From Bacteroidota bacterium (lineage in GTDB: Bacteria > Bacteroidota > Bacteroidia > B-17B0 > Aurantibacillaceae), in NCBI GenBank assembly GCA_030684395.1, contig JAUXTT010000001.1, forward strand, positions 62,001 through 126,000: a stretch of DNA of 64,000 bases, written 5' to 3'. The notes beneath the pieces were generated by a model, which was not told the DNA's origin, made no database searches, and worked only from the letters and a program-made list of their open reading frames with translations. Within the stretch, counting starts at the first letter, position 1. Every line of letters begins with the position of its first letter. The translations under genes and the position numbers were made by a program. Below, piece after piece: positions 1-64,000 of the stretch.

Positions 1-41
1 ATTGGAAAAGTGGTATGGGAAAAGAGATACTTAGAGAAATC

Positions 42-87
42 GAGGGCCTGTCTACCGACAGGTAGATTCGAATCCCTCAGTCTCCGC
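42..87 (+). other. tRNA-Ser-like 3' tail, interrupted
   Basis: A T-stem half (GAGGG, 42-46), a T loop TTCGAAT (67-73), the matching stem half CCCTC (74-78) and an acceptor-like end AGTCTCCGC (79-87) resemble the 3' end of a tRNA-Ser. Twenty extra bases lie between the first stem half and the T loop. The sequence from base 1 to 41 does not look like D or anticodon arms, and no GGAGACT partner for the acceptor stem is seen, although a normal 5' end would lie left of the window. I read this as a tRNA-derived tail or remnant rather than a working tRNA. Confidence 0.5.
47..66. repeat. small nested palindrome inside the tRNA tail
   Basis: Two overlapping inverted repeats share this stretch: CCTGTC (47-52) with GACAGG (57-62), and TCTACC (51-56) with GGTAGA (61-66). 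Short palindromes of this kind are scattered through Bacteroidota genomes. Here it sits exactly between the T stem and the T loop of the tRNA-like tail. Confidence 0.6.
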
Positions 88-131
88 TTAATTCCTAAAA
101 TCCCACTAATGCAAGATTTTTAATTAAACCA

Positions 132-260
132 ATGATGTATACCATATACGCAATATCGATCATAAACAGAAAACACATTTACGCTGGACTTACTTCAAAT
201 TTAGTTGAACGTATACATTCTCATAATTCAGGTTATGAAAAAAACAAGCAAGTCTTATAA
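132..260 (+). pseudogene. truncated GIY-YIG nuclease (URI type)
   Basis: Translation from ATG 132 gives 42 residues with the N-terminal half of a GIY-YIG domain: the MYTIYAI strand, IYAGLT for the YIG strand, then NLVERIHSHNSGYEK, which carries the conserved Arg and His of the first helix. Family members are usually 80-100 residues, so the second half, including the catalytic Glu helix, is missing. The frame stops at TAA 258 and no continuation is visible in another frame before arsR. It follows the tRNA-like tail by 44 bases, a neighbourhood I associate with small GIY-YIG genes in this phylum. Probably non-functional. Confidence 0.6.
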
Positions 261-307
261 GCTCTTAACAAATTTTCTCATTCAAATCTCATTGTGAGCA
301 AATGTTG

Positions 308-323
308 TTCGTATATTTACGAA
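308..323. promoter_or_regulatory. ArsR-type operator over the arsR promoter
   Basis: A perfect inverted repeat (TTCGTA, four bases, TACGAA) lies 15 bases upstream of the arsR start. It contains TATATTTA (312-319), a close match to the TAnnTTTG -7 box, so a bound repressor would block transcription. The same TTCGT-N6-ACGAA pattern recurs at 657-672. Confidence 0.6.
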
Positions 324-338
324 TGAAAATAAAAACAC

Positions 339-638
339 ATGGCAGTCGAAACAAAAAAATACACCGATAACCAGGAGCTAATCGCTAAGTTCAGCAATGC
401 ACTTGGACATCCCGTTCGAGTAGCAATACTCCAACAATTGTCTAAGCAAAGTTGCTGTTTCCACGGTGATATGGCAGAAGTCCTTCCTATTGCTAATAGT
501 ACTTTGTCACAACATTTAAAAGTATTAAGAGAAGCAGGATTAATACAAGGTGAAATTGATCCACCAAAAACAAAATACTGCATAAATAAAGATAACTGGC
601 ATTTAGCCAAAGGTTTGATGATAGGGTTTTTTGATTAA
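339..638 (+). CDS. ArsR/SmtB-family metalloregulator
   Basis: A 99-residue winged-helix repressor of the ArsR/SmtB family. Residues 22-48 match the early helices (LGHPVRVAILQQL), and the recognition helix lies around 50-66 (NSTLSQHLKVLREAGLI), followed by a beta wing. The vicinal pair C39-C40 with H42, at the end of the helix before the recognition element, takes the place of the CxC sensor site in arsenite-responsive ArsR. This suggests thiol sensing of As(III) or a related soft metal. It heads an arsenic gene cluster and has a palindromic operator over its own promoter, so it is probably autorepressed. A 33-kDa shadow frame on the other strand can be ignored. Confidence 0.88.
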   Translation: MAVETKKYTDNQELIAKFSNALGHPVRVAILQQLSKQSCCFHGDMAEVLPIANSTLSQHLKVLREAGLIQGEIDPPKTKYCINKDNWHLAKGLMIGFFD

Positions 639-656
639 AAAAATTTGCCAATGACA

Positions 657-672
657 TTCGTCATCTTACGAA
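657..672. promoter_or_regulatory. second ArsR-type operator
   Basis: TTCGT-N6-ACGAA lies in the gap between arsR and the thioredoxin-like gene, with the same arm sequence and spacing as the operator at 308-323. A TTTG that could be a -33 box lies just upstream (near 644). This suggests a second ArsR-controlled promoter for the resistance genes. Confidence 0.5.
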
Positions 673-722
673 CTACGAACAATAAGTAAATTCATAAATA
701 GAAACAAAACATAAAACACGAT

Positions 723-962
723 ATGAAAAAGAATATTAAAGTATTAGGACCGGGTTGTGCAAAATGCAAAACTACCTACAACAACGTATTAGAAGCAATA
801 AAGCAATTAGGCATTGAAGCAGATGTAACAAAAATAGAAGACATTGAAGAGATGATGAAATACAACGTGCTTACAACACCTGTATTAATGGTTGACGATG
901 TAATTAAAGTGAAAGGCAGGGTTGCAGACATTAATGAAATAAAAACATTACTAACCGCTTAA
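723..962 (+). CDS. thioredoxin-like small redox protein
   Basis: A 79-residue protein of the small glutaredoxin/thioredoxin-like group (TM0996/MTH895 type). The redox motif C12-A-K-C15 follows the first strand directly, and a TTPVLMVDD segment near residue 57 provides the cis-proline strand. The fold is minimal and has no signal peptide, so it is cytoplasmic. It lies between an ArsR regulator and a rhodanese in an arsenic cluster. A role in reducing or delivering thiol-bound arsenicals, or in supporting the neighbouring permease, is inferred. Similar proteins are commonly encoded beside permeases of the ArsP type. Confidence 0.8.
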   Translation: MKKNIKVLGPGCAKCKTTYNNVLEAIKQLGIEADVTKIEDIEEMMKYNVLTTPVLMVDDVIKVKGRVADINEIKTLLTA

Positions 963-972
963 AATTATAACA

Positions 973-1446
973 ATGGAAAAGCAAATCTTTGTAAAAGAAA
1001 TATGCCCTACAACTACTCAAGAATGGGTTAAAAGAGGCGCACTACTTATTGACGTAAGAGAAAAAGAAGAAGTGGAACAATTAGCTTACGATGTGCCAAA
1101 TATCATCAACATTCCATTAAGCGAATTTGAAGAACGCTTTAATGAAATACCAAAAGACAAAGAAGTAATAATGGTGTGTCGTAGTGGAGGAAGAAGTTTA
1201 AGGGCAGCAGGTTTTTTAGTGAATCATGCTTATACCAATGTGGTAAATATGGAGCATGGTATGATCCGCTGGGCAACAAAAGGATTTCCAACTAAAGGAG
1301 ATCCTTCATCTGTGTTGGGGAATGTTCAAAACAGCGGATGTTGTGATACAACCGACAGCTCACAATCATGTTGCACTCCAACAACTGAAAAAGTTAACAC
1401 AAATAATTCAGGTGATAGCTGTTGCAACAAGCCCGGATGTTGCTAA
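973..1446 (+). CDS. rhodanese with Cys-rich C-terminal tail
   Basis: A single rhodanese domain occupies residues 10-105, with the active-site loop C69-RSGGRS of a sulfurtransferase and the GALLIDVRE strand before it. Residues 120-157 are an unusual low-complexity tail rich in Ser/Thr/Asn that carries four vicinal cysteine pairs, at 123-124, 133-134, 150-151 and 156-157. Vicinal thiols are the classical ligand for trivalent arsenic. The tail may therefore bind or hand over As(III) or methyl-arsenite, but this is inference. No signal peptide. The gene sits 10 bases after the thioredoxin-like gene and 12 before the permease, in one operon. Confidence 0.85.
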   Translation: MEKQIFVKEICPTTTQEWVKRGALLIDVREKEEVEQLAYDVPNIINIPLSEFEERFNEIPKDKEVIMVCRSGGRSLRAAGFLVNHAYTNVVNMEHGMIRWATKGFPTKGDPSSVLGNVQNSGCCDTTDSSQSCCTPTTEKVNTNNSGDSCCNKPGCC

Positions 1447-1458
1447 AATAAATATACC

Positions 1459-2436
1459 ATGTTTGATTGGTTACAACATATAGTAGATTGGTTAATCTAT
1501 TCCGTCTTTGGTTTAACGCATGGCTCTAAAATTGGCGATGCAGTAAACTTCTTTGTATTTGATACAATAAAAATTTTTATCCTGTTAGGGTTTATAACCA
1601 TTTTGATGGGCATCATTAATTCGTATTTCCCAATTGATAAAGTCCGTAATTTTTTAACCAAACGTAAATGGTATGGCTTAGATTATTTCTTAGCATCCTT
1701 CTTCGGAACTATTACTCCGTTTTGCTCTTGCTCCTCTGTGCCTTTATTCATAGGCTTTGTAAAAGGAGGTATTCCCTTAGGTGTTACACTAGCCTTTTTA
1801 ATTTCATCCCCATTGGTTGATGCAGTTTCGGTTGCAATGTTTCTTGGTATGTTTGGGTGGAAAGTAACAATTGTGTATGTAGTGAGTGGTATTGTTTTAT
1901 CAATGATTTCAGGATACATTCTCGGGAAGTTAAAATTAGAACACCTACTTACAGATTGGGTTAAAAAAATATTAGAGAACAAACAAATTGCAAATGAAAA
2001 CTACGAAGAAGAAAAACAAACCTTCATGCAGCGTTTACCTGATATTGGAAAAGAAGCATTAGGAATCGTTAAGGGCGTTTCGATTTACATATTAATTGGT
2101 ATTGCCATTGGTGGTTTAATGCACGGTTTTATTCCAACCGGATTTTTCGAGCAATATATTACTAAAGAAAATCCATTTGCTGTGCCGATAGCAACATTAG
2201 TTGGTGTACCTATGTATAGTAATGCCGCAGGTGTTTTACCAATTATGCAAGTGTTAGTTCAAAAAGGAATTCCAATTGGAACAGCCATTGCATTTATGAT
2301 GGCAGTTGTTGGGTTATCAATACCGGAAGGCTTATTGCTTAAAAAAGTAATGTCAACAAAAATGCTTTTGATATTCTACGGAGTAGTAACAGGGTGTATT
2401 ATCATTTCAGGATATTTGTTCAATTTAATCTTATAA
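1459..2436 (+). CDS. ArsP-type permease (DUF318 family)
   Basis: A 325-residue polytopic membrane protein of the PF03773 permease family, which includes the methylarsenite efflux protein ArsP. About eight hydrophobic segments surround a charged cytoplasmic loop near residues 165-190. The conserved cysteine-bearing signature TPFCSCSSVPL (C89, C91) and a matching second-half motif near VGVPMYSNAAG are present. The family exports trivalent organoarsenicals in characterised cases. The assignment here rests on family membership plus an ArsR regulator, cysteine-rich rhodaneses and ArsF/ArsG-like genes in the same run. The exact substrate cannot be read from sequence. Confidence 0.85.
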   Translation: MFDWLQHIVDWLIYSVFGLTHGSKIGDAVNFFVFDTIKIFILLGFITILMGIINSYFPIDKVRNFLTKRKWYGLDYFLASFFGTITPFCSCSSVPLFIGFVKGGIPLGVTLAFLISSPLVDAVSVAMFLGMFGWKVTIVYVVSGIVLSMISGYILGKLKLEHLLTDWVKKILENKQIANENYEEEKQTFMQRLPDIGKEALGIVKGVSIYILIGIAIGGLMHGFIPTGFFEQYITKENPFAVPIATLVGVPMYSNAAGVLPIMQVLVQKGIPIGTAIAFMMAVVGLSIPEGLLLKKVMSTKMLLIFYGVVTGCIIISGYLFNLIL

Positions 2437-2447
2437 AAAAACAAAGC

Positions 2448-2969
2448 GTGAAAAAAACAATTCTAATTCTTTCAGTAGTAGCAAGTGTATTTTTAGTTGC
2501 TTGCAATAATAGTAAAACTGAAACTGCCAGTGCAGAAGTTAATAAAAAGGATTCTACATCAACTAATTTCAAAAGTCCAAAAACTGATATTACAGTGGAT
2601 GAAGCACTGGCTTTAAGTAAAGAAGGCGCATTAATTATAGATGTAAGAGAGCCGGATGAATTAGCTGAATTGGCCTATGATGTAAAGGATATCAAAAATA
2701 TTCCGTTAGGAGAATTAGAATCAAGATTAGCAGAAGTGCCCAAAGACAAACAAGTGATTGTGGTTTGTAAAAGAGGTGGCAGAAGTTCCCAAGCCTATGA
2801 ATTATTAAAAGGAAAGGGATTTGAGAATATAGCCAACATGGAAGGCGGAATGGATGCCTGGAGTGAGAAAGGTTTACCAACCCTTGCAGAAGGCGAAAAG
2901 AAAGCGTGTTGCGAAAATCCAAACAGTAAAGATTGTAATCCGGACGGTACTTGTAAAAAAAACGACTGA
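2448..2969 (+). CDS. rhodanese lipoprotein with Cys-rich tail
   Basis: A 173-residue lipoprotein. I start it at GTG 2448 because the signal peptide begins there (KKTILILSVVAS) and ends in a lipobox LVAC with C19. A longer frame opening at 2394 overlaps the permease and would place 18 non-signal residues in front. The rhodanese domain covers about residues 48-145, with active site C107-KRGGRS. The last 25 residues carry four further cysteines (CC, C, C). It is probably anchored in the periplasm-facing membrane leaflet, the external counterpart of the cytoplasmic Cys-rich rhodanese on the other side of the permease gene. Confidence 0.82.
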   Translation: MKKTILILSVVASVFLVACNNSKTETASAEVNKKDSTSTNFKSPKTDITVDEALALSKEGALIIDVREPDELAELAYDVKDIKNIPLGELESRLAEVPKDKQVIVVCKRGGRSSQAYELLKGKGFENIANMEGGMDAWSEKGLPTLAEGEKKACCENPNSKDCNPDGTCKKND

Positions 2970-2983
2970 TAAAAAATAAAACT

Positions 2984-3430
2984 ATGACTCAAGAATTATT
3001 AAAGATGTTTAAAATGGGTAGAACCCGTTTAACCAATCAACTACCAAATCTTAAAGAAGCGGATCTTGTTAAAAAACTACATCCCAACTCAAACTCAATT
3101 GGTTTTTTAATGCAACACATAGCTGAAGTAGAGCAATTGTTTGCAAAAAATGTGTTTGGATTAGATATCAGAGTAACTATGTCAACTGTTGGAAAAACAA
3201 TTCACGACACAGGAAAATTCACCAGGCTTAATGCAGAACTTGAATTATTAAATGAATCTGCTTCCGTATTAGAACAGGCAATTTTAAAGCAAACTGATGG
3301 TGATTGGCAAGCTAATGTTACAACTGCCGAATTTGGAACTGTAACAAAAGTAGAGGCTTTATCCCGTATCATTTCTCATACTGCATATCATGCAGGGCAA
3401 ATTGGTTTAATTTTAAAATACGCAAGCTAA
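2984..3430 (+). CDS. DinB-superfamily protein
   Basis: A 148-residue protein with the four-helix DinB/YfiT fold pattern. The first His of the metal triad is in LMQHIAEVEQLF (near residue 44) and a closing HTAYHAGQIGLILKY segment supplies the other histidines. DinB-like proteins often act as thiol-dependent S-transferases using bacillithiol or similar thiols. The gene overlaps the ArsF-like gene by one base (TAATG). Its place in an arsenic cluster suggests thiol chemistry on an arsenical, but no substrate is evident. Confidence 0.75.
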   Translation: MTQELLKMFKMGRTRLTNQLPNLKEADLVKKLHPNSNSIGFLMQHIAEVEQLFAKNVFGLDIRVTMSTVGKTIHDTGKFTRLNAELELLNESASVLEQAILKQTDGDWQANVTTAEFGTVTKVEALSRIISHTAYHAGQIGLILKYAS

Positions 3431-3882
3431 TGAAGCAGTTAATATTAATTCTTACAATTGCCACAGGGTTATTTACAAGCTGTAAAAACTCAGCTCCTAA
3501 AACCGAAAATGAAACTGCTAAAATTGAAGCCACAACCTCTGTTACAAAGCAAAATCGCTTAGAGGTGTATTGTTTTCATGGTACTCGCCAATGTGAGACT
3601 TGCAAAAACATGAAAGTAAATACTAAAACAGCTTTAGATAAATACTTTGCCTCTCAATTGAAAGACAACACTATTGTGTTTTCAATAGTTGATGTGGATG
3701 ATGAAAAAAATGAAAAGTTAGCGGAAAAATTTCAAGCAACGGGAACTGCTTTAATGATCAACAAAGTAGTGAATGGAAAAGATAGTATTGTTGATTGGAG
3801 TGATTTTGCTTTTGAGAAAGCGAATAACAATGAAGTATTTATTTCCGAGTTAAAAACAATGATAGATAGCATTCTGAAATAA
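3430..3882 (+). CDS. ArsF-like thioredoxin-fold lipoprotein
   Basis: A 150-residue lipoprotein: signal peptide followed by C18, a Thr/Lys/Glu-rich linker to about residue 40, then a thioredoxin-like domain opening with YCFHGTRQCETCKNMK (C48, C55, C58). Families of this type are annotated as the ArsF component of the nitro-aromatic arsenical reductase system ArsEFG. It overlaps both neighbours by a single base (TAATG junctions), so it is translationally coupled to DinB upstream and ArsG downstream. The redox role is inferred from the cysteines and context. Confidence 0.7.
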   Translation: MKQLILILTIATGLFTSCKNSAPKTENETAKIEATTSVTKQNRLEVYCFHGTRQCETCKNMKVNTKTALDKYFASQLKDNTIVFSIVDVDDEKNEKLAEKFQATGTALMINKVVNGKDSIVDWSDFAFEKANNNEVFISELKTMIDSILK

Positions 3883-4598
3883 TGACTGAGACACTTTATC
3901 AATGGATGAACAGCAGTAACTTTCCTTTAGTTTCTGCTTTGCTGTTAGGGATTCTTACAGCAATTAGCCCTTGCCCTTTAGCCACAAACATTACAGCCAT
4001 AGCTTTTATTTCAAAGAATAATTCTGAAGGCAAGAAGAAGGTTTTGTTGAGTGGTTTACTCTACACTTTAGGTTTAGCTTTTACCTATACAACTATTGCT
4101 CTCATTATTATTTTTGGTGCAAGTAAATTTCACGTTGCTAAGTTTTTTCAGGGCAATGGGGAAAAGTACGTCGGCCCGATTATGGTTCTTGTGGGTTTGG
4201 TAATGTTAAATGTAATAAAACTCAATTTTTTAGGAAAAGGAAACTTTACAGAAAAGTGGAGCGATAAGTTTAAAGAGAAAGGTCTACTTGGAGCATTTTT
4301 ATTGGGCGCATTATTCGCAATGGCATTTTGTCCGTATAGCGGGGCATTATACTTTGGAGCTTTAATACCAATGAGCATCAAAGGCAGCGCAGGAATTATG
4401 TACCCGCTTTTTTACGCACTTGGCGCAGGAACATTGGTAATGTTCTTTACGGGTATTATTGCTTTTAGTATTTCGCACTTAGGAAAGTATTTTAAAGCAA
4501 TTCAGAAAACTGAAAAAGTAATGCGAATCATTGCCGGATTGTTGTTTGTTTTAACAGGCTTGTACTATATTTTAATCTATTTGAAAGTAATAGAATAA
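3882..4598 (+). CDS. ArsG-like CcdA/DsbD-type membrane transporter
   Basis: A 238-residue protein with six predicted membrane segments of the CcdA/DsbD transmembrane family. Two internally related halves each carry a cysteine-proline motif, SPCPLATN (C31) and AFCPYSGAL (C150), the paired thiols that shuttle electrons in CcdA-like proteins. The ArsG subgroup is described as an efflux permease for aromatic (aminobenzyl) arsenicals. It is coupled by one-base overlaps to the ArsF-like lipoprotein and the FmdE-like gene. Electron transfer to the external thioredoxin-like ArsF protein is an alternative to transport. Confidence 0.72.
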   Translation: MTETLYQWMNSSNFPLVSALLLGILTAISPCPLATNITAIAFISKNNSEGKKKVLLSGLLYTLGLAFTYTTIALIIIFGASKFHVAKFFQGNGEKYVGPIMVLVGLVMLNVIKLNFLGKGNFTEKWSDKFKEKGLLGAFLLGALFAMAFCPYSGALYFGALIPMSIKGSAGIMYPLFYALGAGTLVMFFTGIIAFSISHLGKYFKAIQKTEKVMRIIAGLLFVLTGLYYILIYLKVIE

Positions 4599-5260
4599 TG
4601 AAGTGGCTAAAATTGATATTCCTGGCTTTGTTTACAAACTTTCTGTATGCACAAAACCCATCTATAAAAGTTTTGGATACTGACTTCTCCAAAGGCAGAT
4701 TGCAAAATGTACAAACCATTACTTTGAACGATGCTGTTAAGTTACACGGGCATTTATGTGATGGCTTGGTTGTAGGTTTTTTAGGATTAAAAGAAACACT
4801 TTACAAATTATACCCTGATAGTATCATCGATAGAACTAATAATCGAATAGTTAGTAAACCATCTCCTTGTTTAACAGACATTGCTATTTTTATGACCGGA
4901 GCAAGATACCAATACAACACTTACTATGTTTCTGATAGCATTAAATACCTTTTTATTGTTCAGCGTATTGATAATGAAAAAACATATGGCGTTAAGCTGA
5001 AACCCGGTATACTGCCAACGGCAATTGATAGCTTGGGTAAATTAGCTACGAAAGGCGAATTGGATGCGTGTGGTATTGATAGCCTAAGAAAAATGGAGAG
5101 TCAATTTTCTGACTTTTTACTCTCCCAAAACCCTCAATCCCCCTTTATCATTGAGGAAGTCAAAAACTACAAATGGTTGCCTGTTCTAAAAGGTAACTTC
5201 CTCAAAACCGATGTCTTAAATAAAAAACTACAAAACTGTTTACCAAAACAAACCAAATAA
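4598..5260 (+). CDS. FmdE-like secreted protein
   Basis: A 220-residue protein with a signal peptide (cleaved near YAQ, residue 19) and a domain like formylmethanofuran dehydrogenase subunit E. The metal-binding signature KLHGHLCDG gives H50, H52 and C54, and SPCLTD gives C91. FmdE-type domains bind zinc and occur in many non-methanogens with unknown activity. It is the last gene of the arsenic run and is followed by a strong terminator. It may be the third partner of the ArsF/ArsG pair, but I cannot confirm that it corresponds to the published ArsE. Confidence 0.72.
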   Translation: MKWLKLIFLALFTNFLYAQNPSIKVLDTDFSKGRLQNVQTITLNDAVKLHGHLCDGLVVGFLGLKETLYKLYPDSIIDRTNNRIVSKPSPCLTDIAIFMTGARYQYNTYYVSDSIKYLFIVQRIDNEKTYGVKLKPGILPTAIDSLGKLATKGELDACGIDSLRKMESQFSDFLLSQNPQSPFIIEEVKNYKWLPVLKGNFLKTDVLNKKLQNCLPKQTK

Positions 5261-5261
5261 G

Positions 5262-5288
5262 TCCCGGAAATTTCGGGTTTTTTGTTTT
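5262..5288 (+). terminator. intrinsic terminator of the arsenic operon
   Basis: A GC-rich stem CCCG...CGGG with an AAATTT core, followed by TTTTTTGTTTT, directly after the FmdE-like stop codon. It separates the operon from the convergent SDR gene. Confidence 0.75.
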
Positions 5289-5307
5289 AGAAACATACTT
5301 AAATCAA

Positions 5308-6066
5308 TTAGTAAGCTGTCCATCCGCCGTCAGCGGTTACAACTGTCCCATTCACAAAACTGGAGTCGTTGCTTGCTAAAAACAATGCGGTTTTTGCAAT
5401 TTCGTCTGCTTCACCCATCCGCGGCATGCTTCCTGCACCTGAAACACATCTTTCATATCCAAATTGATTAGGCTTCATGTCTTTTCCGATATTAGTGTTC
5501 ACACCACCCGGTGCAATTGCATTACAACGAATTCCCTTTTGGGCATACATGAATCCAATGTTTTTTGTTAAGCCAACTAAAGCATGTTTAGAAGTTGAAT
5601 ATGCGAGGCCCGCACGTGATCCGAATAAGCCACCAACGGATGCAATATTAATAATAACACCACTTCCTTGTTTTAGCATAACAGGCACTGCTAACCTGCA
5701 TGCGTAAAAAGGCCCGTTTACATTAACACCCATAACACGGTTCCAAAGATCATTGGAAACCTGATCTACAGGAACAAAATCATCCATTACCCCTGCGTTA
5801 TTTACCAAAACATCAATGGTAGTAAATTTCTTTACTGTTGCATCCATCAGGTTTGTTATTTCATTTTCGTTTGCAACATTGCATACAACTCCAATAGCTT
5901 TACCTCCTTTGGCTGTTATTGCATTAACAACCTCATCAATCTCATTTTGTTTGAGGTCGGCAACAATTACATTTGCTCCTTCAGCTGCAAACAATTGCGC
6001 AATTGCTTTGCCCATTCCTGATGCTGCACCTGTTATAATAGCTGTTTTGTTATCTAATTTTTTCAT
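5308..6066 (-). CDS. SDR-family oxidoreductase (FabG-like)
   Basis: A 252-residue classical short-chain dehydrogenase/reductase. It has the cofactor motif TGAASGMGKAI at residues 12-22, NNAGVM near 90, the catalytic Ser in NIASVGG, and YSTSK (Tyr-x3-Lys) near 155. The motif DLKQ after the second strand hints at NAD rather than NADP preference. It lies 11 bases downstream of phosphoenolpyruvate synthase on the same strand, so the two are probably cotranscribed. The substrate is unknown; the sequence resembles 3-oxoacyl reductases and glucose/alcohol dehydrogenases about equally. Confidence 0.88.
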   Translation of the reverse strand: MKKLDNKTAIITGAASGMGKAIAQLFAAEGANVIVADLKQNEIDEVVNAITAKGGKAIGVVCNVANENEITNLMDATVKKFTTIDVLVNNAGVMDDFVPVDQVSNDLWNRVMGVNVNGPFYACRLAVPVMLKQGSGVIINIASVGGLFGSRAGLAYSTSKHALVGLTKNIGFMYAQKGIRCNAIAPGGVNTNIGKDMKPNQFGYERCVSGAGSMPRMGEADEIAKTALFLASNDSSFVNGTVVTADGGWTAY

Positions 6067-6077
6067 GGCTTTTATTT

Positions 6078-8444
6078 TTAAATTGTTTCTGCTTTATTCA
6101 TGTTTTCGATTCCTTTTAAAAGAGCGTCCGGATTAAATGAAATGCTATCAATTCCGTGGCTCACTAAAAACTCTGCAAATTCTGGATAATCGCTTGGCGC
6201 CTGTCCGCACAAACCTATTTTAGATCCGGAAAGCTTTGCGGCATTAATTACATGTGATATCATATATTTCACCGCTTTGTTATTTTCATCAAAAAGATCG
6301 CTGATCACATTTGAGTCGCGATCGATCCCCAATGTTAGCTGTGTAAGGTCGTTTGAGCCAATTGAAAAACCATCGAATACTTTGGCAAAATCTTCCGCTA
6401 AAATAACGTTACTTGGAATTTCAGCCATTACATAAATTTCCAACCCGTGGTCTCCTCTTTTTAAACCGTAACTCTCCATTAAAGACACAACTTTTATTCC
6501 TTCATCAACAGTTCTGCAAAACGGTATCATCAATTTCACATTTGTTAAACCCATTTGATTTCGCACTACCTTCATGGCTTCGCACTCGAGTTTAAATCCT
6601 TCTTTGTACCTATCGTTATAATACCTTGATGCACCCCTGAAACCTATCATGGGGTTCTCTTCCTTCGCTTCAAACTGCTTACCTCCGATTAAATTAGCAT
6701 ATTCATTGGTTTTAAAATCACTCATTCGTACTATTACATCTTTTGGATAAAATGCTGCTGCAATGGTTCCTATAGCCTGAGAAAGCTTATCAATAAAATA
6801 TTCTTTTTTATCATTGTATTGGTAAGTAAGTTCTTCTATTTCTTTTTTTGCACTTAGATCTTTTAACTCATTAAACTTTACCAAGGCCATTGGATGTATC
6901 CTGATTGCATTGCTGATCACAAACTCCAAACGCATTAATCCCACCCCGTTGTTTGGATAAAAAGATAATTTGTAGGCCTTATCCGGGTCAGCAAGAATAA
7001 GCATAGCATGTGTTTGGGGCATTACTGTGTTTTTGAAATCCAAATCTCTTACCTCCCAATCCAACTTCCCTGAATAAACATAACCGCTTTTTCCCTGGGA
7101 AGTATCTACAGTTATCAGGTCTCCATCTTTAATTTTATCTGTTGCTCCTTCCGCACCCACAATGGCTATAGCACCAACTTCCCTTGCTACAATAGCAGCA
7201 TGGCTGGTACGCCCGCCTTTATTAGTTATAATAGCCGCCGCTCTTTTTAGAATCGGGTCCCAATCAGGATTGGTGATATCCGTTACAAGTACTTCGCCTT
7301 TTTTCAACTTATCAGAATCGGCAGGCGAATTTATTAGGCGCGCATAACCGGAAGTAATACCTGTTCCCACTGCATTGCCACTTACAATTTTATTTCCTTT
7401 CCCTTTTAAAATATACTCCTTCACAATAAAAGGGTTTTTAGCAGCATGAACCGTTTCAGGCCTTGCCTGAACAATATAAAGCTCTCCACTAACTCCATCT
7501 TTTGCCCACTCAATATCCATAGGCAATTTATAATGCTCTTCAATAATCAAAGCCCACTTTGCAATAGTTTCAATTTCCTTGTCACTTAATGTCCAGGCTT
7601 TTTGTAGATCAATGGGTGTATCAATATTAACTGTGCCAATGCCATCACTTTTATAGATGAGTGTTTTTGCTTTGGATCCTAATTTTTTTGAAATAATTGA
7701 TTTTTCAAATTTACCGATAGAAGGTTTAAACACATGAAACTCATCGGGAGTAACCGCCCCCTGAACAATGTTTTCTCCCAATCCCCAACAACCGGTAATT
7801 ACAATTGCATTTTTAAAACCCGAATCAGGTTCAATGGTAAAAGCCACGCCTGAACACGCCTTATCCGAACGCACCATTAATTGAATACCCACGGATAAAG
7901 CTACTTTACTATGATCAAAACCATTGTCAATTCTATATTTAATAGCTCTTGCATTATAGAGAGAAACAAAGCAATCGTGTGCAGCCTTAACAACAGCATC
8001 AGCACCACTAATATTCAGATAAGACTCATGTTGTCCGGCAAAACTTGCTGTAGGAAGATCCTCCGCGGTGGCACTACTTCTGACCGCAACATCTAATACG
8101 CGCCCGTGTTTTTCACATAAACGAGTGTAATACAAAATAATCTCATCCTTTAAAACCTGCGGAAGTTTAGCAGCTAAAAGGAGTTGTTTAGCTTCTTTGG
8201 AAACCGATGTCAGGTTTCTAAATTCTACTTGATCCAGCGAACCGATAACCTTCTGAAGCTTTTCTGCTAATTGATTTTCCGAAATGAATAACCGAAATGC
8301 TTCAGCTGTGGTTGCGAAGCCATCCGGCACATTAACCCCTAAAGGTTGAAGGTGTTTCACCATTTCACCGAGCGATGCGTTTTTACCTCCTACTAACGGA
8401 ACATCTTTAATTCCTACTTTATCAAACGGAAAAACCAAATCCAT
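6078..8444 (-). CDS. ppsA: phosphoenolpyruvate synthase
   Basis: A 788-residue enzyme that converts pyruvate, ATP and water to phosphoenolpyruvate, AMP and phosphate at the entry to gluconeogenesis. The N-terminal ATP-binding half (GGKNASLGEM, and ATAEDLPTASFAGQHE near residue 125) is followed by the phosphohistidine swivelling domain GGRTSHAAIVAREVG with H415. The TIM-barrel PEP domain has GSNDLTQLTLGIDRDS and the catalytic C746 in GLCGQAPS. The length is typical for PpsA and domain order is intact. It shares a 177-base divergent promoter region with a P-type ATPase and forms an operon with the SDR gene. Confidence 0.95.
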   Translation of the reverse strand: MDLVFPFDKVGIKDVPLVGGKNASLGEMVKHLQPLGVNVPDGFATTAEAFRLFISENQLAEKLQKVIGSLDQVEFRNLTSVSKEAKQLLLAAKLPQVLKDEIILYYTRLCEKHGRVLDVAVRSSATAEDLPTASFAGQHESYLNISGADAVVKAAHDCFVSLYNARAIKYRIDNGFDHSKVALSVGIQLMVRSDKACSGVAFTIEPDSGFKNAIVITGCWGLGENIVQGAVTPDEFHVFKPSIGKFEKSIISKKLGSKAKTLIYKSDGIGTVNIDTPIDLQKAWTLSDKEIETIAKWALIIEEHYKLPMDIEWAKDGVSGELYIVQARPETVHAAKNPFIVKEYILKGKGNKIVSGNAVGTGITSGYARLINSPADSDKLKKGEVLVTDITNPDWDPILKRAAAIITNKGGRTSHAAIVAREVGAIAIVGAEGATDKIKDGDLITVDTSQGKSGYVYSGKLDWEVRDLDFKNTVMPQTHAMLILADPDKAYKLSFYPNNGVGLMRLEFVISNAIRIHPMALVKFNELKDLSAKKEIEELTYQYNDKKEYFIDKLSQAIGTIAAAFYPKDVIVRMSDFKTNEYANLIGGKQFEAKEENPMIGFRGASRYYNDRYKEGFKLECEAMKVVRNQMGLTNVKLMIPFCRTVDEGIKVVSLMESYGLKRGDHGLEIYVMAEIPSNVILAEDFAKVFDGFSIGSNDLTQLTLGIDRDSNVISDLFDENNKAVKYMISHVINAAKLSGSKIGLCGQAPSDYPEFAEFLVSHGIDSISFNPDALLKGIENMNKAETI

Positions 8445-8545
8445 ATTCTAACATTTTATTTAATAAGTATATCATACAGTACCCTAATCATATCAAACTC
8501 TTTTGGTGTAAAGTTCAATTAATACAGGATCTTACAAGATGATTT

Positions 8546-8567
8546 ATGTCAATATCTCTTATGACAT
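8546..8567. promoter_or_regulatory. inverted repeat in the ppsA / ATPase divergent region
   Basis: ATGTCA (8546-8551) and TGACAT (8562-8567) form a perfect six-base inverted repeat with a ten-base spacer. It lies 102 bases upstream of ppsA and 55 upstream of the ATPase. It could be an operator serving both genes. No regulator is identified. Confidence 0.4.
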
Positions 8568-8621
8568 TGGGCATTTATACATCTGTTTTTTTATCCGTAA
8601 CTTGTAACTTATTCAAAATTA

Positions 8622-11114
8622 ATGGAAGGACTAAGTACCGAGGCTGCAGCAGAAAAACTAAAACATTACGGGTATAATGAATTACCATCTGCAAAGTCAA
8701 AAAATATAATACGCATTGCGCTTGAAGTAATCAGGGAACCCATGTTTATTTTATTGATTACATGTGGAGCTCTTTATATGATTCTGGGTGATTACAAGGA
8801 AGGTGCTATTTTACTTTCCACCATTTTCATAATTATATTCATCACCTTTTATCAATATCAGAAAACCGAAAAAGCTTTAGACTCTTTAAAAAAACTTTCA
8901 TCTCCCAGGGCACTGGTAATAAGGGATGGAAAAGAAATAAGAATTTCCGGGCGTGAAGTTGTGCCGGATGACGTTATTTTATTAAACGAAGGCGATCGTG
9001 TTTCTGCTGATGCAAAATTACTTGACACTTTAAATCTTGTTATAGATGAATCTTTACTAACCGGCGAATCTATTCCAGTAACAAAAAGTATTCAATCCGA
9101 CCCATCAAACAATCATGGACTTATTTTTAGCGGAACATTGGTAGTTCAGGGAAAGGGGAAGGCAAAGGTTATTTCAACCGGCCTTAAAACAGAGTTTGGA
9201 AAAATAGGGGTGTCTTTACAAAGCATCGGGCAAGATGAAACCCGCTTACAAAAAGAAATGAAAACCCTGATCAGAAACTTATTTATTATTGGTGGAATAG
9301 TAAGTGTTGGAACAGTGTTGGTGTATTATTTCACCAGAGGAAATTTTGTACAATCCTTATTAAACGGACTTGCAACTTCGATGGCCGTTTTACCGGAAGA
9401 ATTTCCTGTTGTACTGACCATTTTCCTTGCACTCGGGGCATGGAGGCTCTCTAAAAAAAACATACTGACAAGAAATCCCTCGGCAATTGAAACATTGGGT
9501 TCTGCAACTGTACTATGTAGCGATAAAACAGGCACCATCACTCAAAATAAAATGGAAGTTGCTGTTTTGTATAATGGTAAGGATCTGTTTAAAAGCATCC
9601 ACTTCTCAGAAAAAAAAGACGACATCGGCGATTTAATAAATGTGGCTCATTTTGCTTCACAAAAAGACTCCATTGACCCAATGGAAAAAGCAATTACAAA
9701 TGCCCGTGAAAATCTGTTTTCAAAAAACGATGCAAACTATAAACTCATCAAAGAATACCCACTGGGCCGTGATTTATTAGCAATGACCAGGGTATTGGAA
9801 GGACCAAACAACGCTTTTACTGTTTCCACAAAAGGAGCTCCTGAAACCATTTTCAAACTTTGTAAAATGAATGAACAGGAAATTTCAAAACACCTGTTGA
9901 TTGTAAAACAAATGGCTGAACAGGGATACCGGGTAATTGGTGTTGCAAATAGTGTACAAATAGGTGCTACGCTTCCTGAAACCCAACATGGCTTTGATTT
10001 TAATTTTATTGGACTCGTGGGATTGGAAGATCCAATTCGTCCGGAAGTACCTCAAGCCGTAAAAGAATGTAAAGAAGCCGGGATAAAAGTTATTATGATA
10101 ACCGGCGACTTCCCGGCTACGGCTATGAGTATTGCCATGCAAATTGGTTTAGATTCTAAAGGCAGTATTATTACGGGAGAGGAATTAAAAAAATTGAATG
10201 ATGAAGAATTAAAGAAAAAAATAATGAACACCACCATTTTTGCACGTGTGGTTCCCGAGCAAAAATTAAGAATTGTTCAGGCATTAAAAGCAAACAACGA
10301 AATTGTAGCCATGACGGGTGATGGTGTAAACGATGCCCCCGCCCTGAAAGCAGCAAACATTGGAATTGCAATGGGAAATAAAGGGACTGATGTTGCCAGG
10401 GAAGCTTCTTCACTTGTATTGTTGGATGATAATTTCGCTTCCATTGTTGCGGCCATTCGATCAGGAAGAAGGATTTTTGATAACATGCAAAAGGCCATGT
10501 CGTATATTATTGCTATTCATATTCCAATTATTGTGCTTACACTCCTGCCGGCATTTATCACATCACTTCCCATACTTCTAATGCCTTTACACATTGTTTT
10601 CATGGAATTAATTATTGATCCGGTTTGTTCTATTGCATTTGAATCCGAACAAGAAGAAAGGGGCATCATGAAACGGTTGCCTAAAAATCCAAATGAACAA
10701 TTCTTCAGCACAAAAAAAATACTACTGAGTTTCATTCAGGGCCTTCTTTTATCTGCAATGGTAGTTGTTGTTTATTTTCTTTCCATTAATGAAGGCCACA
10801 GCCCTGAAGAGGTAAGAGCTATTTCTTTTTCCTCTCTTATAATTGGTAATACCTTTCTTATTCTTACCAGCCTTTCTAAAACCCGAAGTTTTATTTCTGT
10901 ATTCCTCGAAAAAAACCTGGCTGCCATTTTAATCCTGCTTGCCGCTTTGATAATGCTGCTTTTGATTATTTCTATTCCCTATCTGCAACAGGTCTTTTCT
11001 TTCCAGTTCCCGGGGTACAAGCATTTCATTTCTTCTTTAGCAGGAGCAATGGTTATTCTTTTAATGCTTGAAACAATTAAATATTTTAAATACAGAAAAA
11101 ATAAAGTTGAGTAA
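8622..11114 (+). CDS. P-type cation-transporting ATPase (P2-like)
   Basis: An 830-residue cation pump with the full P-type core: LLTGESIPVTKS in the actuator domain, phosphorylated D301 in CSDKTGTITQNK, and the hinge MTGDGVNDAPALKAAN near residue 565. There are ten hydrophobic segments in the 4+6 arrangement of P2 pumps and no heavy-metal domain at the N terminus. The M4 motif is PEEFP where calcium pumps usually have PEGLP/PEGIP, so ion specificity is uncertain. It is divergent from ppsA across a short shared regulatory region. In frame upstream there is a stop at 8598, so the N terminus is complete at ATG 8622. Confidence 0.9.
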   Translation: MEGLSTEAAAEKLKHYGYNELPSAKSKNIIRIALEVIREPMFILLITCGALYMILGDYKEGAILLSTIFIIIFITFYQYQKTEKALDSLKKLSSPRALVIRDGKEIRISGREVVPDDVILLNEGDRVSADAKLLDTLNLVIDESLLTGESIPVTKSIQSDPSNNHGLIFSGTLVVQGKGKAKVISTGLKTEFGKIGVSLQSIGQDETRLQKEMKTLIRNLFIIGGIVSVGTVLVYYFTRGNFVQSLLNGLATSMAVLPEEFPVVLTIFLALGAWRLSKKNILTRNPSAIETLGSATVLCSDKTGTITQNKMEVAVLYNGKDLFKSIHFSEKKDDIGDLINVAHFASQKDSIDPMEKAITNARENLFSKNDANYKLIKEYPLGRDLLAMTRVLEGPNNAFTVSTKGAPETIFKLCKMNEQEISKHLLIVKQMAEQGYRVIGVANSVQIGATLPETQHGFDFNFIGLVGLEDPIRPEVPQAVKECKEAGIKVIMITGDFPATAMSIAMQIGLDSKGSIITGEELKKLNDEELKKKIMNTTIFARVVPEQKLRIVQALKANNEIVAMTGDGVNDAPALKAANIGIAMGNKGTDVAREASSLVLLDDNFASIVAAIRSGRRIFDNMQKAMSYIIAIHIPIIVLTLLPAFITSLPILLMPLHIVFMELIIDPVCSIAFESEQEERGIMKRLPKNPNEQFFSTKKILLSFIQGLLLSAMVVVVYFLSINEGHSPEEVRAISFSSLIIGNTFLILTSLSKTRSFISVFLEKNLAAILILLAALIMLLLIISIPYLQQVFSFQFPGYKHFISSLAGAMVILLMLETIKYFKYRKNKVE

Positions 11115-11141
11115 ATCTTCAAAATTTGCGTTCTATGATAC

Positions 11142-11176
11142 AAAACGGTGTCGGCTGAATACTCACCCTCCGTTTT
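11142..11176 (+). terminator. possible terminator after the ATPase gene
   Basis: AAAACGG (11142-11148) pairs with CCGTTTT (11170-11176), and GGTG/CACC pair inside. The loop is long and the T tract short, so this is a weak call. Confidence 0.35.
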
Positions 11177-11238
11177 CTGCTTTACACCAATAAATTGTAA
11201 AGATTCACAGGCTCCACTTGCCTTATTCGTATTAATTT

Positions 11239-11269
11239 ATTACATTAGTAATATAAAATGCTAATTTTG
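11239..11269 (+). promoter_or_regulatory. promoter of the hybrid kinase gene with palindrome
   Basis: TAATTTTG (11262-11269) matches the Bacteroidota -7 consensus TAnnTTTG, 40 bases upstream of the kinase start. An inverted repeat ATTAC-ATTA-GTAAT (11239-11252) lies at about the -33 position and could be a regulator site. The rest of the 195-base gap shows only the weak terminator at 11142. Confidence 0.5.
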
Positions 11270-11309
11270 TCGACATTATTCGGCAATTAATAGAAACGAC
11301 CTACTTCCT

Positions 11310-13433
11310 TTGAGCACTACAAACCCAAAACAAGAAGCACTGCTTCAACTACTAAAAAGATACTCAAATCTCGATTTTTCGGAGAGGGTTACTGTTTCTG
11401 ACCCCAGCGACCCAATTGATCAGATAGCTTCTGAACTAAATAAGTTAGTGGATATTATTGAAGAAACCCGCGAAAAAGAAAAAAAACAATTCCAGGTTAT
11501 TGCCGCCAACCACGAGAGGTATTTAGATGTAGCGGAAAGTTTCGCCATATTTATTGTGCGTGTAGATAGTAATGCAAATATTGAATATGTGAGCAGAGTC
11601 GGGTCCGGGTTCAAATTGGAGGAAATTATTGGAACCTCCGTTTACAATTTTATCCATCCTGATTCTATATCTCTTTATAAACAAAAGCTACAGGACGTAT
11701 TAAATGACGGTTGCACCGTTAAATTTATAACGCAGGGATACAGAAGTGATAAAACAATGGGGTGGCACGATGTTAAGATATCACCCATAGCTGAAAATGG
11801 AAAAATCGTTTCCGCCGCAATAACATTTATCGATGTCACTGAACGCAAATTGATGGAGGAAAAATTCTCTTTTCAGGCTCAAATGGTTGACCTGATAGGA
11901 GATTACATTATTGCTTTTGACATGAACGATAAAATTGTATATTATAACAAAGCTGCTGAAAGATTATTTGGATATACACGGGATGAAGCTGCGGGTACAT
12001 CTGTTTGGGACTTGGTAAAAGAGGATAAAGTTATGGGTATTAAGGGAGATATTTTCAGACAACTTTCGGAACACGGGATCTGGAGAGGTGATGCCATTAT
12101 ACATTCTAAACACAATACTTATATTCCCGTAAACAGTTCGGCGGTTTATTATTTTGATGAAAACGGGCAACCTGCCGGAGTTATTGGTGTGGGAAGAGAT
12201 ATTTCAAAGCAAATTGAGCAGGAAAAAGAATTGATCTCGGCAAAAAAAGGTGCAGAAAAATCAGAAAAAATTCGCCAGCTGTTTGTTGCTAATATGAGTC
12301 ATGAAATAAGAACTCCATTGAATGCCATATTAGGATTTCAGGAATTATTAAGGGGAACTCCTCTCACAAAAGAGCAACAAGAATACGCAAACGCTATTGA
12401 TTTTGCCGGAAGAAATTTAATGGTTGTGATTAACGATGTGTTGGATCTTTCCAAAATAGAATCGGGTAAATTTGAATTTGATGAAACCGAGTTTGACCTT
12501 GCCCGGCTCGTTTATTCAGCTATTGAATTGATCGCATTTAGGGCTAAGGAAAAAAACCTGAAGATCAGCTTTTCCAACTCAAAAGAGATACCTGTGCATT
12601 TGATCGGAGACCCATCACGACTCAGTCAGATCTTATTGAACCTTTTGAGCAATAGTATAAAGTTTACTGAATCAGGAGGAATTACCATCAGTACTAACAT
12701 CGTTAAACAAACCAACACAAAAATTACCTGTAGTTTTAGTATTGAAGATACCGGCATAGGTATTCCGGAAGAACAACTCAACTCCATCTTTGAGCCTTTT
12801 ACGCAAGCCAATCCGGATACTACCCGTAAATATGGAGGCACTGGGCTTGGACTTACAATCGTAAAACAATTGGTACAATTGCAACACGGACAAATACAAG
12901 TGCAAAGTGAAATCGGTAAGGGAAGCGTTTTCTCATTTACATTAACATTTAAAAAGGCTCCTTTACATAAACAACAAGTACTTACTTTCTCAACCGATAC
13001 TATAGAAACACTTCCTTCCAATAAACAGCTTTCCATTTTACTTGCAGAAGATATATTGCTGAATCAACTATTGGTAAAAAAGATTATGGAAAAGTGGTCG
13101 TACCGATTGGATATAAGTAAAAACGGGAAAGAAGCTCTTGAAAAATTTAACTCCGGGAATTACGATATTATTTTGATGGATATTCAAATGCCGGAAATGG
13201 ATGGGTATACTGCTACTCAATACATCAGACAACATCCTGATCCTAAAAAAAATTCGGTACCTATTATTGCATTAACAGCGCATGCATCCAAACTGGAGGC
13301 GGAGCGTTGTATCACTTCGGGAATGAATGGGTTCATTGCAAAACCATTTGAATCAAAAGATCTTTTGGAGATGATCCTTAAACATACGAACCAATCTGCC
13401 GGACAGGAAGGTGCTGCAAACAATCATAAATAA
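11310..13433 (+). CDS. hybrid PAS histidine kinase with receiver
   Basis: A 707-residue cytoplasmic hybrid sensor kinase with no membrane segments. An N-terminal coiled coil (about residues 40-70) precedes two PAS domains (roughly 75-180 and 190-305). Then come HisKA with H331 in NMSHEIRTPLNA, a HATPase domain with NLLSNSIKF, DTGIGIP and GGTGLGLTIV, and a receiver domain with phospho-acceptor D624 in LMDIQMPEMDGY. I keep the TTG start at 11310 because no ATG occurs before the PAS region and a good promoter lies upstream. No separate response regulator gene is adjacent. The sensed signal is unknown but intracellular. Confidence 0.92.
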   Translation: MSTTNPKQEALLQLLKRYSNLDFSERVTVSDPSDPIDQIASELNKLVDIIEETREKEKKQFQVIAANHERYLDVAESFAIFIVRVDSNANIEYVSRVGSGFKLEEIIGTSVYNFIHPDSISLYKQKLQDVLNDGCTVKFITQGYRSDKTMGWHDVKISPIAENGKIVSAAITFIDVTERKLMEEKFSFQAQMVDLIGDYIIAFDMNDKIVYYNKAAERLFGYTRDEAAGTSVWDLVKEDKVMGIKGDIFRQLSEHGIWRGDAIIHSKHNTYIPVNSSAVYYFDENGQPAGVIGVGRDISKQIEQEKELISAKKGAEKSEKIRQLFVANMSHEIRTPLNAILGFQELLRGTPLTKEQQEYANAIDFAGRNLMVVINDVLDLSKIESGKFEFDETEFDLARLVYSAIELIAFRAKEKNLKISFSNSKEIPVHLIGDPSRLSQILLNLLSNSIKFTESGGITISTNIVKQTNTKITCSFSIEDTGIGIPEEQLNSIFEPFTQANPDTTRKYGGTGLGLTIVKQLVQLQHGQIQVQSEIGKGSVFSFTLTFKKAPLHKQQVLTFSTDTIETLPSNKQLSILLAEDILLNQLLVKKIMEKWSYRLDISKNGKEALEKFNSGNYDIILMDIQMPEMDGYTATQYIRQHPDPKKNSVPIIALTAHASKLEAERCITSGMNGFIAKPFESKDLLEMILKHTNQSAGQEGAANNHK

Positions 13434-13435
13434 AA

Positions 13436-13466
13436 AGAACCCTGCTTGCACTATCAGGATTCTTTT
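13436..13466. terminator. bidirectional terminator between convergent genes
   Basis: AGAACCCTG and CAGGATTCT form a stem with one mismatch and an A-rich flank on one side and T-rich on the other. It sits between the convergent hybrid kinase and plug-protein genes. Confidence 0.6.
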
Positions 13467-13480
13467 CACGAGCTTTAGTT

Positions 13481-14326
13481 TTACTTTTGCAGTTGTTGTT
13501 GTTTTTTCTCTTCTTCTATTTCTGCTTCTCTCTTTTTCTTTTGCACTTCAAATTCAGCTTCCTTTTTCGAATTTTCTATTCGTTCTTTTCGATTTCCAAT
13601 GCGGATATTTTTTTCTGCTATTCCACTAAAGTAATCGCGTGTTGTAACAATTATTGCCGCACCGGTTAAATCACCATACTGAGCAGGGATACCTCCTGTT
13701 ATAACCGTTAAACTTTGTATGGCCATTCCTGTAACATCAGAATCTGCAAAGGGTAGCAATTCACCATCAACATAAGTTTTAGAAGCACCTACACGCGATC
13801 CTCTTGAATATATCTGTCCTGATTCGGTTACAAAAATATCAGAAGAAATATTAGCGATCATTCCTTTCACATCACCTTTAGTTACAGCCATCTTACTTAT
13901 CTGATCATAATCTATCTTATGCATAGTGATGTAGGATTTATCAACCATTGATTTATTCCAGATTTTAGGAACAATAACAACTTCTGTAAGCGTATTAATT
14001 TCCAATTCTGCATCCAGGTAAGAACTTTCTTCAGCAACTACTTTCACCTTCTCATAATGACTGGTATTATAACCGGTATAAGAGATCGAAACCTCATATG
14101 TTCCAGGCTGCAAAGGTTTTATTGTATATTTACCCTCAATGTCTGCAACAGTTTGCTTAACAACTATTCCTGCCTGAAGCACTGTTACCTGCGCCCCTAT
14201 AGCCGGATTTTGCACTTCATCTGTTATTAATCCTCTTATATCCCCCTGGCTGCTTTGTGAGAAAGCAAATACACTACACATAAAGAGTGATAAGATCGCT
14301 GCGATTTTTTTGATATTCGTTTTCAT
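13481..14326 (-). CDS. TonB-receptor-like protein without barrel
   Basis: A 281-residue exported protein: a signal peptide ending near residue 24 (FSQSSQ), a carboxypeptidase-regulatory-like beta domain (about 28-112), then a TonB-receptor plug domain (about 140-235) with the plug signature AIQSLTVITGGIPAQYGDLTG. A full receptor would continue for another 500 or more residues of beta barrel. Instead the protein ends in a 45-residue Lys/Glu-rich helix. There is no frameshifted barrel downstream, since the stop is followed by a terminator. This looks like a genuine short protein of the plug-only type common in Bacteroidota, not a fresh pseudogene. Its role is unknown. Confidence 0.75.
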   Translation of the reverse strand: MKTNIKKIAAILSLFMCSVFAFSQSSQGDIRGLITDEVQNPAIGAQVTVLQAGIVVKQTVADIEGKYTIKPLQPGTYEVSISYTGYNTSHYEKVKVVAEESSYLDAELEINTLTEVVIVPKIWNKSMVDKSYITMHKIDYDQISKMAVTKGDVKGMIANISSDIFVTESGQIYSRGSRVGASKTYVDGELLPFADSDVTGMAIQSLTVITGGIPAQYGDLTGAAIIVTTRDYFSGIAEKNIRIGNRKERIENSKKEAEFEVQKKKREAEIEEEKKQQQLQK

Positions 14327-14422
14327 GTTTTTATTTTTTTAGTGATTATATTTTCTTCTGAATCGATTCGTTATACATAAGACGAATACAGAAACAGATT
14401 CCACAAAAAAACGCATAAAAAA

Positions 14423-14449
14423 AGCCCTGATGAGATTATCATCAGGGCT
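14423..14449 (-). terminator. intrinsic terminator of the peptide-binding protein gene
   Basis: An 11-base perfect stem AGCCCTGATGA / TCATCAGGGCT with a five-base loop, followed on the minus strand by a run of seven T. It lies 23 bases after the stop codon. Confidence 0.9.
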
Positions 14450-14471
14450 CCTAAAGCTTTTAAAGTCGGTT

Positions 14472-16235
14472 TTATTTTTTCGCCGTAGCGTTCATTTTAT
14501 CTTTTGGAATAATGTACACACGAGTAAAATCTCTGTATTCCATTGCATTGATAGGGAAATTACGAACGTTCTTTTGAACCAAACGATCATTCTCATCATA
14601 AAATAAAGGTAATAAAGCTCCTTCATCTAATAAGATCTGATCACACTCCTTAAACAACAACGCTCTTTTTGCATCATCCGGTTCTTTCATAGCCGCTTCA
14701 AATTTTAAATCAAATGCAGGGCTTGAGAAACGGGAAGTATTAGTGAATGATTTTTCGTCCATTGTAGCAGGTACGCTTTTTCCATAAAATAAACCTAAGA
14801 AAGAAACAGGATCCGGGTAATCAGCAATCCATGCAGTACGGAAGAACTCTAATTTACCTGATTGATAAGCATCGATTTGCTCAGCAAAAGGTACAACATT
14901 TATATCGGCAGTAACCCCAATGTTCTCTTTCAGCATTTTTTGGATTACCTCAGCTACTTGTTGGTTACGTTCTCCACCACCGCTATTAATAGTTAATACA
15001 ATTTTAGGGAAACCTTTTCCATCAGGATAACCTGCTTGTTTCATGTATTCCTTTGCCTTATCTACATCATAAGAGTATCCTTTTAAAGCTTCGAAATCCA
15101 TTCCGCCTTTTTTAAACGCATCTACCGGAGGGATAACGCCGTAGGTTCCTGCTTGTCCCTGACCTTGCAAAGTAAAGTCAACTATTTTATTTCTGTCGAT
15201 TGCATAATTAAATGCCAAACGAACTTCTTTTTTATTAAAAGCCGGGTGTGGTGTTAACATACCGTAGTAGTTAGTTGCCAAAGCTGCTGTTGTTTGAATT
15301 TCAAAATCAGTTTTACGAGCATTTGCATTTTGGTAATCACCCATTATCTCTTTATACATTTCAATTGGAATACGGAATACCATATCTAGATTTCCACGTT
15401 GAAACTCCAACATCTCTGATTTTTTCTCTTTTACAAAAGTGTATTTGATAGCATCCAAATAAGGCAATTTGTTACCAAATTCATCAATTGCCCAATAATC
15501 GGGGTTTTTTTCCAGGATAACAACGTCACCTTCTTTAACTGTTTTGATCATGAACGGACCTGTACCAACACACTGTGTACGCATATCAACACCATATTTA
15601 TCAAAAGCCTCTTTAGGGTATACGTAGCAACCCGGTGTGGTAAGGATATTTAAGAACCCTGCATTAGGATTGATTAACTCAATTGTTAAAGTTGAATCAT
15701 CTAAAGCCTTAATTCCTGTAACACCGCCTTCTGCAAGCTTCCCTGCTTTAGACCCATTAAAATATTCAGTTGCGCCTTTTACACGATCTTTGAAAGTAAT
15801 TTCAAAAAACGAGTTGGTTGCAGTAGACTCACATAATTTATCTAAACAATATTTAAAGTCGCTTGCTTTTACATCACGCCCTTTACCGCCTCCAAAACAA
15901 GCATTATCATGAAATTTTACTCCCTGACGTAAGTGAAAAGTCCACACGTTTTTAGCTTCGTTGGTTTCCCATCTGTATGCAATACCGGGTATAATTGTAA
16001 GATCAGCAGGGTTTAATTTCACTAAACCTTCATAAACCTGATTAGCAACCCTATGCGACACAACATCAATGATCGCCAAAGGATATAGGTTTTTAAAGTC
16101 TTCCAGCTCATTCATACGAAAAACGCCACCGTAATAAACGCCGCCTTTGGCTTCAGTGGATACACCTTCTGTTTTACCCCCTGAACAAGACGCTAAAATG
16201 CCTGCTGCCAATGCAAATACTATCAGTTTCTTCAT
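14472..16235 (-). CDS. oligopeptide ABC transporter binding lipoprotein
   Basis: A 587-residue family 5 solute-binding lipoprotein of the DppA/OppA type. The lipobox LASC is at residues 14-17. The N-terminal lobe has the family pattern FRMNELEDFKNLYP, the W-E-T-N...W-T-F-x-LR-GVKFHD segment near 95, and the C-terminal lobe has WIADYPDPVSFLGLF. It would capture peptides or related solutes at the periplasmic side of the inner membrane. No permease or ATPase genes are adjacent, so its transporter partners must be encoded elsewhere. It has its own promoter and terminator and is monocistronic. Confidence 0.9.
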   Translation of the reverse strand: MKKLIVFALAAGILASCSGGKTEGVSTEAKGGVYYGGVFRMNELEDFKNLYPLAIIDVVSHRVANQVYEGLVKLNPADLTIIPGIAYRWETNEAKNVWTFHLRQGVKFHDNACFGGGKGRDVKASDFKYCLDKLCESTATNSFFEITFKDRVKGATEYFNGSKAGKLAEGGVTGIKALDDSTLTIELINPNAGFLNILTTPGCYVYPKEAFDKYGVDMRTQCVGTGPFMIKTVKEGDVVILEKNPDYWAIDEFGNKLPYLDAIKYTFVKEKKSEMLEFQRGNLDMVFRIPIEMYKEIMGDYQNANARKTDFEIQTTAALATNYYGMLTPHPAFNKKEVRLAFNYAIDRNKIVDFTLQGQGQAGTYGVIPPVDAFKKGGMDFEALKGYSYDVDKAKEYMKQAGYPDGKGFPKIVLTINSGGGERNQQVAEVIQKMLKENIGVTADINVVPFAEQIDAYQSGKLEFFRTAWIADYPDPVSFLGLFYGKSVPATMDEKSFTNTSRFSSPAFDLKFEAAMKEPDDAKRALLFKECDQILLDEGALLPLFYDENDRLVQKNVRNFPINAMEYRDFTRVYIIPKDKMNATAKK

Positions 16236-16276
16236 AAAATGGAAATATTCAATTAATTGTTTCTTTTTGTAAGGTG

Positions 16277-16284
16277 CAAATATA
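16277..16284 (-). promoter_or_regulatory. -7 promoter box of the binding-protein gene
   Basis: Read on the minus strand the box is TATATTTG, a perfect TAnnTTTG, 42 bases upstream of the start codon. Confidence 0.6.
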
Positions 16285-16362
16285 TTTAAAATAAAGAGAA
16301 ATACTAATTTTTTTAGACAGAGAACATGAACAAAATTTGCCTATACACATTTATCTAATTAC

Positions 16363-17130
16363 CTAAAAATCAATATCTAAAGAAACCGGGCAATGATCGG
16401 AATGCATAGCTTCGGGCAAAATGACCGATCGTCTCAATTTATCGACCATGTTTTCCGTAACTATATTATAATCAATACGCCAACCCAAATTTTTGCCCCT
16501 TGACCCGGCCCTGTAACTCCACCAACTATACTGATGCGGCTCATGATTAAAGTGACGGAAGGTATCTACATATCCGGATTCCACAAATTTATCAAACCAT
16601 TCGCGCTCTTCGGGCAAAAATCCTGAAGTGTTGGCATTTGACTTCGGATTATGGATATCAATTGCCTTGTGACAAATATTATAATCGCCGCTTAAAATGA
16701 GTTTTGGACGTTCTTTTTTTAATTCATTTACATATTCATGGAAATCAGAAAGCCATTTCATTTTAAATGCCTGACGATCTTCTCCACTACTCCCACTTGG
16801 ATGGTAGATGCTCGCCACAGAGACATCCCCGAAATCTGCTCTGATAAATCTCCCTTCATCGTCATAAGCCTTGATACCACAGCCATACACTACCTTATCG
16901 GGTTTTTCCTTAGAGAAAATAGCAACTCCACTATATCCCTTTTTTTGTGCAGGATACCAGTAATGATGATAGCCTAATTCTTCAAACTCAAACACTCCTA
17001 CTTGTTCGGGACTTGCCTTGATTTCCTGAACACATAATATGTCAGGTTTAGCAGCACGCATCCAGTCAATTAATCCCTTGCCCATGGCAGCGCGAATTCC
17101 GTTTACATTATATGTTATGATACGAGGCAT
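16363..17130 (-). CDS. xth: exodeoxyribonuclease III
   Basis: A 255-residue AP endonuclease/3'-exonuclease of the exonuclease III (EEP) family that nicks DNA at abasic sites in base excision repair. Visible motifs in order: TYNVNGIRAA (residues 5-14), VQEIKA (metal-binding Glu), YSGVAIFSK, SGDYNICHKAIDIHNP (catalytic Asp and Asn), RIDYNIV and the terminal HSDHCPVSLDI with the catalytic Asp-His pair. Length is normal for the family. It has its own promoter and stands alone between the binding-protein gene and a repeat region. Confidence 0.95.
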   Translation of the reverse strand: MPRIITYNVNGIRAAMGKGLIDWMRAAKPDILCVQEIKASPEQVGVFEFEELGYHHYWYPAQKKGYSGVAIFSKEKPDKVVYGCGIKAYDDEGRFIRADFGDVSVASIYHPSGSSGEDRQAFKMKWLSDFHEYVNELKKERPKLILSGDYNICHKAIDIHNPKSNANTSGFLPEEREWFDKFVESGYVDTFRHFNHEPHQYSWWSYRAGSRGKNLGWRIDYNIVTENMVDKLRRSVILPEAMHSDHCPVSLDIDF

Positions 17131-17145
17131 ACTTTTCGATTTTTA

Positions 17146-17153
17146 CGAAAGTA
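17146..17153 (-). promoter_or_regulatory. -7 promoter box of xth
   Basis: On the minus strand TACTTTCG, a TAnnTTTG variant, lies 16 bases before the ATG, implying a very short leader. Confidence 0.45.
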
Positions 17154-17236
17154 GTTTTTAATTTGAAATACTTTGACGCGGATTGCACGGGTTACGGGGA
17201 TTTTATTCCATTTTTTCAACAACATCCTTTCTTTTA

Positions 17237-17345
17237 CCGCAGATTCACGCAGATTTAGCCTAGCTGAGAAAGTTCGCGTGATTGATTTGTAATAATCCAG
17301 TTAAAATGCCTCGAACAAATCTGTGTAATCTGCGCAAATCTGCGG
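17237..17345. repeat. CGCAGATT-type inverted repeat, copy 1
   Basis: The left arm (17237-17257) has CGCAGATT twice, nine to ten bases apart. The right arm (17317-17345) has the complement AATCTG(T/C)G three times. The arms enclose about 60 bases of unrelated sequence and could fold into a long hairpin. Four relatives lie at 34199, 35312, 36371 and 39054. It fills most of the 270-base gap between xth and the next gene; no coding sequence is visible there. Confidence 0.75.
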
Positions 17346-17400
17346 CTAAGTCAGCTTGGTTCAAACAATTTTGTACTTTTAGATACGTTATAAACAGATT

Positions 17401-20400
17401 GTGTTGAAGTGGATAAAAATACTTGTTGTACTTGTTTTGCTTTGCAATTTTGTGAAGGCACAAACAGGTTCCCAGCGCTTGCAGTATTTTAAATTAAAAA
17501 CCGATACCCTTTTTTTAGATTCATTAAGTTTAGTTCCCGGGTCTCTTTTTATTTCGTTAAACGGAAAGGCACTGGATAGTACATCCTATAAACTTGATCC
17601 AAAAAAGAAATTTCTCATCTTCAATAAAAAGAAATTGAATGCGGCTTCTTCAACAGATAGTATTCGCGTTTCTTATAAAGTGTTTCCGGTAAATTTTGAG
17701 AAGAATTATTTCAAAAAAGATATTGCATTATTAAACCGTGATCAAAGCTTAGCACAAAATCCCTTCACTATTCATTACAATGCGCAAACAGTTAATTCAC
17801 CCATTTTTCAAAATGATGGCTTAACAAAAAATGGAAGTGTATCGCGCGGAATAAGCTTTGGGAACAATCAGGATGTAGTAGTGAATTCGAACATGAACCT
17901 ACAGGTATCGGGTAAGTTGAGTAAAGAGCTCAATTTGGTACTTGCTGCTACTGATAATAACATTCCTATTCAGCCGGATGGGAACACACAGCAATTGCAG
18001 GAATTTGATAAAGTATTTATTCAGGTAAATAATGAAGATTCTAAAATTACGATGGGAGATTTTCAGTTGAGCCGACCACAAAGTTATTTCCTGAATTTTT
18101 ATAAACGTACGCAGGGTTTATTGTTTGAAAATACTTTTCTGATAGATTCATTAGATAAAAATAAACCCAAACTCTCAACACGCTTATCGGGTGCGATCTC
18201 TCGTGGGAAATTTGCAAGAAATGTAATTGTTGGGGTAGAAAATAATCAGGGACCTTATCGTTTAAAAGGAGCAGACAACGAATTGTTCATCATCGTTCTT
18301 TCGGGAACAGAAAAAGTATATATCGATGGAAAGCTGATCCAACGTGGGCAGGAGAACGAATATATTATTGATTACAATACATCTGAAATAACTTTTACTG
18401 CCAAACAAATTATTACAAAGGATAAACGGATCACTGTTGAGTTTCAATACTCGGAAAGAAATTACAATCGTTCGCTTTATTATGTTGGTGAAGAATACAC
18501 GAATAACAAACTGAAAATGGGATTCCATTTTTTTAGTGAACAGGATAATAAAAACAAGCCTTTTCAGCAGGAATTAAGTTTGGAAGAAAAATTATTATTA
18601 AGAAGCATTGGTGACACCCTAAATTTAGCCGTTACAGATGGAGCTCAAACAGCAGACTTTAACACCACAGAAGTTTTTTACAGAAAACAAGATACTCTAA
18701 CAGGCAGCGGAACATTTTCTATTTACAATTACTCAATCGCTCCAGATACTGCTTACCGAGTTCGTTTCAGTTACGTGGGTGAAGGCAATGGAGATTACAA
18801 ACAAATTCAAAGTTTAGCGAATGGGAAAGTGTATCAGTGGTACGAACCTGTTGGCGGAATACGACAAGGAAATTACGAACCTGTTATTGTTTTAGTAACA
18901 CCGAAGAAAAAACAAATGGCAATTGTGAATGGTGAATACTTATTGAACGCCCATTCGACAGGCTCAGGGCAGGGAAAAATAAGCTGGGAAGGAGCTTATA
19001 CAAAAAATGACATTAATACTTTTTCTCCATTTAATGCAAAAGATGATGAAGGTTTTGGAGGAAAATTTAATTTCAGCAATCAATTTAAAGTAGGAGAACG
19101 TGATTCGCTTAGTGAAACTAAAACAAAAATTCTCACCGGGTTATCCTACGAATATTTGCACAAAAATTTTTCGCAGATAGAACGTTTTCGTTCCGTTGAA
19201 TTTACCCGCGACTGGAACCGGAATTCGGACTCCGTAAAAAACATGCAGCACATTGGCGGTGCACAACTGGGATTTATGCATTCTAACAAAGCACGAACTT
19301 TATACACCTTTAATGGTTTTGTAGAAGAAGGAAACTACAGCGGTATGCGACACATATTGGAAAACAATTACAATTTAGGAAAATTAAAAATTCAGTTCAA
19401 CCCCACTTTCTTAAGTTCCAATAATTCTCAAAATAAAAACCTTACACAGTTTTACAGACACAAATCGAGGGTAACACAACAGATCAGAAATTTTCTACTT
19501 GCATATACCGATGAACTTGAAAACAACACCTTTAATTACGAAAACAAAGACTCCATACTTGCACGCAGTTACGGATTTTGGGAACGGGAAGGAAGTATTG
19601 AAAGTGCCGACTCTACAGGTAATTCCTACAAAGTATTTTACCGTGAACGTACTGATAAAAAAGCTACACGAAATATTCTTAAACCAGTTGCTTATGCACA
19701 AAACTATGGAGCAAGCGCAAACATCAACAGCATAAAAAATCATCCGATAAGAACTACTATCACTTACCGCCAGTTAAAAATTTTAGATTCTACTTTAATA
19801 AGTAATACTCCTGATAATACCTTGCTGAGTCGTTTAGAATATTCTCCACGTATTATGAAAGGTTTTATTCAGAGCAGTTTGTTTTATGAAATTGGTTATG
19901 GTTTAGAACAAAAGAAAGAATATTCATACGTGCAGGTAGCAGCGGGGCAGGGACAATATTACTGGAACGATTATAATAACAACGGCATTAAAGAATTAAA
20001 CGAATTTGAAATTGCGCAGTACAGCGATCAGGCCATTTTTATCAAGATCTTTACTCCCACCAATAACTACGTAAAAGCAGCGCACAACCAATTCAGCGGC
20101 AGCTTTTACTTACGTCCTTCTGTTTTTGTAAAACCTGAATCCAAGAAACTACTAAAAGCCATAGGAAGGTTTTCTACTCAAACAGTTTACCGAACCGACA
20201 ACAAATCACTGGAGAATGAAAACTCAATGATCTATAATCCTTTTGATACAAGAATCAACGACAGTTTATTAATTACCACCAATTCACTTTTCAGACAAGC
20301 ACTCTTTTTTAATCAGAATTCTTCGGTGGGTGGTTTTGATTATAATTATCAACAAAACAAAAGCAAACAGTTATTGGTAAACGGTTTGGAAAGCAGAGAA

Positions 20401-20925
20401 AACGAAATGCATGAATTGCGTACACGTTTTAATTTCACCAAATCATGGGGATTTTTTACTACGGCAAATTATGGTAACAAAAGAACCTACTCTGTTTACC
20501 TCTCCACACGTAACTACTTAATTAATTATTATGAAGTAGAACCCAAACTGGTATTTCAGCCCAACACTTCCTTCCGAATAGCTACCGGCTACAAACGCAG
20601 CGAAAAACAAAATGCAAAAGAATACGGAAATCAAAAAGCAACTATTGATGATATCCTTTTAGAAATTAAATACAACAAACTCAGCAAAGGAAGTTTTACT
20701 ATGCGTGCCGATTATTTAGTAATAGCCTACAACGATTCTCAAAACTCTCCCATCTCTTTTGAAATGCTCAATTCCCTAAAACCCGGACAAAACATTACCT
20801 GGACCATGCAGTACCAGCAAAACCTGAACCAGTACCTGCAAATAAGTTTTAATTATGACGGAAGAAAAACTCCTAATTCGAAGATCATACATATTGGCGG
20901 CGCTCAGGTGCGGGCGTTTTTTTAG
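17401..20925 (+). CDS. large putative outer-membrane protein, unknown function
   Basis: A 1174-residue protein that I do not recognise with confidence. A signal peptide (KWIKILVVLVLLCNFVKAQ) starts at GTG 17401 or TTG 17404. The N-terminal 130 residues look beta-rich. A central part is rich in segments such as GSVSRGISFGNNQDV and KLSKELNLVLAATDN, which recall the giant gliding/type IX translocon protein SprA. The second half is dominated by alternating strands with aromatic residues, and the chain ends in Phe, as outer-membrane barrels do. I infer a large outer-membrane beta barrel. It stands at the left edge of the accessory island. Confidence 0.7.
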   Translation: MLKWIKILVVLVLLCNFVKAQTGSQRLQYFKLKTDTLFLDSLSLVPGSLFISLNGKALDSTSYKLDPKKKFLIFNKKKLNAASSTDSIRVSYKVFPVNFEKNYFKKDIALLNRDQSLAQNPFTIHYNAQTVNSPIFQNDGLTKNGSVSRGISFGNNQDVVVNSNMNLQVSGKLSKELNLVLAATDNNIPIQPDGNTQQLQEFDKVFIQVNNEDSKITMGDFQLSRPQSYFLNFYKRTQGLLFENTFLIDSLDKNKPKLSTRLSGAISRGKFARNVIVGVENNQGPYRLKGADNELFIIVLSGTEKVYIDGKLIQRGQENEYIIDYNTSEITFTAKQIITKDKRITVEFQYSERNYNRSLYYVGEEYTNNKLKMGFHFFSEQDNKNKPFQQELSLEEKLLLRSIGDTLNLAVTDGAQTADFNTTEVFYRKQDTLTGSGTFSIYNYSIAPDTAYRVRFSYVGEGNGDYKQIQSLANGKVYQWYEPVGGIRQGNYEPVIVLVTPKKKQMAIVNGEYLLNAHSTGSGQGKISWEGAYTKNDINTFSPFNAKDDEGFGGKFNFSNQFKVGERDSLSETKTKILTGLSYEYLHKNFSQIERFRSVEFTRDWNRNSDSVKNMQHIGGAQLGFMHSNKARTLYTFNGFVEEGNYSGMRHILENNYNLGKLKIQFNPTFLSSNNSQNKNLTQFYRHKSRVTQQIRNFLLAYTDELENNTFNYENKDSILARSYGFWEREGSIESADSTGNSYKVFYRERTDKKATRNILKPVAYAQNYGASANINSIKNHPIRTTITYRQLKILDSTLISNTPDNTLLSRLEYSPRIMKGFIQSSLFYEIGYGLEQKKEYSYVQVAAGQGQYYWNDYNNNGIKELNEFEIAQYSDQAIFIKIFTPTNNYVKAAHNQFSGSFYLRPSVFVKPESKKLLKAIGRFSTQTVYRTDNKSLENENSMIYNPFDTRINDSLLITTNSLFRQALFFNQNSSVGGFDYNYQQNKSKQLLVNGLESRENEMHELRTRFNFTKSWGFFTTANYGNKRTYSVYLSTRNYLINYYEVEPKLVFQPNTSFRIATGYKRSEKQNAKEYGNQKATIDDILLEIKYNKLSKGSFTMRADYLVIAYNDSQNSPISFEMLNSLKPGQNITWTMQYQQNLNQYLQISFNYDGRKTPNSKIIHIGGAQVRAFF

Positions 20926-21098
20926 TTGGCAACTATAATTGGGGATTTTTGGTTTTGAGTGAATTTGAAATTCGCTCGGGTGAAAACTCCAGTATATTAA
21001 AATTTCCAACTTAGGCTAAATAAAAATCCTTGATTCGCGCAGAGTTACTTGTTAATCAACACGTTGCGCCCCGGCTCACTAAAACATGTTATTTTCCT

Positions 21099-21106
21099 TA
21101 TATTTG
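21099..21106 (+). promoter_or_regulatory. -7 promoter box of the methyltransferase locus
   Basis: TATATTTG, a perfect TAnnTTTG, lies 17 bases before ATG 21123. This supports that start over the in-frame start at 21030, which would lie upstream of the promoter. It is the only clear promoter before 28687, so the four following genes probably form one transcript. Confidence 0.6.
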
Positions 21107-21122
21107 TGTAAAACAAAATACT

Positions 21123-22274
21123 ATGCCTAAAACGGTGAATGTTAGTCGTATTAAGGAAGTGCAAAAACAAACTGAATTAGCAAATCAATTATCAAACTCC
21201 CAATTAAAAGCAGTTGACTTCTTTTGTGGTGCTGGAGGTGTAACTTGTGGCTTTAATAATATTGGAATTAAGGTTTTAGGTGGGATCGATATTTCCAATA
21301 AATTCAAAAAGACTTACGAGGAGAATAATCAAGCAGTTTTCATAAATGAAGATGTTTCAAATATGGAGGTAGAAAAGCTTGGGAAATTATTACCTATTTC
21401 AACAAATCAGGATGATTTGATTTTTGTTGGATGTAGCCCGTGCCAATATTACTCAAATTTAAAATCAGACAAAACAAAATCTAAAGCGGGGCGTTTGCTT
21501 TTAGACGACTTTAAAGACTTCGTGCTCCATTATAAACCAGGGTTTGTTTTTATCGAAAATGTTCCAGGACTGGAAACTAAGTCTGGTAGCCCCCTACACA
21601 GGTTTAAAAAAGAACTTAGCAAAGAAGGCTATGCGTTTGATCAAAACGTGTTGAATTCAAAATATTTCGGAGTTCCGCAAAGCAGAAGAAGGTTTGTGTT
21701 AATTGCTACACGTTTATTAGATAAAATTGACCTTCCGAAACAAACACGAAAAAAATCACAGGTTGTTACGGTAGAAAAGGCAATCGGAAACTATAAAGTT
21801 TTTCCGAAAGTAAGTATGGGTCACAAAGATCAATCCGATTTTCAACACTCAGTTGCGAGACTTTCCGATTTAAATCTTGAAAGAATAAAAGCAACGCCAA
21901 AGAATGGCGGAACAAGAAGAGCGTGGGCCAATAATAATAGACTTCAATTAGAATGCTATAAAGATCATGAGGGTCATTACGATGTTTACGGCAGATTGTT
22001 TTGGAATAAACCTGCACCAACAATAACTACTAGATTTATATACACTAGTACTGGCAGATATTCTCACCCAGAACAAAACCGCGCTTTATCATTAAGAGAA
22101 GGTGCAACACTTCAATCTTTTCCGCTAGACTACAAATTTCATTCTTCGAATCAAGGGGCAATTGCTACAATGATTGGCAACGCTGTCCCTCCCAAATTGG
22201 CTGAAGCTATAGGACTATCACTAAACTTACACTGGAATAAATGGCAAAATTTAAAGCAAGAGCAAGGGCTTTAG
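21123..22274 (+). CDS. DNA (cytosine-5-)-methyltransferase
   Basis: A 383-residue C5-cytosine methyltransferase with the conserved motifs in order: FFCGAGGVTCGF (motif I, AdoMet), SPCQYYS with nucleophile C107 (motif IV), ENVPGLE (motif VI), QSRRRFVLIATR (motif VIII), REGATLQSFP (motif IX) and GNAVPP (motif X). The target-recognition region between VIII and IX is about 110 residues, short to normal. ATG 21123 is used because a -7 box precedes it. The 3' end overlaps the next gene by 34 bases. In the context of a MORC-like ATPase and an OLD-like nuclease it probably marks self DNA. Confidence 0.93.
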   Translation: MPKTVNVSRIKEVQKQTELANQLSNSQLKAVDFFCGAGGVTCGFNNIGIKVLGGIDISNKFKKTYEENNQAVFINEDVSNMEVEKLGKLLPISTNQDDLIFVGCSPCQYYSNLKSDKTKSKAGRLLLDDFKDFVLHYKPGFVFIENVPGLETKSGSPLHRFKKELSKEGYAFDQNVLNSKYFGVPQSRRRFVLIATRLLDKIDLPKQTRKKSQVVTVEKAIGNYKVFPKVSMGHKDQSDFQHSVARLSDLNLERIKATPKNGGTRRAWANNNRLQLECYKDHEGHYDVYGRLFWNKPAPTITTRFIYTSTGRYSHPEQNRALSLREGATLQSFPLDYKFHSSNQGAIATMIGNAVPPKLAEAIGLSLNLHWNKWQNLKQEQGL

Positions 22275-25231
22275 ACCTCCTCGGAAGGCAACAAATAGCC
22301 GGAATTCCAACTGCAATCAATGAGTTATTTAAAAACGCTCATGATGCATACGCCGATAATGTTGAAATTGATTATTTCAGAAAGCAAAAACTCTTAGTTT
22401 TAAGAGATAATGGACTTGGAATGACTAAAAAGGATTTTGAATCCAGATGGTTAACTCTTGGCACTGAAAGCAAATTTACAAATAGGAAAACTCCTCCTCC
22501 ACCTAAAGACCCATCTAAACCAGAAAGACCCATGATGGGTGAAAAGGGTATTGGCAGGCTTGCAATAGCAAGCATTGGTAGTCAGGTTCTAATTCTTACC
22601 AAGGCTAAGAGAGAAAAAGAGAAGCATAAAATTGTGGCTGCTTTCATAAATTGGAATGTGTTTGAATTACCTGGCCTAGATTTAGATGACATAATTATTC
22701 CTATAAGGGAATTTGACGAGTTACCGACATCCTCTGACATAGAGGGAATGAAAAAAGAACTCAGCGATTCAATATCATTATTGCTAACTAAAGATGATAT
22801 CACAAAAGAAGAAGCTGCTTATCTAATAAAAAACATAAATGAATTTTCTATTTCACCCAAAGAAATTAATAATAAGCTAGTCGGAAATTTTGCATTTGAA
22901 AATAATGGAGGTACTCACTTTTACATTTCCCCAACAGAAGAAATTTTAAATAACAATATAGATTCAGAAAAAGATTCCTCCGACGCTACTAAAATAGAAA
23001 AAATGTTAGTTGGTTTTACTAACACAATGACTCCTGACCATCCTAAACCACTAGTTGAAATTGCGTTTCGCGATTATCGTAATGATGATGGCACCTACTA
23101 TAATATTCTTGATAAAGATAATTTTTTTGGTCCCGAAGACTTTGACCTAGCTGACCATCATTTTCAAGGTAAATTCGATGAATATGGTCAATTTGCCGGA
23201 ATAATTAAAATCTATCGAGAGAAAACATTTGATCATAAAATAAATTGGTCTGGAAATAATTATAAAGAAACTGACTGTGGATCCTTCGAAATTAATATAG
23301 CATATATTCAAGGTGCATTGAGGCAATCAATTATTGACGCTGAAAACTGGAATCGAATCAAAGCTAAAGGAGACAAATTTGGTGGTCTATATATTTACCG
23401 TGATAATATCAGAATTTTACCTTATGGCGACTCTAATTATGATTTTCTGGATGTCGAAAAAAATCGTTCCAAAAGCGCTGCATTCTATTTTTTCTCTTAC
23501 AGGAGAATGTTTGGAGTTATTGACATTTCAAAAAACAACAATTTTAAGTTAAAAGAAAAAGCGGGAAGGGAAGGCTTTATTGAGAATAAAGCATATAGAC
23601 AATTACAAGAAATATTAAAGAATTTTTTCGTTCAGTTAGCTGGTGATTTTTTTAGAGATGGCAATAGCACTAGTCCAAAAGCAGAATTTTGGACCCAAAA
23701 ACGAGCTGAACGAGAGTCATACTATAAAGCTTTAGAAAGAAGAGATCAACAATCAAAAGTTAGGAAAGAAAAATTTCAAGCTTCTTTAACTAGTTTTTTC
23801 AATGATTTAAGTTTAAAGAAACATGAGACGGAGATAAAAGAAATCTTAGAGGAAATTGATAAAAAATTTGGTTCCGTTGCGCATATTCAAGATCCCGATA
23901 AGGCAAGTCAAGCTTTGATTGACAACGAATTTGACGCTCGAAGACAAATCGAAGCTTATAGGCAAAAAATTAAGATTTCACAGCCAAAAGGTTTTACTAT
24001 TTCTAAAGATACCCGTTCAGATTACGAAGCCTATTTAACAGAAATGCAAAAATTAGAGTCGCAACTTTTCCAAAATGCAATTTTAGCAATTGACGCTCGA
24101 ATAGATGAATATACTTCCAAATTAAAAATTGAGATAAGCAAAAGAAAACGCCTTGAACAAGCGGTAGACTTCATTTCCGTTGAGGCAAAAAAAGTAGCTT
24201 CGAGTAAAGAAAAGGAAGCGAAAGAGGCCGTAACAGAAATAACTTCAAAAGTCAAAGACTTAACCAATGAACTTATGGTTGATCTGGATAATCAAATCAG
24301 GGATGTCAAAGATCGCTTCAAAAATCTGACTTTAGATTCCGCAAATGATTTTGATTTGGTTACTGAAAGACAGTCAATGGAAACTGATATAACTCGTGGA
24401 AAAGATAGAGTTACTCAAGTATTAGAACGTGTCATTTCCCAACTTCAATCAATCTATTGGGATAAAGATTCCAATAACGAATTCATAACCAACGATCAAA
24501 TTAACGATGCAATTTCGGAGGAGTTAGAAGAATTAAGAGAGAGGGTGCACGCAGATGTTGAATTGAGTCAATTAGGTTTAGCAGTAGGTGTTATTCATCA
24601 TGAATTTAATAGCACAATCAAATCAATTAGAGGCAGCATAAAAGATTTAAGAGCGTGGGCAGACGTCAATGAAAATTTAGATAGTGTATACAAGAACATT
24701 AAAATAAATTTTGAACATTTAGATGGATATTTAAACCTATTCACCCCACTTAATAGAAGGCTAAATAGGAAAAGAGAGAGTATCAACTCCTTGGAAATTA
24801 AAACTTTTCTAATTGATTTGTTTAGAACCAGATTAGAACGCCACAATATCAAATTTAAACATACCAAGGGATTCATTGACGAGAAGCTTTTCGGTTTTAG
24901 ATCAACATTCTATCCTGTATTTGTTAATATTATTGACAATGCTATTCATTGGTTAAACCAAACCTCAGAAGATCACGAAAAGATTATCCGACTTCACGCA
25001 GATCAAACTGGCTTCTATATTTCTAATAATGGCCTTGAAATTAAGAGTCAGGACAAAAACAAAATATTTGAGCTTGGATTTACGCGAAAAGCAAATGGCC
25101 GTGGAATGGGCCTTCACATTAGTAAGGAGGTATTAAATGCCGAGGAATATAATCTATTTTTAGATGCTCCTAGGCCGGAAAGTACAGTGACTTTCAAAAT
25201 TGAAAAGATTAAATCCTCGGGTGATGAATAA
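22241..25231 (+). CDS. MORC-like GHKL ATPase fused to histidine kinase core
   Basis: A 996-residue protein with two GHKL ATP-binding domains. The N-terminal one (residues 1-120) resembles MORC/MutL/HSP90 ATPases: NELFKNAHDAYA (N box), DNGLGM (G1), GEKGIGRLAIASIG (G2). A long middle part is partly helical, with strongly charged coiled coil around 490-780. The C-terminal 210 residues look like a sensor kinase core: an H box GVIHHEFNSTIKSIRGS (H786/H787), the N box NIIDNAIHW, and the lid motifs IFELGFTR and GRGMGLHIS. Prokaryotic MORC relatives (paraMORCs) are known from restriction-modification loci. Overlaps on both sides show translational coupling. Phosphotransfer to the next gene product is inferred. 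Confidence 0.85.
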   Translation: MAKFKARARALDLLGRQQIAGIPTAINELFKNAHDAYADNVEIDYFRKQKLLVLRDNGLGMTKKDFESRWLTLGTESKFTNRKTPPPPKDPSKPERPMMGEKGIGRLAIASIGSQVLILTKAKREKEKHKIVAAFINWNVFELPGLDLDDIIIPIREFDELPTSSDIEGMKKELSDSISLLLTKDDITKEEAAYLIKNINEFSISPKEINNKLVGNFAFENNGGTHFYISPTEEILNNNIDSEKDSSDATKIEKMLVGFTNTMTPDHPKPLVEIAFRDYRNDDGTYYNILDKDNFFGPEDFDLADHHFQGKFDEYGQFAGIIKIYREKTFDHKINWSGNNYKETDCGSFEINIAYIQGALRQSIIDAENWNRIKAKGDKFGGLYIYRDNIRILPYGDSNYDFLDVEKNRSKSAAFYFFSYRRMFGVIDISKNNNFKLKEKAGREGFIENKAYRQLQEILKNFFVQLAGDFFRDGNSTSPKAEFWTQKRAERESYYKALERRDQQSKVRKEKFQASLTSFFNDLSLKKHETEIKEILEEIDKKFGSVAHIQDPDKASQALIDNEFDARRQIEAYRQKIKISQPKGFTISKDTRSDYEAYLTEMQKLESQLFQNAILAIDARIDEYTSKLKIEISKRKRLEQAVDFISVEAKKVASSKEKEAKEAVTEITSKVKDLTNELMVDLDNQIRDVKDRFKNLTLDSANDFDLVTERQSMETDITRGKDRVTQVLERVISQLQSIYWDKDSNNEFITNDQINDAISEELEELRERVHADVELSQLGLAVGVIHHEFNSTIKSIRGSIKDLRAWADVNENLDSVYKNIKINFEHLDGYLNLFTPLNRRLNRKRESINSLEIKTFLIDLFRTRLERHNIKFKHTKGFIDEKLFGFRSTFYPVFVNIIDNAIHWLNQTSEDHEKIIRLHADQTGFYISNNGLEIKSQDKNKIFELGFTRKANGRGMGLHISKEVLNAEEYNLFLDAPRPESTVTFKIEKIKSSGDE

Positions 25232-26867
25232 TTCTTTTTTTGACACTTCTAAGTCGGTCGCAAATGACTTTTTACAGAGCATCGTATTTATTGATGACCG
25301 GGCCTATCCAGATCCAGACCAAAAGGAGCGACTTCATGAAAACAACTATCATGAATTTGATGCATTAAAAATTACTCAAGCATTTGCAAAAAGTCAAAAA
25401 ATATGCGCTGTTTATAAACCCAGAACAATAGAAGACATTAATGATTTAACAGTTTTAGTTAAAAAAGCTGACATTACAGTAATTGACTGGCAAATCAATA
25501 TAACTTCGGAAACATCAATAGAAAATAAGGAGGAAGATGCTGAAGAAGATGATCCTAGAGGCTCACATACACGAAAAATAATTCGAGGGATTTTGTCCGA
25601 CCCTCTCACTGGTAAGGGAAGTTTAAAATTAATTTTAGTCTATACGGGCGACACAGATCTTTATAATATAACAAAAGAAATATTTGACGATTTAACCACC
25701 CAAAACATTGAAGGTCTTCAAATTGGCGACTGCAAGGTCTTTACTCCAAACGTGAAAATACTGATAGTCGCAAAAGCATCGACAGATGACGAAAACGGAA
25801 ACAAATTCAAACATAATAGTGAATTAAAATCAAAAATTATAAAATATGAGAATTTACCCGAGTTCATTTTGACTGAGTTTTCAGAAATGACAAGTGGTTT
25901 ATTGTCTAACTTTGTACTCCAGGCGTTAACTGTTTTAAGAAACAACACATTCCGTTTAGTAAAACTATACAATAAAGATCTTGATCCTTCTTTTGTTCAT
26001 CATCGTCTGCTACTGCCCAATCAGGAAGATTCAAAAGAACAGTTAATTGAAATTCTTTCTAGTTCTGTACAAGCACTCCTTAATTACAATCAAGTTGGAA
26101 ATAGTGTCTCAATACAAAACATTAAATCATGGATTGATAAAAACACTTTTAAAGAGAGTTTACCTCTTTTTAAAAACAACAACATTATTCTTGATAACGA
26201 ATTCCTTAAATCTTGGAGTATTGACGGGATAGATAAGGCTATAACTGATTATTGGGGAACAAAGAATTTCGGTGAAATGAGTAAAAGTGTGATCCCCAAC
26301 TTTCAGACTATTTTTCACAAAAAAGGATCTTCCCTCTTAATGGACGGAAAAGAGAGCAATAAGCAGGACAGTGAATTTTCTATTTTAACTCATCATAAAA
26401 GCAATCTAAAACAGCCATCAAACATTCCAAAACTTTCCTTAGGAACAATTGTAAAACAAGATAGCAAAGGCGATAGCGGATATTTTTTATGCATTCAAGC
26501 AAAATGTGATAGTACAAGAGTGCTTTCCGAAAGAAAATTCCTCTTTTTACCTCTTAAAATTTCCGAAGAAGATAAAAAATTTCATTTAGTTATTGAAGAG
26601 AACAAGGTGTTTAAAAGACTGCAAGTCGTAAAAGATGCGTTTGAAATAAGAACTATCAAATTTAAACCGGAAGCCGGAAGTGAAAATATTATTGCAAGTA
26701 CTCGAGATAATAGTTTCTTTTTTATATCCACACACAATGAAAAACTCGATTGGATTTGCGATTTAAAGGATGCACATGCACAAAGAATTGCTAACACTTA
26801 CGCCTATCAATTATCCAGAATAGGATTAGATGAATCCGAATGGTTAAGACGTTGGGCAGGAAACTAA
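25224..26867 (+). CDS. receiver-domain protein of the methylase/MORC locus
   Basis: A 547-residue protein starting at ATG 25224, which overlaps the previous stop by eight bases; a TTG at 25200 would add eight residues and is less likely. Residues 15-175 form a response-receiver domain with the acidic pair D24-D25 (IVFIDDRAY), acceptor D88 (TVIDWQI), T141 (LVYTGD) and K171 (CKVF), so all canonical positions are kept. A Glu/Asp-rich insert follows the acceptor strand. The remaining 370 residues match nothing I recognise, and no helix-turn-helix is evident. It is probably the phospho-acceptor partner of the kinase upstream and an adaptor or effector for the ATPase downstream. Confidence 0.82.
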   Translation: MNNSFFDTSKSVANDFLQSIVFIDDRAYPDPDQKERLHENNYHEFDALKITQAFAKSQKICAVYKPRTIEDINDLTVLVKKADITVIDWQINITSETSIENKEEDAEEDDPRGSHTRKIIRGILSDPLTGKGSLKLILVYTGDTDLYNITKEIFDDLTTQNIEGLQIGDCKVFTPNVKILIVAKASTDDENGNKFKHNSELKSKIIKYENLPEFILTEFSEMTSGLLSNFVLQALTVLRNNTFRLVKLYNKDLDPSFVHHRLLLPNQEDSKEQLIEILSSSVQALLNYNQVGNSVSIQNIKSWIDKNTFKESLPLFKNNNIILDNEFLKSWSIDGIDKAITDYWGTKNFGEMSKSVIPNFQTIFHKKGSSLLMDGKESNKQDSEFSILTHHKSNLKQPSNIPKLSLGTIVKQDSKGDSGYFLCIQAKCDSTRVLSERKFLFLPLKISEEDKKFHLVIEENKVFKRLQVVKDAFEIRTIKFKPEAGSENIIASTRDNSFFFISTHNEKLDWICDLKDAHAQRIANTYAYQLSRIGLDESEWLRRWAGN

Positions 26868-26874
26868 AAGCCTT

Positions 26875-28686
26875 ATGAATACAGAATTACCAGAGCTAGT
26901 TGCTACTATCAAAAAAATAAAGCTAGGGAAGCAATTTCAAAAATATATTGATTTCATTCGATTTCCCTACTACAGAAATCTCGAAATTGACACCAAAATT
27001 AATTTCGATTTTCCTTTAACGGTATTCATAGGGCAAAATGGTTGCGGAAAGAGTTCATGTTTACATGCATTATATGGCGCTCCCAAAAGCCGTACGCCAT
27101 TTGATTTTTGGTTCGATACTAATGTTGATCCAATAGCATATTACAATGATGAGAAAAAAAGACATTCTTTTTGGTATTCATTTAAAGGTGAAAAAAATGT
27201 AATACGGGAAGTTATAAAAGCCAGAATAAAAAGGGGAGATGATCCTAATTATTGGGAAACAAGCAGGCCTTTAACTTGGGCTGGAATGAAAATGCGAAAT
27301 GATGGTAAACGAGATAAGCCAATAGCTAAAAATGTTGTTTATATAGATTTTCGAGCCGAATTGAGCGCTTTTGATAAATTCTTCTATTTTGGTAATGTTA
27401 AGGGCATTTCTTCAAAAAACAAACAGGAATTTATCCGAAGGAAGTCGGTCCAATTAAACAATGTTTTGTCTGGCAAAGTAAAGCAGTATGATACTTCGAC
27501 AAATGTTGTAAATAAAAAACTTAGAAAAATAACTACTAAAGAACTTGGTGCTATTTCCTTTATCATAGGTAAAAACTATACATCTGGAAACTTTCTTGAA
27601 CACTCGTTTTTTAGAAACGATGGGTACTCCGTTGTTTTTAATACATCTCACGCGAAATATTCAGAAGCTTTTGCCGGCAGTGGAGAGGTGGCAGTGGTAC
27701 GATTGGTTATGCGCGTTATGGATGCCCCTGATTATTCTTTAATTCTACTGGATGAACCGGAAGTTTCTTTACATCCGGGTGCTCAAAACAGGTTGAAATT
27801 ATTTCTATTAGATCAAATTAAACAAAAAAAACATCAAGTTGTTCTGACTAGTCATTCCCCATCTATTGTAAAAGGCTTACCAAAAGAAGCCATTAAAGTT
27901 TTTTATCAAAATCCTAATAACGGAAGATTTATTGTAAAAGAAAATTTGACTCCCGAAGAAGCCTTTTATCATATTGAATATCCCATTAATGAGAGAAAAA
28001 ATATTATTGTAGAGGATATTCTGGCACAAGAAATTATTGCTGGTGTATTAGATAAAATGGGAAAAGAGACAAAGAATTTATTTACTATTAAATTCAATCC
28101 AGGAGGTGAGTCTGTTGTAAAAAAGGAGTTTATTACAGTTTTCTGTCGAGAGTCCAATTCGAAAGATTTTGTTTTTTTTGATGGAGATCAGAAAGTGATT
28201 TTCCCACATTATGATTGGAGAAGCTTCCCTACTTCCTCACTGAATCTGAAGACTCTTACCGAAAAAATCAAAGAACAAACCAAAGGAGAAACAATAGAGT
28301 TCTCGGTTGATGGAGGTGCTCAAGGTGGTAATGAAAAGCAAAAGATAGATTTATTAAAAAAATACTTAGATTATTACTCTAGTAATGTTTTTTATATACC
28401 AAGCCTACTTCCCGAAGATCTCATTTGGGATCCTATTTATGCACATAATCAAATAAAATTAACCATTCATGATTCTGAAGTATCTTCCAAATACATAAGT
28501 GATTTGGGAATAAATGAGCCGATAAAAAAGAAATTTGTCTTCATTTCGGAAATATTGTTTGGCAGCAGTGAAGCTGATAAAGTTTTAAGTACACAAAGGC
28601 TATTTATCAGAAATTGGTTAAATTCTGAAAATGCAGATTATCTATACATAAAGTCTTTAATCGAGTCTATTATTTCTAACGCTTAA
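26875..28686 (+). CDS. OLD-like ATPase with TOPRIM domain
   Basis: A 603-residue protein. The first 350 residues form an ABC-type ATPase: Walker A GQNGCGKSS (53-61), a signature-like GSGEVAVVRLVMRV, Walker B LILLDEPEVSLHPG (D293) and the H loop VVLTSHSPSIV. The C-terminal part has a TOPRIM arrangement, with E380 in NIIVEDILAQE and D436-x-D438 in FFDGDQK. This is the architecture of OLD-family nucleases. It follows the receiver gene by seven bases and is the last gene of the locus. A DNA or RNA nuclease effector is the natural reading, though activity depends on residues not tested here. Confidence 0.85.
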   Translation: MNTELPELVATIKKIKLGKQFQKYIDFIRFPYYRNLEIDTKINFDFPLTVFIGQNGCGKSSCLHALYGAPKSRTPFDFWFDTNVDPIAYYNDEKKRHSFWYSFKGEKNVIREVIKARIKRGDDPNYWETSRPLTWAGMKMRNDGKRDKPIAKNVVYIDFRAELSAFDKFFYFGNVKGISSKNKQEFIRRKSVQLNNVLSGKVKQYDTSTNVVNKKLRKITTKELGAISFIIGKNYTSGNFLEHSFFRNDGYSVVFNTSHAKYSEAFAGSGEVAVVRLVMRVMDAPDYSLILLDEPEVSLHPGAQNRLKLFLLDQIKQKKHQVVLTSHSPSIVKGLPKEAIKVFYQNPNNGRFIVKENLTPEEAFYHIEYPINERKNIIVEDILAQEIIAGVLDKMGKETKNLFTIKFNPGGESVVKKEFITVFCRESNSKDFVFFDGDQKVIFPHYDWRSFPTSSLNLKTLTEKIKEQTKGETIEFSVDGGAQGGNEKQKIDLLKKYLDYYSSNVFYIPSLLPEDLIWDPIYAHNQIKLTIHDSEVSSKYISDLGINEPIKKKFVFISEILFGSSEADKVLSTQRLFIRNWLNSENADYLYIKSLIESIISNA

Positions 28687-28695
28687 TATTTGTAG

Positions 28696-28887
28696 GTTCC
28701 AGTAGCCTTGTTAAACGCAAACTACATTACTCCCAATCTTAATTTTGAAATCATTCTCCATTTGTATCCTTCGTTCAACTCGCATTTTCCCGAAACGGTA
28801 ATTGCCTTTTATATGGAAGAGGCGGACACCAAGCAATACACCGCTGCTTATTCCTCAGTACAAGCTTTTCCCATCATCGCAATTTAA
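28696..28887 (+). pseudogene. C-terminal remnant of an unidentified gene
   Basis: An open frame of 63 codons without a start codon of its own runs from a TAG at 28693 to TAA 28885, directly before the mfd-like duplicate. The encoded end has a normal amino-acid composition (YITPNLNFEIILHLYPSF and a later YTAAYSSVQAFPIIAI). It could be the tail of a gene that preceded mfd in a donor genome. I do not recognise the family. Confidence 0.35.
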
Positions 28888-29033
28888 TCCTATCTTTGTA
28901 TTCTCTTTTTAAATAACCGTTTTGGTTAATGTGCTAGAAAAAATCCATTTCGGAGGAAAGATCCCGCCGATCTCGTATCAAAAAATATTATTTGGATGGC
29001 ATAAAAAGTTCAGCACTCGCCTTTTATTCGGGA
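28884..29033 (+). pseudogene. diverged copy of mfd promoter and 5' end
   Basis: By hand alignment this 150-base stretch matches 30771-30923, the promoter and first ~35 codons of mfd, with about 13 substitutions and one two-base gap. The -7 box TATCTTTG (28891-28898), leader and start region are conserved. The gap falls in the run of A after codon 21 and shifts the frame, so the copy could only make a short peptide. Most coding differences are at third positions, which suggests divergence as a working gene before truncation. It marks an old recombination junction. Confidence 0.85.
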
Positions 29034-29325
29034 GTAACTCTCCGCTTATCTTCTTTCTTCGATGAGCATTTTACTGAAACGGGAATTGATGTGGAAGCGT
29101 GTATCGTATCTGTCCTTATAATAAAAGCTATGGTAGTTTAACGCTGCCCTTGTAACGAATCAGATCCACTTTGATCCCAATCAACGTACATTATATTGAT
29201 ATTCAAATAATTACCATTAATTTCGGAATCATAAAATAGATTATTAACTTTACGGTATTAAACAACAAACCCAATCCTTTATTTTTCGTTTAAGTACTTA
29301 AGGTAATTCATCATAAATTGTTTTC
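29034..29325. other. intergenic stretch with a possible gene remnant
   Basis: No complete gene is visible. A start-less open frame of 32 codons (29043-29141) encodes a plausible C-terminal peptide (LSSFFDEHFTETGIDVEA and onwards), perhaps another remnant. The distal part holds the probable promoter of the next gene. Confidence 0.3.
29245..29252 (+). promoter_or_regulatory. possible -7 box for the PIN module
   Basis: TAACTTTA, a TAnnTTTG-like box, lies 73 bases before the GTG start of the next gene. Weak support. Confidence 0.35.
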
Positions 29326-30279
29326 GTGGCTAATAAGGCAATACATACTATCAGTTTAAAGAATTTTGAATTTGCTAATGGCGAAATTCCTTTCTCTGTA
29401 TTGTCAAAAATTACTGAACAATTACGGAAAGTTTCAGAAGGCGCTTTAAGGTTATACATTGAAGGACGTAGCAGTAACAAGAGAGGAAGAGATCCTGAAT
29501 GGGTTGAGAAATCTTTAGATTTTACGCTATCTGGCATAAAAAAAGGCTCAACAATTTTAGAAGTTAAAGCTCCATATCTTACAGAAACACTAGGCAATTA
29601 CCAACAACCTCTTTATGATGAATTGGGATTAGATAGTTTAACAAATCAAACAGCCATAGGCTTGGCCATTGCAGCATACGAAAAAGCAACAGAAAACCCC
29701 GATAGTATAGATACATTAGATAAAAACCTACTTAAAATTATGTTAGGTTTTAATAAGTTTTTTGGACACGACACTAAAGCTTCTATTAATATTAACGGAA
29801 CTTTAAAACAGAAAATTAAAATTGCTCCAAATACTCTTCAAAAAATTAAAATCTTAGAAGAAAAAACTCCTGCCGACCAAAAAATTAAAATCACCGGAAA
29901 GCTGGAAATGATGAAACACTCAAGTAATTTATTAGAGTTAGTTAACGAAAACGGAAAATTTAAAGCGCACCTAAGTCACGATTATTCTTTTGAAAAAGCT
30001 TTACCTTTTTTCGGCAAAGAAATAACATGCGCAGGGCTGGCACATTTTAATCCGAAAGGTCAAATATCTTCTATAGAAATCAATAATATTACTGCCGCTG
30101 ATAAATCAGCCTCTTACTTTACAAATACAAGCTTTGCCATTCAGGAAAAATTAGACTTAACTGAATTAGCTGTAAAACAAAGCTACAAAGGAACAACTTC
30201 CGCAAAAATCAATATGCTTATAAAGGAAATTGATGTTGATGATGATTTAGAAACATTATTACAAACTCTTACAGCATAG
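29326..30279 (+). CDS. unknown 317-aa partner of a PIN toxin
   Basis: A 317-residue protein starting at GTG 29326. I do not recognise a family. It lacks a signal peptide and membrane segments. The first third is mixed helix/strand (TISLKNFEFANGEIP). A central part is rich in Lys/Ile strands (KIKIAPNTLQKIKILEEK). The end is acidic (EIDVDDDLETLLQTL). The gene precedes a PIN-domain gene by only 11 bases, so by position it would be the antitoxin. It is much larger than VapB-type antitoxins and shows no obvious DNA-binding motif. A repressor, a carrier or an RNA-linked partner are all open. Confidence 0.75.
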   Translation: MANKAIHTISLKNFEFANGEIPFSVLSKITEQLRKVSEGALRLYIEGRSSNKRGRDPEWVEKSLDFTLSGIKKGSTILEVKAPYLTETLGNYQQPLYDELGLDSLTNQTAIGLAIAAYEKATENPDSIDTLDKNLLKIMLGFNKFFGHDTKASININGTLKQKIKIAPNTLQKIKILEEKTPADQKIKITGKLEMMKHSSNLLELVNENGKFKAHLSHDYSFEKALPFFGKEITCAGLAHFNPKGQISSIEINNITAADKSASYFTNTSFAIQEKLDLTELAVKQSYKGTTSAKINMLIKEIDVDDDLETLLQTLTA

Positions 30280-30290
30280 TTGACACGCCA

Positions 30291-30746
30291 ATGAATATTG
30301 TTTTTGATACTAATGTTATTCTATACTATTTAACAAAGCACACAATTGTAGAAAAAATAGAGGAACAACTCAAGCCATTTGATAATAAAAACTTTTCTAT
30401 AATTTCTGTTGTTACAGAAGCTGAATTGTTATCATTAGCTATGCAAAGAGATTGGGGCATTAAAAAAACAGAAAACCTAAATAAGTTTTTAGAACAATTT
30501 TTAAAAGTTCCAATTCAGTCAAATGATTTAATCGAGATGTACGCATCTATAGACAACTACAGTCAGGGCAAAAGTAAAACGCATAAATATCCAAAAGGTT
30601 TTACTGCAAAAAACATGGGAAAGAATGATCTTTGGATTGCAGCAACCGCAGTTGTAACAAACTCTACAATTCTAACAAACGACAATGATTTTGAGCATTT
30701 AAATGGCGTTTTTACTTCGGTGTTTTCACTCAAAAATTTAAAATAG
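30291..30746 (+). CDS. PIN-domain (VapC-like) ribonuclease
   Basis: A 151-residue PIN-domain protein with the acidic active-site set: D6 in VFDTNVILYY, E43/E45 in VVTEAELLSLA, D113 in KNDLWIAATA, and D131/D133 in TNDNDF. This set coordinates divalent metal in VapC-type RNases. Length is slightly above the usual 130-140. It is cotranscribed with the 317-residue protein upstream and stops 25 bases before the duplicated mfd promoter segment. It probably acts as the toxin of a toxin-antitoxin or defence pair; the RNA target cannot be predicted. Confidence 0.85.
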   Translation: MNIVFDTNVILYYLTKHTIVEKIEEQLKPFDNKNFSIISVVTEAELLSLAMQRDWGIKKTENLNKFLEQFLKVPIQSNDLIEMYASIDNYSQGKSKTHKYPKGFTAKNMGKNDLWIAATAVVTNSTILTNDNDFEHLNGVFTSVFSLKNLK

Positions 30747-30770
30747 TCTGCACTATTTATTACAGGTAAA

Positions 30771-30923
30771 TTAATCCTATCTTTGCCTCCTCTTTTTAAA
30801 TAACCGTTTTGGTTAATGTGTTAGAAAAGATTCATTTCGGGGCTAAGATTCCGCCGATCTCGGATCAAAAAAAATATTATTTGGATGGCATAAAAGGTTC
30901 TGCACTCGCCTTTTATTCGGGAA
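30771..30923 (+). repeat. mfd 5' segment matching the upstream copy
   Basis: Intact partner of the diverged copy at 28884-29033. The match starts at TTAATCCTATCTTTG, just after the PIN gene, and ends within codon 38 of mfd. It holds the -7 box TATCTTTG at 30778-30785. Together the two copies bracket the PIN module as imperfect direct repeats. Confidence 0.85.
30778..30785 (+). promoter_or_regulatory. -7 promoter box of mfd
   Basis: TATCTTTG, an exact TAnnTTTG, lies 24 bases before the TTG start. It is conserved in the diverged copy at 28891-28898, where neighbouring bases differ, which supports function. Confidence 0.65.
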
Positions 30924-33900
30924 GCTTATTTTCAAAAATTTCGAAAAGCCAGTTATTTATTTGTAACGACAGGGAGCAAGCCATTTATTTATACAATGAT
31001 CTTCAGAACATTGTAGAGGAAAATAAGGTTTTCTTTTTCCTTGCTTCCTACAAACGGCCTTATGAAGAAGAGCGCACTGCGAATGCTAATATACAGGAAC
31101 GTTCGGAGGTATTGAACCACGTTTCCAAAACACATTCGCCCTTTATAGTGGTTACTTTTCCGGAAGCATTATTTGAAAAAGTAATTACCAAACAAACCCT
31201 TCAAAAAAATACATTTGAAGTAAAAGTGGGAGAAAAACTTTCCATCGAATTCATCTCCGAGTTTTTACAATCCTTTAATTTCGAACTACAGGATTTTGTT
31301 TACGAACCGGGGCAGTTTGCTATTCGTGGTGGGATTATTGACGTATTTTCCTTTGCAAGTGATTTTCCTTTTCGTATAGAATTGTTTGGCGATGAAGTAG
31401 AATCTATAAGAACATTTGATTCTACAAGTCAGCTCTCCGAAAAAAAATACGACCGCATCCAAATTGTTCCCAATGTAAATGCATCGGCATTGCTTGAGAA
31501 CAAGCAAAATTTTGTGCAGTATCTTGGTGAAGACACCATTGTGTTCATTGAAGATTCTTCCTTATTGGAAAGTAAGCTGGATACACTCTATTCAAAAGCA
31601 GAAGACACTTATCTTTCTTTGCGCGACACTGTTCAAAAAGAGCCGGAAGACCTTTACTGTACAGGTAAAGACTTAGTCGCTGATCTGGAAAACAATATCT
31701 GGTTTGAGTTTGGAACGCGGGTAACACACAAGGACCTCATCATCACTTTTGCTCAAAGCCAACAACCGATCTTTAATAAGAACTTCGACATGTTGCTTGC
31801 CAACCTGATCGAGAACAAACAAAAAGGTTTTACCAATTACCTTTTTACCGACACACAAAAACAGGCGGAACGTTTACAGCAGATCTTTGAAGATATTCAG
31901 AAAGAAAAATCACTTCCTGAAAAATTAATTGAACCTATCTATTTAGGAATTCACGAAGGTTTTATTGATTTTGAACAAAAAATTGCAGCTTATACCGATC
32001 ACCAGATCTTTGAACGTTATCATAAGTTCAGAGTAAAAAGCACAGGGCATAAAAAAGCCGAAGCGCTTACCATTAAAGAACTCTACGGCTTAAGTCCGGG
32101 AGATTTTGTGGTACATATTGATCACGGTATTGGACGTTATGCCGGTTTAGAAAAAATAGATGTGAACGGAAAACCACAGGAAGCCGTTAAACTTATTTAC
32201 AAAGACAACGATATTTTATATGTGAGTATTCACTCCCTGCACCGTGTGGCAAAATACACCGGTAAGGAAGGACAGGCTCCGCGTATTGATAAAATCGGTT
32301 CTACTGTTTGGCAAACGCTTAAACAAAAAACCAAACGCAGGGTTAAAGAACTTGCTTTCGACTTAATTAAACTCTACGCAAAACGTAAAACGCTTAAGGG
32401 ATTCCGTTTTAATAAAGACACTTATTTACAACACGAGCTGGAAGCATCTTTTATTTATGAAGATACTCCCGATCAATACAAAGCAACCAACGATGTAAAA
32501 AGGGACATGGAAAAACCAAACCCAATGGACAGATTGGTTTGCGGCGATGTTGGTTTCGGTAAAACAGAAGTTGCTATCAGGGCTGCATTCAAAGCGGTGA
32601 ACGATAGTAAGCAGGTTGCCGTTTTGGTTCCCACCACTATTTTAGCATTACAACATTATAAAACATTCAGCGACCGTTTAAGTGATTTTCCTTGTAATGT
32701 TGAATACATCAATCGTTTTAAAACAGCGAAAGAACAAAAAGCAATTTTTGAAAAACTGGCAAAAGGTGAAATTGACATTCTGATAGGTACACATAAAATT
32801 GCAAGCAAGGATGTAAAGTTTAAAGACCTTGGTTTATTGATCATTGATGAAGAACAAAAATTTGGAGTAGCAGTAAAGGAAAAACTGAAAACCATAAAAG
32901 CAAATGTGGATTCACTAACACTTACTGCAACACCTATTCCACGTACTTTGCAATTTTCTTTATTGGGCGCACGTGATCTTTCTGTTATTTCTACTCCGCC
33001 GCCCAATCGTTATCCGGTACAAACCGAATTACATCCTTTTAATGAAGAATTAATTCGTGATGCAATCACCTTTGAAATAAAAAGAGGCGGGCAAATTTTC
33101 TTTATTCATAACAAAGTTCAGAACATCCAGGAAATGGCAGGTATTCTGCAGCGTTTGGTTCCTGATGCGCGAATTTGTGTTGGTCACGGACAAATGGATG
33201 GTGACAAGCTGGAAGATGTGATGATGAATTTTATTGAAGGTCGTTACGATATTTTAATTGCAACCACCATCATCGAATCGGGATTAGATATTCCGAATGC
33301 AAACACCATCATCATTAATGATGCACAAAATTTCGGATTAAGCGATTTACATCAAATGCGCGGACGTGTAGGAAGAAGTAATAAAAAATCATTCTGCTAT
33401 CTACTGGTTCCTTCCCTCCTTATCTTAACCAACGATGCACGTAAACGTTTAAAAGCCATCACTGAATTTTCTGATCTGGGAAGTGGTTTCCAAATTTCCA
33501 TGCGTGACCTTGATATACGTGGCGCAGGTGATCTATTGGGTGGAGAACAAAGCGGTTTCATTAACGATATGGGTTTTGAAACCTATATGAAAATATTAAG
33601 CGAAGCCATTGACGAATTAAAAGACGAAGACTGGTACAAGGAACAAGGCATTGAAGAAAGTGACAGCAAACAGCATTCACTTTCTACTTTCTCTAAAACA
33701 TTTGTAAAAGAAACACAGATCGAAGCCGACTTTGAGTGGCTCATCCCTGATTCGTATGTAAGTAATATAACGGAGCGTTTAAATTTGTACCGTGAACTCG
33801 ATAATATTTCCAAAGAAATAAACCTGATCCAATTTGAAGAGAATTTAAAAGACCGTTTTGGCCCATTGCCGAAACAGGTACATGAACTGGTTTCTGCAAT

Positions 33901-34183
33901 GCGGATGCGTTGGCAGGCAATGCGAATTGGTTTCGAAAAACTCATTTTGAAGAATGGAAGAATGTTGGGGTATTTTTTGAGCAAACCGGATTCTGAATAC
34001 TACAACTCACCTATGTTTAAAGCTGTATTAAGTTACGCCCAACAATATCCTAATTTATGCTCGTTGAAAGAACAAAATAATAAGTTCTATATTAGTATTC
34101 AAAATGTGAAGTCGGTTAAAGATGTGATTGGCATTTTTAATTATGTAGAAGAACTGGAAAGAAAGATAGCGACGAAAGGTTAA
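30809..34183 (+). CDS. mfd: transcription-repair coupling factor
   Basis: A 1124-residue Mfd, the SF2 translocase that displaces RNA polymerase stalled at lesions and recruits the UvrABC repair system. In order: the UvrB-like N-terminal module (to about 330), the CarD-like polymerase-interacting domain with LSPGDFVVHIDHGIGRYAGL (about 430-500), the helicase core with GDVGFGKT (579-586) and LLIIDEEQKFG, the translocase motif HQMRGRVGRS, and the C-terminal TRCF domain. Start is TTG 30809; GTG 30818 is an alternative. Both are present in the duplicated segment upstream. This is backbone sequence and marks the right boundary of the island. Confidence 0.96.
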   Translation: MVNVLEKIHFGAKIPPISDQKKYYLDGIKGSALAFYSGSLFSKISKSQLFICNDREQAIYLYNDLQNIVEENKVFFFLASYKRPYEEERTANANIQERSEVLNHVSKTHSPFIVVTFPEALFEKVITKQTLQKNTFEVKVGEKLSIEFISEFLQSFNFELQDFVYEPGQFAIRGGIIDVFSFASDFPFRIELFGDEVESIRTFDSTSQLSEKKYDRIQIVPNVNASALLENKQNFVQYLGEDTIVFIEDSSLLESKLDTLYSKAEDTYLSLRDTVQKEPEDLYCTGKDLVADLENNIWFEFGTRVTHKDLIITFAQSQQPIFNKNFDMLLANLIENKQKGFTNYLFTDTQKQAERLQQIFEDIQKEKSLPEKLIEPIYLGIHEGFIDFEQKIAAYTDHQIFERYHKFRVKSTGHKKAEALTIKELYGLSPGDFVVHIDHGIGRYAGLEKIDVNGKPQEAVKLIYKDNDILYVSIHSLHRVAKYTGKEGQAPRIDKIGSTVWQTLKQKTKRRVKELAFDLIKLYAKRKTLKGFRFNKDTYLQHELEASFIYEDTPDQYKATNDVKRDMEKPNPMDRLVCGDVGFGKTEVAIRAAFKAVNDSKQVAVLVPTTILALQHYKTFSDRLSDFPCNVEYINRFKTAKEQKAIFEKLAKGEIDILIGTHKIASKDVKFKDLGLLIIDEEQKFGVAVKEKLKTIKANVDSLTLTATPIPRTLQFSLLGARDLSVISTPPPNRYPVQTELHPFNEELIRDAITFEIKRGGQIFFIHNKVQNIQEMAGILQRLVPDARICVGHGQMDGDKLEDVMMNFIEGRYDILIATTIIESGLDIPNANTIIINDAQNFGLSDLHQMRGRVGRSNKKSFCYLLVPSLLILTNDARKRLKAITEFSDLGSGFQISMRDLDIRGAGDLLGGEQSGFINDMGFETYMKILSEAIDELKDEDWYKEQGIEESDSKQHSLSTFSKTFVKETQIEADFEWLIPDSYVSNITERLNLYRELDNISKEINLIQFEENLKDRFGPLPKQVHELVSAMRMRWQAMRIGFEKLILKNGRMLGYFLSKPDSEYYNSPMFKAVLSYAQQYPNLCSLKEQNNKFYISIQNVKSVKDVIGIFNYVEELERKIATKG

Positions 34184-34198
34184 GGCGTGGCAAACGTA

Positions 34199-34319
34199 GC
34201 CGCAGATTCACGCAGATTGCGCAGATGTGAAATATTAAATATATTTAATGAATAAAAACATAAATCGCTTTATCTTCACTCTCCAACATAAATCTGTGTA
34301 ATCTGCGTGAATCTGTGGC
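34199..34319. repeat. CGCAGATT-type inverted repeat, copy 2
   Basis: The left arm 34199-34227 contains CGCAGATT, CGCAGATT and GCAGATG in close tandem. The right arm 34290-34319 is its near complement (AATCTGTG, AATCTGCG, AATCTGTG). It lies between the mfd stop and the kinase start and could act as a terminator-like or transcript-end hairpin. Confidence 0.8.
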
Positions 34320-34327
34320 AAAAAAGA

Positions 34328-35302
34328 ATGGCTAAATTTAAATTAAATACCAATACACTTTTCTACATTCTTGTAGTGTACATACTTTTTCAGTTTGTAT
34401 GGTGGGAAGTATTATTAGCCAAACAAAACCGTGAGATCCACGCAGAGAAAGAAAAAATACTGGCTTTAGGGATCAGCGATAACGAACGACTGAAAAGCGA
34501 ACTTGATCTTCTATACAAAAAGGAGAAGAAAAATATTTATATGATCATTGGTGAAGGGACCATTTTTTTGATCATCATAACTATTGGAACGATCCGTGTA
34601 TTTAAAGCGCACCGCAGAGAAAAAGAAATTGCTGCTCAACAAAAAAACTTCCTGCTTTCTGTTTCTCATGAGTTAAAAACGCCTTTAGCCACAAGCCGTT
34701 TGAGTCTGCAAACCTTATTATCACGAGAGTTGACCAAAGAAATGCAGCAGCAGATCATCACGAATACTTTACAAGAAAATGAACGGCTTACCCAATTAAT
34801 AGAAAACATTTTGATCTCCACCAGATTGGATGATGTAGAAGATTCAAGTAATTTATTGATCAATAAAGAGAATATAAATATATCTGCACTTATTTCAGAA
34901 ACCATTTCCAAAGCATTTACAGTTGCCCAACAAAAGAGAATTCAATCTTCTATACAAGCTGATGTTTTTCTTACAACTGATAAAGCAGTATTTCCTTCTA
35001 TCATCATTAATCTTGTTGAAAATGCATTAAAATACTCTCCGGCTGATTCAACAATACAGGTTAATTTATCCAAAGACAGTAAAATTGTGTTTAGTGTTGC
35101 AGATAGCGGGCTAGGAATTCCTGATTCGGAAAAAGAAAAAGTATTTAAAAAATTCTACCGTTCAGGAAACGAAGAAACCCGCAGCAGTAAAGGAACCGGG
35201 CTAGGTTTATTTATTGTAAAGAAAACCGTTGAAATGCATGGCGGAGAGATTACATTAAAAAACAATACTCCGAGTGGAAGTGTATTTGAAGTTAGGTTAT
35301 AA
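34328..35302 (+). CDS. orphan membrane sensor histidine kinase
   Basis: A 324-residue kinase starting at ATG 34328; an upstream GTG at 34307 lies inside the repeat and is rejected. Two membrane segments (about 11-28 and 70-90) flank a short, roughly 40-residue extracytoplasmic helix, with no HAMP domain. HisKA follows with SVSHELKTPLA (His near 118), then HATPase with NLVENALKY, ADSGLGIP and GTGLGLFIVKK. The sensor region is too small for a ligand-binding domain, so it may sense membrane state or a partner. No response regulator gene is adjacent. Confidence 0.88.
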   Translation: MAKFKLNTNTLFYILVVYILFQFVWWEVLLAKQNREIHAEKEKILALGISDNERLKSELDLLYKKEKKNIYMIIGEGTIFLIIITIGTIRVFKAHRREKEIAAQQKNFLLSVSHELKTPLATSRLSLQTLLSRELTKEMQQQIITNTLQENERLTQLIENILISTRLDDVEDSSNLLINKENINISALISETISKAFTVAQQKRIQSSIQADVFLTTDKAVFPSIIINLVENALKYSPADSTIQVNLSKDSKIVFSVADSGLGIPDSEKEKVFKKFYRSGNEETRSSKGTGLGLFIVKKTVEMHGGEITLKNNTPSGSVFEVRL

Positions 35303-35311
35303 CAAAAAGCT

Positions 35312-35382
35312 CCCGCAGATTAGCGCAGACGTCAATACTGATTCGATAAAAAAAATCTGCGGCAATCTGCGAAATCTGCGGG
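35312..35382. repeat. CGCAGATT-type inverted repeat, copy 3
   Basis: Left arm CGCAGATTAGCGCAGAC (35314-35330); right arm 35353-35382 with AATCTGCGGCAATCTGCG and a further AATCTGCGGG. It lies between the convergent kinase and aldehyde dehydrogenase genes. Confidence 0.75.
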
Positions 35383-35390
35383 CAACATTC

Positions 35391-36272
35391 CTAGTATTTC
35401 GCTCCGCCAACACCAATCTTTTCAATCGGATGCCATGTGGTTTTAATTTCCTGCAGATCCTGAATCAGGTATGGGCTTTGAGATTCTTCTTTGCTCCAGT
35501 CTTTATCCCAGAAAAATGTACGCTTCACATTTAATGAGGAATTTTCAGCAATTAGCTTTTGTTCTTCTTTGCTTGCTCTGCAATATACTATAGCATTTAC
35601 ATCCATGTGAGATGAGAAATGACTGTGCAATTCTTTACTGTTGCCTGTAAGAATATTTACTACTCCACCCGGAAGATCACTGGTTGCAAGCACTTCAGCA
35701 AAAGTAACCGCGCATAATGGTTTGTGCTCGCTTGCCAAAACCACACAAGTGTTTCCACCGGAGATGATAGGGGCAATAATAGAAACCAATCCAAGTAAAG
35801 AAGTCGTTTCATCTGCTACAACCGCTACAACGCCCATTGGTTCAGGAACCGAAAAATTAAAATGCGGGGTTGAAACCGGATTTACCGAACTGAACAACTG
35901 CATATATTTATCGCACCAACCTGCATAATAAACCAAGCGATCTATCGATTGATTCACTTCTTCTTCAGCTGCTTTAGGCTTAGTTCCCTGAAGTACTAAT
36001 TCCTTTACAAACTGCTCACGTCTTCCTTCCAGCATTTCTGCAATCCGGTAAACGATCTGGCTGCGATTGAACGGAGCACGCTCTGCCCATCCACCAAAAG
36101 CTCCACGAGCAGCTACTACTGCATTTCTGAAATCTTTACGGCTACTGAGGCAAATATTTGCGATTGTTTCGTTCTTAGCGTTCATAAGAGGATAATATCT
36201 GCCGCTTTCGGTACGGGGAAATTGCCCACCAATAAACAGCTTATAAGTTTTGAGTACGTCTATTCTTTCCAT
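35391..36272 (-). CDS. half-length aldehyde dehydrogenase family protein
   Basis: A 293-residue protein starting at ATG 36272 (MERIDVLKTYKLFIGG). A longer frame opens at 36407 but its extra 45 residues do not belong to the family. It matches the N-terminal, cofactor-binding part of aldehyde dehydrogenases (FIGGQFPRTESGRYYPL, EPMGVVAVVADE, DLPGGVVNILTG). It then ends after a Lys/Ser-rich stretch without the catalytic Cys region, so the usual 480 residues are cut to 60 percent. Similar short members accompany a full-length gene in other genomes; no partner is adjacent here. Probably not catalytic on its own. Confidence 0.8.
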   Translation of the reverse strand: MERIDVLKTYKLFIGGQFPRTESGRYYPLMNAKNETIANICLSSRKDFRNAVVAARGAFGGWAERAPFNRSQIVYRIAEMLEGRREQFVKELVLQGTKPKAAEEEVNQSIDRLVYYAGWCDKYMQLFSSVNPVSTPHFNFSVPEPMGVVAVVADETTSLLGLVSIIAPIISGGNTCVVLASEHKPLCAVTFAEVLATSDLPGGVVNILTGNSKELHSHFSSHMDVNAIVYCRASKEEQKLIAENSSLNVKRTFFWDKDWSKEESQSPYLIQDLQEIKTTWHPIEKIGVGGAKY

Positions 36273-36607
36273 AATATAAAAGTAAAAATACGCATTTTTG
36301 GGAAACTTGAACAGTCTTGCGTGGAATTTTAATAAGCCCTCGCCTTTGGCGAATCCGGCAGGGTGAATCTGCCGCTGATTACGCTGATATTGCAATATTA
36401 AAAACAATATAAACTACGAATTCAGTATTGCTTGAAATTTCATCAATAATAAAGATCCCTTCATCATAAATGCTCTAAATCACAAGGATTCACAACCCTA
36501 TTATCTGCGAAATCTGTGTAATCTGCGGCTGGTATTCCATAGCGTAACAATTTTTAAGTCTCTCTTGCTGAAATCAATTTTATTTTTACTATAATTGTTA
36601 CCTGCAA
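36273..36607. other. divergent intergenic region with hairpins
   Basis: No gene is visible. It contains a CGGCAG/CTGCCG hairpin (36356-36374), the repeat copy 4, and upstream sequences of two divergent genes. TACTATAATTG just before 36600 may serve the plus-strand gene, but no clean TAnnTTTG is seen. Confidence 0.4.
36371..36529. repeat. CGCAGATT-type inverted repeat, copy 4 (degenerate)
   Basis: The left arm GCCGCTGATTACGCTGAT (36371-36388) is a drifted form. The right arm (36501-36529) keeps ATCTGCG, AATCTGTG and AATCTGCGGC. The spacer is about 110 bases. Unlike the other copies it lies between divergent genes. Confidence 0.65.
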
Positions 36608-39052
36608 ATGCCCCTATTTATGAAGAAAATACTTGCACTATTATTGTTTTTTTCTGTGTTTGTTTTTCAAGTACAGGCCCAAAAAGATGCCACTCCTTCG
36701 GAATTTAATCAGGAAGAATTTAATCGTTTGTTGTTACAGGAACTGAATCTTTTTCGTGCTCAAAAAGGTATCGACTCGGTAGATCTTATGCCGCAATTAT
36801 TTACTGCTGCCGATTTAAGTGCCACTGATATGGCCGAAGTTGAAAAAGCCGATATAAACAATGCATCTAAACTAACCCCGAAATATTTAAAAAAGGCAGG
36901 TTGCACCAACAAAGGTGAAGAAATTGTTATATCCATTCCCCTTGGTCAGGGGAAAAATTTTAATGATTCTAAAAAGCTTGTGAAATTGGCGGCTTTAAAA
37001 TGGCCTACCGGAAAAAAAGAAAAACTGGTGCTTCTAAATCCTGCCAATGTTTATGCAGGTATAAGCGGAAGGGTTGATGAAAAAAACAAAAAAGTATATG
37101 TTTCTATTATCCTTGGAAACTTTCAAAGCTTTAATAGCGGCGCAAAAAAGAAAAGTGAATTAGCTGTTCCTTTCAATACTAAATCAAAAAAACTAAAAGA
37201 ACCGGATGTAAAAAAATGTAAGAATTGTGACAAATTTAAAGACATGGAAACTTTACGTAATAACCTGTACGTGGAGAACGGAAAAATTTATCTGAGATAC
37301 GACAACATTAAAAATCTTAAAAGGCTATTGAAGAAAACAACCGATGGCTTAGCTGTTGATATTGTTCAAAAAGATCAGTACAGTAAAGCGGAATACAACA
37401 TCATGGACAATACACTTCGTAACAAAGGTGTGATGCAAAAGGTTGTTTACAAGGATAAATTGTTTGCTAAAAATTTAATTGTACCGGATAAAAAAGATAA
37501 AAAACCTAAGAAGATCAATAAATTATTGGTTGAAATGGGGAAATTCCCTGCGGGGATTAAAGGTTCGTATGAGTTGAATTTATTGGTGATCCAGGATAAT
37601 TTTGTTTGCAAAACATTATTACGTGCTTATACCGAACAAGGTGACCAGGAGTCAAACACTCCTTTGGAATTATTGCCAACTACGGAAAGTATTGCTGCCA
37701 GAAACCCTCCGTTTGAGCCGCGTTCAGAAAGTACGATCCTGAATTTCATTATTCCTTTTGAGAAAAATAAATATGATTTTAAACCCGAAGACATCAAGCC
37801 GTTTATTGATGCTATGCAGGAACCGGATTTTATTATCGACGGATTATTTATTTACGCTTACTCTTCTATTGAAGGTGATTCGGTTGGCAATGCTAAACTT
37901 CAACGCAAACGTGCCGAGGGCGTTACAAAAGTATTACAAGGAATGCAGTCAAGTAAAATTACTCCTGCTATCATCACCAACGATTCATGGAATTTATTTC
38001 AACTGGAAATGGAAGATGGCAAGTACGATTACCTCACCAAGATGAGTAAAAAAGAGGCTATCAAAACAATTAACAGTAAAAGTGGATTGGTTCAGGAGTT
38101 AGAACCCTTTCTTTCCAAACAACGTTTTGCCCAGATTGTAATGGATGTTACTTATGATATCAGTGGAAATAAAGAACAGAAATTTTCTGTAGTTCAGTTT
38201 AACCGTGCTGTTAAAGCGGGCAACAATCGTCAGGCTTATAAGATCATGGATTTTATAAACAAAAAAACCGCTAATCATAAATACACCAAAGATGCCTGGG
38301 ATGAATTGGTAATTCCACAAGAAGCTAAATTCTCAGGAATTTTAATGAATAAGGTCTATTATGATTATATTGATCATGGACGAGTTGTTGATGAAGATAA
38401 TTACAAAGAAATTCAAAAACTGGAAAAACTAGATCCTTCCAACAACATTATCAAATTTAACTCTCTCTTATGTAAAGTACAATTAGACAGTACTATTGGT
38501 GATAAAGTTGCGCAAAAAGATATGCAAGACAGAATTGATGCAATGTACAAATCGGAGATCCCGCACAACATCATCAATGCCTTAAATGTGGAATGGCAAT
38601 TTAAATTAATGGATGCGCTTGATACAGTTGAAGGATCGGAAGCTCAGATAGAAGCCATCATTGGAAAAATAAAAAGCTTCTATAATTTTAAGGATGGCAG
38701 TTGGCAAAACGCACTGAAATTGTCATATGCATTCTGCAGGGCTAAAGACTACAAATTTGCCACTACTATTTTAGAACCGTACATCTTCCCTGAGAAAGAA
38801 AAAATGCCGCCTAAGCCTAGCCAGATTCCTATTGGTGCTGATTATGAAAAAGTATTGTTTGCATACATATCAATGTCATCCCATGTTCCCGAAAAATTCT
38901 TTGCGCGTTCGTTTAGTGATGCGCTAATGAAGGCAAGAGACATTAATAAAGAACGTTACTGTAAATTGTTTGGCGATCCGTTCATGAGTTTTCAGGTATT
39001 GGATAACCCTAAGATTAAAGTCGACTTTTTTGAAGCAGGTTGTCCTAAGTAA
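36608..39052 (+). CDS. secreted protein with CAP-like and OmpA-like domains
   Basis: An 814-residue exported protein (signal peptide MKKILALLLFFSVFVFQVQAQ; ATG 36608 or 36620). Residues 25-165 resemble a CAP/SCP domain (LNLFRAQKGIDSVDL, LFTAADLSATDMAE, VYAGISGRVD). Around residues 380-440 an OmpA-like pattern is visible (FEKNKYDFKPEDIKPFIDAM, then YAYSSIEGDS and LQRKRAEGV), the family's peptidoglycan-binding helix-strand arrangement. The last 300 residues are helical and unassigned. I infer an envelope-associated protein, perhaps tied to peptidoglycan. Exact role unknown. Confidence 0.7.
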   Translation: MPLFMKKILALLLFFSVFVFQVQAQKDATPSEFNQEEFNRLLLQELNLFRAQKGIDSVDLMPQLFTAADLSATDMAEVEKADINNASKLTPKYLKKAGCTNKGEEIVISIPLGQGKNFNDSKKLVKLAALKWPTGKKEKLVLLNPANVYAGISGRVDEKNKKVYVSIILGNFQSFNSGAKKKSELAVPFNTKSKKLKEPDVKKCKNCDKFKDMETLRNNLYVENGKIYLRYDNIKNLKRLLKKTTDGLAVDIVQKDQYSKAEYNIMDNTLRNKGVMQKVVYKDKLFAKNLIVPDKKDKKPKKINKLLVEMGKFPAGIKGSYELNLLVIQDNFVCKTLLRAYTEQGDQESNTPLELLPTTESIAARNPPFEPRSESTILNFIIPFEKNKYDFKPEDIKPFIDAMQEPDFIIDGLFIYAYSSIEGDSVGNAKLQRKRAEGVTKVLQGMQSSKITPAIITNDSWNLFQLEMEDGKYDYLTKMSKKEAIKTINSKSGLVQELEPFLSKQRFAQIVMDVTYDISGNKEQKFSVVQFNRAVKAGNNRQAYKIMDFINKKTANHKYTKDAWDELVIPQEAKFSGILMNKVYYDYIDHGRVVDEDNYKEIQKLEKLDPSNNIIKFNSLLCKVQLDSTIGDKVAQKDMQDRIDAMYKSEIPHNIINALNVEWQFKLMDALDTVEGSEAQIEAIIGKIKSFYNFKDGSWQNALKLSYAFCRAKDYKFATTILEPYIFPEKEKMPPKPSQIPIGADYEKVLFAYISMSSHVPEKFFARSFSDALMKARDINKERYCKLFGDPFMSFQVLDNPKIKVDFFEAGCPK

Positions 39053-39053
39053 A

Positions 39054-39095
39054 TGGAACACGGATGACACTGATGCAACGGATAAACACAGATTA
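39054..39095. repeat. CGCAGATT-type repeat, partial copy 5
   Basis: A single degenerate arm (ACACGGATGACACTGATG, then CGGATAAACACAGATT) directly after the stop codon of the preceding gene. No complementary arm is apparent. Confidence 0.45.
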
Positions 39096-39131
39096 GAATG
39101 GAAATTTCTTTTTAACTTAATTACTTTAATT

Positions 39132-39752
39132 ATGAAAAACCTATTTACTTTACTTTTTGTTCTTGTTTCTTTTTGTTCTACGCTTCATGGGCAAGTTGAC
39201 TACCCCACTCAGCCCAAAGCAGGGTATTATGAGAAATTAAAAGCAATGGTAATGCCGGTGGTTCCCACTGAGGCTGCCATGATAAGTGCAAAAGCAGATA
39301 AAGTTCCTGCCGGTTTTAAAGACACTTTATTGAAATACGACTGGTACGAAATAGCCAGTTATTACTTTTTTGATAAAGCATACAGCACCTATTTTCCAAG
39401 CGACCTCACTGCTAAAGAAACGAGCCAGGCCAATTTGCAATTCAATTTTGCGCGTTATACTGCAAAAGGAACTAAATATGAAATGTCTTTTAATCGTTTC
39501 AAAAATGGTTCATTCAAAGTAACCACCACTACCTTTGATGAGAACACAGCGCAAAAACTTATTGAAGTGAAATTAATCCCTACGAAAGGAATCGCGAAAA
39601 GCATGATGGTAACAGAATTTTATGGCGAAAAAGAAAGTCAGCAAATTCTTTCCTACAAAAACGGGATTATGATCATGAACATTAAACAAAGTCCAACTGC
39701 CAGTACAAAACGTTTTCACATTGCTTATTTAGCGGTTCCAAAAGAGTTCTAA
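39132..39752 (+). CDS. secreted protein of unknown function
   Basis: A 206-residue exported protein starting at ATG 39132, where a clear signal peptide begins (NLFTLLFVLVSFCSTLHGQ). The in-frame extension from 39030 overlaps the previous gene and the repeat. The mature part has alternating strands such as YEMSFNRFKNGSFKVTTTT and no recognised motif or membrane segment. It follows the CAP/OmpA-like gene in the same direction. A role in the envelope is possible but not shown. Confidence 0.7.
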   Translation: MKNLFTLLFVLVSFCSTLHGQVDYPTQPKAGYYEKLKAMVMPVVPTEAAMISAKADKVPAGFKDTLLKYDWYEIASYYFFDKAYSTYFPSDLTAKETSQANLQFNFARYTAKGTKYEMSFNRFKNGSFKVTTTTFDENTAQKLIEVKLIPTKGIAKSMMVTEFYGEKESQQILSYKNGIMIMNIKQSPTASTKRFHIAYLAVPKEF

Positions 39753-39759
39753 AAAACAG

Positions 39760-40515
39760 CTACTTATCAAGCCATTGTTTAAATTCGTTTACCCGCTCTC
39801 TGCTCACAACTGCCGCTTCATCTTCCAGTAAATTTGCACTGATCTTAAGCCGGCTATTAAAGTAAGAACTTACCTTTTGAATGGCATTAATACTAATAAG
39901 CACTTTTCTGTTGATTCTGAAAAATGTTTCCGTGCCAACTAATTCCTCCAGCTGATCTAAAGTATAATCTACTGCAAATCTCTTTCCGGTGTTGTTTACC
40001 AATAGCACCAAGCCATCCTCAGAAACAAAATGCTCCACATCCTCTGTTTTCACCGACACAATTGTGTCACCTATTTTCACCATGAAACGTGCCTTGTGTT
40101 GTTTTGTAATATTTTGGTATGATGCGGTTATGTTTTCAATCAGCTTTGTATATTCATCTTTATTCAATCGTTTGAATTTTTCGACTGCAGTACGTAACTC
40201 TTCTATTCCAATTGGCTTTAATAAGTAATCTACACTATTCACTTTAAATGCCTTTATTGCATATTCATTATAAGCGGTTGTAAAAATCACGGGAGTCTCA
40301 ATTGAGATTTTAGAAAAGATTTCAAAACTCAAACCATCGGCCAAATGAATATCCACAAACAAAAGATCAGCCTTTTCACCCTTCTGAATTCCTGCAACAG
40401 CTCCCTTCACCGAATCATAGTTAGCTATTACCTTCATAGCAGGGTCAATTCTCTTCAAGAGGTTTTCTAAATGTTCAGCCGACAGCTTTTCGTCTTCAAT
40501 AATTATTACATTCAT
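39760..40515 (-). CDS. LytTR-family response regulator
   Basis: A 251-residue regulator. The receiver domain (1-120) has the acidic pair in IIIEDEKLS, the acceptor Asp in LLFVDIHL near residue 55, and TTAYNEYAIKAF with KPIG at its end. The LytTR DNA-binding domain occupies about 150-250 (FFRINRKVLISINAIQKV). It overlaps the kinase gene by four bases (40512-40515) and is the second gene of that pair. Targets are not evident from the sequence. Confidence 0.92.
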   Translation of the reverse strand: MNVIIIEDEKLSAEHLENLLKRIDPAMKVIANYDSVKGAVAGIQKGEKADLLFVDIHLADGLSFEIFSKISIETPVIFTTAYNEYAIKAFKVNSVDYLLKPIGIEELRTAVEKFKRLNKDEYTKLIENITASYQNITKQHKARFMVKIGDTIVSVKTEDVEHFVSEDGLVLLVNNTGKRFAVDYTLDQLEELVGTETFFRINRKVLISINAIQKVSSYFNSRLKISANLLEDEAAVVSRERVNEFKQWLDK

Positions 40516-41531
40516 TTTGAAACGAGTAATGGAATTCTAACTACAAATTGTTTTTCTGTTTGCATCACTTCTACCTGCCGGCTTGTGAAATAGCTGTAGC
40601 GCTTTTTTATATTCTGCAATCCTGTCCTGGAACTTTCTTCTTCCACTTTTCTTAACTGCAGATCATTACTCACCTGCAAAATATCCTGATCAACCATAAT
40701 AGCTATTTTCAAAGGAAAAGCAGAAGAAACCTCGTTATGTTTAATTGCGTTTTCAATCAGCATCTGTAATGCCATTGGCGGCAACATTAATTGCAACTTA
40801 TCTTCCGGCACCTGAAAATCAAAAGCAATGTTCGTGTCAAAACGAATCTGAAGCAAATAGGTGTATGATTTTATAAATGTAAGTTCGTTTTCCAAAGTAA
40901 CCAGTTCATTATTTCTGTTGTCTAATAAATACCTGTATACTTTTGAAAGTTGATTAATAAAATCAACCGATTTATCCTGATCCTTGTATACCAATGATGA
41001 CAATACGCTCAGGTTGTTGAACAAAAAATGTGGATTAACCTGGTCTTTCAGGTTTTGCAATTGTGCCTGCAGGCTCTCCGCCTTGTATTTCTCTACTTCT
41101 AATAATGACCTTTTCCAATTACCGAAAAATTGCGTTCCAATTTCCATAGACAAAATAATAAACGTAATCAACATTCCCACAGAAACTGAGACAATCATCA
41201 GCGTATCTTTACCTGCCTTTGGAATTTCACACATATATCGATCAAACAAAAGCATGGAACCATATATTGTGAGGGTACTAAAAACAATACTAACAGGTGC
41301 ATGAATCAAAATCCGCCTTAAGGGTTTTTGAATCCAGGGGAATCTTTTGTTCATCAGGAAATCTATGCGCAGGTTCCCTTCCCACACCAAAATGGTAATA
41401 ACAACCGAAGTCAGGAAATGAAAGAACAATTGCTTGTTTGTTACGGTAATAGGCTTGATCAGTTCCAGGAAAAGGCCAACGACAATTCCCACAATAATCA
41501 TATAAATAAACCTACCCTTCCTTTTTCGCAT
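40512..41531 (-). CDS. LytS-like sensor histidine kinase
   Basis: A 339-residue kinase with four membrane segments in the first 140 residues and no extracytoplasmic sensor domain. The His_kinase (PF06580) region has LKDQVNPHFLFNNLSVL with the phospho-accepting His. An ATP-binding half follows with PPMALQMLIENAIKHNE and a late TGLQNIKKRY. It pairs with the overlapping LytTR regulator. A TonB receptor gene lies 27 bases upstream in the same direction and may be cotranscribed. Confidence 0.9.
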   Translation of the reverse strand: MRKRKGRFIYMIIVGIVVGLFLELIKPITVTNKQLFFHFLTSVVITILVWEGNLRIDFLMNKRFPWIQKPLRRILIHAPVSIVFSTLTIYGSMLLFDRYMCEIPKAGKDTLMIVSVSVGMLITFIILSMEIGTQFFGNWKRSLLEVEKYKAESLQAQLQNLKDQVNPHFLFNNLSVLSSLVYKDQDKSVDFINQLSKVYRYLLDNRNNELVTLENELTFIKSYTYLLQIRFDTNIAFDFQVPEDKLQLMLPPMALQMLIENAIKHNEVSSAFPLKIAIMVDQDILQVSNDLQLRKVEEESSRTGLQNIKKRYSYFTSRQVEVMQTEKQFVVRIPLLVSK

Positions 41532-41558
41532 GTTATAAATGTAAAGAATATTCTAAGA

Positions 41559-43937
41559 TCAAAACTGCACTTTGTAAACAAAATTTGGAAACAACCCTAT
41601 TTGGTATGCTGTGTTAATTGTATTTGTTAAGGGGTTGTAGCGTTGTGCAAATACATTTTTATTATTGGTCACATTTTGAACATCAAAGAAAACAGATTGA
41701 GACACTTTGCTTTTCTTACTATTCATGGTAAAACCTGTTTTTACATCCAATCTGAAAAAATCAGGGTTACGCAAAGTAAAAGCATAATCATCTCCCTTTA
41801 AGATTTGTTGTTTTACTGCCTGGGAAGCAACCAAATCAACCGGTGTGTAATACCTTCCTCCGGCTTGCGTCATCTTCACATCAATAGTAAATGAATTTCT
41901 TTTTTCCTTACCCACTTTAAATTCCTTCCCAACCAATACGTTATAAACAAACTTTCCGTTGAAGGCAGTATTACGTTCTATCTTATCGCTTCCTTTGTAT
42001 TTAGACTCATAAATTGTTCCTGTTATCAAACCATAATATCCCTTGCTGAAGAATTTCTCAATGGTTAACTCAGCGCCATAGTTAGTTCCTGTTCCTGAAT
42101 TTTTTAAATAACCCTGCTCATTCGGATTAAAACTTGCACCTGCATTCAGCATAGAAAAACTACCGGGAGTAATACTCACCGGAACATTATATAACATTTG
42201 ATAATACACTTCTGTTTTCACTCTCCAGTCTTTTACCGGCAACACATCGTATCCTAAAACAAAATGATGGCTCTTGGTAAAATCAAGGTCTTTGTTGGAT
42301 TGACTATAAGTTCCATCAGCTTGCAATGTGCGGTAAAAATATACATCGGTCGGTTGCATCTGGCTGTGCATTCCATAACCAACACTTACTGTATTCTTAT
42401 TATTTACCTGGTATTTTAAACCTGCACGGGGCTCAACAGAAACAGAATTGTTTAATGTAAGGTATTGCGCATGAACACCCGTATTTAAAGTAAGCTTATC
42501 ATTAAAACTATATTTAGCATGAGCATAACCTTGTACCAGGGTTGTGAAATCATTAAAATCCCATATCTGTTGCCAAACAGGCGTAAACTCACGATTACGG
42601 TAAAACAAATTCAGGTTCATCACCTCACCTATTGCGCCTACCTTTACAAATAATTTTGAGCTGATTTTTGAATTGAAAGACGTATTCACAGAATAATGAA
42701 TACGTGTTGTTTTATTTTCCAATATGCGCGTTGTTTTTGCATCAGCTGTTGCAATAGAATCTTCGTTGTAATTAGAAGCTGCATACGTGGAACCAATCAC
42801 GGTATTGAAATATGACTTCTCTCCAACTTTAATAAAATGCTTCAATCCAATTAAAGCCAGGTCGCTTGTGAAATAGGCATCTCTTGTAGGATCAGCAAAC
42901 AAATCGGTACTATCTATTTTATCGTGTACAAAATCGATTTTACTTTTTCCACCTAACCCAAACAATGTAAAGCGTCCAAACTTAGTATTAGCACCTGTTA
43001 TTTTAAATGAAAGATCCTGATAAAAAGGAGTTGCCGTAGTGCCAATTGGAATACCAATAGCCTGTGCTACACCGGTAAATGAGTAACGATAAGCTATCAG
43101 ATAGGAGGAGCCTTTTTCTTTATTGATGGGCCCTTCTGTCATCGCTTCCAATCCTGTTAATGCTCCAACCTGAATAGTATGCTCACGCTTATCTGAATTA
43201 CCTTTTCTGAATCCAAGATCAAATACCCCTGCATTTGCATTTCCATATTCTGAAGGAAAGGCAGAGGTAAAAAAATCAGAATTCTTTAAGAGATTAGTAT
43301 TGATAGCGCTTACCGGACCTCCTGTTGTTCCTACTGTAGAAAAGTGATTAGGGTTCGGGATATTTAAGCCTTCTATTCTCCACAAAACACCTGTAGGAGA
43401 ATTTCCTCTAATCACAATATCATTCCGCGAATCATCCGGTGAACTCACACCCGCAAAGTTAGCTGCCAATCGGGAAGGATCAGAACGCCCTCCTGCATAC
43501 CGGTTCACTTCTTCCATAGAAAAAGAGCGACCGCTCACCGTGCTTAATTCGTTAGTTGTTTCATTTTTTTTAGTGCCGGCAACTATTACTTCGTTTAAGG
43601 AAGTAACGTTCTCTTCCAGGCCAACATCCAGAGATACTTCCTTTCCGGAAGTAACAACCACGTTTGGGATTAACGTTTCTTTATAACCCAAATAAGTAAT
43701 TTTAATATCATACCGGCCCGGATTTACTTCCGTTAATTTAAAATACCCATTTATATCAGTAACAGTTGCCTTTTGAGGGTTGCTTGAAAGGATAATAATG
43801 CTTACACCAGGCAAAGGAGTTTGAGATTGTTTATCTATTACCGTTCCTTTAACAGTTTGAGTATTTGACTGTGCGAATAAACCCGTGTAGAAAAAGCTAA
43901 GTAAAGTGGTAATTAAAATTAGAGTATTTTTTTTCAT
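41559..43937 (-). CDS. TonB-dependent receptor
   Basis: A 792-residue outer-membrane receptor starting at ATG 43937, where the signal peptide begins (KKNTLILITTLLSFFYTGLFAQ). A longer frame from 43970 adds 11 unlikely residues. A carboxypeptidase-regulatory-like domain covers about 28-115. The plug domain spans 125-240 (RSFSMEEVNRYAG, DIVIRGNSPTGVLWRIEG). A 22-strand-type barrel fills the rest, ending in VYKVQF with the aromatic terminal residue of barrels. The substrate is unknown and no SusD partner is present. It probably heads an operon with the LytS/LytTR pair. Confidence 0.9.
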   Translation of the reverse strand: MKKNTLILITTLLSFFYTGLFAQSNTQTVKGTVIDKQSQTPLPGVSIIILSSNPQKATVTDINGYFKLTEVNPGRYDIKITYLGYKETLIPNVVVTSGKEVSLDVGLEENVTSLNEVIVAGTKKNETTNELSTVSGRSFSMEEVNRYAGGRSDPSRLAANFAGVSSPDDSRNDIVIRGNSPTGVLWRIEGLNIPNPNHFSTVGTTGGPVSAINTNLLKNSDFFTSAFPSEYGNANAGVFDLGFRKGNSDKREHTIQVGALTGLEAMTEGPINKEKGSSYLIAYRYSFTGVAQAIGIPIGTTATPFYQDLSFKITGANTKFGRFTLFGLGGKSKIDFVHDKIDSTDLFADPTRDAYFTSDLALIGLKHFIKVGEKSYFNTVIGSTYAASNYNEDSIATADAKTTRILENKTTRIHYSVNTSFNSKISSKLFVKVGAIGEVMNLNLFYRNREFTPVWQQIWDFNDFTTLVQGYAHAKYSFNDKLTLNTGVHAQYLTLNNSVSVEPRAGLKYQVNNKNTVSVGYGMHSQMQPTDVYFYRTLQADGTYSQSNKDLDFTKSHHFVLGYDVLPVKDWRVKTEVYYQMLYNVPVSITPGSFSMLNAGASFNPNEQGYLKNSGTGTNYGAELTIEKFFSKGYYGLITGTIYESKYKGSDKIERNTAFNGKFVYNVLVGKEFKVGKEKRNSFTIDVKMTQAGGRYYTPVDLVASQAVKQQILKGDDYAFTLRNPDFFRLDVKTGFTMNSKKSKVSQSVFFDVQNVTNNKNVFAQRYNPLTNTINTAYQIGLFPNFVYKVQF

Positions 43938-44190
43938 CTGTTTGAATTTTATGATACAATAGTACTTCACTTGTATATGGTACTAAAGCATAAAACCGAT
44001 GAATTGTAGAATTTTAGTCTTGAGTTGTAAAATTACCAGGGTTTTGCATTTACAAATACTCAACCACATCCGTTAATAAATCATTGTCCGTAAAAATACA
44101 GTGTATGGATGCAGTGTCCTTTATGTATTATGGGCTTTTGACAAGTAATTTTTATCGAAAAGTGAAAACGCCGTCTGATAAAGCAGGGTC
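43938..44190. other. intergenic region before the TonB receptor
   Basis: I see no gene in this 253-base stretch. It must hold the receptor promoter on the minus strand, but I find no clean -7 box. Confidence 0.4.
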
Positions 44191-44382
44191 TCAATTACCG
44201 TTTTCGTGCTTTCTTCTATTGAGTTCCAGAATTTCATTTACTAATTTAGGACAATCTCCTATGATTCTTACAGCGAAAAAAAGATCCTCTTTGTCACAGT
44301 CGAATACTTTACACCAACGTTCGATTTCTTCGTCGTTCGTTACATCAACAGATCCCTCCTCCCAATCATCATTCATTTTCAC
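44191..44382 (-). CDS. DUF3606-like small protein
   Basis: A 63-residue acidic protein. The sequence pattern (VDVTNDEEIERWCKVFDCDKEDLFFAV, in two parts, then IGDCPKLVNEILE) resembles DUF3606 proteins, which are short helical proteins of unknown function, often stress-linked in alphaproteobacteria and Bacteroidota. It stands alone on the minus strand. Upstream on its side lie direct repeats at 44433-44473 that may control it. Confidence 0.65.
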   Translation of the reverse strand: MKMNDDWEEGSVDVTNDEEIERWCKVFDCDKEDLFFAVRIIGDCPKLVNEILELNRRKHENGN

Positions 44383-44432
44383 AGTAAAAGTGTTTATACA
44401 AAAATACTATATGGTAAACTTAAAACCATGAG

Positions 44433-44473
44433 CCATTTAACCCATTTAATTATATGGGTCATTTAACCCATTT
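44433..44473. repeat. CATTTAACCCATTT tandem pair
   Basis: CATTTAACCCATTT occurs at 44434-44447 and again at 44460-44473, 26 bases apart, with ATGGGT between them forming a hairpin with the first copy. Spacing of about two and a half helical turns could suit a dimeric regulator of the DUF3606-like gene. Confidence 0.55.
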
Positions 44474-44674
44474 TTATAGGTTTTTTAACCCTAAACAATT
44501 ATCCATTTCGATAATCCTCCTGATTTTCAGATTAATTTTCAAAAGCCCAATATGCATAAAATAATTTGTACTTATGCTTTAGCACGTGTGTATACAACAC
44601 GTCCCACCATATTACCAGACTCGTAATTTCCAAACGAAAGGTTAATTAAATTATGGGCTTTCCCCCGCTTTTTT

Positions 44675-44682
44675 TATATTTA
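44675..44682 (+). promoter_or_regulatory. -7 promoter box of the membrane protein / kinase operon
   Basis: TATATTTA, close to TAnnTTTG, lies 18 bases before the GTG start at 44700 and supports that start. Confidence 0.5.
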
Positions 44683-44699
44683 CACACTACCTGAGATTT

Positions 44700-45362
44700 G
44701 TGCTACTAAAAGAATACATTATTGAAATCCTTCCCGGACTATCCACTGCTTCAACTTTCCTGCCCTTTATTATAGCACTCATTTGTATCAATTGTTTGAA
44801 AACTGAAGTTAAATGGCTTTTTTTTCTTGTACTGGCCTCAATTCTTGCAGAGCTGATTGGTCTTATAATGCATCATTACACCAAGTCGGGAAATATTATT
44901 TACATTAATATATATCAGATCGTTGAAACAATTCTTATTACACTTTTTTTCCGTTCTACCACTCCTACTATTATTTTGCGTTATTTAATAACCCTACTAT
45001 GCACAGGGATTTGCATTTGGTCGCTCTACTTCATTTTAGGCCCAAACAGGAACAGTTTAAATGACGTTGCATTCGGAATTGAATCCATCTACGTAATGAT
45101 TTTTAGTCTCCTTGGCTTCTATTTTTTACTCAAAAAATTACAGAATAATAACATCTGGGACATTCCTGTTTTTTGGGTTAATTCAGCACTCCTTTTGTAT
45201 TTTGGAGGAAACCTTTTTTTACATGGGTTTGGCAATTATCTATACGAACACTCTTTATATACCTTTTTTGAGCTTTGGAGTATAATACATTCTTCCCTCA
45301 ACATTTTATTTTACATTTTAATAGCAGTAGCATTTTGGAAAACCAGGAAATATCAGGCGTAA
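44700..45362 (+). CDS. polytopic membrane protein, sensor-kinase partner
   Basis: A 220-residue protein with seven predicted membrane helices and very short loops, starting at GTG 44700. No family recognised. Its gene overlaps the histidine kinase downstream by 28 bases or more, so the two are translated together. By position and topology I infer a membrane sensor or input protein for that kinase, which has only one membrane segment of its own. No catalytic motif is visible. Confidence 0.7.
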   Translation: MLLKEYIIEILPGLSTASTFLPFIIALICINCLKTEVKWLFFLVLASILAELIGLIMHHYTKSGNIIYINIYQIVETILITLFFRSTTPTIILRYLITLLCTGICIWSLYFILGPNRNSLNDVAFGIESIYVMIFSLLGFYFLLKKLQNNNIWDIPVFWVNSALLLYFGGNLFLHGFGNYLYEHSLYTFFELWSIIHSSLNILFYILIAVAFWKTRKYQA

Positions 45363-46150
45363 CGGAATTCGTTGCATTGGGATCTTTAGGAATGATCGTT
45401 TTGATTGTTTTTATATTTCTGTTTATCATCATGTATCAGAAAAAAATGAATACACACGCGCTTCAAATCAATGAAAAAGAAACAAATCACCAAAAAGAAT
45501 TGTTAGGATCTACAATTATGGTAGAAGAGAAAGAAAGGGAACGTATTGCCAAAAACCTTCATGATGATATTGGAACCAATCTGAATGTATTAAAACTTCA
45601 ACTCACCAAAATTTCCCGAAACCCTGCAGATAAAGAGCTGGTAGCCGAGTTATTACATGAGTCGAAGGCTATGCTCGAAAACACTATTCAACAAGTAAGA
45701 GGCATTAGTAAAGACCTCATGCCTCCCGTGTTAATGAATCTCGGTTTTGAAAAAGCCCTTTCCGAATTGTGCCGGAATATAAACAACAGTAATAGTATTT
45801 ATGTTGATTTCACAACAATGAGTGAAGGCAGGACTCCTGACCAAAAAATAATATTACAACTTTACCGCATTGTGAATGAGGTAGTCAATAATATTATTAA
45901 GCATGCAAATGCCACCCATATCAGTATGAAACTAAGTGCCCAGGGGAACAGCTATACTGTTCTTGTAGCTCACAATGGCAACGGCATTAATGATCAGGAT
46001 ATTAAAAAATTAAGTGGTGAAGGAAAAGGAGTTGGACTAAAAAGCATTCTGAGCCGGGTTCAGGTTGTGAATGGAAGGATAGAATACTCAACCCATGAAA
46101 AAAATTCAGAAATAAAAATTGAAGTCCCTCTTAAAGAAAGTAAACAATAA
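45335..46150 (+). CDS. NarX/DesK-type sensor histidine kinase
   Basis: A kinase of about 271 residues. The start is uncertain: TTG 45335 gives a 28-base overlap with the upstream gene, while TTG 45275 would give 88. One membrane segment (VALGSLGMIVLIVFIFLFI) is followed by a coiled coil and a HisKA_3 dimerisation domain with RIAKNLHDDIGTNL (phospho-accepting His). The HATPase domain has IVNEVVNNIIKHANA and GVGLKSILSRV. There is no extracytoplasmic domain. The next gene encodes the matching NarL-type regulator. Confidence 0.88.
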   Translation: MENQEISGVTEFVALGSLGMIVLIVFIFLFIIMYQKKMNTHALQINEKETNHQKELLGSTIMVEEKERERIAKNLHDDIGTNLNVLKLQLTKISRNPADKELVAELLHESKAMLENTIQQVRGISKDLMPPVLMNLGFEKALSELCRNINNSNSIYVDFTTMSEGRTPDQKIILQLYRIVNEVVNNIIKHANATHISMKLSAQGNSYTVLVAHNGNGINDQDIKKLSGEGKGVGLKSILSRVQVVNGRIEYSTHEKNSEIKIEVPLKESKQ

Positions 46151-46163
46151 ATTAAGTTGAAGT

Positions 46164-46826
46164 ATGAAGCGCCAGATTAAAATAGCTGTAGTTGATGATC
46201 AACACTTGTTTCGCAAAGGAATTGTTTCCTTGCTGAAAGAATTTAATGAATTACATGTAGTATTTGAAGCAGAGCATGGAAAAGACTTGTTGGATAAACT
46301 AAAAACAGAAATTCCGGATGTGGTACTAATGGACCTTGAAATGCCCGTACTGAATGGCATTGAAACCACCAAAGCTTTGAAAGAAAAATATCCACAAATA
46401 AAAATAATCATACTTACCATGCACAACGACGAAGAATTTGTTGCCGATCTGCTGATAAAAGGTGCCCATGGTTTTTTACTGAAAGATCAGGATATTGAAA
46501 TAGTGGCAGATGCCATTCATGCCGTTATTGAAAAAGGTCATTATTTCAACGCAAGTATTTCCGAACAATTGGCAAAAGGTTTGGCAAAAAACATCCATAC
46601 AATACCTTCCTTTAACAAACCTACATTTACCGATCGTGAACTGGAAGTAATGTCCCTGATGTGCAAACAGTTAACCAATAAAGAAATTGCCGACCGCTTG
46701 TTAACAAGTGTACGAACAATCGACAGGCACCGCGAAAATCTCTTGCTTAAAATGGGTGTAAAAAACCGGGCCGGGATTGTTCTTTATGCTATCCAAAATA
46801 ATTTGGTATCAAAGGACTTTTTATAA
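46164..46826 (+). CDS. NarL/LuxR-family response regulator
   Basis: A 220-residue regulator. The receiver domain has the acidic pair in VVDDQHLF, acceptor Asp in VVLMDLEMPVLNG near residue 55, and TMHNDEEF plus LLKDQD at its end. A LuxR-type helix-turn-helix lies in residues 150-215 (FTDRELEVMSLMCKQ, then NKEIADRLLTSVRTIDRHR). It follows the kinase by 13 bases. Targets are unknown; the membrane protein and kinase genes upstream complete the signalling unit. Confidence 0.93.
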   Translation: MKRQIKIAVVDDQHLFRKGIVSLLKEFNELHVVFEAEHGKDLLDKLKTEIPDVVLMDLEMPVLNGIETTKALKEKYPQIKIIILTMHNDEEFVADLLIKGAHGFLLKDQDIEIVADAIHAVIEKGHYFNASISEQLAKGLAKNIHTIPSFNKPTFTDRELEVMSLMCKQLTNKEIADRLLTSVRTIDRHRENLLLKMGVKNRAGIVLYAIQNNLVSKDFL

Positions 46827-46965
46827 AAAATCGGTGTTCTCCATTTCGGTTTTTATGCAATCACCTTTAGCGGATATAAAATTCAATGAACCAATTTCAC
46901 ACATTCCTCATGTATTGTTCTGATATAAATCAGCGGGTAAGATATACTTTCCGAAAATTATTCCC

Positions 46966-46973
46966 TACCTTTA
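46966..46973 (+). promoter_or_regulatory. possible -7 box of the mla operon
   Basis: TACCTTTA, a TAnnTTTG-like box, lies only 5 bases before ATG 46978. The spacing would make the transcript nearly leaderless, so this is tentative. Confidence 0.35.
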
Positions 46974-46977
46974 AACC

Positions 46978-47745
46978 ATGTTGCCAAAGGTTCTGAACAA
47001 CTTTTTTGATGAAATGGGTTCGATTTCCCGCTTCGGTTTCCGTTTTTTCAAAGAAGGCTTTGTTCCCCGTTATGAGTTCCGTGAAATGATCCGCCAATGT
47101 TATTATGTTGGTTATCGTTCGCTGCCACTTGTTGGCCTTACCGCATTTATTATGGGCCTTGTTATTACCATTCAGTCACGCCCTACTCTGGTAGAATTTG
47201 GTGCTGAGGACTGGTTACCAAAAATGGTTTCTGTTTCACTTCTTCGTGAGATCACACCAGTTATTACAGCATTGATCTGCGCAGGAAAAATAGGTTCAGG
47301 TATGGGTGCAGAATTAGGCTCAATGAAAGTAACGGAACAGATAGATGCCATGGAAGTATCCGGCACCAATCCGTTTAAGTATTTAGTTGTTACCCGTGTG
47401 TTCGCTACAACTCTCATGATTCCTTTACTTGCCATATTAGGCGATGCAATTTCTTTATACGGCGCATACCTTGGGTGTAATATACGTGGTGTTGTAAGCT
47501 GGCAGTTATACTGGAATCAAGTGTTTGAAACAATTACTTATGGCGATTTGATCCCATCCGTTCTTAAAACTTTTTTCTTCGGTTACGCAATTGGAGTGAT
47601 TGGTTGTTTTAAAGGATATTACTCAAGCAAAGGTACAGAAGGTGTTGGGCAATCAGCCAACTCTGCCGTTGTGCTCTCATCACTCTTAATTTTCATTATT
47701 GATCTGTTAGCAGTTCAGATTATTGATATTCTCAATTTAACCTAA
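46978..47745 (+). CDS. mlaE: MlaE-type ABC permease
   Basis: A 255-residue inner-membrane permease of the MlaE/YrbE family, part of the machinery that moves phospholipids between outer and inner membranes. An amphipathic N-terminal helix (FGFRFFKEGF) is followed by five to six membrane segments, with the family motif GKIGSGMGAELGSMKVTEQIDAME around residues 102-125, split here as GKIGSGMGAELGS and MKVTEQIDAME. It overlaps the ATPase gene by one base and is followed by the MlaD gene, giving the order E-F-D. Confidence 0.93.
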   Translation: MLPKVLNNFFDEMGSISRFGFRFFKEGFVPRYEFREMIRQCYYVGYRSLPLVGLTAFIMGLVITIQSRPTLVEFGAEDWLPKMVSVSLLREITPVITALICAGKIGSGMGAELGSMKVTEQIDAMEVSGTNPFKYLVVTRVFATTLMIPLLAILGDAISLYGAYLGCNIRGVVSWQLYWNQVFETITYGDLIPSVLKTFFFGYAIGVIGCFKGYYSSKGTEGVGQSANSAVVLSSLLIFIIDLLAVQIIDILNLT

Positions 47746-48518
47746 TGGAAACAAAAACTGACATATCAAAACAACCGGCAGTAGCCTCTACAGAAATAGT
47801 TATTTCTATAGCCGGGCTTCATAAGTCGTTTGGAAGTAATAAAGTTTTGCGTGATTTTTGTTTGGATGTAAAGCGTGGAGAAAGTGTGGCAGTCATTGGA
47901 AAATCAGGTTCGGGAAAATCCGTGTTAATTAAATGTATTATTGGTTTGATCGACCCTGACTCAGGAAGTATTAATGTTTTAGGAAATGAAGTTACAAAAC
48001 TCGATCACATAAAACTTGATCGTTTGCGGGTAAAAGTTGCCTTCCTCTTTCAAAGCAATGCTCTTTACGATTCCATGACTGTTAGAGAGAATCTTGAATT
48101 TCCATTACGCAGGCATTGGGTAAATACCACAAAAGAAGAAGTAGATGTTTTGGTTGTGGAGGCTCTTACAAATGTGGGGCTTGCTCACACCATCGATATG
48201 ATGCCTTCCGAACTTTCAGGCGGTATGCGTAAGCGGGTTGCACTTGCCCGCACATTAATAATGAAACCTGAGATTATATTATACGACGAACCAACTACTG
48301 GTCTGGACCCTATCACAGCAAGGGAAATCAGTAACCTGATGGTAGATATTCAAAAAAAATACAATACTTCTTCTATCATTATTTCGCATGACCTTAACTG
48401 TGTGAAGCTTACAGCAAACAAAATTGTAATGCTTATCGACGGAAAAAACTATGCGGAAGGTAAATATGAAGAGCTTAGTAAAAGTGAAGATGAAAAAGTA
48501 AAAAATTTCTATATTTAA
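47745..48518 (+). CDS. mlaF: MlaF-type ABC ATPase
   Basis: A 257-residue ABC ATPase energising the MlaE permease. Walker A GKSGSGKSVLIK near residue 50, Q-loop FLFQSNALYDSMTV, signature LSGGMRKRVALARTL, Walker B IILYDEPTTGLDP, and the H loop ISHDL. The MlaF-specific stretch FQSNALYDSMTVREN is present. Its start codon overlaps the mlaE stop (TAATG), so translation is coupled. Confidence 0.94.
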   Translation: METKTDISKQPAVASTEIVISIAGLHKSFGSNKVLRDFCLDVKRGESVAVIGKSGSGKSVLIKCIIGLIDPDSGSINVLGNEVTKLDHIKLDRLRVKVAFLFQSNALYDSMTVRENLEFPLRRHWVNTTKEEVDVLVVEALTNVGLAHTIDMMPSELSGGMRKRVALARTLIMKPEIILYDEPTTGLDPITAREISNLMVDIQKKYNTSSIIISHDLNCVKLTANKIVMLIDGKNYAEGKYEELSKSEDEKVKNFYI

Positions 48519-48521
48519 ACA

Positions 48522-49484
48522 ATGATAAAAGACCTCTCCAGAAACGTTAAACTAGGCATTTTTGTTTTCGCAGGAACAATCTTCTTTATTGGAGTGCTAT
48601 ACATGATTGGAAGCAAACGCAATCTTTTTAGCTCCAACATTCTTATCTCCGCTAAATTTTATAATGCAGACGGTTTGATGAGTGGGAACAGTGTACGCTT
48701 TGCCGGAATTAATATTGGCACCGTAAAAAATGTTGAGATTATAAACGACACTACGGTTTTAGTACAAATGGTTATCGAGAATAAAGTTACCACACACATC
48801 AAAAAAAATTCGATAGCCAGCATTGGTACCGATGGATTGATGGGTAATAAATTGGTAAATATTGGATCGGTGAGTGCGGCTGCAGAAACAATTGAAGAAG
48901 GTGATGAGTTAAAAACCTTTAAAGCGATTAGTGCTGCGGAGATGATGCAAACTCTGAGCGCAACCAATGAAAACATAAAAATTATTACCGAAGATCTTAA
49001 GCAGATTTCATCCAAACTTAATAAAAACAATTCGCTTTGGAATTTCTTAGCGGATACAACACTTACCGAAAACCTGCGTCAAACTATTGTAAGTATAAAA
49101 TTAACCGGAGATCGTACTGCATACGTAGCCGGTGATCTGAAACAATTGATGGCTGGTGTAAAAGAAGGAAAAGGAACTTTAGGCGCGTTATTGATGGATA
49201 CTTCCTTATCAAAAAATCTTAGCCAATCCGTTGTAAATATTAAACTTGTATCAAACGACCTTGCCATTGTTTCCGGAGATCTGAGCAACATTACCAAAGG
49301 GATAAAAAATGGTGAAGGTGCTGTGGGTACACTTTTGATGGATACAACATTCGTACACAACATGAACAAGAGTATGGAAAACCTGAATACAGGCACCAAA
49401 GGTTTTTCTGAAAACATGGAAGCGTTAAAGCATAGTATCTTTTTGAGGAAGTACTTTAAAAAACAAGCGAAGGATAAAAAATAG
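48522..49484 (+). CDS. mlaD: MlaD-like MCE-domain protein
   Basis: A 320-residue protein with one N-terminal membrane anchor (LGIFVFAGTIFFIGVLYMIG) and an MCE domain over about residues 38-120 (GLMSGNSVRFAGINIGTVKNV, in parts). A long C-terminal helical region has two near-repeats with GTLGALLMDTSLS and GAVGTLLMDTTF. MCE proteins form hexameric rings that pass lipids through their centre. It lies three bases after mlaF. The C-terminal repeats are longer than in E. coli MlaD and resemble other Bacteroidota homologues. Confidence 0.9.
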   Translation: MIKDLSRNVKLGIFVFAGTIFFIGVLYMIGSKRNLFSSNILISAKFYNADGLMSGNSVRFAGINIGTVKNVEIINDTTVLVQMVIENKVTTHIKKNSIASIGTDGLMGNKLVNIGSVSAAAETIEEGDELKTFKAISAAEMMQTLSATNENIKIITEDLKQISSKLNKNNSLWNFLADTTLTENLRQTIVSIKLTGDRTAYVAGDLKQLMAGVKEGKGTLGALLMDTSLSKNLSQSVVNIKLVSNDLAIVSGDLSNITKGIKNGEGAVGTLLMDTTFVHNMNKSMENLNTGTKGFSENMEALKHSIFLRKYFKKQAKDKK

Positions 49485-49547
49485 AACTCCGCTTGTCTTG
49501 CTTAATGATTTGAAAACGTCTGTGGCAATAATCGACAGTGCAAAACC

Positions 49548-49958
49548 TTATACTTTAAAAAAGTGTTTTACCTTGGCAACAATCTGATTTTGCGTTAAAG
49601 CTTCAGATGCTTCAGTTGAAATGGTACGAATATTTGTTGAATGCTTCTCTTCCTGGATTTTTTTCTGCAAGTGAGTTTTCATTTCTGCTGGACCAAAAAC
49701 ATATAGTTCTTCTGTATCCTTCATTTGAGCAACTACTTCATCTAAATATTCTTTCGTTTGATTTTTTTTTCGTTCATCAAACACCTTTTCGTTGCTAATG
49801 TGGCGGTTACCGGAAAAATCACCTTTATCACCCTGATGTTCGTGATAAATGCGGTTTTCAATATTTGCTTCTATTTCGGTTATTGTTTCACCGCCCAATT
49901 CTAATTTTACGATGACAGCTTTTGCTCCATCAATCCATATTCCGGCTTGCTTTTTCAT
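49548..49958 (-). CDS. small eRF1/host-attachment-like protein
   Basis: A 136-residue protein. The opening (AGIWIDGAKAVIVKLE) and the later LYVFGPAEMKTHLQKKI recall the small proteins related to archaeal/eukaryal release-factor domains that are annotated as host attachment or baeRF proteins. The resemblance is from pattern memory only. It has no signal peptide and is rich in charged residues. It stands alone, convergent to mlaD. Confidence 0.55.
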   Translation of the reverse strand: MKKQAGIWIDGAKAVIVKLELGGETITEIEANIENRIYHEHQGDKGDFSGNRHISNEKVFDERKKNQTKEYLDEVVAQMKDTEELYVFGPAEMKTHLQKKIQEEKHSTNIRTISTEASEALTQNQIVAKVKHFFKV

Positions 49959-50191
49959 GAGTTCATTTTTTTGGTTAATAATTAAGGCAATTATGTTACA
50001 GGTAAGTGCTTTAGAAAAAACCTGCTTATACCAAAATTACTGAATTAAACCTATTGATACCAATGATCTCATCATCCGAATAGCTGATCTTTATCAGTCT
50101 AAACAAGGTCGGTTGACATTATTCCGGCAAATTTTATTTATCGCCTTTGCACTATTCTCTACAAGAATGTAATCATCCTATAATTAGTAAC

Positions 50192-50199
50192 TATATTTA
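50192..50199 (+). promoter_or_regulatory. -7 promoter box of the Na/Pi symporter-like gene
   Basis: TATATTTA lies 11 bases before ATG 50210 and supports that start over the in-frame start at 50147. Confidence 0.5.
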
Positions 50200-50209
50200 C
50201 ATTACTTAT

Positions 50210-51892
50210 ATGGAAACTCTTACTAATATTTTGAAGCTTACAGCCGGCACAGGTTTATTTTTGTTTGCCATGTACTTATTAGAGGAATCTCTGAAAAACC
50301 TTTCGGGTCGGAATTTTAAACTTTTCCTTCAACGAGCTACAAAAAACAGAATAGGTGCAGCGGCAGGTGGAGCAGTAGTAACCGGCATACTTCAAAGCAG
50401 TTCCATGGTTTCTATGATGGTTTTAGCTTTTGTTGGCGCAGGTGTATTTAACCTGAGAAATGCCCTTGCTATTATTTTGGGGGCAAATTTCGGAACAACT
50501 ATTGATAGTTGGGTAGTGGCTACAATTGGATTTAAAGCAAATATTGATTTGGTTGCTTATCCTGCTATTTGTGTCGGGGGATTTCTGTTAATGCTATTTT
50601 CAAACCGAAAAGCATTAAAATATCTTTCATACTTCCTTCTTGGATTTGGATTACTGTTTATCGGCTTATCCTTTATGAAAACAGCTATGGAGTCAGAAGT
50701 GAAAAATTTCGACTTTTCAGAATATGCAAAAATGCCTTTAGCTATTTTTTTATTGATAGGGTTTATCCTCACTCTACTCGTTCAGTCAAGCTCCGTAACA
50801 ATGGCACTTACACTAAGTGCTATACATGCCGGGGCAATTGAATTAGCACCCGCTGCTGCAATTATATTAGGATCAGAAACCGGCACAACAATAAAAATAT
50901 TACTAAGCTCTGTTGGCGGAACCGCTGCAAAAAAACGTGTGGCACTTGGCAATTTATTTTTTAATGTCTTTCTAACCGTTGCAGCTTTTATTTTCTTACC
51001 ATTCATTTTATCTTCTATCTCTTCCATATTTAGAATTTATGATCCCCTTATCAGTTTGGTTGCATTTTCGAGCATTGTAAACCTATTGAGTCTTCTTACT
51101 TTTCTTCCTATACTTGACCTTTTTACAAAATTTCTGGAGAGATTTTTCAAAGATACAGATGCATCAGCTGCTGCATTTATAGGAAACGCAAATAGCTCGG
51201 AACCGGAAACGGCCCTGGATCTGTTCCGAAGAGAAACGGAATACTTCATCCATAATTCTATGTTGTTTAATTTGATGCAATTTGATATTGACATCACATC
51301 ATTTCAATCAAATCCGGATTTTAAAGATGTAAACGAAAGAAAAAAATTCTTCTCTAAAACCCCAGAAGAACAATACGACTTCCTGAAGCAATTGCAAGGT
51401 GAATTGCAGGCGTTTTATATAGAATTGAGGGTTAAACTTAGTGAAAACCAAAATCCACAACTTAACCAATTGATCTCATCTGTTCGAAGCGCAATGCATT
51501 CAGCCAAAAGTATAACTGATATTGGAAGTAATATTTCCAACTTAAGGCGTTCATCAAAAAATATTAAATTCGATTTTTTTATCCATCACAAAAAAGACAC
51601 TGAAAAACTGTACCGTGAATTACATTCCTTCTTTTCCCAGGAAAAAAAAGCAGGATTTGAAGAACTTCAGCGCATCTATAATGAAATTCAGAAAAACTAT
51701 AGTTCGGCACTTAACAATTTTTACAAAGAAGCTCAACAGGCTCCCATGGAGGACCTTGATATGACTATTATTATAAACTTCAACCGAGAATTATTCACAT
51801 CCAATAAAGCTCTGCTCATAGCAGTAAAAGATTACCTGCTGGATGAAAAGCAGGCGAATGAGTTTAATGGGATCTCTGTTTATAAAACATAA
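50210..51892 (+). CDS. Na/Pi-cotransporter family protein
   Basis: A 560-residue protein starting at ATG 50210 (ETLTNILKLTAGTGLFLFAM). Residues 1-320 carry the paired NptA/PhoU-type transport repeats: TGILQSSSMVSMMVLAFVGAG and LTLLVQSSSVTMALTLSAI, whose QSSS motifs bind substrate, each followed by a GANFGTT or GSETGTT motif. Residues 340-555 are cytoplasmic and helical and resemble a PhoU-like domain. It probably imports phosphate with sodium. No other phosphate genes are adjacent. Confidence 0.9.
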   Translation: METLTNILKLTAGTGLFLFAMYLLEESLKNLSGRNFKLFLQRATKNRIGAAAGGAVVTGILQSSSMVSMMVLAFVGAGVFNLRNALAIILGANFGTTIDSWVVATIGFKANIDLVAYPAICVGGFLLMLFSNRKALKYLSYFLLGFGLLFIGLSFMKTAMESEVKNFDFSEYAKMPLAIFLLIGFILTLLVQSSSVTMALTLSAIHAGAIELAPAAAIILGSETGTTIKILLSSVGGTAAKKRVALGNLFFNVFLTVAAFIFLPFILSSISSIFRIYDPLISLVAFSSIVNLLSLLTFLPILDLFTKFLERFFKDTDASAAAFIGNANSSEPETALDLFRRETEYFIHNSMLFNLMQFDIDITSFQSNPDFKDVNERKKFFSKTPEEQYDFLKQLQGELQAFYIELRVKLSENQNPQLNQLISSVRSAMHSAKSITDIGSNISNLRRSSKNIKFDFFIHHKKDTEKLYRELHSFFSQEKKAGFEELQRIYNEIQKNYSSALNNFYKEAQQAPMEDLDMTIIINFNRELFTSNKALLIAVKDYLLDEKQANEFNGISVYKT

Positions 51893-51909
51893 AAGAATCC
51901 GTTCTAAAT

Positions 51910-52707
51910 TTAATTCATGATCTGAAAAGTTGTTTGAACTTCATATCTTAATTTAATAGATCGTACCTCACCGTTTGCAGAACTTCCTCCACTACTTACA
52001 GAACTTGCCGAGTTACTAAGCATATTTGAATTACTGCCATAAGAAGGATAATATCCCCACCAATTACCATCATTGCTTTTCTCCTGTACCTCGGTGATAT
52101 TAATTACGTCACCCGGCTTTTTCCCAATACTCTCCAACAAATAAGAAGCTTTTTCCTTAGCTGCTTTCAAAGCATCTATCTTCACTTGTTTACGGTATTC
52201 CAGTATTTTCTTATGCGACAAATCACCCAACCTCATGTATTGAAGTCCTTTTACATCCAAACCTTCAACAAACTTATTTATTACTGCGAAATCTGATACT
52301 TTAAACTTTAGTTGCTTACTTACGTTGGTGTTTTGGTTCTCGTACCAGTACCAATAACTGTAAACGCTCAATTCTGTTTTAATATCCTCTTTCTTAACTC
52401 CGAGCGATGTAAGTTTTTCACGAATCTGAGCCTCCATCTTCCCAATATGCGCCAATGATCTCTTTGGTGACGCACTTCCGGAATAGTCTTCATAAATTCC
52501 AATAATAAATTCAATATCATCCGGTTCAATAGTCATCTCACTACTTCCTGTAACTTGTATGGTTCGCTCCGATAATTCGGCTTTAGTACGTTCATCGGTT
52601 TTGCAGGTATGTGAAGAGAACACAACAAAAGTTAAAGTGAAAATTCCTATTGCAATAACAATCTTATTTTTCACCAAGGATTCTATTTCTGTATAAATGG
52701 TTTTCAT
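51910..52707 (-). CDS. SIMPL-domain protein (DUF541)
   Basis: A 265-residue protein with an N-terminal membrane anchor or signal (IVIAIGIFTLTFVVFSSHTC) and a SIMPL/DUF541 domain (RTIQVTGSSEMTIEPDDIEF, and later KALKAAKEKASYLLE with GDVINITE). Family members are periplasmic, mostly uncharacterised, and often linked to oxidative stress. The stretch after it is Ser/Asn-rich (SNSNMLSNSASSVSSGGSS). It is followed on the same strand by other genes only at a distance. Confidence 0.85.
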   Translation of the reverse strand: MKTIYTEIESLVKNKIVIAIGIFTLTFVVFSSHTCKTDERTKAELSERTIQVTGSSEMTIEPDDIEFIIGIYEDYSGSASPKRSLAHIGKMEAQIREKLTSLGVKKEDIKTELSVYSYWYWYENQNTNVSKQLKFKVSDFAVINKFVEGLDVKGLQYMRLGDLSHKKILEYRKQVKIDALKAAKEKASYLLESIGKKPGDVINITEVQEKSNDGNWWGYYPSYGSNSNMLSNSASSVSSGGSSANGEVRSIKLRYEVQTTFQIMN

Positions 52708-52756
52708 TGCTTCATGATTTTAAATTAAACTTCTTATTTCTAAGCTATTTTTCTGT

Positions 52757-53347
52757 TTAGTTCGACCCTTTACCAGCTTTTTTGTATACAGAAGTTCCTT
52801 CAAATTCAACCATGTTACTGTAAACACTTATCAATTCATTCAGTTCATATACATTTTTGTATCCGTAGCCGTAAAGATTGATATAGGTTGGGATATTCAA
52901 AGCAAGCGTTAATGCTTTTTGCTCATTATTCGTGAATTTTGGAATATATGCCTTGCTCGCAAAATTGATCTCATCCTTATCAAAATTATTATTGCAATAG
53001 ATCAATATTTTATAATCGGCAGAAGGAATTATTTTCGCCAGATTCGATTGAGTAAAATCAGCGAAATTCAAATGAATAGCCCCTTTTACATGCTTACTTG
53101 CGTACATGGCATCTGAGCGGGTGTCTAAAACAATTACTTTTTCCTCTTTTGCCATTTTTTGAAATGTTTGGAGATTAACTAAACGTGCCTTTCTGTGCTC
53201 TTTTACTTCGCTTACCAGTTTTTCATAAGCATCAAAGTCTACTTTAGCCGGAGCAAATGCCAGCTGGGTTTGTGAAAAACCTGAAACTGAAAAAATACAC
53301 GTCAGGATGAATGAAAGTTTAGCAAAGTTGTTTTTTATAGTTTTCAT
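52757..53347 (-). CDS. exported rhodanese-like protein
   Basis: A 196-residue protein with a signal peptide (residues 1-25) and a single rhodanese domain (VIVLDTRSDAMYASKHVKGAIHL in two parts, near 72-95). The active-site loop reads LIYCNNNF, with Cys present but lacking the usual Gly/Arg set, so sulfurtransferase activity is doubtful. It precedes the SIMPL gene by 49 bases on the same strand and may be cotranscribed with it. Confidence 0.82.
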   Translation of the reverse strand: MKTIKNNFAKLSFILTCIFSVSGFSQTQLAFAPAKVDFDAYEKLVSEVKEHRKARLVNLQTFQKMAKEEKVIVLDTRSDAMYASKHVKGAIHLNFADFTQSNLAKIIPSADYKILIYCNNNFDKDEINFASKAYIPKFTNNEQKALTLALNIPTYINLYGYGYKNVYELNELISVYSNMVEFEGTSVYKKAGKGSN

Positions 53348-53586
53348 AATTTATTGATTTATTTGGTTACTTTTTTTTGGCATCAATACTAATCGTAATC
53401 AGGTTATTTACAGGGTAAAACTACATCCATAAAAGCCCGATTAAAAGCTGCACTTAGTGAAAGCCCCTTTTCACATGGTGAAATGATATTATGTCTCCGT
53501 AAAGCAGTCAAAATAGCCGAAAACACTGAGCAATGGCCAGAAATAAAATTTTTTAATTGCAAATTCCTTACTAAGTTTACATCAGA
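53348..53586. other. divergent promoter region
   Basis: A 239-base gap between divergent genes. Apart from a -7 box for the kinase gene at 53572 I see nothing definite. A short minus-strand open frame here is not convincing. Confidence 0.4.
53572..53579 (+). promoter_or_regulatory. -7 box of the TPR kinase gene
   Basis: TAAGTTTA, one base off TAnnTTTG, lies 7 bases before ATG 53587. A TTG about 15 bases further up may be the -33 element. Confidence 0.4.
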
Positions 53587-55722
53587 ATGAGGAAGTGGAA
53601 TCATATAAAAGGAAGTATCGGGTTGATTGCCTTCTGTTTGTTTGCATTATTGCACCCAACTGCTTTTTCGCAAAGTCAATTGAATCAGCAGAATTCTATC
53701 AACCAACAAAATACCACTCCTCAAAAACAATCTTTCCAGTTTCAAAAAAACGGTATGCTTGATATGTACCTCGACTCGGCACGTTATCTTTCAAGCAGGT
53801 TACCCATGCGCGCTGTGGAATTTATTAATAAAGCCATCGAAGAAAGCATTAAAACAAATAACCGCGAAAAAGGAGCGTTGGCCTATTTGATATTGGGAGA
53901 TATACAACAACACCTTAGTCAGCATGATCTTGCCATCGAAAATTATAAGAAAACGATCAAGGAATTATCAAACCCAAAAAAGCTCAGTTCGTTTGGCAAC
54001 ACAAATCAAACAACTTTATTTAATTCATATAAACACGCAGCAGTGTCCTACATCGAACTTTCAAAGCTTGATGAGGCATTATTATATATTACCAATAGCA
54101 TAGACAAATCTACTTCAGGCATTCCTGCTAAAGACATTTCAGGTGCTAAACGCGTGTTAGCTACCATTTATACAAAACAGGGCAAACTGCAGGAAAGCAA
54201 GGAATTACTAATTGAAGTGCTGCTACAGGAACAGAGCAGTAAAAACACACAAGGAGAAATACAAACTCTATTAGCTCTTGGTAAAACATATCAGGCACAA
54301 AACGACGAAAACACTGCAATCGAATATTATACAAAAGCGCGTGAATTGTCGGAAAAAACAAAGCAAAGCAACTATACGCTTGAGGCGAATGAACAACTTG
54401 CGTCAGTTTACAGAAAACAAAAGAAACTGGATAAAGAAGTCGCAACAAGAAATTCGAATATTGCAATTAATAACAGCACTAATAATTTTCAGGCCAATAC
54501 CTTTCAAAATATTGAAATCGGGAATGCTTACTTAAACGACAATCAAATTGATAAAGCAGTTAGTTTTTATGACATGGGATTTCAACAGGTAACCGGCACT
54601 TCAACTAGCATTTCAACCGGTGTTTCAGCTACAACATTTAACTGGACAAACCCACAACAAGCTCAACCACAATTATCGTTTTCTACAAGTGCCGACCTCG
54701 ATGAAACCTCAAAGGCATACAGAACGCTTGCAAAAGAATATGTAAAACGAAAAGAATTTGATAAGGCTACAATTTATTTCGAAAAGTATGCGCGCATACA
54801 GGATTCCATAAAACAGATCAGGGCAAAAGAACTGGAAGAAGCAATCGCTATCAGCACTACTATCGGTAAAAACCAGCAGCGTGTTGACCTGTTGGAGAAA
54901 GAAAGAGAGTTGAATGCAAAATCGATTGACATTTTAAAACAAGACAAAGCACTAAAAGAAGACCAACTCGGTTTAAAAAACATCATCATCATTTCTTTGT
55001 GCATTGCAATTGCCTTAATGTTATTAGCAGTATTTTTTATTATCAGAAGTTCCCGTGAAAAAAGGAAAGTCCATCAACTTCTTGCTTTGAAATCATTGCG
55101 TGGGCAAATGAACCCGCATTTTATTTTCAACGCACTAAATTCAGTTAATCATTATGTTTCACAGAATGATGAAAGGCAGGCCAACCGCTATCTTTCCGAT
55201 TTCTCCAGATTGATGCGCCTGGTGATGGATAGTTCGAAGTTCGATTTCATTTCTATTTCAGATGAATTGGAAATGCTTCGTTTGTATTTACAATTAGAGC
55301 ATGCACGTTTCGAGGAGAAATTTGATTACGAGATTGAAGTGGGTGAACAAATAGAAAAAGGCGAATGGGAAATTCCACCCATGCTTATTCAACCTTATCT
55401 TGAAAATGCTGTTTGGCACGGATTAAGATACATTGAAGGGAAAGGGGCTTTGAAGATGAATTTGTCACTAAAGGATTCTGATTTGTTAGTTACTATTACC
55501 GATACAGGAATTGGAAGGACCAAATCACAGGAAATAAAAACACAGAACCAGAAAAAACAAACTTCCCTTGGAATGCAAAATATTGAAAGCAGAATTGACA
55601 TTATGAATCAGGTTTTTCATACCAACATCAAGGTAGAAATCCGGGATGCTTTTCCCGGGCAGAAATATTGCGGCACACAAGTGAAATTATTGATCCCACA
55701 AAAAAAGAATGTACATGCTTAA
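53587..55722 (+). CDS. TPR-containing LytS-type histidine kinase
   Basis: A 711-residue kinase. A signal peptide (to about residue 30) exports a long tetratricopeptide-repeat domain (about 70-410, with repeats such as AYLILGDIQQHL and TLLALGKTYQAQ). A coiled coil and one membrane segment (IIIISLCIAIALMLLAVFFII) follow. The His_kinase domain has LRGQMNPHFIFNALNSV with the acceptor His and an ATP-binding half with PYLENAVWHGLRY. The TPR region probably senses protein or envelope state. The LytTR regulator gene overlaps its end by 14 bases. Confidence 0.92.
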   Translation: MRKWNHIKGSIGLIAFCLFALLHPTAFSQSQLNQQNSINQQNTTPQKQSFQFQKNGMLDMYLDSARYLSSRLPMRAVEFINKAIEESIKTNNREKGALAYLILGDIQQHLSQHDLAIENYKKTIKELSNPKKLSSFGNTNQTTLFNSYKHAAVSYIELSKLDEALLYITNSIDKSTSGIPAKDISGAKRVLATIYTKQGKLQESKELLIEVLLQEQSSKNTQGEIQTLLALGKTYQAQNDENTAIEYYTKARELSEKTKQSNYTLEANEQLASVYRKQKKLDKEVATRNSNIAINNSTNNFQANTFQNIEIGNAYLNDNQIDKAVSFYDMGFQQVTGTSTSISTGVSATTFNWTNPQQAQPQLSFSTSADLDETSKAYRTLAKEYVKRKEFDKATIYFEKYARIQDSIKQIRAKELEEAIAISTTIGKNQQRVDLLEKERELNAKSIDILKQDKALKEDQLGLKNIIIISLCIAIALMLLAVFFIIRSSREKRKVHQLLALKSLRGQMNPHFIFNALNSVNHYVSQNDERQANRYLSDFSRLMRLVMDSSKFDFISISDELEMLRLYLQLEHARFEEKFDYEIEVGEQIEKGEWEIPPMLIQPYLENAVWHGLRYIEGKGALKMNLSLKDSDLLVTITDTGIGRTKSQEIKTQNQKKQTSLGMQNIESRIDIMNQVFHTNIKVEIRDAFPGQKYCGTQVKLLIPQKKNVHA

Positions 55723-56467
55723 AGCCATTATAGTTGATGACGAAAAGATCAGCAGGGAAATTCTGCGTGATTACATCCTGAAGTATTGCAAAGATGTTGA
55801 AATTGTTGCGCTAGCTGAATCTGCTGACCAGGGCGTAGAGATAATCAAAAAGCACAAACCTGATATTGTTTTTTTAGATGTAGAGATGCCTAAAGGAAAT
55901 GGTTTTGACCTGCTTGAGCAATTAAACGAAATTACATTTGAAACAGTGTTTGTTACCGCGTATGATAACTACGCTATTCAGGCGTTGAACTACAGTGCGG
56001 CCTATTACATCTTAAAACCGGTAAGTATTGATGAATTGGTAGCTGCGGTTGAAAAAATAAAAAATCAACGATTAAAGAACCAACCTAGTTTGCATACCCG
56101 AATCTTATTGGAAAACATTCATGCTACAGGTGTTCAGCAGCAAAAAATTATGCTGCCTCTACAAGATGGATTTGAAGTGGTGAGTATGCACGATATTATC
56201 CATTGCGAAGCACACGATAATTTCACCGACTTCTATTTTGTTTCCAAGCAAAAGATGATGATCTGTCGCACACTTAAATTTTATGAAGAATTATTATCCG
56301 GATCCGGATTTTTAAGAGTTCACAAATCGCATTTGATTAACCTCAATCATGTAGTTAAATATACCAGAGGCAAAGGCGGGCAGGTAACGATGTCTAATAA
56401 CGCTGTAATTGATGTTTCTCCAAATAAAAAAGATGAGTTTTTGGAAAGGTTTGAAAAGGGGAAATAG
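55709..56467 (+). CDS. LytTR-family response regulator
   Basis: A 252-residue regulator; starts at ATG 55709 or 55715, inside the kinase gene. Receiver domain with AIIVDDEKIS, acceptor Asp in IVFLDVEMPKGNG near 57, and ILKPVS. The LytTR domain in the C-terminal half has IIHCEAHDNFTDFYF and FLRVHKSHLINLNHVV. It forms a coupled pair with the TPR kinase. Target promoters are not visible nearby. Confidence 0.93.
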   Translation: MYMLKAIIVDDEKISREILRDYILKYCKDVEIVALAESADQGVEIIKKHKPDIVFLDVEMPKGNGFDLLEQLNEITFETVFVTAYDNYAIQALNYSAAYYILKPVSIDELVAAVEKIKNQRLKNQPSLHTRILLENIHATGVQQQKIMLPLQDGFEVVSMHDIIHCEAHDNFTDFYFVSKQKMMICRTLKFYEELLSGSGFLRVHKSHLINLNHVVKYTRGKGGQVTMSNNAVIDVSPNKKDEFLERFEKGK

Positions 56468-56482
56468 AATGTATAACAAAAA

Positions 56483-56605
56483 TCACACAGCAATTTTAAA
56501 CTTCTCATCGCAGTTCAGCACTTCTCCAAAATCCACCGTTAAATGTACATCCATTGCGTTAAACAGGTGCTGACTAAAATCAGCTAATCCGCTGACATTC
56601 TTCAT
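56483..56605 (-). CDS. possible 40-aa small ORF or remnant
   Basis: ATG 56605 opens a 40-codon frame on the minus strand with protein-like composition (NVSGLADFSQHLFNAMDVH, then LTVDFGEVLNCDEKFKIAV). It is convergent with the LytTR regulator gene. No promoter or family is evident, and it could be a degraded gene tail. The remainder of the 279-base gap shows nothing else definite. Confidence 0.25.
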   Translation of the reverse strand: MKNVSGLADFSQHLFNAMDVHLTVDFGEVLNCDEKFKIAV

Positions 56606-56746
56606 TTCGCATTAATTCCAATAAAAATACATTTGACTTGTAGAAGAGTTCCTTCGGCTCAAAATATTATGGATAGATTACACATAATCCGGAAGTTTGG
56701 AAATACTCTTTTACTATGTTTATTAGACCACTAAAAACTAAATTAA

Positions 56747-57352
56747 ATGAAATTACTATTAATGCTTTTAAGCTGTATTGGATTTATAGAAAATTCAATT
56801 GCTCAGGATAATCCCTTAAATGAACCAAAAAAAAGGGACGATTACTTTTATGTGGCGCCTGTTGACCTGTTTCTGAACACCATTCAACTGGGATATGAGA
56901 AAAGATTAAAAAACCACAATACCATTGCTCTTTTTGGCGGATTCAAAATGTCAAAAAAAGATGAGATCATAAATCGTCTTGGTGGAAGCGGTGAACTTCA
57001 ATATAGAATAAATTTACTCTATAATAAAGAAGCATTAAGTTCGGTTGCAAGAAAATATTCCACCTTTGCATATTTTGCTCCATTTGTTCAATATAAATAT
57101 GAGGACATAAAAGATAATATAGTAGGCGATGTTTTGAAAACTGAAAACACATTTGTGAACTCAGGGTTTGGCGGGCTTGGTTTTGGATGCAGATTAACTG
57201 CGCTTGAGAATCGTTTTTGTTTTAACCTTTATGCCGGGGGCGGACTAAGGTATTCGGATGTAAATGGGAACAAAAAATACGCCGATTTCTTGCAAGTGGG
57301 ATACACCGGTATTGCTCCAAAAATTTCTTTTCAAATTGGAATCGCGTTTTAA
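56747..57352 (+). CDS. small outer-membrane beta-barrel-like protein
   Basis: A 201-residue exported protein with a signal peptide (MLLSCIGFIENSIAQ). The rest alternates polar and hydrophobic residues in strands (IQLGYEKRL, FGGLGFGCRL, NLYAGGGLRYS) and ends in FQIGIAF with a terminal Phe. This is the pattern of small eight-stranded barrels such as DUF3575 proteins. It precedes a universal stress protein gene by 18 bases in the same direction. Confidence 0.65.
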   Translation: MKLLLMLLSCIGFIENSIAQDNPLNEPKKRDDYFYVAPVDLFLNTIQLGYEKRLKNHNTIALFGGFKMSKKDEIINRLGGSGELQYRINLLYNKEALSSVARKYSTFAYFAPFVQYKYEDIKDNIVGDVLKTENTFVNSGFGGLGFGCRLTALENRFCFNLYAGGGLRYSDVNGNKKYADFLQVGYTGIAPKISFQIGIAF

Positions 57353-57370
57353 AACTAAACTCAAAACAAC

Positions 57371-58219
57371 ATGAAAAAAATATTAGTTCCAACAGATTTT
57401 TCAAAAACCTCCGAAAATGCCTTGCTTTATGCAATAGAGTTGGCAAAAGCAGAAGATGCTAAACTTATTTTACTTCATGTAGATCCAACTGAAACCGCAA
57501 ATCCTGATGTTCTTTATCCCGAAGCAATAGAAACAATAAAAAAAGAAGCAAAAAAAGAGCTTGATGATCTTACTTCAAAAATTACTCAAACCGGAAAAAT
57601 CAAGTACGAATCTCTCATCAAAGAGGGCTTTATTTTTGAAACAATTCTCAATGTAATTAAAGAAAAAGAAGTTGATTTGGTTGTTATGGGAACCAAAGGA
57701 GAGGGAAGTCTTTCTAACATGATTTTTGGAAGCAATACTGCCAAAATAATAGAAAAAGCACGATGCCCCGTAATTGCGGTTCCGGAAGGCGTTGAGTTCA
57801 ATCCTATAAAAAAGATCACCTATGCAACTGCATATCACCATAGCGATATTAATTGTTTAAAGAAAATAATTGAAATTGCTAAACCTTTCAATGCTCAAAT
57901 AGATGTTTTACATATTTCTGACATCGAACAGTCGCCAGATAGTGAAAAGGAGATGATGAAAAAATTTATGAATGAGGTAAATGAAAAAGTTCAATACACC
58001 AACATGTCCTTTCAGTTATTAAGCGGAAAAAAAATAGAAAAAGCATTGGAAAAATACCTTGAAAAGGATTCAACGAGTATACTTGCCCTGTCAACTCATC
58101 AGCGGGATTTTTTTGATAAACTTTTCGGGAAAAGTATCACAAAGCACATGGCCTATCATACAAAAACCCCTTTAATAGCATTTCATCACACTAACGAATC
58201 TGCAATAAAATTGATTTAA
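57371..58219 (+). CDS. universal stress protein, tandem domains
   Basis: A 282-residue protein with two UspA domains. The first has the opening KKILVPTDFSKTSENAL and the ATP-loop pattern GTKGEGSLSNMIFGSNT near residues 116-132, so it probably binds ATP. The second (about 150-282) has lost most of the loop glycines. The related gene at 60107 is on the opposite strand with a class II ribonucleotide reductase between them. Such proteins accumulate on growth arrest or oxygen limitation. Confidence 0.9.
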   Translation: MKKILVPTDFSKTSENALLYAIELAKAEDAKLILLHVDPTETANPDVLYPEAIETIKKEAKKELDDLTSKITQTGKIKYESLIKEGFIFETILNVIKEKEVDLVVMGTKGEGSLSNMIFGSNTAKIIEKARCPVIAVPEGVEFNPIKKITYATAYHHSDINCLKKIIEIAKPFNAQIDVLHISDIEQSPDSEKEMMKKFMNEVNEKVQYTNMSFQLLSGKKIEKALEKYLEKDSTSILALSTHQRDFFDKLFGKSITKHMAYHTKTPLIAFHHTNESAIKLI

Positions 58220-58330
58220 GAAGAAATATCTTTTACTCAACTAGCCGCTCATTTGTGTAAGCGATGATGATTGGTTTTATTTCACAGGCAATTATAGTTA
58301 AATCCTTTTGATATTGTATAGTATTGACTA

Positions 58331-58349
58331 AATTAGTGGTGCACTAATT
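58331..58349. promoter_or_regulatory. inverted repeat abutting the reductase start codon
   Basis: AATTAGT (58331-58337), a five-base spacer, and ACTAATT (58343-58349) form a perfect repeat immediately before ATG 58350. It could be an operator or a leader hairpin affecting start-codon access. Confidence 0.45.
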
Positions 58350-60095
58350 ATGAATCGCTTAAATAAAAATGCCATTAAAGTTCTTGAGAGTCGCTATTTA
58401 TTAAAAAATAACGAAGGGAAAATTATTGAAACTCCAGAGCAACTTTTTGAAAGAGTTGCCAAACACATAGCAAAAGCAGAATTAATTTATGGTGATATGC
58501 AATCTGCACTAAAGTGGGAGAAAATATTTTTTGACATGATGGCGCAATTATATTTTTTGCCTAACTCCCCCACTTTAATGAATGCCGGTTTGCCCTTAAA
58601 TCAATTAAGTGCCTGCTTTGTATTACCGATTGAGGACAGTATAGAGGGAATTTTCACCAGCCTAAAAAACACAGCTTTAATCCAACAAAGTGGAGGAGGC
58701 ACCGGCTTTAATTTTTCACGGTTACGTCAAAAGGGAGACTTTGTTCACTCTACTTCCGGTATTTCTTCCGGGCCAATTGCTTTCATGAAAATATTTGATG
58801 CTGCCACCAACAATATAAAACAAGGTGGAAAAAGGCGTGGAGCCAATATGGGAATTTTGAACATTGATCATCCAGATATTGAAGAATTTATTTCCATTAA
58901 GCTTGAAGAAGGAACATTAAGTAACTTTAATATTTCTGTAGGGATTTATGACAGCTTTATGAAAGCGGTAGAAGAAAACAAGCCCTGGCAGTTAAAACAT
59001 CCAAACACCGGTAAAGTAATTAAAACAATTCCTGCTCAACAACTTTGGAATAAAATAACGCATTGCGCATGGCAAAGTGGTGATCCCGGGTTGATCTTTC
59101 TTGACACTATCAATGCCAGCAATCCAACTCCTTCTATTGGTGATATAATTTCTACAAACCCCTGCGGAGAAGTTCCACTGTTGGCTTTCGAAGCTTGCAA
59201 CCTGGGATCCATAGATGTGGCCAAATTAATTGACCCGAAGAAAAGAGAATTTGATTGGGACCAATTTTCCAAAATTATTATCAATAGCATCCGGTTTCTC
59301 GACAATGTAATTGACATGAATAATTACCTCATTCCTGAAATTACTACCATTGTAAAAGGAAACAGAAAAATTGGGTTGGGGATAATGGGTTGGGCCGACC
59401 TGCTGATTAAAATGGAAATTCCTTATGCTTCCGAAAACGCATTACAATTTGCAGAAAAACTCATGCAATTTATGAAAGAGAAATGTGACCGGGCATCACA
59501 GGATCTGGCTAAAGAAAGAGGTGTATTTAAGAACTGGGGTGAAAGTATTTTCTCACCTCATCATACAATGAGAAATGCAACACGCAGTAGTATTGCACCA
59601 ACCGGCACAATCTCTATTGTTGCAGGAACAAGTTCATCCATAGAACCAATTTTTGCATTAGCTATCCACAGAGAGAATGTTTTAAACAACGAGTCACTTT
59701 TTGAAATAAACGAGAATTTTATTACCTACTTAAAAGATCATAATTTATACTCCGAAGAAGTAATCAATGAAGTAAAAAAGAATGGCACAATAAGCCAAAC
59801 TAAGCTGCCTCAAAACGTGAAAGAGCTATTTAAGACTTCTCTTGAGATCGAACCTTATTGGCACATCATGCACCAGGTTGCTTTTCAAAAATACACCGAC
59901 AATGCAGTTTCAAAAACCATTAATCTTCCTGAAAGTGCAACGGAAAAAGAAGTAAACGATGCCTACCTTCTCGCATGGAAAGAAAAAGCGAAAGGCGTTA
60001 CCGTATTTCGTTATGGTTCCAAAACAAATCAAGTATTAACCCGCGGCGTATCGGAAAACGAAAATCAAGGCAGTTGTAAAGTTTGCTTCACTTAA
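58350..60095 (+). CDS. nrdJ: class II (B12-dependent) ribonucleotide reductase, short form
   Basis: A 581-residue ribonucleotide reductase of the adenosylcobalamin type, which does not need oxygen. Visible in order: NSPTLMNAG (72-80), C89 in LSACFVLP, GGGTGFNFSRLR, STSGISSGPIAFMK, the radical-site C272 in TNPCGEV, C283 in EACNLGSID, and APTGTISIVAG. C-terminal C576-KVC579 is the re-reduction pair. It lacks an N-terminal ATP-cone and is shorter than most class II enzymes (700 or more). No class I subunits adjoin it. Flanking universal stress genes suggest use during low-oxygen or stress phases. Confidence 0.9.
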   Translation: MNRLNKNAIKVLESRYLLKNNEGKIIETPEQLFERVAKHIAKAELIYGDMQSALKWEKIFFDMMAQLYFLPNSPTLMNAGLPLNQLSACFVLPIEDSIEGIFTSLKNTALIQQSGGGTGFNFSRLRQKGDFVHSTSGISSGPIAFMKIFDAATNNIKQGGKRRGANMGILNIDHPDIEEFISIKLEEGTLSNFNISVGIYDSFMKAVEENKPWQLKHPNTGKVIKTIPAQQLWNKITHCAWQSGDPGLIFLDTINASNPTPSIGDIISTNPCGEVPLLAFEACNLGSIDVAKLIDPKKREFDWDQFSKIIINSIRFLDNVIDMNNYLIPEITTIVKGNRKIGLGIMGWADLLIKMEIPYASENALQFAEKLMQFMKEKCDRASQDLAKERGVFKNWGESIFSPHHTMRNATRSSIAPTGTISIVAGTSSSIEPIFALAIHRENVLNNESLFEINENFITYLKDHNLYSEEVINEVKKNGTISQTKLPQNVKELFKTSLEIEPYWHIMHQVAFQKYTDNAVSKTINLPESATEKEVNDAYLLAWKEKAKGVTVFRYGSKTNQVLTRGVSENENQGSCKVCFT

Positions 60096-60106
60096 ATTCA
60101 AGTACT

Positions 60107-60928
60107 TCATTCATGGATTGCCAGCAAAGGAATGCTTGTATGAAAAGCCATTTTTTTAATGTGCGGTTCTACAAAAAGGTTCTGGATTAATGATTTTTTT
60201 CTTGTTACCATAACCAACATATCAATTCCATATTCGGCAATAAAATCACTTATTCCCTCAGACACGTCTTCTTGTACGGTTTGATGTACCGAGTGTGGTA
60301 AGTCGGCAAATACATCTTCCCCCTCTATAACCTCTGCATCACTTGAAACAGGAATAGTTTTTACTTCATTTACAACATTCAGTATATACACATGAGAACC
60401 AAAAGCTTTTACCAGATCTTTTAATGGCCAAAATGTTGCTTTTCTTACTGCATGCCCATCGAGTGCAACTGCTATTTTTTTAGGAACATTAAACTTAACC
60501 CCCGAACCAATAGAAATAACCGGGCATTTACCGTCTCTTATCACCGCAGTAGTAATGCTGCCAATTAATTTTTCACTTAACCAACCACCTCCCTGCATTC
60601 CCATTATAATAAGATCGACCTTGTTTTCCTTGGTGAATTCCATTATTCTGTCAACTGCAAAACCGCATTCGCACGCACATTCGATATCCAGGTCTTTTTT
60701 AGATGTTGAAAGAATCGACTTCCTGATTTCGTTCAATTTTTCCATGCATACCTTCTCTTGCTCCTCCAGTGAAATTACAACTACAGGAACTTCAACCGCC
60801 ACAGGAGGTGTATGATAAACATGAAATAAAACAATGTGAGAATCCACATGATGCGAAAACTGAACGGCATACTCAATTGCATTTTCAGAAGCTTCCGAAA
60901 AATCTGTTGGAACAAGAATTGTTTTCAT
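60107..60928 (-). CDS. universal stress protein, tandem domains
   Basis: A 273-residue protein with two UspA-like domains, about a quarter identical in pattern to the product at 57371. The first begins KTILVPTDFSEASENAIEYA and has the ATP-loop pattern MGMQGGGWLSEKLIGSIT near 110-127. The second half is degenerate. It is convergent with nrdJ, only 11 bases apart. A perfect palindrome (61011-61022) lies 83 bases upstream of its start and may be its operator. Confidence 0.9.
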   Translation of the reverse strand: MKTILVPTDFSEASENAIEYAVQFSHHVDSHIVLFHVYHTPPVAVEVPVVVISLEEQEKVCMEKLNEIRKSILSTSKKDLDIECACECGFAVDRIMEFTKENKVDLIIMGMQGGGWLSEKLIGSITTAVIRDGKCPVISIGSGVKFNVPKKIAVALDGHAVRKATFWPLKDLVKAFGSHVYILNVVNEVKTIPVSSDAEVIEGEDVFADLPHSVHQTVQEDVSEGISDFIAEYGIDMLVMVTRKKSLIQNLFVEPHIKKMAFHTSIPLLAIHE

Positions 60929-61010
60929 AACTCAATTTTTTTTGGGGGGTTGTGAAGTAAAGGTATTTTGGTTTCATCTCATTAAATATGAGTGCTATCA
61001 CCATGAATTA

Positions 61011-61022
61011 TGATTATAATCA
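61011..61022. promoter_or_regulatory. TGATTATAATCA palindrome
   Basis: A perfect 12-base palindrome upstream of the minus-strand stress-protein gene. Its form (TGAT...ATCA) is like half-sites of CRP/FNR-family regulators. No such regulator is in the window. Confidence 0.4.
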
Positions 61023-61223
61023 GGATTTTCCAAAGGTGAAGGCAAAACCTTATATGGAAAACAAAAAAATGAAGTTCATTTTATCACTCTTTCAGGGAAT
61101 AAATAGTTGCATTTTAAACATAATAAAGATCATGCATGATTGAATATATTCCGTACTATCCCTCTTTCTGTCCCCAGATTAAATTCTTGTAAGAAAACAA
61201 AATCCTCTGAAACCCCTATAAAC

Positions 61224-61256
61224 AAAAAAAAGGCTTATGAAATTAATCATAAGCCT
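61224..61256 (-). terminator. terminator of a minus-strand tRNA gene
   Basis: AGGCTTATGA / TCATAAGCCT form a ten-base perfect stem with a six-base loop. Read on the minus strand it is followed by a run of eight T. It lies 12 bases beyond the tRNA 3'-end fragment, as expected for a tRNA terminator. Confidence 0.8.
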
Positions 61257-61268
61257 TTTCACTCATCT

Positions 61269-61283
61269 GTACCTCCGGCGGGA
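61269..61283 (-). other. tRNA 3'-end fragment (attachment site)
   Basis: On the minus strand this reads TCCCGCCGGAGGTAC, the T-arm and acceptor end of a tRNA, but the T loop and the rest of the tRNA are missing to the right. A tRNA terminator lies on its left and a tyrosine recombinase on its right. This is how a target tRNA looks at the fragment end of an integrated element, so the site is probably attL or attR. Confidence 0.6.
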
Positions 61284-61325
61284 CCAACAGATATTATATT
61301 TATACTAGTAATCAGAGGGTTATAA

Positions 61326-61381
61326 ATTGTCCCAAGAGCTATTTTTTGCTCTTTCCACCATATTGTCCCTTTAATTGTCCC
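61326..61381. repeat. three ATTGTCCC direct repeats
   Basis: ATTGTCCC occurs at 61326-61333, 61362-61369 and 61374-61381, spaced 36 and 12 bases. An AAGAGC/GCTCTT hairpin (61334-61353) lies between the first two. They sit between the attachment site and the recombinase start, where arm-type binding sites are found. Confidence 0.5.
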
Positions 61382-61401
61382 TCTTTTTAAATCAACATTT
61401 T

Positions 61402-62607
61402 ATGAAAATCACCTTTAGACTAAAAAACAAGTCTAGGGATTTTAGTTACTTATTTGCAGACATCAGTGTTAATAGCTTCCGCTTAAAATACTCCATTAAA
61501 TTATCAGTTAAATCAACCTTTTTTGATGAAAAGAAACAAAGATTAAACTCTGAAGCTCCAGAAGCAGAGGAAATTAACGTGCTTTTGATAAAATATGAGG
61601 GAGATATTGGAAGATTAATTAGGAATATCAATGAAGATGGAAGCTTAAGCAGAGAAAATCTTAAAATTGAGCTGGATAAATTATTCAGAAAGTCTTATTC
61701 ACAGGATTTTCTTACTGATTACATAAAGTTCATCATCACTAGCTCTAAAATAACTAAGAAACCAAGAACAGTTTTACATTACCAAACTACCCTGCATAAA
61801 ATACTACAGTATGAAGCAAGGTTTAAACAAAAATTAAGCTTTAAGGGCATTGATTATCACTTTTATACAGCTTTTCTCCACTTCTGCAAACATGATCTTC
61901 TGTTGGCTCCAAATACAATTGGAGGCCATATAAAGAACATTAAAACTTTCATGAACATAGGCATTGAAAATGGTATAACAGATAACCTTGTATTCAATGG
62001 AAAGCTGTTCAAAAAACCTTCCGAAGATGTAGAAACTGTATATCTCTCAGAAGAAGAATTAACCAAACTGAGTGAAACCTCTTACAGCAGCATTAAGCTT
62101 GAGAAGGTGAGGGATATTTTTTTGTTAGGCTGCTACACTGGATTAAGGATAAGTGATTATAATAAGATCAGCCATTCTAATCTGCTTCCAAATAGCACAA
62201 TCCTGAAAGTAATAACAGAAAAAACACAGGAAGAAGTGTATATACCTTTGAATAAGAATGCAGTCAACCTATTGCAAAAATACAATGGTAAAATTGAAGT
62301 GATCTCCCATCAAAAATTCAATGTTTATTTGAAAGAAGTGTGTAGGATTGCGGGAATAAATGAGATTATAAATGTTACCAAAACTAAGGGTAATACAAAA
62401 ATTACTTATTCTCTACCAAAGCATGAAATAATTACTTCTCATTGTGCAAGAAGGAGCTTTGCCACTAATGCTTTCAAAGCAGGAGTCCCTTCAATTAGTA
62501 TCATGAAGATAACTGGGCATAGAACAGAGAAGAGTTTTCTGAGATACATCAGGATAACCAAAGAGGAGAATGCTAAGCTGATTAGTGAGCATGAGTTTTT
62601 TAAATAG
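61402..62607 (+). CDS. tyrosine recombinase / integrase
   Basis: A 401-residue phage-type integrase starting at ATG 61402; an earlier in-frame start at 61375 lies in the repeat region and is not used. An Arm-type N-terminal strand domain (residues 1-60), a SAM-like core-binding domain (about 100-200) and the catalytic domain (215-400) follow in order. The catalytic residues are visible as Arg in CYTGLRISD, His/Arg in SHCARRSFATN, His in KITGHRTEKS and Tyr in FLRYIRI. It belongs to the Bacteroidota mobile-element type. It is next to an att-like tRNA fragment and drives the element that continues to the right. Confidence 0.93.
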   Translation: MKITFRLKNKSRDFSYLFADISVNSFRLKYSIKLSVKSTFFDEKKQRLNSEAPEAEEINVLLIKYEGDIGRLIRNINEDGSLSRENLKIELDKLFRKSYSQDFLTDYIKFIITSSKITKKPRTVLHYQTTLHKILQYEARFKQKLSFKGIDYHFYTAFLHFCKHDLLLAPNTIGGHIKNIKTFMNIGIENGITDNLVFNGKLFKKPSEDVETVYLSEEELTKLSETSYSSIKLEKVRDIFLLGCYTGLRISDYNKISHSNLLPNSTILKVITEKTQEEVYIPLNKNAVNLLQKYNGKIEVISHQKFNVYLKEVCRIAGINEIINVTKTKGNTKITYSLPKHEIITSHCARRSFATNAFKAGVPSISIMKITGHRTEKSFLRYIRITKEENAKLISEHEFFK

Positions 62608-62611
62608 ATTT

Positions 62612-62640
62612 CAGGGGAGAGTTAAAACTCCCCTGCTTTT
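62612..62640 (+). terminator. terminator of the integrase gene
   Basis: CAGGGGAG / CTCCCCTG with an eight-base loop, followed by CTTTTC. It begins four bases after the stop codon. Confidence 0.75.
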
Positions 62641-62670
62641 CTGTATTTTTGATCAACTAACCTTATAAGC

Positions 62671-64000
62671 ATGGCCTCAGAACAGAGTTATATTGATTTC
62701 AAAAGACATCTGGAAAATGAAAAAAACAGTAGAATTATTTTTTCTGGACCATTTGGTATTGGGAAAACTACATTTCTACGAGAATATTTTGATCAGGAGC
62801 AGAGCTACATTACAATAAAGCTTAATCCAATTAATTATTCAGTTTCTTCAAATGAAGACATATTCCAGCTGATAAAGCATGACATTTTATTCAATATTCT
62901 CAGCTCAAAGATTCCTCTTGAAGAAATAAAATTCACTAGACTTGAAACACTTGCAATGTATTTTCCTCAAAAAATGGATGAGCTTTTTAGCTCCATTTTA
63001 AGCTTCGCTCCAAAAACAGGAAATATGTTAGTTGATAATATAGAGCCAATATATTCAATACTTAAAAAATGCACCAAAGCATTTGAAAAACCTAAAGTGA
63101 AAAGTCAGAAAAAGGAATTAATTCAATTTCTTCAAAGTTTCACTTCTAAAGAAGGTAACATTTATGAAGAGGACATTGTAACTCTCCTAATACAGGATCT
63201 GATTTTGGAGGTGTCTTCAAATGAAAGGAAAGTGGTTTTGATGATAGATGATCTAGATAGATTAGACCCAGAACATATCTTTAGGATTTTGAATATTTTT
63301 AGTTCTCATTACCACAGTTTTGACAACAAGCATAAATTTAATTTTGATAAAGTTATATTGGTTTGTGATATTCAGAACATAAAATCAATTTTTAAACATA
63401 GATATGGACAAGAAGTAGATTTTATGGGCTACATGGACAAGTTTTTCAGCACAGAAATTTACCATTTTTATAATATCACAGCATTAAAGAATTGGCTAAC
63501 AGATAAGACAAATCTAGTCTCTAATAATAGCCCAATTTTAACTAAATCGGATGCTATATTTATTTTTGACCTTATTAACTATTTTGTAATTCATGGGAAA
63601 ATTAATTTTAGAAATATATTAAAGCTTGAATACAAAGATTTGATGAAGAGATTTGATGAAGTGTATGAGAAAGCAATGAAAAAGGAAGTATTCAACTTAC
63701 ATATTTCTAAAATTGGTTATATTTTAAAAATTCTGTTTGGAGATCATTATAATTTACTGGACAGGATAGAGGATGTAAAAGACTATTATGAAAGACAGGA
63801 TAAAAAGGACATTTTTGATAATTCCCATAAATTTGGAGAGTATTATAGGATGTATATATTTCCAGCTATAACATACAAAGAGCATAGTTTTGAAGCCCGT
63901 GGCCTTAATTATTCTCCAGGAAATGGCGGACTTGTAACAATTACAATAAAGGAAGAAAAGAGTATTAATAAATTAGACTATTTAGTTGCAAATACAGATA
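62671..64000 (+). CDS. KAP-family P-loop NTPase (partial)
   Basis: An open frame of 443 codons starting at ATG 62671 and running past the window end. The Walker A motif is GPFGIGKTTFL near residue 28. A Walker B with the KAP signature LMIDDLDRLDP lies near residue 190, followed by VILVCDIQNIKSIF and YMDKFFSTEIYHF, typical of KAP NTPases. KAP proteins are common in mobile elements and defence loci, often with a membrane-embedded insert, which is not obvious here. It is a cargo gene of the integrated element. Confidence 0.85.
   Translation, partial: MASEQSYIDFKRHLENEKNSRIIFSGPFGIGKTTFLREYFDQEQSYITIKLNPINYSVSSNEDIFQLIKHDILFNILSSKIPLEEIKFTRLETLAMYFPQKMDELFSSILSFAPKTGNMLVDNIEPIYSILKKCTKAFEKPKVKSQKKELIQFLQSFTSKEGNIYEEDIVTLLIQDLILEVSSNERKVVLMIDDLDRLDPEHIFRILNIFSSHYHSFDNKHKFNFDKVILVCDIQNIKSIFKHRYGQEVDFMGYMDKFFSTEIYHFYNITALKNWLTDKTNLVSNNSPILTKSDAIFIFDLINYFVIHGKINFRNILKLEYKDLMKRFDEVYEKAMKKEVFNLHISKIGYILKILFGDHYNLLDRIEDVKDYYERQDKKDIFDNSHKFGEYYRMYIFPAITYKEHSFEARGLNYSPGNGGLVTITIKEEKSINKLDYLVANTD

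Follow-up and report, generated by a model that had tools for sequence, protein, structure and literature searches.

A truncated second start of mfd and its resident counterpart bracket an ORF1-PIN cassette in a Bacteroidota genome

The mfd locus and its direct repeats

The window examined here, a stretch of 64,000 nucleotides from the 44-contig draft genome of a Bacteroidota bacterium, contains an intact mfd gene, a partial second copy of its start and a small cassette lying between the two. The features of the locus are, from left to right:

17401–20925, plus strand: conserved gene left of the island, located in the congener G001 on another contig (C3) than mfd (C16)
21030–28686, plus strand: defence-like island outside the repeats, comprising a C5 methyltransferase, a HEF_HK/HATPase protein, a Response_reg_2 protein and an AAA ATPase
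28735–28878, minus strand: OMP-A, decayed 3′ end of a beta-barrel gene different from OMP-B, directly left of F (80% to C43:116996-117056, E 6.3e-8)
28881–29033, plus strand: F, truncated and decayed second mfd start, comprising promoter and codons 1–38 (TTG at 28922; box TATCTTTG at about 28891–28898)
29034–30767, no strand: insert of 1.73 kb between the direct repeats F and R
29044–29141, minus strand: OMP-B, decayed 3′ end of an outer-membrane beta-barrel gene (reading NYHSFYYKDRYDTRFHINSRFSKMLIEERR, then stop; E 1.7e-4 to a homologous 3′ end on contig C43; 802-aa homologue in G001)
29326–30279, plus strand: ORF1, 317 aa, partner of the PIN gene (weak match to the PADLOC phage-defence candidate PDC-M32A, E 1.9e-8)
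30291–30746, plus strand: PIN-domain, VapC-like protein, 151 aa (PF01850, E 1.8e-13; VapC models below cut-off)
30768–30922, plus strand: R, promoter and 5′ end of the resident mfd, the counterpart of F
30809–34183, plus strand: mfd, transcription-repair coupling factor, intact, 1124 aa (TIGR00580, 974 bits; Pfam TRCF, CarD_TRCF_RID, DEAD)

Self-BLAST of the window aligns F with R at 89.7% identity over 155 columns (E 7.6e-53), far above chance, with 14 substitutions and a single 2-nt gap at which a run of eight A in R is shortened to six in F. A whole-genome search returned F and R as the only two places and no third copy. Both analyses agree with the preliminary description of this DNA, which had reported a second, diverged mfd start 1.9 kb upstream of the gene, in its coordinates as well as in its count of differences. 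F lies upstream of R at a spacing of 1887–1889 nt and in the same orientation, and the shared sequence spans the promoter box, which is also found 5′ of mfd in G001, the TTG start and 38 codons. The two A lost within the A run break the reading frame of F while resident mfd stays open, and exactly one insert lies between the two repeats.

Within this insert, ORF1 and the PIN gene form a small toxin-antitoxin-like pair. ORF1 is rare, with any match in only 4 of 395 genomes of the class, the present one included. The pair is conserved in two distant genomes, G070 (L102:6079-7474) and G314 (L103:6025-7415), where it lies within a type I restriction-modification operon and within an operon of methyltransferase and helicase genes with type III character, respectively, both operon types being read from the protein sequences and not from a family search.

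F is flanked on both sides by remnants of outer-membrane beta-barrel genes, namely decayed 3′ ends on the minus strand, which the preliminary description did not mention. Such debris on either side implies several rearrangements, so that the patch as a whole may have taken more than one event. We rejected a tandem duplication in which an OMP end plus an mfd start formed the unit, as OMP-A and OMP-B are alike only locally (a 23-bp DNA match), whereas the identity between F and R is 90%. Beside the right end of F, mfd and OMP-B match each other at 9 of 10 positions (GCTTATYTTC), a level reached by 1.4% of random pairs, which hints at microhomology joining at the F/OMP-B junction. A third short decayed 3′ end of this kind is present at C43:116972-117094; all three are intergenic, and two of them flank F.

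The order from left to right is the island, OMP-A, F and then the insert. Hence, the repeats bracket the 1.7-kb ORF1-PIN cassette and not the 8-kb methyltransferase/ATPase island, whose import they had initially been taken to mark. No complete PADLOC system was matched by the four island genes. Since the conserved gene at 17401–20925 and mfd are on separate contigs in G001, the interval from this gene up to mfd is a synteny breakpoint. The mfd gene of G001 is single-copy and has no insert, and its upstream neighbourhood differs and is not syntenic. About 60 other mfd loci were scanned and none carries a duplicate of the mfd 5′ end upstream of the gene, which speaks against a family-wide duplication hotspot at this position.

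Divergence of the two copies

The nearest mfd among the sampled genomes is that of G001, with 86% amino acid identity over the gene. At the mfd 5′ end, R and F share 77% and 75% of their nucleotides with G001, respectively, and 91% with each other. Such mutual closeness among mfd genes had been named beforehand as the sign of a local duplication; here it is measured against the only sampled congener with mfd, the sampling having no congeners in the 85–95% range. No mfd was found in G002 (66% complete), and a search of viral contigs for a donor mfd returned nothing. In a tree, F groups with R with a support of only 0.28 on 114 nt, and no sampled congener is closer than G001. The branch lengths are 0.082 for F and 0.015 for R. 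When polarised against G001, the changes on F comprise two nonsynonymous ones (GAT>TAT and GGT>AGT), the frameshift and synonymous changes, and those on R two synonymous ones, which are expected under any model. Judged by these sequences, F evolves faster than R. The neutral distance to G001 amounts to about 1.0–1.4 substitutions per site, and that between F and R is put at roughly 0.16–0.3 by the fitted models. As the latter is far smaller, the event postdates the split from G001 by a wide margin.

The preliminary description regarded F as a real mfd before its truncation, left behind when homologous recombination brought in DNA of a related species that comprised the upstream island and that species' mfd start. 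In a mirrored version, F would be the old start of the recipient and R would have come with the cassette. We regard import in either form as possible, but as the less likely explanation. The coding differences are mostly synonymous, as had been claimed, although this holds as a raw count (7 synonymous versus 3 nonsynonymous, Nei-Gojobori). A codon likelihood model in which F was functional for some time before truncation outperforms local duplication with immediate truncation (2dlnL 3.9; bootstrap P 0.025 for the coding part alone). When the leader with its 4 differences in 31–39 sites is included, 2dlnL falls to 1.7–2.4. Hence, the codon data weakly favour a divergence as functional gene before truncation, and this part of the earlier claim is supported to that degree. 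Import would also account for homology that sets in directly at the promoter box, since two genomes with different upstream genes should show this, and dprA is present, which is compatible with DNA uptake though nearly universal. Against it stands that F and R are each other's nearest relatives across all sampled genomes. Of the earlier interpretation, the recombination scar flanking a gene insertion is supported; an origin of F in another species is possible but less likely.

Similar repeats elsewhere in the genome

A scan for direct repeats within 20 kb, covering 1.25 Mb (26%) of the genome, reveals four further repeats that are two-copy in the scanned part and bracket single genes (98–215 bp, 83–98% identical). 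Their genes were named by sequence inspection and not by family search:

C7:11592-11806 / 12780-12994: 215 bp, 91%; truncated DUF1801-like 5′ end, KilA-N-like gene, full gene (locus C7:11443-12994, L194)
C43:43175-43281 / 43688-43792: 107 bp, 83%; phhA-like (phenylalanine-4-hydroxylase-like) 3′ end around a DUF4870-like gene (locus C43:42567-43792, L200)
C35:10602-10699 / 11073-11170: 98 bp, 98%; around a GIY-YIG-like nuclease gene (L191)
C7:16635-16737 / 18655-18761: 107 bp, 85%; around a 473-aa gene

The repeats at C26:20311 and C37:139512 are dispersed and were left out of this count. In G001, 0.4 Mb scanned as a control yielded no comparable repeat, a sample too small to claim a difference. 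Two of the four repeats are partial copies of the flanking gene, and the order at the DUF1801/KilA-N locus is identical to that of F, insert and full gene at mfd. These two gene-fragment loci likewise come without an empty site in the congener. Their ratios of synonymous to nonsynonymous differences, 8:10 and 7:9, fit a duplication after which one copy would have decayed. Over three cases, mfd and the two coding repeats, the assumption that both copies were always functional is rejected (joint P 3e-4); compared with pure duplication followed by decay, the joint excess is mild (P 0.027). Since the two coding repeats fit ordinary duplication and decay, they weaken an explanation by species crossing and count against import at mfd.

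Origin of the repeats and comparison with known systems

We consider it probable, on balance, that F and R are the direct repeats left by the insertion of a cassette with a long target duplication just upstream of the mfd promoter. We observe the repeat structure, its uniqueness in the genome, a left copy in decay and further loci of the same architecture; the insertion itself is deduced from them, as the sampled congener lacks a syntenic empty site. The cassette, consisting of the OMP-B remnant, ORF1 and the PIN gene, would have entered immediately upstream of the mfd promoter as incoming DNA in which it adjoined a piece of an mfd start. This piece would have recombined with the resident mfd start. 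One crossover could have sufficed, or else a crossover would have joined one end while the other end was joined illegitimately. Either way, mfd would stay intact with a promoter, and the truncated start F would be left to decay. The route was probably a homology-assisted single crossover. The incoming mfd piece may have diverged beforehand, as in a related strain or species, or have been identical at first and diverged later, an almost even choice that tilts slightly towards the latter. A Ku gene was looked for and not found, which speaks against Ku-dependent end joining.

Alternatively, the 155 bp could have been duplicated purely locally, with the cassette inserted later and independently between the copies. 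With about 0.08 neutral substitutions per site, a clock-like fit accounts tolerably for the changes in F, R and the leader, but the later insertion would have had to hit the exact repeat boundary and the recurrent succession of repeat, gene and repeat points to one joint event, so that we deem this course of events unlikely. An assembly chimera joining the mfd region of a second strain is conceivable for a draft in 44 contigs whose 2-nt loss falls in an A run; it is nevertheless highly improbable, given that scars of the same architecture exist elsewhere in the genome and that F carries nonsynonymous changes too. Least credible of all are attL and attR sites of an integrative element targeting the mfd 5′ end: the direct repeats at both insert ends and the restored gene start would be in line with them, but neither the 1.7-kb insert nor the gene set from 21030 to 30746 includes an integrase, the differences are scattered through the repeat instead of sparing a single identical core, and no relative among the approximately 60 loci has an mfd 5′ duplicate.

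Small defence-like cassettes that lack any recombinase are often flanked by core genes. How and when they arrived can be read from long target duplications in decay, and the mfd case and its four sister repeats make an integrase-free route testable by strain comparison. As a speculative extension, which we hold with considerable doubt, this lineage may repeatedly gain small accessory genes (PIN pairs, KilA-N, GIY-YIG, DUF4870) without an integrase, each duplicating a target of 100–215 bp and leaving datable, decaying gene-end scars genome-wide, in part with alleles from related strains.

For restriction-modification genes, insertion with long target duplications, variable in length and in the order of 100 bp, has been reported (PMC3874152; also PMC3031569), the original reports being those of Nobusato et al. 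2000 and Furuta et al. 2010 as cited in these two papers. The mfd locus resembles these insertions in that a cassette lies between direct repeats of the host target in the order of 100 bp (155 columns around 1.73 kb, two copies in the genome) with no integrase or IS. It is further linked to them by its gene pair, which lies in restriction-modification operons elsewhere, and by its position at a synteny breakpoint. In contrast to the published cases, which stem from close genomes with an empty site, the insertion at mfd is deduced without one, its repeats differ by about 10%, and the insert is no restriction-modification system but holds ORF1-PIN only, with neither a methyltransferase nor a restriction gene. 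In E. coli, single-crossover integration of a re-circularised fragment led to partial target duplications of 109–950 bp (PMC3240628). Homology-facilitated illegitimate recombination or single-crossover integration of this type would yield partial locus duplications of that size beside foreign DNA. Classical homology-facilitated illegitimate recombination mostly gives deletions and not duplications, unlike the mfd locus; the two are alike in the short shared sequence near one junction of the insert, a resemblance in mechanism that is read from the product only.

Follow-up and report, generated by a model that had tools for sequence, protein, structure and literature searches.

The boundary studied here is very probably attL, the integrase-side end of an island that integrated site-specifically in a tRNA-Leu(TAA) gene. 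It is marked by two identical repeats, an intact tRNA gene, an integrase gene, copies of a 16-base motif and target duplications of an insertion sequence (IS). The full reading also takes in an inferred contig join, putative integrase arm sites, a probable scar of an earlier island, an expected effect of the IS on excision and a possible defence cargo. The island is of a known kind but unannotated. It can be delimited exactly, and what adjoins it is probably the fossil of an older island.

The window, meaning the whole stretch of 64,000 nucleotides that was analysed, corresponds to C6:62001-126000 in an assembly of 4.87 Mb and 44 contigs. Positions given without a contig name refer to the window.

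A repeat of 84 bp connects the boundary with an intact tRNA gene

The boundary contains the following features.

61201-61284: left attachment repeat, 84 bp, the longest exact match, identical to C8:215-298
61269-61284, minus strand: last 16 nucleotides of tRNA-Leu(TAA), the same letters with which the tRNA found by ARAGORN at C8:283-367 ends
61227-61260, minus strand: intrinsic tRNA terminator, located within the repeat, with a 14-pair stem and a T run (terminator scan)

Read on the minus strand, the 84-bp repeat is composed of 16 nucleotides of a tRNA 3' end, the terminator and about 22 further bp. The tRNA part covers the 3' sides of the T arm and of the acceptor stem, plus one base, of tRNA-Leu(TAA). 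The minus strand of region 61221-61268 folds with an energy of -19.3 kcal/mol (z = -6.2). A tRNA 3' end followed by a strong terminator on the minus strand had been described at this place, and the terminator scan, the z score of the fold and the identity to the tRNA on C8 all agree with that description. The tRNA fragment itself stands, but its length had been given as 15 bases; it has 16 and lies within the 84-bp repeat. The terminator had been thought merely to stay on the left. It is instead part of the 84-bp duplication.

The intact tRNA-Leu(TAA) gene is located on another contig (C8:283-367), with a tRNA-Asn gene upstream of it (C8:504-580). The repeat copy at C8:215-298 forms its 3' end. 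The preliminary description had predicted an intact tRNA at the far end of the element, beyond position 64000, and had set reading past the window for a complete tRNA with the same ending as the check, with the lack of a nearby second copy as the refuting outcome. This outcome did not arise: the complete tRNA and the second copy are indeed present on C8, which is connected to C6 by the join proposed below. The interpretation of the boundary as the end of an integrated element is supported, the second repeat copy being found at a complete tRNA, at a distance (8,636 bp and one IS copy) that is plausible for such an element.

In the 4.87-Mb assembly, a search that allowed up to 2 mismatches found the 16-mer of the tRNA end twice and no third copy. 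In the window it occurs once with up to 3 mismatches (shuffle mean 0.03), and searching the window revealed no third copy of either the repeat or the tRNA end. The 16-mer is also seen in six viral contigs. No copy of the terminator was found in the viral contigs.

An insertion sequence at the right end of the island

The two island ends lie on different contigs and are spanned by no read. The end of C6 and the start of C8 are both inside an insertion sequence with an ISL3-type transposase. This IS is multi-copy in the assembly and its ends coincide with the ends of other copies: the C6 tail from 131823 matches other copies beginning at the same base, and C8:1-192 matches C16:950-1141, both ending at the same base. 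The 8-mer AATTTATC precedes the IS on C6 and follows it on C8. Different 8-mers are found at the other IS left ends (C42, C12 and C31) and at the other right end (C16). Because matching 8-bp target duplications are seen for the C6 end and the C8 start only, and because of the arm-to-core spacing that results, we infer that C6, the IS and C8 form one continuous stretch. With this join, the island, roughly 10 kb in all, consists of 8,636 bp, one repeat counted, and an additional IS whose length is 1,281 bp (140 + 1,141) or more.

One may imagine that the C8 repeat belongs to a different insertion and that the C6 element continues elsewhere, in a larger island or with another contig order. Such a reading would exploit the fact that the join passes through a multi-copy IS, but we regard it as very improbable: the target duplications pair C6 with no contig other than C8, removal of the IS leaves 26 bp between arm and core, just as on the left side, and the tRNA end has no third place. 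An 84-bp repeat may mislead a short-read assembler, so that the integrated and excised forms are indistinguishable. Another copy of an ISL3-type IS occupies G000:C16:1-1141, with its right end about 85 bp from a tRNA-Val gene.

Integrase and cargo of the island

Two genes of the island begin in the window.

61402-62607, plus strand: tyrosine integrase (PF00589, PF13102 and sub-threshold PF17293), first ATG at 61402
62671-64000, continuing to C6:126083, plus strand: KAP-family P-loop NTPase, 470 aa (PF07693, E = 2.6e-10)

The integrase that had been reported immediately to the right of the boundary is confirmed by Pfam matches to Phage_integrase (E = 1.3e-13) and to a SAM-like domain (E = 2.2e-11). 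With a TTG start, its frame would begin at 61375. A third match, to Arm-DNA-bind_5 (E = 3.2e-4), reaches 21.6 bits, just under the cut-off of 22.6. Residues R249, K274, H347, R350, H373 and Y382 are invariant in an alignment of 9 relatives; we take them to be the catalytic R-K-H-R-H pentad and tyrosine. Judged from its sequence, the integrase is probably of the Bacteroidota CTnDOT/NBU1 type. Its gene is located inside the island, at the end opposite the intact tRNA.

The gene order is integrase, KAP NTPase, TIR-like protein (370 aa), small HTH protein (77 aa, minus strand), then proteins of 184 aa, 278 aa (minus strand), 106 aa and 78 aa, and a DUF4238 protein (286 aa, minus strand). Beyond these lie the right arm, then the IS and finally the tRNA. 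The KAP NTPase partially matches the candidate defence family PDC-S20 of PADLOC (E = 3.5e-9), and the TIR-like protein matches a PADLOC TIR effector (E = 2.4e-5) as well as PF10137 below threshold. These matches suggest that the KAP NTPase and the TIR-like protein may serve phage defence; no complete defence system was named. The 278-aa protein shows a weak match to replication initiators. Family searches of the nine island ORFs named no mobilization protein. No phage structural or packaging genes were found, the PHROGs matches being confined to integrase, regulators, weak replication and unknown families. In the viral contigs, no relatives of the KAP protein were found, and the integrase has two distant relatives there.

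Putative arm sites with a pitch of 12 bp

A short word recurs between the left repeat and the integrase gene.

61328, 61364 and 61376 (within 61328-61381), plus strand: integrase-side putative arm sites, TGTCCC, in a 12-bp register

In the right arm of the island, TGTCCC is found at two places 12 bp apart. Repeats at a distance of 12 bp are observed upstream of 19 of 29 integrases, against 4 of 28 integrase bodies; the set was made of 29 relatives and our own integrase, 30 sequences from which one, highly repetitive, was removed. A larger comparison used the best 80 of 526 confirmed loci, which are therefore no random sample. Three of these loci were dropped, two with too little upstream DNA and one duplicate (L149). 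A 6-mer recurring at exactly 12 bp was present in 67 of the 77 upstream regions, with 9/77 integrase bodies and 9/67 stretches located 3 kb upstream as controls. The commonest arm word is (T/C)GTCCC(C), and others occur, such as TACCCTCAACC. The same word is often found in right arms. Among the best 80 of 526 loci, a 12-bp pair was seen in 17 of 22 right arms and on the inside of the left repeat in 20 of 22. We take the TGTCCC repeats for putative arm sites of the integrase.

No mention of the 12-bp pitch was found in the accessible part of PMC8138268, nor in the rest of the literature searched. Most of the CTnDOT/NBU1 biochemistry is outside that coverage, so we make no claim of novelty. At L083 (2750-2822), GGGACA, which reads TGTCCC on the opposite strand, occurs seven times at an exact spacing of 12 bp upstream of an integrase, a series of putative arm sites that is exceptionally long.

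The left flank as a probable scar of an earlier island

Outside the island, to the left of the repeat, three features are relevant.

61159-61174, plus strand: TCCCTCTTTCTGTCCC, a pair of putative arm sites beyond the island edge, separated from the repeat by 26 bp
61175-61200, plus strand: spacer of 26 bp between scar arm and repeat, equal in length to the island's right spacer and diverged in sequence
60107-60928, minus strand: universal stress protein (Usp) gene (PF00582, E = 3e-35), the nearest gene to the left of the boundary

To the left of the repeat we probably see the remaining right end of an older, related island instead of plain chromosome, so that the site would be a tandem junction. 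This reading is based on an arm motif that is conserved at 16 of 16 bases and lies at the same 26-bp distance from the repeat, a configuration seen in none of 22 comparators. The assembly contains two exact copies of TCCCTCTTTCTGTCCC, one at 61159-61174 and one in the island's right arm (C6:131795-131810). After removal of the IS and one target duplication, the right-arm copy has this same distance of 26 bp to its repeat. From base composition, about 8e-4 exact copies are expected per genome. The scar pair, TATCCC/TGTCCC, fails the automatic 6-mer rule and was found only by the 16-mer test.

For comparison, 41 loci with a minus-strand tRNA were considered, and the test was applied to the 22 that have a left repeat overlapping the tRNA. 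In all 22, the longest word common to the outside-left and right-arm 200 bp has 6 to 11 bases; our island has a shared word of 16 bases at an identical offset. An arm motif at the matching place outside the repeat was found in 0/22 of these comparators, which are among the best 80 of 526 loci. At L120 and L160, the terminator is repeated too, without an outside arm; duplication of a terminator alone is therefore no sign of a tandem arrangement.

Ordinary single integration next to ancestral chromosome, with the 16-mer as a chance or unrelated resemblance, would account for several observations. Other remains of an earlier element were not found on C6, where the sole PF00589 match is the integrase of the present island. 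The far end of an earlier element is not found in the assembly either, the tRNA end having only its two places. Past the scar motif, the next 60 bp do not resemble the right end of the island, and by the shared-word test all 22 comparators, taken from the best 80 of 526 loci, are single. The exact 16-mer at the same 26-bp distance nevertheless has, from base composition, a probability of about 8.5e-11 at a fixed place, with the genome-wide expectation given above, and we consider single integration unlikely.

A duplicate of the island's own right end, produced by aberrant excision or replication, would explain why the motif, the spacing and the 84-bp repeat are alike on both sides. A recent duplication would, however, carry the spacer and the flank along. 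The 26-bp spacers differ ungapped at 17/26 positions next to 84 identical bp, and the unrelated sequence past the motif also speaks against a copy, an origin that we think quite unlikely. The spacers, identical at 9/26 positions without gaps, still give a gapped alignment that beats 97.7% of 5,000 shuffles (p about 0.02).

The junction with an earlier island can be extended to a fuller account, which we find moderately probable. At least two related islands would have used tRNA-Leu in turn, leaving a fossil tandem junction with a hybrid attP-like site in the window, flanked on one side by arms of the lost island and on the other by arms of the present one, and a right end locked by the IS, and the 12-bp pitch would mark the integrase group.

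Genome G001, of the same genus, has the same order of tRNA-Leu, tRNA-Asn and a PfkB-like gene, without the 84-bp repeat beside it, and no integrase match at E <= 1e-30. Its synteny with the window ends at 56469, and other genes adjoin its tRNA-Leu, unlike the present left flank. An empty site carrying the same left flank was not found. Region 56470-61158 contains OMP-like, Usp, ribonucleotide reductase and Usp genes. Since DNA similarity to G001 stops at 56469, this stretch may have arrived or moved separately. The Usp, ribonucleotide reductase and Usp genes were considered as possible cargo of the earlier island: relatives commonly have Usp homologues (40/60 genomes), and for 11 of the Usp-bearing relatives the short flanks gave no match to the ribonucleotide reductase gene.

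Proposed mechanism and its meaning

The integrase would join attP to attB inside the 84-bp site, made of the tRNA-Leu 3' end and its terminator, and two 84-bp repeats would result. The right repeat would complete the 3' end of the tRNA and supply its terminator, with the promoter and body of the tRNA kept. The left repeat would be a leftover fragment. The integrase presumably binds the TGTCCC arm sites, spaced at a pitch of 12 bp, both left and right of the core. As arm motifs are present on both sides of the left repeat, this repeat is predicted to resemble a complete attP. On the right, the IS separates the arm sites from the core, so that excision by attL x attR is probably impaired.

A tRNA terminator can travel within a duplicated att site. 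A right-arm motif outside an island may offer a simple sequence sign of serial use of one tRNA by related islands, and, provided that binding is confirmed, the 12-bp pitch could help to locate att sites throughout the Bacteroidota. If the present reading is true, att sites and scars of lost islands can be read from sequence alone.

Relation to known elements and to other islands

Among described elements, NBU1 and the Riemerella 10K island come closest, as far as the excerpts consulted go. NBU1, a mobilizable element of Bacteroides, targets the 3' end of a Leu-tRNA with its integrase IntN1 (PMC8138268, PMC10865867). The likeness to NBU1 is one of description: NBU1 is mobilizable, whereas no mobilization protein is named among the nine proteins of our island, and the present site is distinguished by the 84-bp repeat that includes a terminator and by the probable tandem scar.

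The 10K genomic island of Riemerella anatipestifer (Flavobacteriia) is about 10 kb long and targets tRNA-Arg. It encodes a tyrosine integrase with an intN1_C_like domain, and both excision and integration were shown. Its 53-bp direct repeat is printed with a sequence that ends in a hairpin-like stretch (PMC6764341). By description, it is similar to our island in size, tyrosine integrase, tRNA target and hairpin in the repeat. It differs in its target, tRNA-Arg instead of tRNA-Leu, and the portion of PMC6764341 consulted reports neither an IS in the right arm nor an outside arm.

The IntCTnDOT subgroup comprises arm-binding tyrosine recombinases, according to the part of PMC8138268 seen. The present Bacteroidota integrase has similar core-binding and catalytic domains and a putative N-terminal arm-binding domain, whose match is just below the Pfam cut-off. 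Serial or tandem use of one att site by related islands is described for SGI1 in the text available from PMC2297512. SGI1 has another target gene and host, and at the present site nothing but an arm-plus-repeat scar would remain of the first element.

Relatives of the integrase at E <= 1e-30 are found in 42 of 199 genomes, our own included. In 41 of the best 80 of 526 loci, as in the present island, the integrase is followed downstream, at a distance of 5.4 to 11 kb, by an intact tRNA on the minus strand. At L120 and L160, the repeat comprises part of a tRNA and the terminator, as here. In the close relatives L104, L105 and L107 (43-47% integrase identity), a whole tRNA gene of 74-95 bp makes up the repeat, and different terminators follow. 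Two complete identical tRNA copies (Leu, Arg and Lys, respectively) are present at L104 (9763-9857 and 20769-20863), L105 (9776-9849 and 18207-18280) and L107 (3284-3359 and 10253-10328), which places the whole tRNA gene inside the att repeat. At L106 (9747-9872), the left copy of a tRNA-Lys is apparently split by an insertion of about 50 bp, and the right copy is complete.

A single element family including all comparators was considered and rejected: the integrase is shared, but the backbone genes that are frequent in relatives (clusters c1-c4) were not found in our island (blastp/HMM, E <= 10). Among 42 islands examined, 24 (between L109 and L175) represent a compact Bacteroidota type of about 5.4-7 kb. 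Its gene set consists of an integrase, a protein of about 220 aa, an HTH_17 protein of about 100 aa, a protein of about 71 aa and a REP_ORF2-G2P rolling-circle-type protein of about 280 aa (L113), followed by 1-3 variable genes. Its cargo, from 51 proteins scanned, includes methyltransferases, restriction enzymes, GmrSD_N and OLD-like domains.
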